DNA from: a virus
DNA length: 35,014 nucleotides
Strand: one strand, 5' to 3'
Virus record (IMG/VR): IMGVR_UViG_3300007735_000656
Coordinates: 1 to 35,014 of that record
Shown here: positions 1 through 35,014 of the stretch, piece by piece
Layout of the letters: every line of letters starts with the position of its first letter
Position numbering within the stretch: position 1 is the stretch's first letter
Made by a program: the position numbers and the translations under genes
The notes under the pieces: generated by a model
Database searches by the model: none
What the model was told of the DNA's origin: nothing
Seen by the model: the letters and a program-made list of their open reading frames with translations, nothing else

Positions 1-120
1 AAGGATCTTATCCATCGTCTTGATAAGCTGGACCGAGCCGAGCAGCCTATGCAAGTTGACGTTGAAGGCTCCAAAGTAACGGTTAAGAAAGGCCAAGACG
101 TTGTAACAGCTAAGGGGTAA
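1..120 (+). CDS. 3' end of an unknown phage gene
   Basis: Forty codons are open from the window edge to a TAA, two bases before the next ATG. The 39 visible residues are charged and hydrophilic: an amphipathic start (IHRLDKLDRAEQ) followed by a short beta-like tail (MQVDVEGSKVTVKKGQD). No family can be recognised from this fragment. It is tightly spaced with the holin-like gene behind it and in the same orientation, so it probably belongs to the same late transcript. The start lies outside the window. Confidence 0.6.
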   Translation, partial: KDLIHRLDKLDRAEQPMQVDVEGSKVTVKKGQDVVTAKG

Positions 121-122
121 TC

Positions 123-626
123 ATGCTTTCGTTACTATCTACGCTGGGTGGACTGTTAATCTCCGGCCTGCCCAAGCTGCTTGATTACTTCCAAAACAAA
201 GCTGACCAGGCTCATGAGCTTGAGCTTGCACGGATGCAGTCTGAGCGGGAGCTAGCACTTGCCAAGGAAGGGTATATAGCCCAACAGCGGGTGGAAGAGA
301 TACGCACCGATCAGATTGCCATGCAGACTGATGCGCAAATGACCGTGGCCGCGCTGGACCATGACAAACAAATCATTGAGAAGTCCAGCAGGTGGGTGGT
401 TAATTACATTGGCACGGTACGTCCTAATGTCACTTACTTGCTAATCCTAGAACTCATCGCCGTTAATGCGGTGCTTGCGTATTACGTTTGGCAACATCCC
501 CATCTTGTGCAATCCATGGACGACCTGATAAAGGTTGCTGAGATTATCTTCTCGGACGATGAGATGGCCATGCTTGGCGGCATTATTGGATTTTGGTTCG
601 GTTCTAGAAGTTGGAATAAGAAGTGA
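123..626 (+). CDS. Holin-like membrane protein (3TM-type), first lysis cassette
   Basis: A 167-residue protein probably acting in the inner membrane to release or activate the endolysin encoded next. Residues 1-20 are a hydrophobic or amphipathic helix. Residues 25-85 are a charged, coiled-coil-like helix. Residues 102-122 form a clear membrane segment after an Arg-Pro pair (VRPNVTYLL), and residues 148-160 form a second one, followed by the basic tail SRSWNKK. This order (helix, coiled coil, Arg-Pro, membrane segment, final hydrophobic segment, basic end) is that of the GTA-type three-TM holins. The gene near the other end of the window shares the plan. The ATG has an AGGGG seven bases upstream. 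The stop overlaps the endolysin start as GTGA, typical of a lysis pair. Holin function is inferred from architecture and neighbour. Confidence 0.7.
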   Translation: MLSLLSTLGGLLISGLPKLLDYFQNKADQAHELELARMQSERELALAKEGYIAQQRVEEIRTDQIAMQTDAQMTVAALDHDKQIIEKSSRWVVNYIGTVRPNVTYLLILELIAVNAVLAYYVWQHPHLVQSMDDLIKVAEIIFSDDEMAMLGGIIGFWFGSRSWNKK

Positions 627-1129
627 AAACAGGGCAGGCAGGCATTGATTTGATGCACCGCTTTGAGGGTAAAAGCCTCAAGCCTTACTTATGCCCTGCT
701 CATATTTGGACGATTGGCTACGGCCATGTGCTATACCAAGATCAGATCAAGCTACCCGTATTGAGGAAAGATGGCTATACCGGCATCCTTCGCAAGGACT
801 ACCCGCTCGCAGCCCAAGATAATCGTACTTGGACGCAGGAGGAGATTGATCGCCTTTTTGAGGATGATCTCGTCCGTTTTGAACGCAGTGTACTTAGAAT
901 GTCTCCTAATCTTGCTGGCCGTCAGTCAAGCTTCGACGCTGTGGTCAGTTTTGCTTTCAACGCTGGACCTGGGCGGTACCAGAGTTCTACGATAAGGATG
1001 AAAAACAATCGCGGCGACTATGAAGGTGCGGCGGAAGCGTTTATGATGTGGACTATGGGTGGCGGCAAAGTGTTACCGGGATTGGTGCGCCGCCGCAAAG
1101 CTGAAAAAGCTCTGTATCTCGCGGGGTAA
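623..1129 (+). CDS. Endolysin, T4-type lysozyme (GH24)
   Basis: Muramidase of 168 residues that cleaves the glycan strands of peptidoglycan at the end of infection. The GH24 signature is clear: Glu15, then eight residues to Cys24, then five to Thr30 in the block WTIGYGH. This is the Glu-8-Asp/Cys-5-Thr active-site spacing known in phage lysozymes, with Cys in the Asp position. FNAGPG near residue 112 and the C-terminal RRRKAE block are also typical. No signal peptide or SAR segment is seen, so release should depend on the upstream holin. The start is GTG, overlapping the holin stop (GTGA). It is one of two unrelated endolysins in the window. Confidence 0.93.
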   Translation: MKTGQAGIDLMHRFEGKSLKPYLCPAHIWTIGYGHVLYQDQIKLPVLRKDGYTGILRKDYPLAAQDNRTWTQEEIDRLFEDDLVRFERSVLRMSPNLAGRQSSFDAVVSFAFNAGPGRYQSSTIRMKNNRGDYEGAAEAFMMWTMGGGKVLPGLVRRRKAEKALYLAG

Positions 1130-1132
1130 ATC

Positions 1133-3268
1133 GTGCCACTGTCCAAAATATTATACCGACCTGGAGTGAATAAAGAAAATTCACGATATACAAACGAGAA
1201 CGGTTGGTATGTCTCTGACAAGGTCCGTTTCCGCCAAGGTACACCAGAAAAGATTGGCGGCTGGCTACGCATCTCACAAGCTACGTTCCTTGGTATCTGC
1301 CGATCCTTATGGAACTGGGTAACGCTTTCCAATTCTAACCTGCTTGGCGTAGGCACCAACCTCAAGTATTACATTGAGCAGGGCGGTGCTTATTCAGATA
1401 TTACGCCTATCAGAAAAACACAGTCCGTCACTTTTGCTGCGGTTACTGCCTCTCCCTTCTCCTCAACCATCACGGTCACATCGGCAAGCCATGGGGCGAT
1501 TACCGGGGATTTTGTCACCTTCTCAGGGGCGGTAAGTCTTGGTGGAAACATCACGGCAGCGGTACTTAATCAGCAGTATCAAATAGATTCCGTACCTACA
1601 TTAAATACTTTTACCTTTACGGCTAAAGATCCTTCCACGGGTGCGCCTGTCACTTCTAATGCTTCGGATGTTGGTAATGGCGGTGGATCTTCTGTTGGTG
1701 CTTTTCAGGTCAATACTGGGCCTGGTATTGCTCAGGTTCCTCTGATTGGTTGGGGCGCAGGTGCTTGGGGTTCTGGGTCATGGGGCGTTACGCCACAGGT
1801 TACAGATCCACTGAGGATATGGAACGCAGGCAACTGGGGCGAAGACCTTGTGTTTGGACCGAGGGCGGCTGGTATTTATTACTGGGATGCAACCAACGGT
1901 ATATCGACCAGGGGCGTAGCACTCAATAGCCTTGGCGGCACGGTAACGATTACGATCGCATCGCCGGCTGTTGTCACGTTTGGTGTGGTTCTTGCAGAAG
2001 GCACGGCTGTGTCATTCACAACCACGGGGGCGCTACCAACGGGCCTAACTGTAGGAACAACGTACTACTTGCGTAATGTATCTGGGCTATCGGCAAATCT
2101 TTCTGCCACGTCATCAGGTTCGCTGATTACGACCACCGGTTCTCAATCCGGTACGCAATCAATGATTCTTGAGGATGTACCAAAGTACCAGTACTCACTG
2201 ATCATCTCTGATGCCTTGCGGTATCTCATGGTCTTTGGATGTAATGACATCGGAAGTACCGTGGCTGATCCCATGCTCATTCGCTGGTGTGACCAGGAAT
2301 CCTTGGTGGACTGGCTTCCGTCGACGACCAATACCGCAGGATCAATCAGGCTTTCCCATGGGTCGCAGATCATTACGGTCCAGCAGACCCGCCAAGAGAT
2401 CCTTGCGTGGACGGATTCAGCCCTCTTTTCCATTCAATATCTTGGGCCGCCGCTGGTCTTTGGTTCTCAAATCCTTGCGGACAACACGTCCATCATTGGG
2501 CCAAATGCTACAGCGGTGGCATCTGGTGTGACCTACTGGATGGGCGTGGATAAGTTTTACCTGTACAACGGACGTGTTCAGACGCTTAACTGCGACCTAC
2601 GCAGATATATCTTTAATGATATAAACCGTTACCAGAACTTCCAGGTATTTGCTGGGACCAACGAAGGTTTCAATGAAGTTTGGTGGTTCTACTGCTCGGC
2701 TAATTCCACGACCATCGATCGGTATGTGGTGTTCAACTACGCAGAGAATGTCTGGTACTACGGAACCATGGCACGTACGGCGTGGAGTGATTCTGGTCTA
2801 AGACAGTACCCACAAGCTGCGACTTACAGTTACAACATCGTGGATCATGAGCGCGGCCTGGATGACAATGAGACGGGTACTGCGCTACCAATCAATGCTT
2901 ACATAGAGTCAGCTGAGTTTGATATTCAGGATGGCCACAGCTTGGGTTATGTGTACAGGATATTGCCTGACATTACGTTTGATGGATCAGAGACGGCTTC
3001 TCCCGCTGTCACCATGACGCTGATACCCATGATGAACTCTGGATCTGGATACAACAATCCTCAGTCTAATAGCGGCTCATCTTCAGCTTCAGTGGTGCGT
3101 ACATCAACCACGCAGATTGAACAGTTTACGGGCCAGGTTTATGTCCGTGTGCGCGGCCGGCAGATGATCTTTAAGGTAGAGTCTAATCAGCTTGGATGTG
3201 CATGGCAGCTAGGATCGCCGCGAATTGACATCAGGCCCATGGGCAGGGCCACAGGACAGGGTGCCTAG
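1133..3268 (+). CDS. Tail/head-closure virion protein (gp10- or nozzle-like, beta-rich)
   Basis: A 711-residue, Ser/Thr/Gly-rich, beta-dominated protein. The N-terminus (KENSRYTNENGWYVSDKVRF) and the blocks WNAGNWGEDLVFGP and YYWDATNG resemble a conserved environmental-phage protein. Later blocks (WCDQESLVDWLP, LFSIQYLGPPLVFG, VWWFYCSAN, FNYAENVWYYG) suggest a repeating beta-propeller. That is the fold of P22 gp10-type stabilisation proteins and T7 gp12-type tail nozzles, which close the portal and join the tail. The GTG start lies three bases after the endolysin stop with a GGGG stretch ahead. The last codons (RATGQGA) are repeated almost exactly at the end of the next gene. The propeller assignment is by pattern, not alignment. 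Confidence 0.75.
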   Translation: MPLSKILYRPGVNKENSRYTNENGWYVSDKVRFRQGTPEKIGGWLRISQATFLGICRSLWNWVTLSNSNLLGVGTNLKYYIEQGGAYSDITPIRKTQSVTFAAVTASPFSSTITVTSASHGAITGDFVTFSGAVSLGGNITAAVLNQQYQIDSVPTLNTFTFTAKDPSTGAPVTSNASDVGNGGGSSVGAFQVNTGPGIAQVPLIGWGAGAWGSGSWGVTPQVTDPLRIWNAGNWGEDLVFGPRAAGIYYWDATNGISTRGVALNSLGGTVTITIASPAVVTFGVVLAEGTAVSFTTTGALPTGLTVGTTYYLRNVSGLSANLSATSSGSLITTTGSQSGTQSMILEDVPKYQYSLIISDALRYLMVFGCNDIGSTVADPMLIRWCDQESLVDWLPSTTNTAGSIRLSHGSQIITVQQTRQEILAWTDSALFSIQYLGPPLVFGSQILADNTSIIGPNATAVASGVTYWMGVDKFYLYNGRVQTLNCDLRRYIFNDINRYQNFQVFAGTNEGFNEVWWFYCSANSTTIDRYVVFNYAENVWYYGTMARTAWSDSGLRQYPQAATYSYNIVDHERGLDDNETGTALPINAYIESAEFDIQDGHSLGYVYRILPDITFDGSETASPAVTMTLIPMMNSGSGYNNPQSNSGSSSASVVRTSTTQIEQFTGQVYVRVRGRQMIFKVESNQLGCAWQLGSPRIDIRPMGRATGQGA

Positions 3269-3963
3269 GAATGCACCACAATATCTCTCTAGTGTACAAT
3301 GATATCTTCATATCCATGGAGAGCATCATGAGATTTATTGATAGAACTGGTCAGCGATTTGGTAGGCTTGTGGCTATAGAGAGGGCAGGCACCGACTCAA
3401 ACAAAAAGGTTTTGTGGAGGTGTCTTTGCGATTGCGGCAAAGAAACAATTGCAACATCCGGTTCATTGGTTACAAAAAACACTACGTCGTGCGGTTGTTA
3501 TTTAATAGAAAAAATAACTAAACACGGATCTTATAAAAAATCCTCTTATCATACATGGCGTGCCATGATTAGAAGGTGCAATAACAGCACAGATAAGGAT
3601 TACCCGATGTATGGAGGTCAAGGCATAAAAGTTTGTGAAGAGTGGATGGATTACACAAAATTTGCTGAGGACATGGGTGAACCGGTAGGCGATCAAACGT
3701 TAGATCGCATAGATGCTTATGGGAACTATGAAAAAAACAATTGCAGATGGGCTTCTGTTTCTGTCCAACAAAAAAATAAACGATTGCCTGCATTTAGCAG
3801 CGGTGTAAAAGGCATCATAAATTTTGACAATAATAAATGGATGGCATTCATAAGCCACAAAAATAAAAAATACTATGGGTTAGTTAGAAAGGACTTGCAC
3901 GAGGCAATTGCTGACAGGAAAAACCTTGAGGCAACCTACAGGGCAACTGGACGTGGCGCATGA
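3245..3963 (+). repeat. Diverged direct repeat (3245-3268 and 3940-3963) bracketing the HNH gene
   Basis: The last seven codons of the upstream virion gene and of the HNH/AP2 gene encode RATGQGA-stop and RATGRGA-stop. Most DNA differences are synonymous third-position changes (GCC/GCA, ACA/ACT, GGT/GGC, GCC/GCA), and the stops differ (TAG versus TGA). The second copy provides the ATGA overlap with the following virion gene. The pattern fits insertion of the endonuclease gene at the 3' end of the virion gene. Confidence 0.7.
3328..3963 (+). CDS. Free-standing HNH endonuclease with AP2 DNA-binding domain
   Basis: A 211-residue homing-type nuclease. Residues 8-58 form a zinc-ribbon-like region with Cys32, Cys34, Cys36, Cys55 and Cys57. 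Residues 75-143 carry the phage HNH-like core, from YHTWRAMIRRC to TLDRIDAYGNYEKNNCRWAS. Residues 157-200 match an AP2 domain (GVKGIINFDNNKWMAFI). The ATG at 3328 was chosen because GGAGAG sits a few bases upstream; an in-frame ATG at 3271 has its SD almost touching it. TACAAT at 3295-3300 could be a private -10 box, but no good -35 is seen. The gene is visibly more A-rich than its neighbours and separates two virion genes, both signs of a mobile gene. Its last seven codons copy the end of the preceding gene. Confidence 0.88.
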   Translation: MRFIDRTGQRFGRLVAIERAGTDSNKKVLWRCLCDCGKETIATSGSLVTKNTTSCGCYLIEKITKHGSYKKSSYHTWRAMIRRCNNSTDKDYPMYGGQGIKVCEEWMDYTKFAEDMGEPVGDQTLDRIDAYGNYEKNNCRWASVSVQQKNKRLPAFSSGVKGIINFDNNKWMAFISHKNKKYYGLVRKDLHEAIADRKNLEATYRATGRGA

Positions 3964-5342
3964 GCTTAATTGTTACAACAGATTATGAGTTTACAAGGGT
4001 TGTTGCGCCTAGCCTTCCTATGGCGCCGCAGGAATATTCTGCGTTTTACCAAGACCAGTACAGCAATGTCTTGCGTCTGTATTTCAACCGTCTTGATAAT
4101 TTTCTGGCGAATCTTATGGCTACCACTTCAACGATCCCAGTAACATTTCCGGGGACGTACTTTGATGCGTTTGGCCGTCAACGGGTTAGTGAGCCTTATA
4201 CCCTTTTTGATAGCCAGAATAGATACGCTGCTGACAACCAGTTTGATGTATCAACCACGGGTACAGGTACAACCTCTTTCCTGCCCAACGAAGCAGCCGT
4301 CAAGATGGAAGTTACAGGTGCGGGTGTCGGCTCGGTCATTCGCCAGTCTTATCGATCATTTCCTTATCAGCCAGGGAAGGGCTTGCTAGTACTTGCAACC
4401 TTTGTGATGGATAGCAGCCAGAGCTTAAATCTAACGCAGCGGGTTGGTTACTACAACGACCAAAACGGCGTGTTCTTCCAACGAGTGGATGGAACCTATT
4501 CATTTGTTCTACGGTCTTACGTTACAGGCACGGCATCTGATGCAAGGACCGTAAACCAAGCTAATTGGAATGGTGACAAGTTAGATGGTTCTGGTGCTTC
4601 AGGTTTGACGCTTGATCCAAGCAAGGCGCAGATTCTTTGGATGGATTTTGAGTGGCTTGGTGTTGGATCGATCCGCTGCGGATTTATTATTAATGGTCAG
4701 TACATCGTTTGTCATACGTTTAACAATGCAAACGACATCTCCAACGTTTATATGACCACGGCTATTTTGCCGGTTAGGTATGAGATCAGTTCAGCCACGT
4801 CTGCGGTTGCGGCCAGCATGAAAGCGATTTGCTGCTCGGTTGTTTCTGAGGGTGGGTTTGAACAGACCTCTATTGACCATGTAGCAAGGCGCACCACATC
4901 GTTTACTAATATTGATACGGCAGCGTTTTATCCTATTGTGTCCATCCGTCTTGCTTCTGGACGCACTGGGGCAGTGGTGTTACCCAACCGTACACAGTTT
5001 CTGCCACTAACCAGCCAGAACTATGAAGTGGCGCTAGTCAAAAACACCACGCTTACGGGAGCAACTTGGGCGGCAACTGTGCCGTCTGATTCCAATGTTG
5101 ATTATGATGTGGCTGCTACGGCGATGAGTGGCGGCACCATTGTTCAAACAGATTACGTCACATCAACAGGCAGTGGCGGTACGGTTAACACCTCCACGGC
5201 TACGGGCTACAACTGGGACTTACAACTTGGCGCAACCATCTCAGGCACAAGTGATATTTATACGCTAGGTGTAAGGACTGTATCTGGCGCAACTAAAGGA
5301 GATGGTGTCGGGTCTATTTCCTTCTACGACCTAACCCAATAG
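3960..5342 (+). CDS. Conserved virion structural protein
   Basis: A 460-residue beta-rich protein without a signal peptide. The N-terminal helix (NVLRLYFNRLDNFLANLM, about residues 36-53) and the block FDAFGRQRVSEPYTLFDSQ (69-86) recur in virion proteins of environmental phages. The rest alternates short beta stretches with Thr/Ser/Gly loops, as in fibre, decoration or tail-appendage proteins. The ATG overlaps the HNH stop (ATGA). Its original partner was probably the gp10-like gene, and the HNH gene now separates them. The exact position in the particle cannot be told from sequence alone. Confidence 0.75.
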   Translation: MSLIVTTDYEFTRVVAPSLPMAPQEYSAFYQDQYSNVLRLYFNRLDNFLANLMATTSTIPVTFPGTYFDAFGRQRVSEPYTLFDSQNRYAADNQFDVSTTGTGTTSFLPNEAAVKMEVTGAGVGSVIRQSYRSFPYQPGKGLLVLATFVMDSSQSLNLTQRVGYYNDQNGVFFQRVDGTYSFVLRSYVTGTASDARTVNQANWNGDKLDGSGASGLTLDPSKAQILWMDFEWLGVGSIRCGFIINGQYIVCHTFNNANDISNVYMTTAILPVRYEISSATSAVAASMKAICCSVVSEGGFEQTSIDHVARRTTSFTNIDTAAFYPIVSIRLASGRTGAVVLPNRTQFLPLTSQNYEVALVKNTTLTGATWAATVPSDSNVDYDVAATAMSGGTIVQTDYVTSTGSGGTVNTSTATGYNWDLQLGATISGTSDIYTLGVRTVSGATKGDGVGSISFYDLTQ

Positions 5343-5351
5343 AATACGCCC

Positions 5352-6503
5352 ATGTCCTCCTCCGCTAAAACCTTGACCCCCGAACAGCTTGCTGCACTGC
5401 AAAAAGCGCAGGGTATTGCTCAACAACTGTCATTAGATAAATATTTATCAGGCCGAGCCACGCAATACGGCACAACTCCCAAGGGTGCAAAGTCTGATAC
5501 GGGCTGGACTGCGGGGGAAGCGTTGGTTAATCCGTTTGCTGGGTTGACGGATTTTGGTAAGAAGATGCAGACGGTTTCGCAAGGTGGGGGTGAAGAAGCT
5601 CCTCAAGAGCAAGAAGTTGCTAAAACCGCTAGCGATCTGATGCGTGAGAAATTTGGTGAGCAGTTAGGGCATAAGTCTACGTTTACCAAAGCGTATAAGA
5701 AGGATGAAAAAGGTAATCCTGTTGAAGTAGACCTAGATTCTCTTACGCCAGAAGAACTTAACTCTGGCAATGTTGTGCTGTTCATGGGGGGTAAAACGGG
5801 AGGCGAAAGCCGCGAGCGCATGGCGCAAGCTTACATCCCTAAAGGCGATAAACTTATTCCTGTGGGCGACCCAAAGTATTACAAAGGCGAACACCCTGAC
5901 GCTAAGAATGTGGCTACTGCGTTAAAAGTTGGGTCTTTGCTTGCTATGCCTTTTGGTGGTGTTAGTGGACTGCTTAGCGGGGTTACTGGAACGGCTGGTG
6001 CTGCGGGTGCAGCAGGTGCTGCGCTTGGCGAACTTGGGATTAATACAGCAGGCACCGGTCTTGCGGGGCAGTTAGCCAGTATGGGGCTTCCGTCGTTTGC
6101 TGCTGATGCTGGGGCTAAGGCTTTAGTGTCAGGTGCGCTTAGTGGTGGGATCGGTTCGCTAACCGGCACAGGGTTTAAGGAAGGGTTTAAGAGCGGGGCT
6201 ACTTCTTCATTAGCTTCGGATGTAATAGGTGCAGGGGTTAACAAAGTTGCCCCTGATGCGTTTAAAGGACTCGGTTCTTTAGAAGTACCTGCTAAATCGT
6301 TAGCTACGTCAGCTTTAACAGCGGGGGTATTGGGCCGACCTTTTGACGTTGGACAAGCAGTAAAAGGTGCTGCGATTAACTATGGGTTAAATCAAGCTGG
6401 GCAAGCTGCGGGAATCGAGCCTAAACAGCAAGCTGCACTAATGCGTGGACTTAATTTTGTAATGCCGTTGATTGCGGCGCGGCGCAAGCCGGGAGGACCA
6501 TAA
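5352..6503 (+). CDS. Putative internal virion protein, Ala/Gly-rich
   Basis: A 383-residue protein with two parts. Residues 1-185 are hydrophilic and charged. Residues 190-370 are dominated by Gly, Ala, Ser and Leu, with several weakly hydrophobic helices (for example VGSLLAMPFGGVSGLLSGV), and the chain ends in a basic tail (RRKPGGP). Membrane-active Ala/Gly helices are common in phage proteins that enter the host envelope with the DNA, so an ejection or internal core role is plausible but inferred. It shares its stop codon base with the following ATG (TAATG). No catalytic motif is seen. Confidence 0.65.
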   Translation: MSSSAKTLTPEQLAALQKAQGIAQQLSLDKYLSGRATQYGTTPKGAKSDTGWTAGEALVNPFAGLTDFGKKMQTVSQGGGEEAPQEQEVAKTASDLMREKFGEQLGHKSTFTKAYKKDEKGNPVEVDLDSLTPEELNSGNVVLFMGGKTGGESRERMAQAYIPKGDKLIPVGDPKYYKGEHPDAKNVATALKVGSLLAMPFGGVSGLLSGVTGTAGAAGAAGAALGELGINTAGTGLAGQLASMGLPSFAADAGAKALVSGALSGGIGSLTGTGFKEGFKSGATSSLASDVIGAGVNKVAPDAFKGLGSLEVPAKSLATSALTAGVLGRPFDVGQAVKGAAINYGLNQAGQAAGIEPKQQAALMRGLNFVMPLIAARRKPGGP

Positions 6504-7555
6504 TGGGCATTTTAGACGACGAAGAAAATTACTTTGCTGGAAGATCCGGCTCCGGGGCTTTTCTAGGAAGTGATGAAGATGTTTCTACTTCATCTCTTTT
6601 TGCTGGGCTAGATTTAAACGCTCTTGGTATCGACCCAAACCTGTTTGCTGAAGGGTTAGACCTTAACGCGCTTCTTCCCAGTATTATTGGCGACGCTGAT
6701 GTAATGAATGCGTTAAAAGCGCAAGACCCTGCTGCGTATGCTGCACTATTAAGTGCTGGGGAGTTAAGTGGGTTTACGCCTGTTGGTTCGGATAATGTTA
6801 CCGGTCAAGAACGTGTTGGTCCTCCTGCTTCTCAACTTCTTACTGCTGACGGAAAACTTACTTCTACAGGCACATCTGCTTTAACTGGAGAAGGAATAAT
6901 TGCAGATGAAGCCGCTGATGTAATCTCTGAAGAGTTGGGTGGGGATACAAATAAAATAACAAAACTTACTCAAGACTCAAACGATGTAGCTACGGCTGGA
7001 GTAACAACAGATAAAACAGGCACAAAAAGTCTTATAGACACAGCAAAAGATGCTATTAAAGATATAACCGGATTAGACGCAGGCGACGCAGCCAAATATG
7101 CAGCTATGCTCGGAATAGCAAAGTTAGCTTATGACGATGCCCAAAGAGCTAGAGAAGAAGCGCGGGGGTGGTCTGCTCCGGGTGGGTATTCCAAACAGGC
7201 TGTACGTAGCCCCGGTGGTGGTGTATCGTTCAAGAAATCTGGTAAAGCAATGGGTGGGGGAATTGGGTCACTGGATATGGCGCAAGGGGGACGTGCACTA
7301 CCGCCACGATACCTCGACGGACACTCCGACGGAATGGCCGATAAAGTCCCGGCGCATATCGACAATAAACGACCTGCTGCGCTTAGTGATGGCGAGTTTG
7401 TTATTCCTGCTGATGTTGTTAGTCATCTTGGTAATGGTAACTCTAACGCTGGTGCGAAACGCCTTTACAAAATGATGGACGATATTCGCGCTGCACGAAC
7501 GGGCAACCCCAAACAGGGTAAACAAATTAACCCTGACAAATTTATGCCGAGGTAA
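6503..7555 (+). CDS. Putative virion protein with conserved SDGEFVIPADVVSHLGNG motif
   Basis: A 350-residue protein. The first 200 residues are acidic and Leu/Ala/Asp-rich with little obvious fold. After about residue 240 it becomes Gly-rich (SGKAMGGGIGSL, AQGGRALPP). It then carries a conserved block (GHSDGMADKVPA, LSDGEFVIPADVVSHLGNG, GAKRLYKMMDDIRAARTG) that I recognise from virion proteins of many uncultured and marine phages. The function of the block is unknown. The ATG has GGGAGG upstream and overlaps the previous stop by one base, so the two genes are translationally coupled. It sits among likely internal or ejected proteins. Confidence 0.72.
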   Translation: MGILDDEENYFAGRSGSGAFLGSDEDVSTSSLFAGLDLNALGIDPNLFAEGLDLNALLPSIIGDADVMNALKAQDPAAYAALLSAGELSGFTPVGSDNVTGQERVGPPASQLLTADGKLTSTGTSALTGEGIIADEAADVISEELGGDTNKITKLTQDSNDVATAGVTTDKTGTKSLIDTAKDAIKDITGLDAGDAAKYAAMLGIAKLAYDDAQRAREEARGWSAPGGYSKQAVRSPGGGVSFKKSGKAMGGGIGSLDMAQGGRALPPRYLDGHSDGMADKVPAHIDNKRPAALSDGEFVIPADVVSHLGNGNSNAGAKRLYKMMDDIRAARTGNPKQGKQINPDKFMPR

Positions 7556-7557
7556 TC

Positions 7558-9420
7558 ATGGCACTACCTAAATTTATCACCCAAGAAATTAAAGATCTTG
7601 TTGGCGCTTCTGAGCAAGATAAGGTCAATTGGTATGCCGACCAGCTTGATTCTGGGTTGTCAGACGCAGAGATCCGTGCACGGGTTAACGAGGTATTAGG
7701 CACAAGCTATTCAGGGTATGAACCTGATTGGCAATACTTAAAACGCCAAGCTGCTGAGCCGCTCACTCCTGAGATTGCAAAAAATTTAATGCAAAGATCG
7801 ATGACGACAGGAGTAAACACTGCCGATTTTGATAAGTATGGTGGGTATGATGCAGTCGCTGCAATGTATAACGCTAACCAAGGCAGCTATAACCTTGCCG
7901 ACCAAACATTAGCGCAGTTGCAAAGTGCGGCAAATCAAATAGCAGATACAGGTGTTGGCAATCAGGCAGTTCTTGATTTAGTCAAATCTAATACACAGCA
8001 GCAACAGCAACAACAGCAACAACCGGGAACAGACTACCAAGGTACTGTAACAGGTGGGGCAGGGGTAGACTTCAAAGGTTCATCAGGGTTAAGAGAGTTT
8101 TACGGCCCATACGTTGCAGACTACCTTTCCCGCGCATCCGCGTTGCTTGGGTTGCGCGATAGTCCTGATTACCAACCTATTAAATTTGGTACTGCCGAAA
8201 AAGGCGGCACATATGGCGCAGACACTGCAAAAACCCTTGCAAATCTTCAAGCCCGACGTGAGTCCATGATGGGCATGGGTGAAGATAAGTCCGCTATGTT
8301 TCAGCCTTACCAATATTCGTTCGCCCCTAAACCTGCAAAAAGTGGTGGGGTAATGTCTTTAGTGGATCACTATGACGATGGGGGTGCGGTAGGTAACGCT
8401 GCGGTTACTACTAGCGGGGGTGTAGGTTCAGATACCATTGCTGGTGGAATGCAAGGGACTCAAGTTGTACCTTCTACTTATAGCGCCCCAACTAATACTT
8501 ACTCTGGTCCCGGTGCTTCAGGAATAACTACAGGCTCCTTTGATCCAGACGCAATCAAACGTTTTACTAACCCATACGCAACCGCAGTTACTGATCCACA
8601 AGTTCGTGAGGCTAAACGCCAAGCTGAACTTGCAAGACAATCTCAGGCTGCAAAATTTTCACAAGCCGGTGCTTTTGGTGGGTCTAGAAGTATTCTTGCT
8701 GAAAACGAGTTAGGTAGAAATCTTGCAACACAGATTGGCGACATTTACGGTAAAGGCCAGAAAGAAGCTTATGACGCTGCGCTTCGTGCGTTTGAAGCCG
8801 AAGAGGGTCGCAAGTTAACCGCAGGTGTTGAAACTGAAAGAGCAAGACAGGAAGCTGGTAGGCAAGGATTAACAGGTGCTGCGAATGAAGCTCAGTACCA
8901 ACAACTTGCACGAGACTTACAACAACGTGCTGAAGAAGCTACAGCTAGAGGTGATCAGTTTGCAGCTAATCTCGCACTGCAACAACTTGCGGAAGCCAAT
9001 CGTGCTGCTGAAGCCACTCGTCAGTTTGAGTACACACAAGCGCGTGATACTTACCTTGATCCATTTCGTGAGCTTGGGTACGCATCCCAACTACTCCAAG
9101 GGTTGCCGATTAGTGCAGCCGCAACAGGTGTAAGTCCTATAACTGAATCGCTAATTAGTGCGCTTGGTTTGGGTAACATATTAGGTGTAGGAAATACTAC
9201 AAAAACTACTACAACAACTTCTGACCGTCGTTTGAAGACTGATATTCAGACAATCGGTGTTTTAGGTGACGGGTTAAAAGTTTATAGTTATCGTTACAAG
9301 TCTGGTGGTCCCGTGCACATTGGTGTGATGGCAGATGAAGTGGCTGTATTAAGGCCACAAGCTTATATCAAGGGTGGTGCTGGTGACGGGTTTGACGCTG
9401 TTGACTACTCAAAGCTGTAG
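7558..9420 (+). CDS. Virion protein with C-terminal peptidase S74 chaperone-like domain
   Basis: A 620-residue protein. Residues 1-150 are helical and end in a nine-Gln tract encoded by CAG/CAA repeats near 7999-8023. Residues 270-330 are Gly/Ser/Thr-rich. Residues 335-520 form a long helical region with the block QAGAFGGSRSILAENELGRN, common in environmental-phage virion proteins. After a Thr-rich linker, residues 555-620 resemble the intramolecular chaperone domain (peptidase S74). The block SDRRLKTDI places Ser555 and Lys560 at the spacing of the autocleavage dyad, and HIGVMADEV matches the family's usual GVIAQEV. S74 domains normally assist trimerisation of fibres and spikes and then cut themselves off. 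Here the partner is mostly alpha-helical and the domain is short, about 66 residues. Confidence 0.75.
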   Translation: MALPKFITQEIKDLVGASEQDKVNWYADQLDSGLSDAEIRARVNEVLGTSYSGYEPDWQYLKRQAAEPLTPEIAKNLMQRSMTTGVNTADFDKYGGYDAVAAMYNANQGSYNLADQTLAQLQSAANQIADTGVGNQAVLDLVKSNTQQQQQQQQQPGTDYQGTVTGGAGVDFKGSSGLREFYGPYVADYLSRASALLGLRDSPDYQPIKFGTAEKGGTYGADTAKTLANLQARRESMMGMGEDKSAMFQPYQYSFAPKPAKSGGVMSLVDHYDDGGAVGNAAVTTSGGVGSDTIAGGMQGTQVVPSTYSAPTNTYSGPGASGITTGSFDPDAIKRFTNPYATAVTDPQVREAKRQAELARQSQAAKFSQAGAFGGSRSILAENELGRNLATQIGDIYGKGQKEAYDAALRAFEAEEGRKLTAGVETERARQEAGRQGLTGAANEAQYQQLARDLQQRAEEATARGDQFAANLALQQLAEANRAAEATRQFEYTQARDTYLDPFRELGYASQLLQGLPISAAATGVSPITESLISALGLGNILGVGNTTKTTTTTSDRRLKTDIQTIGVLGDGLKVYSYRYKSGGPVHIGVMADEVAVLRPQAYIKGGAGDGFDAVDYSKL

Positions 9421-9430
9421 GGAGTAAAAA

Positions 9431-11077
9431 ATGCCAATTCCATTTCCACCCGACGGACCGCAAGTCCAAGCGGCACTTCAAAAAGTGCCTACGTCACAAC
9501 TGCAAAATTATGCAGCGGGTCGTCCTCCACAGCCTACAGGTCAAGTCACACCGGGACCAATGGGTGCAGCCGCAGAAGCTTTAAATGCTCGCGGGGCTAT
9601 CGGTGCGGCTAACCAACGCCAACAAGCTATGCAAAACAATCCTGCAAACAGCCCAACCATTTTCCAACAGAAGGATATGGAATTACAGCAAAAAGCTCAA
9701 CAGCTTGCTGCGATGGGGCAACAGATACAACAAAAAGAACAGCAGCTTGGTGTGCTCGGCGCACTCATAGATAAAAAAGCTCAGGACATGCAAGCTCGTG
9801 AATCGATGGGTGTAGCTAACCTACCCATACGTCCTGATATGTTTACTGCTATGGATGGCGGGATCGTATTTGCTGGTGGTGGCGATGTTGAAGGGTATGC
9901 AAGTAGAGGTATGGTAGGGCAATACACTCCAAGTAGGCCGGGACTACTAGCACTTGCTGGGTTAGAAAAAGAAGAACCTTTACCTGAAGTTGAAGAAGAC
10001 CCCATACGTTCAACAATTGGCAGAATTAGAAGTGGTGTAGCCGAGCTTGAAGAGGCTGAAAAATCAGCGCGTCTTTCTCCCGAAGAAAAGAAACGGCGTT
10101 TAGAAGAAGCCGAAACAAAGGATCGTGGGCAGTATGAAAAGTTTAAACAAGGTATTGCAGGGTTGGATGAAGAAACCGCTGCCGCTATTCGTGGTAAACC
10201 CGCTAATACGATGCAAGGCATAGCTGCTGGGCTTGGTGCTCTCCCTGCGGATTTACGAGGTGTTCGTTTGGCTGGGCTAATGGCTAAGTTATCTGGTGGT
10301 GTTGCTGGTGAACGTGCTAAAGCTGAAGAACGTGAAAACAAAGCAGATATGTATATGGCAGAAGCCAAGCGTAAACAAGCTCTTGCTGATTTTGAAGAAG
10401 AACGTGGCCGTACTAAACGCGCTAATGAACTTGTCGCCAGTGCGGAATCTGATTTGGCCAAAGCGTTTGAACTCCGCAAAGGTGTTATCTCTACTGCTCT
10501 GGGTGCAGAACAGAAGATTGGTGATCTACAACTCAAAGAAGAAGTATCCAAAGCACAACTTGAAGCAAGAGAACGAATAGCAGCGGCTAACAAAGCGGCT
10601 GACAAAGAAATGGCAAATGCTAGAAATGAGATTCTATTAGCAAAGGTACAGGCCGAAATTGCAAAATCTGGAGCTGGGGGTAAAACTGATTTGCAAACTC
10701 GTGCTAACGTTGCCTATGAGGTACTGAAAGAAGAAAACGCTAAGCTTCCTCCAGACCAAAGAAAATCCGATGCAAGACTAAAAAATGAAGCGTATGGGCT
10801 AGCAGAAAACGCATTACTTGGATCTAGACGTACAAGTGCAGCAGCAAGTATGCTGCGAGCTGAAGTGTTTAACTCCAAAACATTAAGCGAGGCGATGAAT
10901 AGACTAAGATACGACCCTGCATATATTGAAGCTAGTGCTACGGAAAAGAGAGAACTAGAAGACGCAGTACGTGCACGGTTCCCAGCTAGTGGCGGTAAGC
11001 CCTCCGGCGCTATACCCTATCCACAAAGGTCAAATGCCCCACCCCCACCCCCTGGATTTGTTCCTAACTCACGTTAA
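9431..11077 (+). CDS. Coiled-coil putative internal virion protein
   Basis: A 548-residue protein with a Pro/Gln-rich start. Residues 75-125 form a Gln/Lys coiled coil. A Gly-rich motif follows (MDGGIVFAGGGDVEGYASRG, about 139-158). Residues 195-470 form a long Ala/Glu/Lys/Arg coiled coil. The C-terminus is Pro-rich (NAPPPPPGFVPNSR). No enzymatic motif is visible. Length, composition and position just ahead of the giant protein resemble the internal-core genes of podoviruses, so a role as internal or ejection protein or scaffold is inferred. The antisense strand holds a long open frame that is only a composition shadow. GGAG precedes the ATG. Confidence 0.68.
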   Translation: MPIPFPPDGPQVQAALQKVPTSQLQNYAAGRPPQPTGQVTPGPMGAAAEALNARGAIGAANQRQQAMQNNPANSPTIFQQKDMELQQKAQQLAAMGQQIQQKEQQLGVLGALIDKKAQDMQARESMGVANLPIRPDMFTAMDGGIVFAGGGDVEGYASRGMVGQYTPSRPGLLALAGLEKEEPLPEVEEDPIRSTIGRIRSGVAELEEAEKSARLSPEEKKRRLEEAETKDRGQYEKFKQGIAGLDEETAAAIRGKPANTMQGIAAGLGALPADLRGVRLAGLMAKLSGGVAGERAKAEERENKADMYMAEAKRKQALADFEEERGRTKRANELVASAESDLAKAFELRKGVISTALGAEQKIGDLQLKEEVSKAQLEARERIAAANKAADKEMANARNEILLAKVQAEIAKSGAGGKTDLQTRANVAYEVLKEENAKLPPDQRKSDARLKNEAYGLAENALLGSRRTSAAASMLRAEVFNSKTLSEAMNRLRYDPAYIEASATEKRELEDAVRARFPASGGKPSGAIPYPQRSNAPPPPPGFVPNSR

Positions 11078-11082
11078 AAATT

Positions 11083-14000
11083 ATGGCACTTCAAACAGCT
11101 ACTAACCCCCAAACTGGGGAAAGCGTTGCGCTGGTTGGTAACCAATGGGTGCCCATAACCCAGACAGCCACTAATCCAAAAACCGGGGCAAAAGCCTATT
11201 TGGTTAACAACGAATGGATGGTGGATGAAGTAGCTGCAAAACCCACTACGCCGACTACGTCTGCACCAGCAGCACAACCGCAGCCGTATAAGTCAAAAAC
11301 AGAAGCTCTTGATGACGCAGTAAACCTAATTGAAGAGGGTGCACCTGCTGAGTTGGTTCGGCAGCGGTTTGAACAGGCTGGAATTAAATGGCCCGAAATT
11401 ATTAAACACGGGCAAGCTCGCGGTAGTGATTATTTTAAAACCGAAGCCATACCCCCTGGCACTGCGGTATCTACTGCCCCGTCTGGCGAAATCAAACCAT
11501 CTCCTGAAAAAGGCGCAGTCAAAGCCACAACGGATGCGTTCAAACGCGCAGGGGCTAGTCTTAGTGATGTAGCTACAAGTTATTTGTTCCAGACAGGCGC
11601 TATTGATCCTGATGATGCTGGGCGCTTATTAGCTAGAAACGCAAAGCAGCGTGCCGCTGCTGCTCCTGAAGCTGACATACAAGAAGGCATGATGAAGATT
11701 GCCGACTCCAAAACATTTGGAGAGGCAGCAACAAACTTAGCTCTTAATCCACGGGCTACTTTTACGATGCTTGTGGATTCTTTACTTGTGTCTGCGCCAA
11801 GCATGGCGGCGATGGCTCCTTTTCTTGGGGCGTCTGCTGTTACTAGAGGAATTGCAACTGGTCTTGGTTCGGGAGGATTGGAGTATGGCAGTGTTATGGC
11901 TGACGTACTTCAGGACAAAGGTGTTGATCTGTTAAACGCAGAGCAAGTAGGTAAAGCACTTTCTGATCCAAAAATAATTGCAGAGATGAAAGACCGAGCC
12001 GCAAAACGCGGTTTGGTTGTTGGTGCTGTTGATGGGTTAACTGCTGGACTTGCTGGACGATTTGCTCAACCAGCTCGACAACTTATTGCAGAAGGAAAGC
12101 TCGCAGGTAATGCAGCAAGAAAAGCAACCGTATCGGCTTGGGCAAAAGAACTAGCACTTCAAGCGGGTGGTGGCGCAGGTGGTGAAGCGTTAGCGCAAAA
12201 AGTTGCTGGGGAAGAATTTAAACCTGCTGATATTTTGCTAGAAGGTATAGCGGAAACATTTACTGCACCTTTAGAAGCTAGGGGTGCTTTACGTGAAGCA
12301 AAACAACTTGAGGCACAGCGCAAAGAACGTACGCTTGATGCAGAGCTAACTAAAGAACAACAAATAGATGCTCTAACTCAGCAGCTTGTTCAGACTCGTG
12401 GGATGGCTGAAGAAGACGCCAGAAAAATTGCCACCATGCGGGTAAACGCATTAGCCGTAGAAGCTCAAAAGCGTGAGACCGAAGCTGAAGAAGAAAGAAA
12501 AGCAAAGCTACGCGAAGGGTTAGCTATACCTGACAATGACCCAAGAGTGCAGGCTTACGCTGGGGAGCTACTTGACAATAATATCGTTAGCACTAAAGCT
12601 GAAGCTATTGCGTTAGCCAAAAAACGGGTCGCTGATGAGGAGGCCGCAGATGCAGCAGGTGCAGAAGATGTTATTGAACCTACCGTTGCAGGAGGTGGAG
12701 AGGGCGTTTCAATTTCTGGCGGACCCCCTGGAGCAGAGCCCCCCGGAGGAGTTGCACCATCTATCGACACTGGAGTGGCAGGCGCTGAGCCTGCTGCTAA
12801 ACCAACTGTACCACGAGAAGAGCCTCCACCTGCTGAATTAAAACCTACACGCGATACGCTGTACGACCAAGCAAAAAATCTAGTAATTGAAAGCCAACGG
12901 GCAAGCGTTTCGTTAATTCAACGTGGGTTAAGAGTTGGGTACAACCGCGCACAACGTATTCTTGAGCAGTTAGAAGCAGAAGGTGTAGTTTCTGCAAAAA
13001 ATGCCAATCTTGTCCGTTCAGTTTTAGTTGAAAAGCCAACGCCTAAAGAGGAAGCCCCCAGTGTCACTGCGCCCACAGAAACCGTCGAAGCAGAAGAAAC
13101 GCGAGCAGCAACGCCTGTTGAAGGAGCAGAAGTGGCAGAACCTGCCGCAGAAACTCCTAGAGCCAAGGCTATCAAACGACTTTCAGAACTCACAGAAGAA
13201 GTTAGGAAACTAGAGTCAGACAAACTTACGGGTTTCGCCAATGAAATCGACCCAGAAGTAAACAAAGAAACAATAGCCAACTACGCTGATGAAGACCTTG
13301 ACGAATTAGTAAAAGATATTGAACGGCAAGTTGCTCGGCAAAAACGAGGCGCAGCAACATTTGATCTTTTTCCTGTTTTAACAGGTGATGGTTTCATTAC
13401 GTATGTAGACAATGAAGAAACAGCAGCAGCGTATGGTAAAGAAAATAAACCCCCAGAATTAGAACAAGTTGACTTTGAAAATCTGTTGATTGCGCCGACT
13501 ATGAACCAAGCTAAGGTAAAGCTTGGTCTGCCCGAATCGGCAAAAATGTCTACCTTGATGCAAACTGCATCTGATAAGGGGTATGACGGTATTACGTTTA
13601 AAAGCTCAACAGGTCAGCAATATTTATTTTTCCCGTATCAACGCCCATTTGAAAGTGTAAGTCCTTCGGCTGCATTAAGTGGTGCGCCTGTTAATGAGCG
13701 CCTAAATAAAGTTAGCAATGCTGTCCAAGGGTTAACGGTTGTTGCACAAACAGGCGACGATCTACAAAAAGCACTGGCTAACAGATTTAAGTCTGTGGCT
13801 ACGAACGTGCCTGTTGTTGTGCTTGAACAGAACACGCCACTACCAAAACAAATTGCGGATAACCCAGCACTAAAAGATAGCTGGGATGTTGCTAATGCCA
13901 TGTACGTCGGTCCAGCGTACGGTCAGCCGACTATATATTTACGTGGTGCTTCGTTTGGTGACCAGCAAAGTGTTAACAATGTAGACATGCTGCATGAGAG

Positions 14001-17000
14001 TGCCCATGCTGCACTCGATAAAAAGTTAATTACTGCCGAGAACATGGCAGAAACCCAAGGTGTTATTACTGGGGTAAGTAAAGACCCGCTAGTACAGGGG
14101 TACGCAGAGCTGCAAGAAACGATGATGCTTGCTCAGCAAGCATACGACGAAGCGGTAAAAGACGGCACTATTGATCCCGAAGTGCTTGAGCTTGGCGAAA
14201 CACTTAACGTATTTGATAGCCCCCGTGAGTTTGCAGCCTACGGCACATCTAACCCGTACTTTGTTAAGTTTCTTAAGTCAGTTAAAACGCCAGCTAGGTA
14301 CAGCTCAACAGGTCGAGACAAGACACTGTTTACTAAGTTTGTTGAAGCTGTTCGCAAGATTCTTGGGCTTGCACCTAATCAATTTAACGCACTTGCTGAT
14401 TTGTTCGACATCACCGACAGGATTGCGTCCATGCAGGTTCGGCCTGCACAAGAACTTATTGGCCTGCGCGGTAAACAGCTTAAGACTGCTAAAGAACGTG
14501 CACAACAACAGAAACCATCGTTGGCTGCAAAGAAGCCCACTTCAAAAACAGTAACAGCTACGCCTTCTGCAAATATGCAACGCATAGCAGATATGATAGC
14601 TAACATTTATAGTAACCCAGAGCAAGTACCTGAAGTGTCGATCAAAGAACTGTTTCAAAATTCTTTTGACGCAATTAAGGGTGGTATTGAAGAAGGGCTC
14701 CAAACAGTAGGTAATATAAAAATAAAAATAGACAAAGCAAGCAGGTCTATTACTGTTATTGATGACGGCCCTGGTATGCCAGCTAGTGTTATGGGCAATC
14801 AATTTTTACAAATTGCTGGGACTGTAAAAAAGACAAAACGTGCGTCCGGTGGATTTGGCGTTGCAAAGATGCTGTTTTTACTTAAAAACAATGAACTAGA
14901 AGTGTTGTCTTTAAACAATGGCGAAATAGCTCGTATGGTTACAAGTGGAGACGAGCTTAGGGAATCATTTGGTGATCCCAGTAAATCTCCTAAAATTGAA
15001 ATTACTTCCGACCCTAAAGTTGTTAAACAATATACAAACTCAGTATTTCCTGAAGGGCATGGTACGTTAATACGTGTTGTAGTTCCTGAAACTTATGTTC
15101 AACAATCAACGGGAGAAACTAAAGATATACCGTTTGACGCATGGAACTTATCACGTAGTAATTCTCTTGAGCATAGTCCGTTGTTTGAAAATATTAATGT
15201 GCTGTTAGACCAAGGCTGGGGCTACAGTACACTTCCGTTAGGCAATGCTTTCCCAATAGATGAATATACTGTCTTTTCTAAAGTTAAATTTAATTGGGGC
15301 GAAGCACGTATTTATATATCAAAAGACGAATTACCTTACGCGCCTTATTATAATGCTAACATATTGTCAAACGGCATATATCAGTTTGGTACAGCAATTA
15401 AAGATAAACCTGGGTATGGTGGAAAAAACATTAAAAGAAATTTTTATATTGATGTATCGCCTAACGAAAATATAAAGCCAGAAGACCCTGGTTATCCATT
15501 TAATTTAGATAGGCAACAATTTTCTCTTGCCGCCAAAAAAGATTTTGATAATATCTTCAACTACATAACTCTTACGTTTGCTCAAGCTGAGTATGGTAAA
15601 GAGGTACAAAGTTTTGGGGTGGTGCAGTACATAGAACCTGATGGTAAATTAAGTTCTCCTGAAGAGCTTAAGCCTGAAATACCACCAGCCCCAACTGGGC
15701 TTACACTCATTAAACCTACGGACAAAGTAGAAGTCAAAGATGGGGTAATGACCATTAACAACAGACAAGTCCCAGAGTTGTCCGTAGACGATTTGTCTAA
15801 AGTTAAAATAGAAATTGATGAACTTAAAATTCCACAAGACAAAATTGACCCCACACGGGTCATGGTCCATGACAACCTTGTTAAAAAACTAAGTGCGGAT
15901 GAATTAAACGCGTCATCTATATCTCGGACAGATGTTGTTAACTACGAAAAAGACGACACCGGAGTCATCATTGGTGGTACAGTACCGTTTACGGCGGTAG
16001 CACGAGAAAAATTTGGCGCTCGGTTTGACGCTTACTTAAAAGAAGTAGGCGACATATTTATGCAGTTGCGCGAAGTGCTGGTAATGTCTGACCCAAGTTA
16101 CGCCAACTTAGAAAAAGAAGCAATTGGAGTAAGTTTTGATAAAGAATATCTTGGGGTAAGCATACGTGTTCCGTTTAGTGGGTCTTTCTTAAACCCTGCG
16201 TCTACGGATTTAGAAGATAAAGGAACACCTGCTCAAATTGCTGTATCCATGATTGGCACGATGATCCATGAATTAGCGCATTTTAAAGTACGTAATCATG
16301 GTTCAGATTTTGCTAAGGAAATGCAACGCGACATTATGTATTTAGAGACGATGCCTGGGTTTGATCTGGCAGACGTAAAGAACAGCTTTGCCAAGTTCTT
16401 AGCTAAGAACATGGACATTTATCAGTTCTTAAACAAGGAGTTTAGAAGTGGAGATCTTGAGTCTGTTGGAAAGCGCTTCTCGGACGCTAGCAACGAACAA
16501 GCCGGAGATGGTCGCATTACTGAGCCAGTGGAAGTCGCTGGCGGAAAAGGAGAAGGGAAGCAAGGAGTACCCGGAGGCGCTAAACAAAGCCCTCAAGGTG
16601 TTGAATCGGTCGGCCTCCCTGCCGGAGTTTCTGGCGAAGCTGCGGAAAGAAGAGCAGCAAGAACCCAAAAAGAAATCGACAATGCAGTAGATGAAGCCGT
16701 TGAGAAATACGAAACTTCTAAACGTGCTGAGGATTTAGCAAAGCAAGCTTCACTTATATACAAACTGCGTAATGGAAAAAATATTTTCCCCGCACTTGCC
16801 GCGATATGGCGCGGTACAAACTACCGCATTCGTCAAGGTTTAGTTAAGCCAGTAACAAACGATTTCCTAGCTGAATGGGCTGGGAATGATATACCTCGTT
16901 TGTTAGAAGTTAACAAACAACTGCAACAACTAAGCGGCATGGCACAAAAACTTATGGGTGCGGCTGCTGATCTCTCGCGTAGTATTAATAATGCGTTTAG

Positions 17001-19569
17001 CCAAGACCCTACGCTTCGCGCTAAGTTAGATGAAATTACAAAAGTAACAACCCTTGCACAGGTTGACCCCACTGCTGAAATTCGCAGTGAGCGTATAAAC
17101 AAAATGTTTGAAAGCCTTGGGCCAGAAGGCAAGCGTATATATAACGACGTAAAGCAATACTATGATGATATGGCTGAGCTTTATAGCTCACTGCTTGATG
17201 ATCAAATTAACGACGCTAACATACCGCCTGAAGCAAAAAAGAAGTTGTTAGCTTCAATTAGAAAAATGTACGAAGGTGAAGGTCGGCTTGACCCTTACTT
17301 CCCTTTGATGCGAGATGGGGATTTTTGGCTTTCTGTGTATGTAGGAAACACAAAGCAATTCTTTATGTTCCCAACAATGGCTGAGCGTGATGCTGTTGCT
17401 GCTCAAATGGCTGCGGATCGTAAAGATGATCTAGATAACTTACTCGAAACCAAACGGTTTGAAATCGGCAACGACTTACGTAAGTTACGGGAATCATCTA
17501 CAAGGGCAATAAACGGCCAACATCCTAGTGCAATATTGAAAGCTACTTTTGACTTAATTGATAACGCCGACTTCACAGACATTACCGCTCGTGAAGATAT
17601 GAAAGATGCTGTGTATCAATTGTATCTACGCACAATGCCAGAACAGTCCTTTAGAAAGCAGTTCATTGCGCGTAAAGGATACGCAGGCTTTCGCACCGAT
17701 TTGCTCCGTGACTTTAACGAAACATCGTTAAGAATGTCGTTGCAACTTGCTCGGCTTAAGTACGCACCTAAGTTGCGTAATACGTTGTCGGCTGCTCGTG
17801 ACTCTATACAAAATAGACCAGAGCTTGAGCCCTTTGTGTCTCAAATGGAAACACGGGTAGCGCAAACACTTAACCCCAATACTCCCGGTGTGCTCGACAA
17901 AATAGCCAGCTTTGTTAACAAAGCTTCGTTTATCTATTACCTTTCTGGTGCGTCTTCTGCGTTGTTGCAGCCACTTGGCATCGTTCAAACAGGCATACCC
18001 ATACTTGGTGCTCGTCATGGGTACGGAGCCACAGCCGCAGAAATGACTAAGTTGATGAAGATATGGGATCAATACGGCGTTATGCGTAAGACTGCAACAG
18101 GCAGCTCCGTTTGGTCACCACCCTCAATCATGAATGCTTCTGGCCTTACAGCAGACGAACGTGCTGCTGTAGAAAGTATGCTGGCTAGGGACGTAACTCA
18201 AAACACTTATGCGCGTGCACTGTTTGATTACAAAAACGTACCTACAGAAGAATTTGGTTCTGTAGCGCAGCGCGGAAAGTATTACGCAAATATGGTAGTT
18301 GGTGGGCTGTTGCACTCAACTGAAAGACTTTCCCGTGAAATTTTGTTCTTAGCTTCGTATCGGTTGTCTAAAAGAAAAAACCCAAACATATCTGAAGAAG
18401 ACGCTATAGATCAAGCCGTTCAAGATACTAACGATGCGCTCGGCAACTACGGTGAATACAACCGCCCGATGATTATGCGTAATGCAGGCGGCAAAATCAT
18501 GTTGCAGTTTCAGATGTACCCACTGCATGTGACTTTGTACTTAATGAAAAACTTTAAACGCATGATTCCTTTCCTTAACAAAGAAGGTAAGGCCGAGGCT
18601 GCAAAAATATTCTGGGGTACGATGGCAAGCACTTGGATGCTTGCTGGTGCTGCTGGACTACCTATGTTTAGTGCAGTAATGGGCTTGCTAGGGTGGGCTT
18701 GGGGTAACGCCGACGATGACGAAAAACCAAAAGATGTTAAAGATTTAAGTTTTGAGCTTTGGTTCCGCACGATATTTTTACCCGAAGTGCTTGGGGATTA
18801 CAAAATTAACGGTAAGAGCTTGAGCGAGATTGTTGAACGTGGGCCTATGAACGCGCTCACTGGGTGGGATTTGTCTTCTCGTACACAGCTCAATGATTTG
18901 TGGTTCCGTGATATTAAGGAAACCAAAACACCTAGAGAGGAATTGCAAGCCTACGCCATTGAGAAAGCTGGCCCTGGTGTAAACATGGTGCTCAATCTTG
19001 CCGACTCATATGAGGCTTTCCGAAACGGAGACTACCAAAAGGGCGTGGAGAAAATGTCTCCTGCGTTAATACGTAACTTTATACTTACTCATAAGTACGC
19101 CACTGAAGGCGCTAAAGATAATAAAGGCGCTCAGATTTTAAGTAAGGATGCGTTTACGACAGGTGAGCTTGTCGGTCAAGCTATTGGGTTCCGTTCAGAC
19201 CTTCTTGCCAACACGCAAAACGTAACCTTCAAACTTATTGGTATTCAGCAACGTATTGAGAACGAACGTCAGAAGTTGTTTGACAACATCGACCGTGAAT
19301 ACCGCAAACAAAACTTTAAGGCTTACAACCAACTAATTACCAAAGACCTTGTTGAGTTCAACAAAAAGTATCCCTCGTTCAAAATTGAGGCTGACCAGCT
19401 TCAAGACTCGTTGGAGCGCAGAGCTAAAGACCGTGGTGAGTCTTGGCGTGGTCTGCGGTTGTCAGAAAAGAATGCAGCGTTGCTTGCCCCTGCTGCCACA
19501 GTATCGCGTAAAGCAGTTGCCGAGCGTGAGCGTGAGGCGAAAAAAATCCCGACGGAGGGTCGGGAATAA
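11083..19569 (+). CDS. Giant polyvalent virion protein: FtsK-gamma, ART-like, two zincins, GHKL ATPase
   Basis: A 2,828-residue protein, probably packaged and ejected with the DNA. Residues 4-49 hold two tandem copies of a TATNP...NEW/NQW repeat. About 220-270 are weakly hydrophobic helices. Residues 593-650 match the FtsK gamma winged helix (SQRASVSLIQRGLRVGYNRA). About 760-855 resemble the end of a phage ADP-ribosyltransferase domain (KGYDGITFKSS). H971-E-S-A-H975 is a zincin motif in a polyvalent-type metallopeptidase. A GHKL ATPase follows: Glu1189/Asn1193 N-box, DDGPGM at 1227-1232, GGFGVAK at 1256-1262. H1729-E-L-A-H1733 plus His1739 is a second, SprT/YgjP-like zincin. The C-terminal third holds helical, partly hydrophobic regions of the large-polyvalent-protein type (FQMYPLHVTLYLMKNFKRM). 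The GHKL stretch looks more A+T-rich than its surroundings. Domain calls are by motif; the virion role is inferred from position and type. Confidence 0.85.
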   Translation: MALQTATNPQTGESVALVGNQWVPITQTATNPKTGAKAYLVNNEWMVDEVAAKPTTPTTSAPAAQPQPYKSKTEALDDAVNLIEEGAPAELVRQRFEQAGIKWPEIIKHGQARGSDYFKTEAIPPGTAVSTAPSGEIKPSPEKGAVKATTDAFKRAGASLSDVATSYLFQTGAIDPDDAGRLLARNAKQRAAAAPEADIQEGMMKIADSKTFGEAATNLALNPRATFTMLVDSLLVSAPSMAAMAPFLGASAVTRGIATGLGSGGLEYGSVMADVLQDKGVDLLNAEQVGKALSDPKIIAEMKDRAAKRGLVVGAVDGLTAGLAGRFAQPARQLIAEGKLAGNAARKATVSAWAKELALQAGGGAGGEALAQKVAGEEFKPADILLEGIAETFTAPLEARGALREAKQLEAQRKERTLDAELTKEQQIDALTQQLVQTRGMAEEDARKIATMRVNALAVEAQKRETEAEEERKAKLREGLAIPDNDPRVQAYAGELLDNNIVSTKAEAIALAKKRVADEEAADAAGAEDVIEPTVAGGGEGVSISGGPPGAEPPGGVAPSIDTGVAGAEPAAKPTVPREEPPPAELKPTRDTLYDQAKNLVIESQRASVSLIQRGLRVGYNRAQRILEQLEAEGVVSAKNANLVRSVLVEKPTPKEEAPSVTAPTETVEAEETRAATPVEGAEVAEPAAETPRAKAIKRLSELTEEVRKLESDKLTGFANEIDPEVNKETIANYADEDLDELVKDIERQVARQKRGAATFDLFPVLTGDGFITYVDNEETAAAYGKENKPPELEQVDFENLLIAPTMNQAKVKLGLPESAKMSTLMQTASDKGYDGITFKSSTGQQYLFFPYQRPFESVSPSAALSGAPVNERLNKVSNAVQGLTVVAQTGDDLQKALANRFKSVATNVPVVVLEQNTPLPKQIADNPALKDSWDVANAMYVGPAYGQPTIYLRGASFGDQQSVNNVDMLHESAHAALDKKLITAENMAETQGVITGVSKDPLVQGYAELQETMMLAQQAYDEAVKDGTIDPEVLELGETLNVFDSPREFAAYGTSNPYFVKFLKSVKTPARYSSTGRDKTLFTKFVEAVRKILGLAPNQFNALADLFDITDRIASMQVRPAQELIGLRGKQLKTAKERAQQQKPSLAAKKPTSKTVTATPSANMQRIADMIANIYSNPEQVPEVSIKELFQNSFDAIKGGIEEGLQTVGNIKIKIDKASRSITVIDDGPGMPASVMGNQFLQIAGTVKKTKRASGGFGVAKMLFLLKNNELEVLSLNNGEIARMVTSGDELRESFGDPSKSPKIEITSDPKVVKQYTNSVFPEGHGTLIRVVVPETYVQQSTGETKDIPFDAWNLSRSNSLEHSPLFENINVLLDQGWGYSTLPLGNAFPIDEYTVFSKVKFNWGEARIYISKDELPYAPYYNANILSNGIYQFGTAIKDKPGYGGKNIKRNFYIDVSPNENIKPEDPGYPFNLDRQQFSLAAKKDFDNIFNYITLTFAQAEYGKEVQSFGVVQYIEPDGKLSSPEELKPEIPPAPTGLTLIKPTDKVEVKDGVMTINNRQVPELSVDDLSKVKIEIDELKIPQDKIDPTRVMVHDNLVKKLSADELNASSISRTDVVNYEKDDTGVIIGGTVPFTAVAREKFGARFDAYLKEVGDIFMQLREVLVMSDPSYANLEKEAIGVSFDKEYLGVSIRVPFSGSFLNPASTDLEDKGTPAQIAVSMIGTMIHELAHFKVRNHGSDFAKEMQRDIMYLETMPGFDLADVKNSFAKFLAKNMDIYQFLNKEFRSGDLESVGKRFSDASNEQAGDGRITEPVEVAGGKGEGKQGVPGGAKQSPQGVESVGLPAGVSGEAAERRAARTQKEIDNAVDEAVEKYETSKRAEDLAKQASLIYKLRNGKNIFPALAAIWRGTNYRIRQGLVKPVTNDFLAEWAGNDIPRLLEVNKQLQQLSGMAQKLMGAAADLSRSINNAFSQDPTLRAKLDEITKVTTLAQVDPTAEIRSERINKMFESLGPEGKRIYNDVKQYYDDMAELYSSLLDDQINDANIPPEAKKKLLASIRKMYEGEGRLDPYFPLMRDGDFWLSVYVGNTKQFFMFPTMAERDAVAAQMAADRKDDLDNLLETKRFEIGNDLRKLRESSTRAINGQHPSAILKATFDLIDNADFTDITAREDMKDAVYQLYLRTMPEQSFRKQFIARKGYAGFRTDLLRDFNETSLRMSLQLARLKYAPKLRNTLSAARDSIQNRPELEPFVSQMETRVAQTLNPNTPGVLDKIASFVNKASFIYYLSGASSALLQPLGIVQTGIPILGARHGYGATAAEMTKLMKIWDQYGVMRKTATGSSVWSPPSIMNASGLTADERAAVESMLARDVTQNTYARALFDYKNVPTEEFGSVAQRGKYYANMVVGGLLHSTERLSREILFLASYRLSKRKNPNISEEDAIDQAVQDTNDALGNYGEYNRPMIMRNAGGKIMLQFQMYPLHVTLYLMKNFKRMIPFLNKEGKAEAAKIFWGTMASTWMLAGAAGLPMFSAVMGLLGWAWGNADDDEKPKDVKDLSFELWFRTIFLPEVLGDYKINGKSLSEIVERGPMNALTGWDLSSRTQLNDLWFRDIKETKTPREELQAYAIEKAGPGVNMVLNLADSYEAFRNGDYQKGVEKMSPALIRNFILTHKYATEGAKDNKGAQILSKDAFTTGELVGQAIGFRSDLLANTQNVTFKLIGIQQRIENERQKLFDNIDREYRKQNFKAYNQLITKDLVEFNKKYPSFKIEADQLQDSLERRAKDRGESWRGLRLSEKNAALLAPAATVSRKAVAEREREAKKIPTEGRE
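19540..19564 (-). terminator. Intrinsic terminator of the leftward operon
   Basis: Read leftward, CCCGAC and GTCGGG form a six-pair GC-rich stem around a five-base loop, followed by A and seven T. The plus-strand side lacks a T-run, so it acts on leftward transcripts only. It lies inside the last codons of the giant plus-strand gene, about 65 bases beyond the last leftward gene. Confidence 0.8.
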
Positions 19570-19627
19570 GGGGAAGTTGCGTTTCCCAAAGGAGGACGCA
19601 GTCATGGAACTGCGAAGGCAATATAGC

Positions 19628-19822
19628 CTAAACCCTCCACACACGCAAGCCTTTTATCCCTTCTTCAATCACCACCTTCATCACCACCTTCATACGTAGT
19701 CGGCGCATTACTTCATTGATTGCGGTTTTTGCCGACCTGTGGTCTATGCAAGGTACAAAAAAAGAAGTCCCCGGTTTAAACCTAGCCCAGTTGACGTTAT
19801 ACGTTACTGTCTCGATCCTCAT
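19628..19822 (-). CDS. Small conserved phage protein
   Basis: A 64-residue basic protein starting MRIETVTYNVNWARFKPG and containing SFFVPC and an Arg/Lys/Val-rich helix (MRRLRMKVVMKVVIEEG) before the end GLRVWRV. I recognise this pattern as a small protein often found in environmental phages. Its function is unknown; the mix of basic helix and short beta strands would suit nucleic-acid binding. The ATG at 19822 was preferred to an upstream ATG at 19867 because the conserved part begins there and the overlap with the primase-helicase gene falls to 26 bases. No good SD is seen, so translation may be coupled to that gene. It is the last gene before the leftward terminator. Confidence 0.65.
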   Translation of the reverse strand: MRIETVTYNVNWARFKPGTSFFVPCIDHRSAKTAINEVMRRLRMKVVMKVVIEEGIKGLRVWRV

Positions 19823-22643
19823 GGTTTGCCAGTGAATCCATTTGCAAATACTCAGAGTTAGACGCATCGAAGGCCAACACCCTTACGCCGGGAGAATCAA
19901 GCTGAGTGCCTTTACCCATACGCTTGTTTACGCTCTCCACATAGACCTGAAGATCCTTCAGTTGCTTAAGCGTATCTTTGTAGTTGACCTGTTGGTCGGT
20001 GCAGTATTTCTTAAAGCTGTTGACCGTGATGAAAAGGTACTTGGTGTCTGGCTCGTAACGTATGTATAGCTCACCCTTTGGCATAAGTGTGGGGTTGGCA
20101 GTCATGTTGGTACGCTTATCTTCTTTGCCATTGACCACCAGAGCCTTCTGAATGTTGGTATTAATGAAGTCACCGATGATCATCAAGGGGTTCAGCGTTG
20201 GAGGCTTAATTTCTTCGCGCATGTTGTTCAGTGTTTTAACAAGCCATGCGTAGATGGTCGGCATATCCCAGTTGTGGATGCCTAAGTCTTTAGCAATCAA
20301 ACCCCCTGTTATGTTGCAAGCTGCTACTGCCGACCAGAACCGCTCACGACTTGTGAACTGCACTTCCTTATCAATCTTGGCTTGCACTTTACGGATTAGT
20401 TCTTTTACATCTTCAAGATTGTTGACCAAGTATTGAATGTAGACGTCACCCGCATGGCCATAGTTTTCCAGCAACTGATGATCAAACATCTCTTTGCCTT
20501 CTTGCGTTTCAATGGCGTCCGACTTGTGTACGTGGTACTCAAGTAAGCGCATGTTTTCGCCATCCGGTGAGCTTTTCAGTGTCGATAGCTTCTCGTAAAA
20601 GCTTGCATTAGCTGATGAAAGCGTGATGCCCGTCCAACTTGTCAGGTTTAACCGTGCCTCGTTAGCGTTTGATTTCATTCGGTTTTTTCCACGACCCTGC
20701 GATATGCTGTAAGCCAGATCGGAAAACTCTTGCGAAGTTGTGTTCGTTATTTCGTCAATCGTATTGGGCAAGTTGTTCAGCACACCAAGCCTGTGAATCT
20801 TGGCGTTAAATGTATCTTTCCATATAGAGCCCAGCTCAGTCGGATGCCCATACACACTGTTGCATAAGTAGAGCACGGTTGACTTGCCTGTACCTGCTGA
20901 TTGGTGAATCAAGTTGATGATCGCGCCTTTCATCCCAGTAAACTTCAGCAGTGGCGAACCGAATGCAGTCAATGCACCAAACGCATTTGCTTCAAGCCCA
21001 GGCCGACCATACAGGTTAAAGACCTCTTTCCATTTTTCGTACGACCCAACGGGAGAGATCATCTCGGCTACATCTTTTGTGTAGCTTGAAGGAGGGCTAT
21101 AAAAAACACCGTCCTTGGTTATCTCGCGGTCCCCCAAAATAAATTTACTGTCTGCTTCTGTCCAACCAAATTGTGTACGCATAGTTTCTGCCTTTTTATC
21201 AAATTGCATTGTCTTAAGTGACCCAATAAGATAGATGGACAAGTCATCGTATTGCTTCTTATGGGTATACACACCGTGCTGTGCCAATGCTTGCCTCAGT
21301 TTGTCTTTTGAAAAAACATCGTTGGCTGTTAGCACAAATTCCTTTAGCCCATCTCGTGGTAGTCGTAGCCTGATTACTGCTGTATCACCAAGTGCAGGAT
21401 CGACCATCCGTTTATGGATATACAAATCATGCTCGTAAACCTGTGTTGCTTCTTCTTCAGCATCTGGTGGAGGACGCTTGTACACGCCACCGTTTTTACC
21501 TCTGAAGAATGGAAACGGATACTCAGGTATGTGCTCGACGGTAACTTCACCGTCTTCAGACACCACCTCTACTTCGTCAGTGTCGGCCTCGGCTATCTCA
21601 ACCCCAAGCATGATGGGGGTCTTGATACGCCCTTTGTGTGTACAACCGTTGCAACCTCCGGGGTTCCATCGCTGGAATGTTGTGCAGTAGTGCGGAGCGC
21701 CTGTCCGTATCAAGTCTTCAACTTTTACTTCTGTTTCGTAGCGATCATAGCCGGGGTAGTTTTCTGATATTTTGTGTATTGCTGTATCTTTATCGACGCA
21801 AAACGCCGCAATCGAAAGTGCTGACCTCCACAGGTTGTAATCAATAGAGTGCTGATTCTGATAGCAGTGCAGTAGCTGGGCGCATCCTGTGCCTTGTACC
21901 GACTTAACCATAATTGTTTTGAACCGCTTCACCTTATTTTTTACAAGAGCTTCCATCATGGGGCTCATGCTTGCAGGTATGAAGTCGGGGCGGTCATCTT
22001 CCGGTTCTGCTTCTGGTGCGCCGAGTAGCTCGGCTAAAGCTGCAACGCTTATACGGTCTGAGACTTCATTGATAACCGTAACTTGTTTTAGATTATTTGC
22101 GTCTTTGTGGTTAAACGTACCCGGAACCCGCAGCACTCTTGATGCTTCAAATACTGAAGGATCAACAATCAGATTGTGCTTATCGCAAAGCTGTCTAAGT
22201 CTTTTAGCTAGTGGCTTCCATTCCTTTTGATTTAATGTTTCTTCCAACAACCAGTAAGCATGTATACCGTAACCTGAATTTACCAAGATAGGTTTTGGCA
22301 AGTTAACTTCCCTGCAAAACCTTTTGAACTCGCTCATTCCTGTAGCTTGGTCTATGTACCCTTTGATGATGCCCTTTTCATCAGGCACAGCTTTTTCGGG
22401 GCCACAGTCAATGTCAATCCACAGCGCCCTAAAATACAGAGCGTTCTCGTGTTTGCGATTGTTTAGTGAGCCAAACTTGGCGCACCCAAAGTACACGTTG
22501 AAAGACTGAGTAAGCTCTTCAACGCAAGCGACAGCTTCTTCTTTGGTATTTACTAATCTCTGGTCTACATACTTGCCAATCCCCAATATGCAGTACCGAC
22601 CCTCGGAGGGCAGCACGGCATCCAATAGATCAAAATTGGACAT
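19797..22643 (-). CDS. Primase-helicase (AEP primase plus DUF927-type ATPase)
   Basis: A 948-residue bifunctional replication protein that should prime and unwind DNA at the fork. The N-terminal archaeo-eukaryotic primase part shows D77-x-D79 (LWIDIDCG), His128 in NSGYGIHAYWLL, and the third motif from Asp161 to RVPGTFNHK. A Cys/His zinc-binding stretch follows at about 315-345 (WNPGGCNGCTHKGRIKTPI). The C-terminal ATPase has Walker A SAGTGKST (Lys587) and a Walker-B-like IDEI, with the spacing and SQGRGKNRMKSN block of DUF927 helicases. A basic tail follows. No separate replicative helicase or primase is seen in the window, so this protein probably fills both roles. The ATG lacks a strong SD. 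Confidence 0.9.
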   Translation of the reverse strand: MSNFDLLDAVLPSEGRYCILGIGKYVDQRLVNTKEEAVACVEELTQSFNVYFGCAKFGSLNNRKHENALYFRALWIDIDCGPEKAVPDEKGIIKGYIDQATGMSEFKRFCREVNLPKPILVNSGYGIHAYWLLEETLNQKEWKPLAKRLRQLCDKHNLIVDPSVFEASRVLRVPGTFNHKDANNLKQVTVINEVSDRISVAALAELLGAPEAEPEDDRPDFIPASMSPMMEALVKNKVKRFKTIMVKSVQGTGCAQLLHCYQNQHSIDYNLWRSALSIAAFCVDKDTAIHKISENYPGYDRYETEVKVEDLIRTGAPHYCTTFQRWNPGGCNGCTHKGRIKTPIMLGVEIAEADTDEVEVVSEDGEVTVEHIPEYPFPFFRGKNGGVYKRPPPDAEEEATQVYEHDLYIHKRMVDPALGDTAVIRLRLPRDGLKEFVLTANDVFSKDKLRQALAQHGVYTHKKQYDDLSIYLIGSLKTMQFDKKAETMRTQFGWTEADSKFILGDREITKDGVFYSPPSSYTKDVAEMISPVGSYEKWKEVFNLYGRPGLEANAFGALTAFGSPLLKFTGMKGAIINLIHQSAGTGKSTVLYLCNSVYGHPTELGSIWKDTFNAKIHRLGVLNNLPNTIDEITNTTSQEFSDLAYSISQGRGKNRMKSNANEARLNLTSWTGITLSSANASFYEKLSTLKSSPDGENMRLLEYHVHKSDAIETQEGKEMFDHQLLENYGHAGDVYIQYLVNNLEDVKELIRKVQAKIDKEVQFTSRERFWSAVAACNITGGLIAKDLGIHNWDMPTIYAWLVKTLNNMREEIKPPTLNPLMIIGDFINTNIQKALVVNGKEDKRTNMTANPTLMPKGELYIRYEPDTKYLFITVNSFKKYCTDQQVNYKDTLKQLKDLQVYVESVNKRMGKGTQLDSPGVRVLAFDASNSEYLQMDSLANHEDRDSNV

Positions 22644-22667
22644 GGCAACTCGTGAAAAGCTAGGGGT

Positions 22668-22907
22668 TTAGCGGCGTTTGCGGTTAGCACGAATGAAGTC
22701 TCGGATGGGCTTTTCATGCTTGGCAAGGGGGGTGTTCAACCCCCAAAACCAATTGTAGACCGTAGCCCTGCTGACCCCCAAGGAGTCAGCAACTTCAGCT
22801 ACGGGTATGCCCAACTTCACGCAATGTTTCCCAAGCGTAATGCCAAGATGTTCAGAGTCCGCATCAAGCAATGTGGTTACTAAACTTTGGCTATATCCGT
22901 AGGACAT
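22668..22907 (-). CDS. Small helix-turn-helix DNA-binding protein
   Basis: A 79-residue protein with a helix-turn-helix at about residues 34-56 (IPVAEVADSLGVSRATVYNW), the recognition helix being SRATVYNWFWG. A basic tail (IRANRKRR) could add DNA backbone contacts. The size and single HTH fit a phage regulator or a replication-initiation accessory. Its place between the primase-helicase and the conserved Cys-cluster protein suggests a role in replication control, which is inferred. GAGG precedes the ATG at a normal distance, and the upstream gene stops one base before this start. Confidence 0.8.
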   Translation of the reverse strand: MSYGYSQSLVTTLLDADSEHLGITLGKHCVKLGIPVAEVADSLGVSRATVYNWFWGLNTPLAKHEKPIRDFIRANRKRR

Positions 22908-22908
22908 A

Positions 22909-23769
22909 TTAATCCTCGTCGGCCCACGCTTTCAAAACAGCGTCGAGGTCAGCCTTTGCTGTTGGCGTAGCCTCTGCTTTTTTGCTTTCGCGCTTCTTGG
23001 GTTCAGGTGCTTCTTCGGCTACTGGAGCAGGTAAAGCTTTCGCAGTATCTGCTTGGTAGGGCGTCATCGTAACGATGCGTCTTGTAGTACCAGACTCGGT
23101 GATCTTCACGGCGGCGTTATATTCCTCCGATCTGATCCAGCGCATGGGCATAAACAGCACTGACTGATTGTCGTTATCTTCGTTAAAGAAGATGCTGGTA
23201 ACAACATGGTCAACGCTCTTGCCGTTGTTCATGCAGACCTTGGAGTAGTTCTCAAACGTATAAGCGTTCTCAACATTTGAATCCCCAAACAACGACTTCG
23301 ATGCAAGATTCATCTGATACACCTGCCCTTCGAGTGCAGTACCAAAATCCTCAAGTAACATCAACGCCAACCTACGCGAATACCGACAGGCTTTAGAAGA
23401 CCCCATGCCCGAACCTTTGATGTTCTTGGGGCACGTATCACAACGATCTGCGGGCGGGCTTGCAATCGAATCATCCGGCATACGCCCATCGTTTGAAAAG
23501 CAAGTCGGTGCAGTCGGCTCAGCATCAGGGCTCCACTGCTTTTCGTAGTAGATACGCCCAACGTCTGGAGATGCGTCAACAATGATAGCTTCCAACGCAC
23601 CTTTGACTTTGCCGACTTCTTCGCCGCCAGCCATTTTGCGGAAGATTCCGTTCTTAGGCACGATACGTTTTACACCGCCGCTCTTTCCAGCGAGCTGTTT
23701 AGTCAGTGCGCTGATGCCAGCTTTCTGAAGGAAGTCGGGGGTTTCTTGGCTTAATACAAGGTTACTCAT
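22909..23769 (-). CDS. Conserved phage replication-associated protein, possible ssDNA-binding protein
   Basis: A 286-residue protein. Residues 33-75 form a beta-like segment (KNGIFRKMAGGEEVGKV, IIVDASPDVGRIYYEKQW). Cys90, Cys110, Cys113 and Cys128 probably bind zinc, with the block KGSGMGSSKACRYSRRLAL after them. Residues 240-270 are Ala/Pro/Lys-rich and flexible, and the protein ends in an acidic tip (LKAWADED). A folded core, a flexible linker and an acidic tail are the plan of phage single-strand binding proteins, and genes like this one usually sit near primase or helicase genes. I know of no proven function, so the SSB idea is inference. A GAGGA stretch gives a good SD for the chosen ATG. 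Confidence 0.7.
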   Translation of the reverse strand: MSNLVLSQETPDFLQKAGISALTKQLAGKSGGVKRIVPKNGIFRKMAGGEEVGKVKGALEAIIVDASPDVGRIYYEKQWSPDAEPTAPTCFSNDGRMPDDSIASPPADRCDTCPKNIKGSGMGSSKACRYSRRLALMLLEDFGTALEGQVYQMNLASKSLFGDSNVENAYTFENYSKVCMNNGKSVDHVVTSIFFNEDNDNQSVLFMPMRWIRSEEYNAAVKITESGTTRRIVTMTPYQADTAKALPAPVAEEAPEPKKRESKKAEATPTAKADLDAVLKAWADED

Positions 23770-23777
23770 TTATGTCC

Positions 23778-24185
23778 TCACTTGGAACGTCTAACAACAA
23801 TGGTGTACTCATTCTCTACATTCAAACCCGCAGGTAGCAAGTCCGAGTTTTCGCTCAGAAATTCTTTCATGTTGGTCTGATGTATACGCTTTTCTAACAA
23901 CGCAAACGCATCGTTATCTTTTATAAACTTATACATAGAACCCCAATCGTTCGTCCAGTAACGCGACTTGATCGACCGAATGATTGTCCCATGCGTGGTG
24001 CGGATGCTATCGGCTTTGATACGGTTGCAAGCGTTAAGCAACTCCTGCTCGATCACTGCCATTTGCTCTTTTAAATCGCTGTCTTGTGACTCATACTCTG
24101 ACTTTAGCTTCGCTCGCTCATCTCTAATTCTGACGTACGTTTTCGCTAACTGATCCATTGGTAAATCAAGTACAACTTCTTCCAT
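23778..24185 (-). CDS. Conserved phage protein, coiled-coil N-terminus
   Basis: A 135-residue protein. Residues 10-55 form a charged coiled coil (RDERAKLKSEYESQDSDLKE). The C-terminal half has a conserved look: RSIKSRYWTNDWGSMYKF, LLEKRIHQTNMKEFL, and LLPAGLNVENEYTIVVRR. A longer reading starting at 24350 was rejected: its extra 55 residues are Cys-rich and overlap the SNF2 gene. The ATG at 24185 has a strong AGAGGAG seven bases upstream. I recognise the family as common beside phage replication genes but not its function; oligomerising or DNA-associated roles are possible. Confidence 0.75.
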   Translation of the reverse strand: MEEVVLDLPMDQLAKTYVRIRDERAKLKSEYESQDSDLKEQMAVIEQELLNACNRIKADSIRTTHGTIIRSIKSRYWTNDWGSMYKFIKDNDAFALLEKRIHQTNMKEFLSENSDLLPAGLNVENEYTIVVRRSK

Positions 24186-24234
24186 AGCTAACTCCTCTGA
24201 TAAAGACACAATCATATCACAACTTTTGACATTG

Positions 24235-25611
24235 TCAACCTGCTCGTATTTCCTGTTTGTACAGGTCAATGATTTTGGCATGTTGCCGCATGTTGCTACG
24301 CAGCAATTTGTACAGTCGATCTTCGACAGGCGAGCCTTTGATATGCACAACCGTCATGTTGCTTTTTTGCCCAGGCCGATCAATACGTGCGTTGGCTTGC
24401 AGGTACGTTTCTACGCTGGTGACAGGTGAGTACCATACGATGGTATCAGCGGCGGTAAGAGTCAACCCATGTGATGCAGCCATAGGCTGAATGACAAGCA
24501 CTTTTGGGTTGGGGTGCGATTGAAACTCCTTAACAATATCCGAGCGTTTCTTCACAGGTGTGTCGCCGCTGATTACTTCGTTTGATATGTTGTGCTTATC
24601 CAAGAATTGCTTCAGTATCTGTATCGTATGCGTAAACGGAACAAACACCAGCGTCTTGTGCGAAGCCTCTTCAATGACTTCCTTGACTACGTTCAGTCTA
24701 CCTGACACATCAAACTCAAGTACTTCTTTGTTGTCGGTGTACACAGCCCCACCTGATATTTGCAGCAACTTATTTATCTGCACCGCCGCATTCACCGCAG
24801 TCACATCCTCGTCGTCTGCTTGAATCACCATCTGCTTTTTGAGCATGTTGTAGTATGAGTTTTGCTGTGAGCTTAGCGGTGCTTCTCGGTCAACGTATGT
24901 TAGTGGCGGCAGGTCTAGGCACTGATGCTTTTCAAACCTTATAGCGGGTTGCAGTATCTTGTGCACTGTCCTGTCGGCTCCGATCTTTGGCGTCCACCGA
25001 TACATAGATGTTTTGTCCATCACCATATCTCTGAACTGCCCAAAGAACTTAGGCGTGTTGATGGGGTTGATGAGCTTAGCTAGTCCGTAAGCATCCACAG
25101 GCGATTGAGCGGCTGGTGTGCCTGTCAACATCCATAAACCTTTGACTGTTTTCATAACGTCGCGCAGGTCTTTCCATCTTTCGGTCTGCACGTTTTTATA
25201 AGCTGACGCCTCGTCAATGACAACTAAGTCAAAGCCCCCTGCGATTATTTCCTTCTTAACGATGCCGATCCCATCGAAGTTGATGATGATCACCTCGGCC
25301 ATGCCATTGATAATTTTCTTGCGCTTATCTGCTGTGCCGTAAGCAATATCAACGGATCGATGGATGGCAAACTTAAAGAAGTCGTCCTGCCACGCAGAGC
25401 GCATCACAGACAACGGACAAGCAATCAGTACACGGCGCAATAAGCCGAGCTTCATTAAGTAATCAACGGCCCAGATAACGGATGCAGTCTTGCCTGTACC
25501 TTGCTCGTTGAAACAGAACGCTTTGCGTCTGGTAACTAAAAACTCTGATGTTGTCTTCTGATGCGCGAACGGTTCAAACCCCGGTGGACGGGGCCAATCA
25601 TATTTTTCCAC
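24235..25611 (-). CDS. SNF2-type superfamily 2 helicase
   Basis: A DNA translocase of about 458 residues. With the GTG start used here, the Q-like motif FAHQKTT is followed by Walker A NEQGTGKT (Lys41). Next come DEAS of motif II (133-136), motif III LTGTP (162-166) and motif VI ARIDRPGQ (about 408-415). The last is the SNF2-specific RxxRxGQ form. Such small phage SNF2 proteins act at forks or in recombination without chromatin. The start is uncertain. A TTG at 25689 would add 26 residues but overlap the next gene by 92 bases. The GTG at 25611 has AAGAGGG just upstream and overlaps it by only 14. The gene sits with a Cas4-like nuclease and a primase-helicase. Confidence 0.88.
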   Translation of the reverse strand: MEKYDWPRPPGFEPFAHQKTTSEFLVTRRKAFCFNEQGTGKTASVIWAVDYLMKLGLLRRVLIACPLSVMRSAWQDDFFKFAIHRSVDIAYGTADKRKKIINGMAEVIIINFDGIGIVKKEIIAGGFDLVVIDEASAYKNVQTERWKDLRDVMKTVKGLWMLTGTPAAQSPVDAYGLAKLINPINTPKFFGQFRDMVMDKTSMYRWTPKIGADRTVHKILQPAIRFEKHQCLDLPPLTYVDREAPLSSQQNSYYNMLKKQMVIQADDEDVTAVNAAVQINKLLQISGGAVYTDNKEVLEFDVSGRLNVVKEVIEEASHKTLVFVPFTHTIQILKQFLDKHNISNEVISGDTPVKKRSDIVKEFQSHPNPKVLVIQPMAASHGLTLTAADTIVWYSPVTSVETYLQANARIDRPGQKSNMTVVHIKGSPVEDRLYKLLRSNMRQHAKIIDLYKQEIRAG

Positions 25612-25912
25612 GTTCCCTCTTACTGGTTTCTGATACAAGTTTATGACCTGAGTTTCGTTTGAATGATCGGTTCTTTGCGGGGCTTTCAATACGCAGCCCT
25701 TGCTCGTTAGTTCCTCCTTTACTTAGTGCTACTTTATGCGCTACGTCCTTACCCTCACGGGCATCAGCCTTGCCGTTGCCGTTTTTATCAGTACCCTTCT
25801 TGTCGATGGAGTACCGTGCACGGGCTCTGGCTAACCGTTCGTCGGCTTCGCCTCGTGCAACTTGCTGTTTGTATTCCTTCTTGTACGGACGCGGTTTGTT
25901 AACGTAAGGCAT
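25598..25912 (-). CDS. Small basic HNH-like protein
   Basis: A 104-residue, strongly basic protein. The N-terminus (MPYVNKPRPYKKEYKQQ) and a helix of Arg/Ala repeats precede a HNH-like stretch: D56-VAH59 (AHKVALSKGGTN), Asn69, and Asn81 in SPAKNRSFKRNS. These suit a minimal beta-beta-alpha-metal nuclease core, though the usual second His is not clear. The ATG at 25912 was chosen over one at 26002 because GAGG lies five bases upstream and the overlap with the Cas4-like gene disappears. The Lys/Arg-rich C-terminus suggests DNA contact. Nuclease activity is inferred from motif spacing only. Confidence 0.68.
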   Translation of the reverse strand: MPYVNKPRPYKKEYKQQVARGEADERLARARARYSIDKKGTDKNGNGKADAREGKDVAHKVALSKGGTNEQGLRIESPAKNRSFKRNSGHKLVSETSKRERGKI

Positions 25913-25913
25913 A

Positions 25914-26582
25914 TCAACCTCGATTATGTTCACAAGTTTTAACAGGACACCAACCACATAAGTTATTAGGTGAAGCGTTCCACACGCCGTTTTCAAATGC
26001 ACTTTGCAGCCTGTGCAAATCAGGCTTTACCTTCTCCATGTAACGCCCTCGGCTATCTGCTGTTTGATATGCCTTCACAAACTCGTTGCTCACCACAAAT
26101 AACAACCCCGACTTGATCCGTGTGATCTCAGGGAAGTGCGCCATGACCCCCTCGGCTACCAAGTCTAGCTGCTGCACATCAGCGTACCTTGCGCTTTTAC
26201 CTGTCTTATAGTCTAAGGAATAGGCCAGACCCTTTTCTCTGTTAACAATCAGCAAGTCTGCAATACCACGCCACCACACATGTTTGTCAAAGAAACCGCA
26301 CGGTTCTAAATCTTTGGTCAGCCCCATGCGGTATTCACAAAATCTTTCCCCCTCCAACTCCATAAGTTGTTCTAGCGTAGGTTTAATATGCGTGTTATCA
26401 AACTTAGCGGGTATAGGGGTTCCGTTCTTTACAAATTCTTCTGCCGCTTTGTGCAGCTCGTTGCCGTACAAAGTTGCTTTGGTTGGTTTATCTACAAAGT
26501 CTTTAGCTACCTTTAAGTGATAGTATTTCTTTGGGCAGTCTTGGAATGTTTTGAGACTGCTGTATGACCATGCTGTGTTCAA
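25914..26582 (-). CDS. Cas4/RecB-like PD-(D/E)XK nuclease with probable Fe-S cluster
   Basis: An exonuclease-type protein of about 222 residues. With the TTG start, it shows Cys16 in TFQDCPKKYYH, the RecB-like His44 (GNELHKAAEEF), Asp109 (RGIADLLIV) and D124-x-K126 (YSLDYKTGKS). A C-terminal cluster holds Cys209, Cys212 and Cys217 (NLCGWCPVKTCEH). One N-terminal plus three C-terminal Cys are the 4Fe-4S arrangement of Cas4 and AddB-type nucleases. The TTG was chosen because it overlaps the previous stop as TTGA, has GAGG upstream, and the conserved sequence begins there; a longer start at 26675 only reads through the neighbour. No CRISPR genes are present, so a role in end processing during replication or recombination is most likely. 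Confidence 0.85.
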   Translation of the reverse strand: MNTAWSYSSLKTFQDCPKKYYHLKVAKDFVDKPTKATLYGNELHKAAEEFVKNGTPIPAKFDNTHIKPTLEQLMELEGERFCEYRMGLTKDLEPCGFFDKHVWWRGIADLLIVNREKGLAYSLDYKTGKSARYADVQQLDLVAEGVMAHFPEITRIKSGLLFVVSNEFVKAYQTADSRGRYMEKVKPDLHRLQSAFENGVWNASPNNLCGWCPVKTCEHNRG

Positions 26583-26776
26583 AATGGTGCTTCCTCTAAC
26601 GTAGGGGGTTCTTTCTTCTCCCGTACGATAGCTAGTTGATTTCTCGGAGCGCACACGTAATCGGGAAAAGGCCAATCGGTTCTAGGAACTCGCAGCCATA
26701 CCATACCATCTTCTTCTTTGATGGTGAAGCCTATACGACCTGTTGCTTTTATTCTAACTTTTGTATCAGGGTTCAC
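26579..26776 (-). CDS. Small hypothetical protein
   Basis: A protein of about 65 residues with a short beta-rich look (TKVRIKATGRIGFTIKEED, MVWLRVPRTDWPFP) and an acidic, Pro-containing C-terminus ending LEEAPF. The GTG at 26776 is preferred: a strong AGGAGG lies seven to eight bases upstream and the overlap with the next gene falls to 11 bases. An ATG at 26821 with AGAAGG upstream is the alternative. The stop overlaps the nuclease start as TTGA, so the two are probably translated together. No family is recognised. A small SH3-like barrel is possible. Confidence 0.6.
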   Translation of the reverse strand: MNPDTKVRIKATGRIGFTIKEEDGMVWLRVPRTDWPFPDYVCAPRNQLAIVREKKEPPTLEEAPF

Positions 26777-27035
26777 GGGTTTTTCCTCCTGCTGCTTTCC
26801 AACCTTCAACAAAACCTTCATGCCAAGCCTTCTCCCAAACGATACACCACAGGTCATATGACCCATCAAGTGGGAACTTGAAATCTTCTTTGCCTTTCAT
26901 CATGGCTTTAACGTCTCTTCGTTTGATGAATGCTTCCCAAGCTTTGTCTCTGTCAGGGTTAACAAGGGGTACGTCATCGAACAGTCCTTTCTTGTTGCCC
27001 TTCTTCTTCTGGTATAGGTTGTGATCGCCACTCAT
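26766..27035 (-). CDS. Small hypothetical protein
   Basis: An 89-residue protein with a Lys-rich N-terminus (LYQKKKGNKKGL) and a Trp-rich helical second half (LWCIVWEKAWHEGFVEGW). No known domain is recognised. The ATG has GGGGA about six bases upstream. It overlaps the stop of the preceding gene as ATGA, in line with the coupling seen through this operon. The SD of the following small gene lies inside its last codons. Confidence 0.65.
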   Translation of the reverse strand: MSGDHNLYQKKKGNKKGLFDDVPLVNPDRDKAWEAFIKRRDVKAMMKGKEDFKFPLDGSYDLWCIVWEKAWHEGFVEGWKAAGGKTREP

Positions 27036-27292
27036 TTCTTTCCCCTTGCTCGGATTGCTTGCGCGGCCACCTTTGTAATGTCTGACGCATATTCAGGATG
27101 TACAGCAAGCACATCACACACCTTCGCACACGCCTCACGTTCGGAGGCAACAAGTGCCTTCAAACCTTCTCGGATTTGTAGATGCGTTAGCGTCAACAAG
27201 TCGCGGTCGCCATATTGATTGCCGTGGCGATCTACCAATCTCATTGCCAGTGCGTGACGTTCAACCAGGGTCATGATGTCCTCTCTTTTCAT
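27032..27292 (-). CDS. Small EREACA/AIRARG-type phage protein (copy 1)
   Basis: An 86-residue helical protein ending in the pattern EREACAKVCDVL...AAQAIRARGKK. The same C-terminal pattern occurs in the gene two places upstream in the operon, and the DNA for EREACA is identical over 17 bases in the two genes. Proteins of this type are frequent in phages of beta- and gammaproteobacteria and have no known function. AAGGAG lies five bases before the ATG. Both ends overlap neighbours as ATGA. Confidence 0.72.
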   Translation of the reverse strand: MKREDIMTLVERHALAMRLVDRHGNQYGDRDLLTLTHLQIREGLKALVASEREACAKVCDVLAVHPEYASDITKVAAQAIRARGKK

Positions 27293-27731
27293 GTGTTCTC
27301 CTTGATGCCATCTGGCCCTTGCTTATCAAACGATGTGCCGCACTTTCCGCACCACCACCATGTCCAGCCCAAACCGTTGTCGTGGAACTTTCCTTGGGTA
27401 TGGCCTTCCTTTTCGCAGTCCTCGACCAACTGCTTTCGCGCAGGGTAGAACACGGTGCGGTCATACTCGCCCATGAGTTCTTGCGTCTTCTCGCGGCGTT
27501 CTTTGTCGATCTGATTTCGGCGTTTCCAAATGTCGCTCATGTGTTTCCCCTTGCTCGGATGGCGGCGGCGCGGTCTTTAAGTGCAGTAGCACCCACGGCC
27601 ATGATCGTCTCGTACCAGCCATGTTTTTCCTGTGCTCGGTTGAACGCCACCGTCATGTTGGTCAGCTCTTTATCTGACCACACCTTGATTTGCTGCATAG
27701 GCCACACCAACTCAGCACACGCCTCACGTTC
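27039..27731. repeat. Two 17-base direct repeats marking a duplicated small-gene cassette
   Basis: TTTCCCCTTGCTCGGAT occurs at 27039-27055 and 27544-27560. GCACACGCCTCACGTTC occurs at 27126-27142 and 27715-27731. On the coding (minus) strand the first encodes the IRARG end and carries the SD of the next gene; the second encodes EREACA. They mark two diverged copies of one cassette with a zinc-ribbon gene between them. Confidence 0.75.
27289..27540 (-). CDS. Small zinc-ribbon-like protein
   Basis: An 83-residue protein. The first half is a charged helix (KRRNQIDKERREKTQELM). The second half has Cys42, His47, Cys64 and Cys67 in the pattern EDCEKEGH and WWCGKCGTSF, suggesting one zinc-binding site. 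A cluster of Trp residues (GWTWWWCGKC) precedes the final pair. Function is unknown; such small zinc proteins often bind nucleic acid or host proteins. GGGGA serves as SD. The gene lies between two related EREACA-type genes and overlaps both as ATGA. Confidence 0.68.
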   Translation of the reverse strand: MSDIWKRRNQIDKERREKTQELMGEYDRTVFYPARKQLVEDCEKEGHTQGKFHDNGLGWTWWWCGKCGTSFDKQGPDGIKENT

Positions 27732-27854
27732 ATGCGCGGCAACAATGGCAGCGAAGCGTTCAAGCTGAACATTTCCCGTGTAGCAAGTCCCCCATCGCGG
27801 ATCAAACTCAATACCTACCCCCCGCGCCATGCGGATTATTTCTTCTCTGTTCAT
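27537..27854 (-). CDS. Small EREACA/AIRARG-type phage protein (copy 2)
   Basis: A 105-residue helical protein. It begins MNREEIIRMARGVGIEFDP, has LERFAAIVAAHEREACAELV in the middle, and ends DRAAAIRARGNT. It is a paralogue of the shorter gene two places downstream, sharing exact 17-base DNA matches at both conserved blocks but a different middle part. The ATG overlaps the end of the frameshifted replication-like gene as ATGA. The family has no known function. Confidence 0.72.
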   Translation of the reverse strand: MNREEIIRMARGVGIEFDPRWGTCYTGNVQLERFAAIVAAHEREACAELVWPMQQIKVWSDKELTNMTVAFNRAQEKHGWYETIMAVGATALKDRAAAIRARGNT

Positions 27855-28212
27855 GCCGCCCTCAACTTTTCAGAGATCCTTGCCTTCCAAGAGTTCCAAT
27901 CCTCTCCTGGCCTAGCAGGACAATTTACTTTCGCTGCCATCTCAGCAGTGCCTTTTTCTGTTGCCCACCACACAACAACCTTCTCTTGTGCAGGGCGATT
28001 TCCAGTTCATCTTCCCATCTTCCTTGATTCAACCACGTAGCAGGGTGTGGGATGAACTCCTGTCCCGTACCTTTCACTTGGTAATACTTGTTGTGCGTCA
28101 CCAGAGCCTCTACAGCAGACTTTTGCTCTTGCGATGATAGTTTGGCCCATGCTTTCTGTGCAGCACGTTTAGCGACCTTTCTTGGGTATTTGCTCCAGAA
28201 CTCCTCGAACAT
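27851..28212 (-). CDS. Replication-protein-like gene with a -1 frameshift
   Basis: The first 70 residues match the C-terminal part of many phage replication proteins: MFEEFWSKYPRKVAKRAAQK and FIPHPATWLNQGRWEDEL. A strong AAAGGAGG lies four bases before the ATG at 28212. In this frame the protein soon degenerates and stops at 27925. The -1 frame, open from about 28006, gives the expected ending: VVVWWATEKGTAEM, then PARPGEDWNSWKARISEKL. It stops at 27851, overlapping the next ATG as ATGA like its neighbours. Together they make about 120 residues. A one-base loss or sequencing error is the simplest reading; no classic slippery heptamer is seen. The domain may load helicase or bind DNA; it stands alone, without the usual N-terminal initiator domain. 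Confidence 0.75.
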
Positions 28213-28232
28213 AAGACCTCCTTTCAAAAGCC

Positions 28233-28754
28233 TTACGTTAACGCTTCTTTTCCTTCTTGAGTGTCGTCTTGATGACTTTTTGCATCCATCTGTCTGCCAA
28301 TAAGTGCCGCCCATACAAGCCCGCCAAATACCTTAGAAATAAACTGTAAAAGCATGATCCCAGGCATTAAAGATCCAAAAACAATAGTCGGAAACACAAG
28401 AGAATCGACTGCGGCTCCGGCAACGTTGCTTTTGTTGGCCCTTGAAAACCACGAACCTTTCATCTTTACAAATACAACCCAGTCAACCAGTGCAGCAAGC
28501 GTAAACGCGCAAGCCGACGCTACGGCAATTTTTCCACTAGCAGGGTTAAGCAAATAAGTAAGAACTCCAGACGAAGCTATAAGCGCACCCATCTGCCACA
28601 GTCTTAGCCTTACATGTAACCAATCTCTTAACGCCAAATCTAAGCCTATAAAGAGAAAAGCATTGATCGGGCTGATTGCTGGCCCAAATGCAGCAACCGA
28701 AAGATTGGCAAGCGTCATTGCAATCGTGTAAATGCCAATAGCTACGTAAAGCAT
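28233..28754 (-). CDS. VUT-family transporter, probable queuosine-precursor (preQ0/preQ1) importer, YhhQ-like
   Basis: A 173-residue inner-membrane protein with about five hydrophobic segments. The blocks SPINAFLFIGLDLALRDWLH and NKSNVAGAAVDSLVFPTIVF match the VUT_1 (YhhQ/QueT-type) family, whose E. coli member imports the 7-deazaguanine preQ0. The C-terminus is a short hydrophilic tail. AGGAG precedes the ATG by five bases, and the gene overlaps the DpdA-like gene by 13 bases, so the two are co-transcribed. That pairing strongly suggests it supplies the modified base for DNA. The exact substrate (preQ0, preQ1 or queuine) cannot be read from sequence. Confidence 0.85.
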   Translation of the reverse strand: MLYVAIGIYTIAMTLANLSVAAFGPAISPINAFLFIGLDLALRDWLHVRLRLWQMGALIASSGVLTYLLNPASGKIAVASACAFTLAALVDWVVFVKMKGSWFSRANKSNVAGAAVDSLVFPTIVFGSLMPGIMLLQFISKVFGGLVWAALIGRQMDAKSHQDDTQEGKEALT

Positions 28755-29425
28755 AAGTTCTCCTGTACGGGTCTAAGTTTCCAATGGTTCGGTGGGTTTT
28801 CTGAGTCAATACGCTTTGCCATGCAATGAGCGCATTCTTCTTTTTCTTTGTGATGCAAAGCGACGTTCGTTGAGTCTGCGCTTGATAAAGGCCAGCGTTC
28901 GAGCCCCTGCCCTAACATCCGCATTCCATGCGTCCAAGGTAGCCGACCAAATGTTTTCGCAAGCCGGTTGAATGTTTCGTCCATTCTGCCCTGCCACTTT
29001 GCATCACCAACATTCCAGTATTCACCAGATGAGCCGAGGCAAACTCGACCCCAATCGTCTACAAGCTCGCAAAGGTAATCTAACGATAAACCTAGATGCC
29101 AAACGGGAATGCCTAAAGACTTTGGGAAAGGCCATGTCGCAGTCATTTCTTTTTGTTGTTCTACAGAACCATCAATTACATCAGGAACAACACCCCAGTG
29201 AGGGTGGGCAAGTATTGGGTCTATCCAGTCGTAGAAACCGTGTAAGTCAAACGGAACCCCTCTTGTCTTGCAGCTAAAGGCTCCGTTATCCAACATCAGT
29301 GATTGACCGATTTTTAGACAAGTTTTTAAGTCTCTTGGCTCAAAGTAAGAAATGCAGAAGTGTTCACCGGCTAAAGTCTCTAGGACTGATCTAGGTGTAA
29401 TAGGTGTACCGTGGTAGTGGATCAT
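28742..29425 (-). CDS. dpdA: DpdA-like DNA-guanine transglycosylase
   Basis: A 227-residue member of the tRNA-guanine transglycosylase (TGT) superfamily, phage DpdA type, which exchanges guanine in DNA for a 7-deazaguanine. It starts MIHYHGTPITP, then CISYFEP at 24-30. LMLDNGAFS at 43-51 places a probable catalytic Asp46. Asp82 follows in VVPDVIDG, then PVWHLG, LGSSGEYW, the TGT-like HGMRMLGQG (166-174) and SSADSTNVAL. It is shorter than tRNA TGTs and lacks their zinc site as usually arranged. The ATG at 29425 was preferred to an upstream start at 29515 because family members begin at this point; its SD is poor. Which deazaguanine is inserted, and at which sequence, is unknown. Confidence 0.85.
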   Translation of the reverse strand: MIHYHGTPITPRSVLETLAGEHFCISYFEPRDLKTCLKIGQSLMLDNGAFSCKTRGVPFDLHGFYDWIDPILAHPHWGVVPDVIDGSVEQQKEMTATWPFPKSLGIPVWHLGLSLDYLCELVDDWGRVCLGSSGEYWNVGDAKWQGRMDETFNRLAKTFGRLPWTHGMRMLGQGLERWPLSSADSTNVALHHKEKEECAHCMAKRIDSENPPNHWKLRPVQENLCFT

Positions 29426-29671
29426 GGTAGTTTTAGGATATTTCCTCCAAAAGACCCCCCTACCCCAACAGGAGTAGAGAGGGAAGGTTCCTCCGCTGTC
29501 AAGCAGCATCTGCATGTTCTTGCGAACCCCTCGGCTTGCAGATAAGACCAGCCGACCGGATTATTCGGGAACTGCCCCCTAGTCTTGCGACATACCGGCT
29601 ATTGCTTTCCTTCCGCGCCACCACAACTAAGGTGCTTGCTAACGTGCGGAGTACGGTTGTCGAGAGGCAAT
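29426..29671. other. Leader/intergenic stretch upstream of dpdA
   Basis: About 250 bases with no confident gene. On the minus strand a 41-codon open frame runs from GTG 29624 to 29499 and contains VARLGGSSRIIRSAG. It lacks an SD and I cannot recognise it. The candidate dpdA promoter lies at its leftward end. A frame running into dpdA without a stop (from 29515) is probably leader rather than protein. No tRNA could be folded by eye. Confidence 0.4.
29473..29502 (-). promoter_or_regulatory. Candidate sigma70 promoter for the leftward dpdA operon
   Basis: Read leftward: a perfect -35 TTGACA (29502-29497), an 18-base spacer and TCTACT as -10 (four of six matches). It lies about 50 bases ahead of the dpdA ATG. 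The -10 is weak, so this is a candidate only. Confidence 0.35.
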
Positions 29672-29742
29672 AAAAAAGCCACTTACTGCTGCGCCTAGTA
29701 GCTGTCCCCTAATACCTGGAGGTAGACGCATGAGTAAGTGGC
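29672..29742 (-). terminator. Long structured intrinsic terminator or small RNA 3' end
   Basis: The arms GCCACTTACT (29678-29687) and AGTAAGTGGC (29733-29742) pair perfectly over ten bases. Read leftward the hairpin is followed by six T. The 45-base interior can extend the stem after small internal loops (TGCG with CGCA, then CCT with AGG). It lies 40 bases beyond the stop of the nuclease-fold gene, so it probably ends that transcript. The nested structure is larger than a plain terminator needs. Confidence 0.65.
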
Positions 29743-29782
29743 CTTAACTATTGTTGACAGCTACGACAACAGGCAAATCTTA

Positions 29783-30136
29783 TCAGATTTCAATAACCTT
29801 GCAAGTCCACCCTTCTTTTAACTTACCCCATCCGTGAACCTCGATCTTCCAGCCTGCTCTCAAGATAGCCGGTAAGTGTTCACTCTCTGCAATCTTCTTC
29901 ACCCTGGCTGAGACGTTAGCTCTTGAGGTCGTCTGTACTAAGAGCGTCTCTTCGTCCTTGAGACAGAGAATGTCGCCTATGCCAAACAAGTCCTGCCTGA
30001 TCCTGGCCCACGGGTTCCAGTGTTCGACGATCTGACACAAGTAACCACGCTCACGAAGCGCAGCTAAGGATCGTTGCGTAGGACTTACCGACGAACGGCG
30101 TTTATTTTTGGTATCAGTGGCAGAGATTGTCGTCAC
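29783..30136 (-). CDS. Restriction-endonuclease-fold phage protein, catalytic Lys absent
   Basis: A 117-residue protein of a conserved phage family. It has SPTQRSLAALRERGY (18-32), VEHWNPWARIRQDLFGIGDI (37-56), then a strand ending LLVQTTSRANVSARVKK, and VHGWGK near the end. The layout helix, Asp49/Asp55, strand, Gln68 recalls the PD-(D/E)XK fold of resolvases and VRR-NUC-like proteins. However, Gln and Thr stand where Glu and Lys would act, so it may bind DNA without cutting. The start is GTG with no good SD. Its first codons overlap the -35 box of the divergent rightward promoter, and a structured terminator follows it. Confidence 0.7.
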   Translation of the reverse strand: MTTISATDTKNKRRSSVSPTQRSLAALRERGYLCQIVEHWNPWARIRQDLFGIGDILCLKDEETLLVQTTSRANVSARVKKIAESEHLPAILRAGWKIEVHGWGKLKEGWTCKVIEI

Positions 30137-30155
30137 GATGACAGTCTTATGTAAT
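30127..30155 (+). promoter_or_regulatory. Promoter of the rightward recombination operon
   Basis: TTGTCG (30127-30132), a 17-base spacer and TGTAAT (30150-30155) make a good sigma70-type promoter. A start near 30162 would leave a leader of about 35 bases before the first ATG. The -35 box lies in the first codons of the divergent nuclease-fold gene. Confidence 0.6.
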
Positions 30156-30196
30156 TGATAAGCCTAAGATTACTTCATCACAACAAGGAGCCAGCA

Positions 30197-30388
30197 ATGA
30201 AAGTACATATCAGCCATGTAGTTAAAGCAATAGAAGCACTAAACAGAATTGAAAAAGCAAGCATGAAACAGTTTGAAGATCCAAGGTTTGTCGGAACACT
30301 GCAAGCAGAGGCTCTCATTGCGATGTGGCCGTTAAAACACGCTATCGAAAATAGCAAAACTGAAGTAACCATTGAAGGTGAAGCATGA
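30197..30388 (+). CDS. Small hypothetical protein, first gene of the rightward operon
   Basis: A 63-residue helical protein (MKVHISHVVKAIEALNRIEK, then LQAEALIAMWPLKHAIENSK) with a mildly acidic C-terminus. No family is recognised. The ATG at 30197 has AAGGAG six to seven bases upstream; a frame extending back to 30155 lacks one. The stop overlaps the next ATG as ATGA. Being promoter-proximal, it is probably expressed early and strongly. Confidence 0.7.
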   Translation: MKVHISHVVKAIEALNRIEKASMKQFEDPRFVGTLQAEALIAMWPLKHAIENSKTEVTIEGEA

Positions 30389-30522
30389 GCGTTGACTACG
30401 ATGCTTGGCTAGACAGACAACTTTACGAATACGACAGAGAAAGGGAAAGAGACTATGAGCACCAACAACAGTTGGAACAACAGGAATACGAACTTGACGA
30501 AGTACAAGATAACGAGGAGTGA
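30385..30522 (+). CDS. Very small acidic/Gln-rich protein
   Basis: A 45-residue frame starting MSVDYDAWLDRQLYEYDRER and ending LDEVQDNEE, rich in Asp, Glu, Gln, Tyr and Arg. It overlaps the previous stop as ATGA, which supports translation by coupling. The composition suggests a single charged helix. It shares most of its second half with another small frame. Unknown function. Confidence 0.6.
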   Translation: MSVDYDAWLDRQLYEYDRERERDYEHQQQLEQQEYELDEVQDNEE

Positions 30523-30586
30523 CTGGATCTTATGCACAGCATTAGGGATTTGCTACGGAACACTGCTCTACCTGTTCATCAAATAA
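30455..30586 (+). CDS. Possible overlapping small membrane protein
   Basis: A 43-residue frame, shifted relative to the gene above and overlapping it by 68 bases. The N-terminal half is polar and Asn-rich (MSTNNSWNNRNTNLTKYK). The C-terminal half is a clear membrane segment (ILCTALGICYGTLLYLFIK). AAGGG lies about ten bases before its ATG, and its stop directly precedes the SD of the Sak gene, as expected for a real operon member. It could be a single-pass host-envelope or superinfection protein. The case rests on hydrophobicity and spacing only. Confidence 0.45.
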   Translation: MSTNNSWNNRNTNLTKYKITRSDWILCTALGICYGTLLYLFIK

Positions 30587-30597
30587 AGGAGCCAAAC

Positions 30598-31128
30598 ATG
30601 AAATTCAACGAACTTAGGAAGATCAACGTAACCGAGAAGGTCGAGAAGAAAAACGGACTCTCTTACCTCTCGTGGGCCTGGGCTGTAGATACATTGTTGC
30701 AACACGATCCTACGGCTACTTGGGAGTACAAGCCCCATCAGATGTGGGGCGACACCGTGATGGTGTTTTGTGAGGTCAAAGCATTCGGCGTATCTCGCAC
30801 TGCACAACTGCCTGTCATGGATCACCGTAACAAAGCGATCTCTGAGCCAGATGCTTTCCAGGTCAACACTGCCATGCAAAGGTGTCTAGCTAAAGCTATC
30901 TCGCTCCACGGTATCGGGCTGTACATCTACGCTGGAGAGGATCTGCCAGAGGAGAATAAAGAAGATCCAGCAGACCACCTCAAGATCGTCAGCGAGGCTG
31001 AGAACATGGAAGATCTGAAACAAGCCTTTACGACAGCTTATAAGGCTCTAAAGAACAATCCTGAAGCTATCAAGCAGTTAGACGCAGCTAAGGAACAACG
31101 CAAGAAAGAACTGACGGAGATTAAATGA
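30598..31128 (+). CDS. Sak-type single-strand annealing protein (DUF1071)
   Basis: A recombinase of 176 residues that anneals complementary single strands during phage recombination. The N-terminus is typical: FNELRKINVTEKVEKKNG, then LSYLSWAWAVDTLLQHDP and a beta strand around TWEYKP. The conserved FQVNTAMQRCLAKAISLHG (about 92-110) is followed by LYIYAGEDLP. The Lys/Glu-rich C-terminal 50 residues form a helical tail. The ATG at 30598 has AAAGGAG at six bases; a frame reaching back to 30532 has no SD. The YqaJ exonuclease in the same operon is its expected partner, making a Red-like pair. Confidence 0.9.
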   Translation: MKFNELRKINVTEKVEKKNGLSYLSWAWAVDTLLQHDPTATWEYKPHQMWGDTVMVFCEVKAFGVSRTAQLPVMDHRNKAISEPDAFQVNTAMQRCLAKAISLHGIGLYIYAGEDLPEENKEDPADHLKIVSEAENMEDLKQAFTTAYKALKNNPEAIKQLDAAKEQRKKELTEIK

Positions 31129-31427
31129 GTCAGATTCTCTCTATTGCCAAGCAATCAGGGGTTCTCATCTCACACCGAGATGAGTTCCTGAAGTCGGTGG
31201 AAAAGTTTGGCCGGTTGATGCTCAACAAATCCAAACCGCTAACGCCAACACAAACGGCTTATCTAACCGCGCTCGATGACTGGATGTCGCTCAACGATCT
31301 TGCAAACAAATTCGGCTGCACACCACAGAATGCCTTGAAGATGATTCGTGCCCTGGAGGCTCGCAAGTTGGTAATGAAAGAAAAACTCTACAGGAAATCC
31401 TGGGCCTTTTACTACAAACGAAAATGA
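31125..31427 (+). CDS. Small winged-helix DNA-binding protein
   Basis: A 100-residue basic protein. The C-terminal half reads as a winged helix: TQTAYLTALDDWMSLNDLA, FGCTPQNALKMIRALEARKL, then a wing-like KEKLYRKSWAFYYKRK. Such proteins in recombination operons are regulators or replication accessories; which applies here cannot be told. It overlaps both neighbours as ATGA, so its output is tied to the Sak protein. Confidence 0.72.
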   Translation: MSQILSIAKQSGVLISHRDEFLKSVEKFGRLMLNKSKPLTPTQTAYLTALDDWMSLNDLANKFGCTPQNALKMIRALEARKLVMKEKLYRKSWAFYYKRK

Positions 31428-31777
31428 ACCTGAACACATTTGAAGAAGGACTGCTGGACTCGATACAGACAGAGCGTTGCAAGAAACTGCTTTGGTCTGT
31501 CATCCAACTAGCAGTCGATGATTCCTGCAAAGCACCCTACAAAACTAGGCCGACAGACGACACGATTACCGCACTTAGGTTCCTATTCGGAGACCTCCAC
31601 GAGTCTGGTCTCGACAATTATCTGATGTGGCTTGACGTTGACAGCAAAGAATTCAAGAGACGCATGGTCAATGCCATGTACGCAGAGCGTCACGATAAGT
31701 TCACCGACTTCGAGAGACGAGCCTTCCGAGCTAACTACAACTGGTATCTGAGAAATGAGATCAATACTAACGACTGA
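31424..31777 (+). CDS. Hypothetical phage protein
   Basis: A 117-residue, mostly helical protein (MNLNTFEEGLLDSIQTERCK, LLWSVIQLAVDDSCKAPY, DFERRAFRANYNWYLRN). It has no membrane segment, metal motif or known domain. It is linked to the wHTH gene by ATGA and overlaps NinB by 23 bases, so a role in the recombination module is likely. I do not recognise the family. Confidence 0.7.
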   Translation: MNLNTFEEGLLDSIQTERCKKLLWSVIQLAVDDSCKAPYKTRPTDDTITALRFLFGDLHESGLDNYLMWLDVDSKEFKRRMVNAMYAERHDKFTDFERRAFRANYNWYLRNEINTND

Positions 31778-32174
31778 GAATGACCGCAGGAGGGTCATAG
31801 AGGCCATAGAAGCCACTGAACTTGGTTACATGGTAACTATTACCAAACCTCCACGCACAGCGGCTCAGAATCGGTTTTATTGGTCGATCCTGACAGCTTG
31901 TGCTGAACAGTTGATGGGCCAGCAATACACCCAAGACATCTGGCACGAGTGGGCTAAGACAAGGTTTCTACCCTCTCGTGTCGTTGAACTTCCTGGAGGT
32001 GTCGTAAAAGAGATCGAGCCTTCAACCGCTTCGCTTACTGTCTCGGAGTTTTCAGACTTAGTAGAGCAACTATTGCAGTACGCAATCGAGAAGGGGTTAG
32101 TCTGGACAGACGAGATGAAGGACGCTGAACTTGACTTGAGGAAGATCAATGTACTCAAACAAAAAGTTGCTTGA
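31755..32174 (+). CDS. ninB: NinB-type recombination protein
   Basis: A 139-residue protein of the NinB family. In lambda this is Orf, a recombination mediator that binds single-stranded DNA and can replace RecFOR. The family look is clear: EATELGYMVTITKPPRTAAQ followed by NRFYWSILTACAEQL, then IWHEWAKTRFLPS, and a C-terminal helix (TVSEFSDLVEQLLQYAIEKG). It would help load the annealing protein on exonuclease products. It overlaps both neighbours by about 25 bases; the SD for its ATG is weak, so it may depend on coupled translation. Confidence 0.88.
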   Translation: MRSILTTENDRRRVIEAIEATELGYMVTITKPPRTAAQNRFYWSILTACAEQLMGQQYTQDIWHEWAKTRFLPSRVVELPGGVVKEIEPSTASLTVSEFSDLVEQLLQYAIEKGLVWTDEMKDAELDLRKINVLKQKVA

Positions 32175-32442
32175 GGCTTGCAGGCATCTGCCTTGCGGAT
32201 CATGTTTTTGTGAGGACGGGACTGTAGTCGCTGCTCACAGAAACCAAGGCAAAGGCATGGGCATCAAAGTCTCTGATGCTTTAGTAGCATCCCTGTGTTT
32301 TAAGTGTCACGCATACTTAGACCAGGGAAAAGAAATGTCTCGTGAAGAACGTCGAGACTTCTGGAACCAGGCATACATCAACACAATGCAAGCAATGATC
32401 GAACGAGGGATATTAAAGGTGCAACATGGAACAAAGAACTGA
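32149..32442 (+). CDS. YbcO-like (DUF1364) putative nuclease
   Basis: A 97-residue protein resembling YbcO/DUF1364, a small metal-binding HNH-type nuclease often found beside ninB-like genes. Cys16, Cys19 and Cys21 (LPCGSCFCEDG), His30 in VVAAHRNQGKGMGIK, and Cys50/Cys53/His54 (SLCFKCHAYLD) give a zinc site and the likely catalytic His. The C-terminal helix (FWNQAYINTMQAMIERGILK) also fits. Its substrate is probably a branched or single-stranded recombination intermediate, which is inferred. GAGGA precedes the ATG, inside the ninB end. Confidence 0.8.
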   Translation: MYSNKKLLEACRHLPCGSCFCEDGTVVAAHRNQGKGMGIKVSDALVASLCFKCHAYLDQGKEMSREERRDFWNQAYINTMQAMIERGILKVQHGTKN

Positions 32443-33022
32443 CGATTGGTACAAGGCAAGACTAGGCCACCTAACCGCTAGCAGAGCTTCAGACGCGCTT
32501 GCGAAACCTGGTACGGCTGCGCGCCGTACATACCAGATTCAACTCGTTACAGAGCGTCTGACTGGCCTACAAAGCGATTCTTTCACGAATTCATTTATGC
32601 AATGGGGTACAGAGCAAGAACCCGTTGCCAGAGCGGCCTACGAAGTCCACACAGGCCATTTCGTCGAACAGACAGGGTTTCATACCCACAAGTCGATAAA
32701 GTGGCTTGGAGCGAGTCCTGATGGGTTTGCAGGGTCTGGATTAATTGAGATTAAGTGTCCCAACTCAAACACCCATGTCGATTACTTACTAGCTAAGGAG
32801 GTTCCCACTAAATACAAGCCACAAATGCTTACTCAAATGCTCGTGACAGGTAGGACTTGGTGCGACTTTGTTTCGTTCGACCCAAGACTTCCTGAACATC
32901 TACAGTTATTCGTCGTTCGTTACGAGCCAAAGCCGGAAGAGCTAACCAAGATCGAGGCTGATCTGGTTGCCTTTCTCAACGAAGTTAATCAAATGGAGTT
33001 ATCGTTATGCCAAAAGAACTAA
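32426..33022 (+). CDS. YqaJ-type (lambda-exonuclease-like) recombination exonuclease
   Basis: A 198-residue nuclease that resects double-stranded ends to give 3' tails for the annealing protein. The fold markers are in order: QRTDDWYKARLGHLTASRAS, Glu65 in WGTEQEPVARAAYE, Asp99 in WLGASPDGF, and E108-x-K110 in GLIEIKCPN. The helix TKYKPQMLTQMLVTGRTWCD follows, holding the usual Gln motif. Length is normal for the family. AAAGG sits just ahead of the ATG. It overlaps both neighbours by about 16 bases. Confidence 0.93.
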   Translation: MEQRTDDWYKARLGHLTASRASDALAKPGTAARRTYQIQLVTERLTGLQSDSFTNSFMQWGTEQEPVARAAYEVHTGHFVEQTGFHTHKSIKWLGASPDGFAGSGLIEIKCPNSNTHVDYLLAKEVPTKYKPQMLTQMLVTGRTWCDFVSFDPRLPEHLQLFVVRYEPKPEELTKIEADLVAFLNEVNQMELSLCQKN

Positions 33023-33228
33023 CAGGATCAATCAGCAAGAACAAGAAAAAAGAGAAGGATGTACACCCAGACTACCGAGGTTCAGCAATGATTGGCGGGG
33101 TTGAATACTGGATCTCAGGATGGGTTAACGAGGGTTCCGACGGGAAGTATCTGGGGCTAAAGTTCCAGCAGAAAGACGGGGAAGTAAGATCAACCAAAGT
33201 CGATGACGACGATTCAGTGCCATTTTGA
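33007..33228 (+). CDS. Small protein with SSB-like acidic tail
   Basis: A 73-residue protein. The body is a compact beta-type domain (HPDYRGSAMIGGVEYWISGW, GKYLGLKFQQKDGE) like small phage DUF736-type proteins. The last eight residues are DDDDSVPF, very close to the DDDIPF tip with which bacterial single-strand binding proteins recruit repair enzymes. Placed right after the exonuclease, it could be a minimal ssDNA-binding protein or a decoy for SSB partners. GGAG lies eight bases before the ATG. The DNA-binding role is inferred. Confidence 0.72.
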   Translation: MPKELTGSISKNKKKEKDVHPDYRGSAMIGGVEYWISGWVNEGSDGKYLGLKFQQKDGEVRSTKVDDDDSVPF

Positions 33229-33229
33229 T

Positions 33230-33460
33230 ATGTTAAGCGTACACCACCAAACCATGCTGAAAAAGGCGTTTGCAAAGCGCCCTGCAAACATTTCGGATGA
33301 TTCCCCTGTACTTGAGAGGATCATTCACATCATCAAGTCTGAGGCTCCGGAGGCATTCTGGAAACCTACAGAGTTGGAAAAACGGAGGTTCTTCAATGCA
33401 CCACGGCCAGGAACTCCTCACGAGGATGCGGTCTATCCGTTCCCGAAAGGCTTACTATGA
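33230..33460 (+). CDS. Small hypothetical protein
   Basis: A 76-residue protein (MLSVHHQTMLKKAFAKRPAN, then LERIIHIIKSEAPEAFWKP and FFNAPRPGTPHEDAVYPFPK). It has helical and Pro-rich parts and no known motif. The ATG at 33230, two bases after the previous stop, was chosen to avoid the 26-base overlap of an ATG at 33203; neither has a good SD. The stop overlaps the next gene as ATGA. Confidence 0.55.
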   Translation: MLSVHHQTMLKKAFAKRPANISDDSPVLERIIHIIKSEAPEAFWKPTELEKRRFFNAPRPGTPHEDAVYPFPKGLL

Positions 33461-33645
33461 GCAACTGGAAAGAGTTAATCGAGAATCAGACGAGGACAGA
33501 AAAGTTCAGACCCGTCGAAGAAATCTGGAGGGAACACGGCTGGATTCCACCGTCAACCGAGTGCCCAGACACAATGTCAAAACATAAGGCTTTTAGGGAG
33601 TGGTCGATCCGTGGCATCGTGGATCAACCTTATCAAGCAAGTTAA
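33457..33645 (+). CDS. Small hypothetical protein
   Basis: A 62-residue protein with several Trp (MSNWKELIENQTRTEKFRPV, EEIWREHGWIPPSTECP, KAFREWSIRG). No family is recognised. It is coupled to the previous gene by ATGA and overlaps the next by 35 bases. The composition differs between start and end; the last ten residues may be read only because the next gene's start lies there. Confidence 0.55.
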   Translation: MSNWKELIENQTRTEKFRPVEEIWREHGWIPPSTECPDTMSKHKAFREWSIRGIVDQPYQAS

Positions 33646-33886
33646 GTCGTCTGATGTTGAGGAGATAGCGGCAGCGTATAACCAAGCGTTGCCGTTTGTC
33701 GTTCAGGACTGGGCGAAGATGATCTTAAAGTTAGCTAAAAGCAAACGACTTCCGATCATCGAGAAGATCGACAGGATTCACGGACAGAAAATAGGCCAGA
33801 TGGTGCGAGACGAAGTTACCGCGCAACACCGCGGCCCTTCTCAAAACTCCTCATCCCAGCAATCCCCAACATACCGCTCAAAATAA
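33611..33886 (+). CDS. Small hypothetical protein, last gene of the rightward operon
   Basis: A 91-residue basic, helical protein (VEEIAAAYNQALPFVVQDWA, KMILKLAKSKRLPIIEKIDR) with a Ser/Gln-rich tail that overlaps the convergent holin gene by 71 bases. The start is GTG. The family is unknown. A weak GC hairpin (CCGCG/CGCGG, 33819-33834) lies in the overlap and may slow converging polymerases, but it has no T-run. Confidence 0.55.
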   Translation: MASWINLIKQVKSSDVEEIAAAYNQALPFVVQDWAKMILKLAKSKRLPIIEKIDRIHGQKIGQMVRDEVTAQHRGPSQNSSSQQSPTYRSK

Positions 33887-34229
33887 CCCATAGAGCGTCG
33901 GTATCTAACATGGGAGGAGGCTTTACATCTTGCGGGACAATCTGTTCTGCCTGCATCCAAGTCCATGCCCATACCAAAAGCGGATAAGCAAGAAACTGAT
34001 AGAACATCGCACCAGCGCCTACCCAACCGATAGCAGGTCTCCAACCGGCAACAAACATATTCTGATTGGCAGCTTCGACCTTATTGACTTCCATTTGACC
34101 GAGGTCTATTGCTTGGTCGATACGCTTGGCTTCTAACTCAAGCTCCATGCGCTCTTTGTCGGATGTGTGCAGGTCTCCGATAACCTTACCGACTGAATCA
34201 ACGATGGAAGATATTCCGAGCAGGTTCAT
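33816..34229 (-). CDS. Holin-like membrane protein (3TM-type), second lysis cassette
   Basis: A 137-residue protein of the GTA-type three-TM holin group. An N-terminal amphipathic stretch (MNLLGISSIVDSVGKVIGDL) is followed by a charged coiled coil (30-60), then GWRPAIGWVGAGAMFYQFLA continuing into LLVWAWTWM as membrane segments. ALWVILSGMLGIAGMRSFEK with a basic tail closes the protein. The plan mirrors the holin-like gene at the left end. The ATG at 34229 overlaps the endolysin stop as ATGA and was preferred to a TTG at 34253. It should permeabilise the membrane for the GH108 enzyme. Confidence 0.85.
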   Translation of the reverse strand: MNLLGISSIVDSVGKVIGDLHTSDKERMELELEAKRIDQAIDLGQMEVNKVEAANQNMFVAGWRPAIGWVGAGAMFYQFLAYPLLVWAWTWMQAEQIVPQDVKPPPMLDTDALWVILSGMLGIAGMRSFEKGRGVAR

Positions 34230-34726
34230 AGCTTGAGCGTCCTGTTGATCCAACCTAACATGAACTTCATCTGGCTTCTATCCCGCGTCACAATATCTCG
34301 ATATCTAGCAATCTTTGCTAGCGCGTAATAAGCCACAAATAGCTCTGGATTGGCTTGGTTGAGTGCTGATATGGTCTTAGGGCCGATAACGCCATCTGGG
34401 GCCGTTTTGACGCATATCTGGGCAAGTTTGATGGATACGGGAACGCCAGCATTGACAGCAAAGTTAAAGAGGGACGAGGCTATAACGTCATGCGTTAAAT
34501 CATCGCCTTTAATCTTGTCCCAGAAGTTCTCTTTATAGAAGTCTCGGACTAACTGTGTCGGAGGTGTTTCCTGGTAGTCGATGTGCTGCCAACCCTCCCA
34601 TTTTGGGTGCATCTTGCGAGCAATACCCGCGTAGGTCTGACCGCCTCGGTCGCCTTGTACTTCGTGAAGGACGTAACCTCCCTCGTCCTCCATCATCTTG
34701 TCGTAAGCAGATTCAAAGTTAGCCAA
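34226..34726 (-). CDS. Endolysin, GH108 muramidase with peptidoglycan-binding end
   Basis: A 166-residue N-acetylmuramidase. The GH108 signature is clear: Glu15 in MEDEGGYVLHE, then GDRGGQTYAGIARKMHPKW at 25-43 and YKENFWDKIKGDDL. The second half includes SSLFNFAVNAGV and the peptidoglycan-binding type repeat DGVIGPKTISALNQ. No signal peptide is seen. The TTG at 34726 was chosen: GAGGAG lies six bases upstream and the family begins at this point. The upstream in-frame extension lies inside the metallophosphoesterase gene, whose stop overlaps by eight bases. It belongs to a different glycosidase family from the GH24 endolysin at the left end. Confidence 0.9.
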   Translation of the reverse strand: MANFESAYDKMMEDEGGYVLHEVQGDRGGQTYAGIARKMHPKWEGWQHIDYQETPPTQLVRDFYKENFWDKIKGDDLTHDVIASSLFNFAVNAGVPVSIKLAQICVKTAPDGVIGPKTISALNQANPELFVAYYALAKIARYRDIVTRDRSQMKFMLGWINRTLKL

Positions 34727-35014
34727 CTGCTGCTCCTCGGAAATACGCTGTTCCCTCGATAACCTCAACGAGTTCTGGAGGCAAGAGTAAACCATCTCTG
34801 AAACACAAGACAGCAAAGCCTTGACACCAAGGAACAGGGTTGTCCTCGATGTAAGCAAATTGACTACCGTCAGGATCGGCTAGCATCCCTGTAGACACAC
34901 CGTATCGACGTCCTCGATAGTCACCCCAACCTTTGACTTCTAAAAGATGGGTATGCCCTGAGACGGTAGAGATTCCTGCTTTTAGGGTGTTGTTGTAACC
35001 AGAGTGGATGCCTG
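34719..35014 (-). CDS. C-terminal part of a calcineurin-like metallophosphoesterase
   Basis: Ninety-seven codons are open from the window edge to TAA. The visible part has SGHTHL, the GHTH motif that provides the last metal-binding histidines of calcineurin-like phosphoesterases. RRYGVSTGMLADPDGSQFAY, WCQGFAVLCFRDG and LLPPELVEVIEGTAYFRG follow. This ending is common in phage Mre11-like DNA-repair phosphoesterases. The N-terminal metal motifs lie outside the window. The next gene's TTG and SD are inside its 3' end, so the two are coupled. Confidence 0.8.
   Translation of the reverse strand, partial: GIHSGYNNTLKAGISTVSGHTHLLEVKGWGDYRGRRYGVSTGMLADPDGSQFAYIEDNPVPWCQGFAVLCFRDGLLLPPELVEVIEGTAYFRGAAVG

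Follow-up and report, generated by a model that had tools for sequence, protein, structure and literature searches.

A candidate phage gene pair for modifying DNA with 7-deazaguanine in the absence of synthesis genes

Introduction

How might a phage place 7-deazaguanines in its DNA if it lacks the genes that make these bases? The question is raised by an uncultured phage contig, IMG/VR IMGVR_UViG_3300007735_000656, of which we analyzed positions 1 to 35,014 (this whole stretch of 35,014 nucleotides is called the window below). In it, a gene resembling dpdA adjoins a gene for a membrane protein of the VUT/QPTR family, and an earlier note had read the two as a minimal module made of a transporter and a DNA-modifying enzyme.

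Organization of the locus

The earlier note placed the pair at positions 28233-29425, which is exact, and the motifs LDNGAFS, HGMRMLG and SADSTN that it cited all lie in the 227-aa open reading frame at 29425-28742 on the minus strand. The overlap that it described between the importer gene and the gene of the tRNA-guanine transglycosylase (TGT) superfamily amounts to 13 bp (28742-28754), and the same arrangement is found in most close relatives (Table 1). Both genes evolve under purifying selection, with dN/dS values of roughly 0-0.17. Where a neighbouring gene matches a family, it is a replication, recombination, structural or lysis gene, and an Rfam search of window positions 28000-31000 revealed no preQ1 riboswitch. 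We regard the window contig as a partial genome because it has no family match to a terminase, a gene that 8 of the 12 relatives' contigs do have; a circularity check found no terminal repeat in it. Two lysis-type gene sets occur near its opposite ends: in one, a lysozyme-like gene follows a holin-like ORF, and the other consists of a holin and an endolysin (window 123-1129 on the plus strand and 33816-34858 on the minus strand).

Table 1. Coordinates of the gene pair in the window and of two chromosomal queC-VUT pairs
Feature	Record	Position	Strand	Description
dpdA-like gene	window	28742..29425	-	227 aa; short TGT-fold protein, putative DNA-guanine transglycosylase; phrog_887, E 1e-40; AF2 pLDDT 94.9
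VUT/QPTR-family gene	window	28233..28754	-	173 aa; six-helix membrane protein, putative 7-deazaguanine-precursor importer; Pfam Vut_1, 3e-11; AF2 pLDDT 94
dpdA/VUT overlap	window	28742..28754	-	13 bp; VUT ATG within the last codons of dpdA; from sequence
Shine-Dalgarno AGGAG of VUT	window	28760..28764	-	inside the dpdA 3' end, 5 nt before the VUT ATG; from sequence
queC and VUT	L218	queC 2853-3575, VUT 3568-4146		overlapping pair in a bacterial chromosome
queC and VUT ORF	L219	queC 2679-3407, VUT ORF 3310-3960		overlapping pair in a bacterial chromosome

The DpdA-like enzyme

The enzyme is matched over residues 1-191 by phrog_887, a family annotated as queuine tRNA-ribosyltransferase (E 1.1e-40). 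Other sequence-based searches were negative: it has no match in Pfam, including the canonical TGT family PF01702, nor in NCBIfam or PADLOC, a sequence search of the PDB returned nothing, and profile-profile alignment with hhalign against 12 host TGTs gave an E-value of 0.26, similar to that of an unrelated control. The AlphaFold model (pLDDT 94.9, pTM 0.90) has eight main strands and forms a TGT-type (beta/alpha)8 barrel, which VIA-align matches to known structures with Z 13.6-14.9 over about 205 residues. The first row is the Cap10-CdnD complex (PDB 9ntn; Z 14.9, 3.2 A, 214 residues), followed by archaeosine TGT (Z 14.0) and by Zymomonas mobilis TGT, including its preQ0 and preQ1 complexes (about 13.6-13.9); since Z differences below 1 are ties, Cap10 is tied with the TGTs. 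All of the best 50 rows are TGT-family chains (50/50). Foldseek found nothing in the PDB at E <0.001 and ranked other TIM barrels first, and the structural neighbours in BFVD are phage queuine tRNA-ribosyltransferases. Because the Pfam, PDB sequence and hhalign routes gave nothing and Foldseek was inconclusive, the TGT assignment draws on VIA-align, BFVD and phrog_887.

We aligned 66 sequences, in which the identity of the relatives to the window protein ranges from 34 to 89%. Seven residues are invariant (D46, D82, H110, G131, S132, H166 and R169) and D184 is conserved in at least 90% of the sequences. In the model, the conserved residues sit at or near the ends of strands 3 to 8 of the barrel, with D46, D82 and D184 at strands 3, 4 and 8. 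Judging from strand order rather than residue-level superposition, these three would correspond to D102, D156 and D280, which we take to be the active-site aspartates of TGT. The TGT zinc motif CxCxxC is absent from all 181 DpdA relatives examined, whereas it is present in 9 of the 12 host TGTs. The protein is also more than 100 residues shorter than the host TGTs to which it was compared (227 aa vs 361-414 aa).

A canonical bacterial TGT was considered and rejected, since there is neither a PF01702 match nor a CxCxxC...H zinc site. Membership of the TGT superfamily, and more precisely of the phage DpdA type, had been claimed in the earlier note, with structure prediction and alignment as a way to check it. 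The outcome agrees with the claim: the phrog_887 match, the VIA-align fold match and the conserved active-site-like aspartates point the same way, and the model aligns with the TGT family rather than outside the superfamily. These data support the prediction that the protein is a phage DpdA-group enzyme with a TGT fold. For the DpdA of Pantoea phage vB_PagS_MED16 (hereafter MED16), HHpred gave Thermotoga maritima queuine tRNA-ribosyltransferase with a probability of 99.18% (PMC8306585).

The VUT-family importer

The 173-aa protein matches Pfam Vut_1 (PF02592) with 44.3 bits, above the gathering cut-off of 27.2. Its model has six transmembrane helices in a fold like that of ECF S-components, and its best 13 structural rows are all ECF-type substrate-binding subunits (RibU, NikM/CbiM-type, ThiT, BioY, PanT and others), with Z 8.7-11.1, values that are moderate for helical bundles. 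It scores far below the cut-offs of the NCBIfam transporter equivalogs NF008406 (23.6 bits, cut-off 252) and TIGR00697 (21.3, cut-off 50.95). The description of this protein as a VUT/YhhQ-like importer thus holds for the YhhQ/QPTR/Vut_1 family but not for orthology to YhhQ. It shares with Escherichia coli YhhQ/QPTR (COG1738, PF02592) the Pfam family and six predicted helices, and differs from it in its shorter length and in falling under both equivalog cut-offs. The ECF-S-like nature of the QPTR family had already been proposed.

E. coli YhhQ imports preQ0 (PMC5372724). Moreover, starting from dpdA relatives, we reached two bacterial chromosomes in which queC overlaps a VUT gene (Table 1); one of these VUT proteins, that of L218, shares 36% identity with the window protein over 107 aa. 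Family membership and these chromosomal pairs support, rather than prove, a 7-deazaguanine precursor as the substrate.

Association of dpdA and VUT across relatives

Among the viral relatives found in a first round, VUT adjoins dpdA in all 37 loci that have sequence next to dpdA, with reversed gene order in L035 only. The wider viral set has VUT adjacent to dpdA in 86 of 114 loci (75 downstream, 11 upstream). Among viral relatives with at least 67% identity, adjacency is found in 64 of the 67 evaluable loci (63 downstream, 1 upstream, 3 without VUT), two further loci at contig ends being outside this count. A tree of 174 sequences requires at least 21 gains or losses of VUT and at least 7 changes of gene order; these counts are approximate, as the tree was built with FastTree and has many weak branches. 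Among sequenced phages, relatives of dpdA occur in 106 records and relatives of VUT in 34. Among the listed matches, 12 records hold both, and about 0.07 would be expected if the genes were independent, a figure obtained by hand arithmetic and a contrast that related isolates inflate. The pair occurs in the annotated phages AB3P2, PEAT2, Phc, Tbat1_6, RHph_N3_2 and Pam5. Together, these data support dpdA-VUT as a recurrent, overlapping two-gene unit. The repeated formation of the pair in phages suggests that base supply limits these enzymes.

Bacterial genomes differ: 59 of their 67 evaluable dpdA loci have no VUT adjacent, so DpdA can persist without it. One might then suppose that the two genes are neighbours with unrelated ends, VUT moving another purine or a vitamin and DpdA using host-made preQ0. 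That most prophage dpdA relatives lack VUT would fit this idea, as would the equivalog scores of the importer and the heterogeneity of COG1738, which may include transporters of other purines (Zallot 2017, PMC5372724). However, the pairing has arisen repeatedly and independently in both gene orders, and VUT is also paired with queC in bacterial chromosomes, which makes unrelated functions improbable.

Several further observations concern these loci. The dpdA genes of L011, L012, L015 and L036 and those of L009 and L013 are equally near the window gene (88-89%), yet their VUT genes split into one set with 65-69% identity and one with 85-91%, a pattern that would fit an exchange of the importer allele. 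In L033, a relative of dpdA (2405-3076) is interrupted by a single in-frame stop codon, and the VUT beside it is intact. A PP-loop-like gene of about 273 aa, possibly PAPS-reductase-like, with the motif SFSGGRTSGYML, lies about 1.1 kb upstream of dpdA on the same strand and recurs in L182 and 22 other loci. Finally, a gene resembling a cytosine-5 DNA methyltransferase (CSGIEAATAAW...) is found upstream of dpdA in L200 and 17 other loci.

Source of the base

We searched the window and the contigs of 12 relatives for the QueC, QueD, FolE, radical SAM and QueF families and found no match. The earlier note had reported no synthesis genes (queC/D/E, folE) in view and proposed a wider search for preQ0 synthesis genes; the first statement is borne out for the window contig, a partial genome, and the search of the window and the 12 contigs likewise yielded none. 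Even relatives whose contigs have a terminase match and measure 37-38 kb are devoid of preQ0-synthesis genes. In Caulobacter phage DMCA (L043, 3705-4726), a gene annotated as 6-carboxytetrahydropterin synthase (QueD) abuts the dpdA relative.

A strong QueC match occurs, by our reading, in 47 of the 50 bacterial genomes that encode a relative of dpdA; host-made preQ0 would therefore usually be available and the importer probably supplements the host pool. The proposal that the phage scavenges the base from the host or its surroundings was an inference, and has to be weakened accordingly, since the importer may merely top up this pool. The three genomes without a strong QueC match are G016 and G017, which carry VUT, and G030, which does not, i.e., 2 of the 8 VUT-carrying genomes vs 1 of 42 (hypergeometric p about 0.06, computed by hand). 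This is only suggestive of VUT-carrying dpdA loci favouring hosts without preQ0 synthesis, and some such contigs are perhaps mis-binned.

Target and level of the modification

Two prophage relatives bear on the target. In a Rosenbergiella prophage (L100:5998-7683) the DpdA-like domain is fused to MethyltransfD12 (E 4e-51), and in a Pantoea ananatis prophage (L124:6001-7695) it is fused to Dam (E 1e-39). Both partners are DNA adenine methyltransferases, of two different families, and the fusion of the same domain to both favours DNA as the shared substrate. No sequenced phage record covers either fusion over its full length, so such fusions may be rare. The virion DNA of MED16 contains dADG at 0.13% of G, and the restriction enzymes tested on it were not noticeably affected (PMC8306585). 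From the two fusions and the MED16 data, we infer that DNA is the target. The fusions give a direct reason to consider DNA for a subfamily whose measured modification is puzzlingly low. Among other phages with a singleton DpdA, 7-11 has 0.02% and Orion none (PMC6884629). Proof of DNA marks by gene deletion exists for the DpdA of CAjan, a phage with full preQ0 synthesis (PMC6884629); in the papers covered we found no deletion tying the subfamily of the window enzyme to such marks.

The best-known enzymes with the TGT fold act on tRNA, and phage genes of the DpdA family are annotated as queuine tRNA-ribosyltransferases. The phage could thus import a queuosine precursor and use it to raise or alter wobble-base modification of tRNA during infection, and Hutinet et al. 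do discuss a tRNA role for phages that have pathway genes but no DpdA (PMC6884629). We nevertheless consider a tRNA target unlikely, given that the zinc motif is missing throughout the subfamily, that the enzyme is so much shorter than the host TGTs compared (227 vs 361-414 aa), that a full TGT is already encoded in all 12 host genomes tested, and that relatives are fused to methyltransferases of DNA.

A protein target is suggested by the first structural row. Cap10, of type IV CBASS, acts together with Cap9 and binds a CD-NTase that is deazaguanylated; there are reports of deazaguanylation in CBASS (PMC11996544) and of a QueC-like enzyme acting in Qat (PMC13329287). The window enzyme might then modify or bind a deazaguanine-bearing protein, or interfere with host immunity based on deazaguanine (type IV CBASS or Qat), and VUT might adjust the nucleobase pool. 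This seems very unlikely to us: the lead of Cap10 in Z (14.9 vs 14.0 for the next row) is a tie, PADLOC matches neither gene, dADG is present in MED16 DNA, and the known fusion partners act on DNA. Membership of the Cap10 group itself was rejected, as neither a Cap9-like nor a CD-NTase-like gene was recognised among the identified neighbours in the window.

The nearest measured relative, MED16, has so little dADG that protective hypermodification should not be assumed. A more speculative reading, which we find doubtful but less so than a tRNA target, is that the zinc-motif-free TGT-fold subfamily and its importer place rare 7-deazaguanine marks at particular DNA sites, or on a protein by chemistry of the Cap10 type, rather than bulk hypermodification, and that these marks serve signalling, packaging or immune evasion.

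Comparison with known systems

The arrangement is known in kind since 2019. Hutinet et al. assigned DpdA-only phages to a "third group", possibly able to import exogenous precursors, and reported YhhQ homologues in some phages (PMC6884629). The window resembles this group in having DpdA without synthesis genes. In their data YhhQ was not correlated with any phage group, in contrast to the strong link that we observe within the DpdA subfamily of the window. A phage DpdA with a transporter and full synthesis is known since 2021: Enterobacter phage EC151 has DpdA and a phage preQ0 transporter like the window, but also folE, queD, queC and queE (PMC8310023).

The enzyme of MED16 (gp38, cluster DpdA/TGT_1, PMC8306585) is 39% identical to that of the window. 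The two phages share a singleton DpdA, the lack of preQ0 synthesis genes and a DNA-metabolism gene neighbourhood. MED16 differs by a longer gene (786 bp), by no VUT found beside dpdA and by its measured dADG. The same gene pair is found in the order dpdA-VUT, as in the window, in Acinetobacter phage AB3P2 and Rhizobium phage RHph_N3_2, and in the order VUT-dpdA, unlike the window, in Pectobacterium phage PEAT2, Flyfo siphovirus Tbat1_6 and Enterobacter phage Phc. In these five phages the genes overlap or lie within about 50 bp of each other. In the literature covered, which leaves out several later papers and reviews, we found no report of the recurrent overlapping pair with its order flips, of the methyltransferase fusions, or of Cap10 as the closest solved fold. 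Beyond the known kind, the fusions, the order flips, the missing zinc motif and the top structural match to Cap10 make up a moderate addition.

Proposed mechanism

On balance, we think that the two genes probably, though by no means certainly, form a phage module that modifies DNA with 7-deazaguanine and carries no synthesis genes. VUT would be translated from the dpdA mRNA through the ribosome site inside dpdA, an arrangement that suggests translational coupling of the two genes. In the inner membrane, VUT would import preQ0 or a related base, adding to the host-made supply. The short DpdA would then swap selected guanines of the phage DNA for the imported base, by a TGT reaction using the active-site aspartates. 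The modified DNA may end up with preQ0 or with its amide, ADG, at a level that may be low or limited to certain sites, and the benefit would presumably be protection from host nucleases. Should the pair be able to run on imported base only, it would constitute a two-gene route for 7-deazaguanine into DNA.

Elsewhere in the window, a gene at 11083-19569 on the plus strand encodes a protein of 2828 aa with an FtsK gamma domain, a GHKL/HATPase region and a large polyvalent domain. Its C-terminal part resembles the antirestriction protein DarB, and it is possibly a second anti-restriction factor of the same phage.
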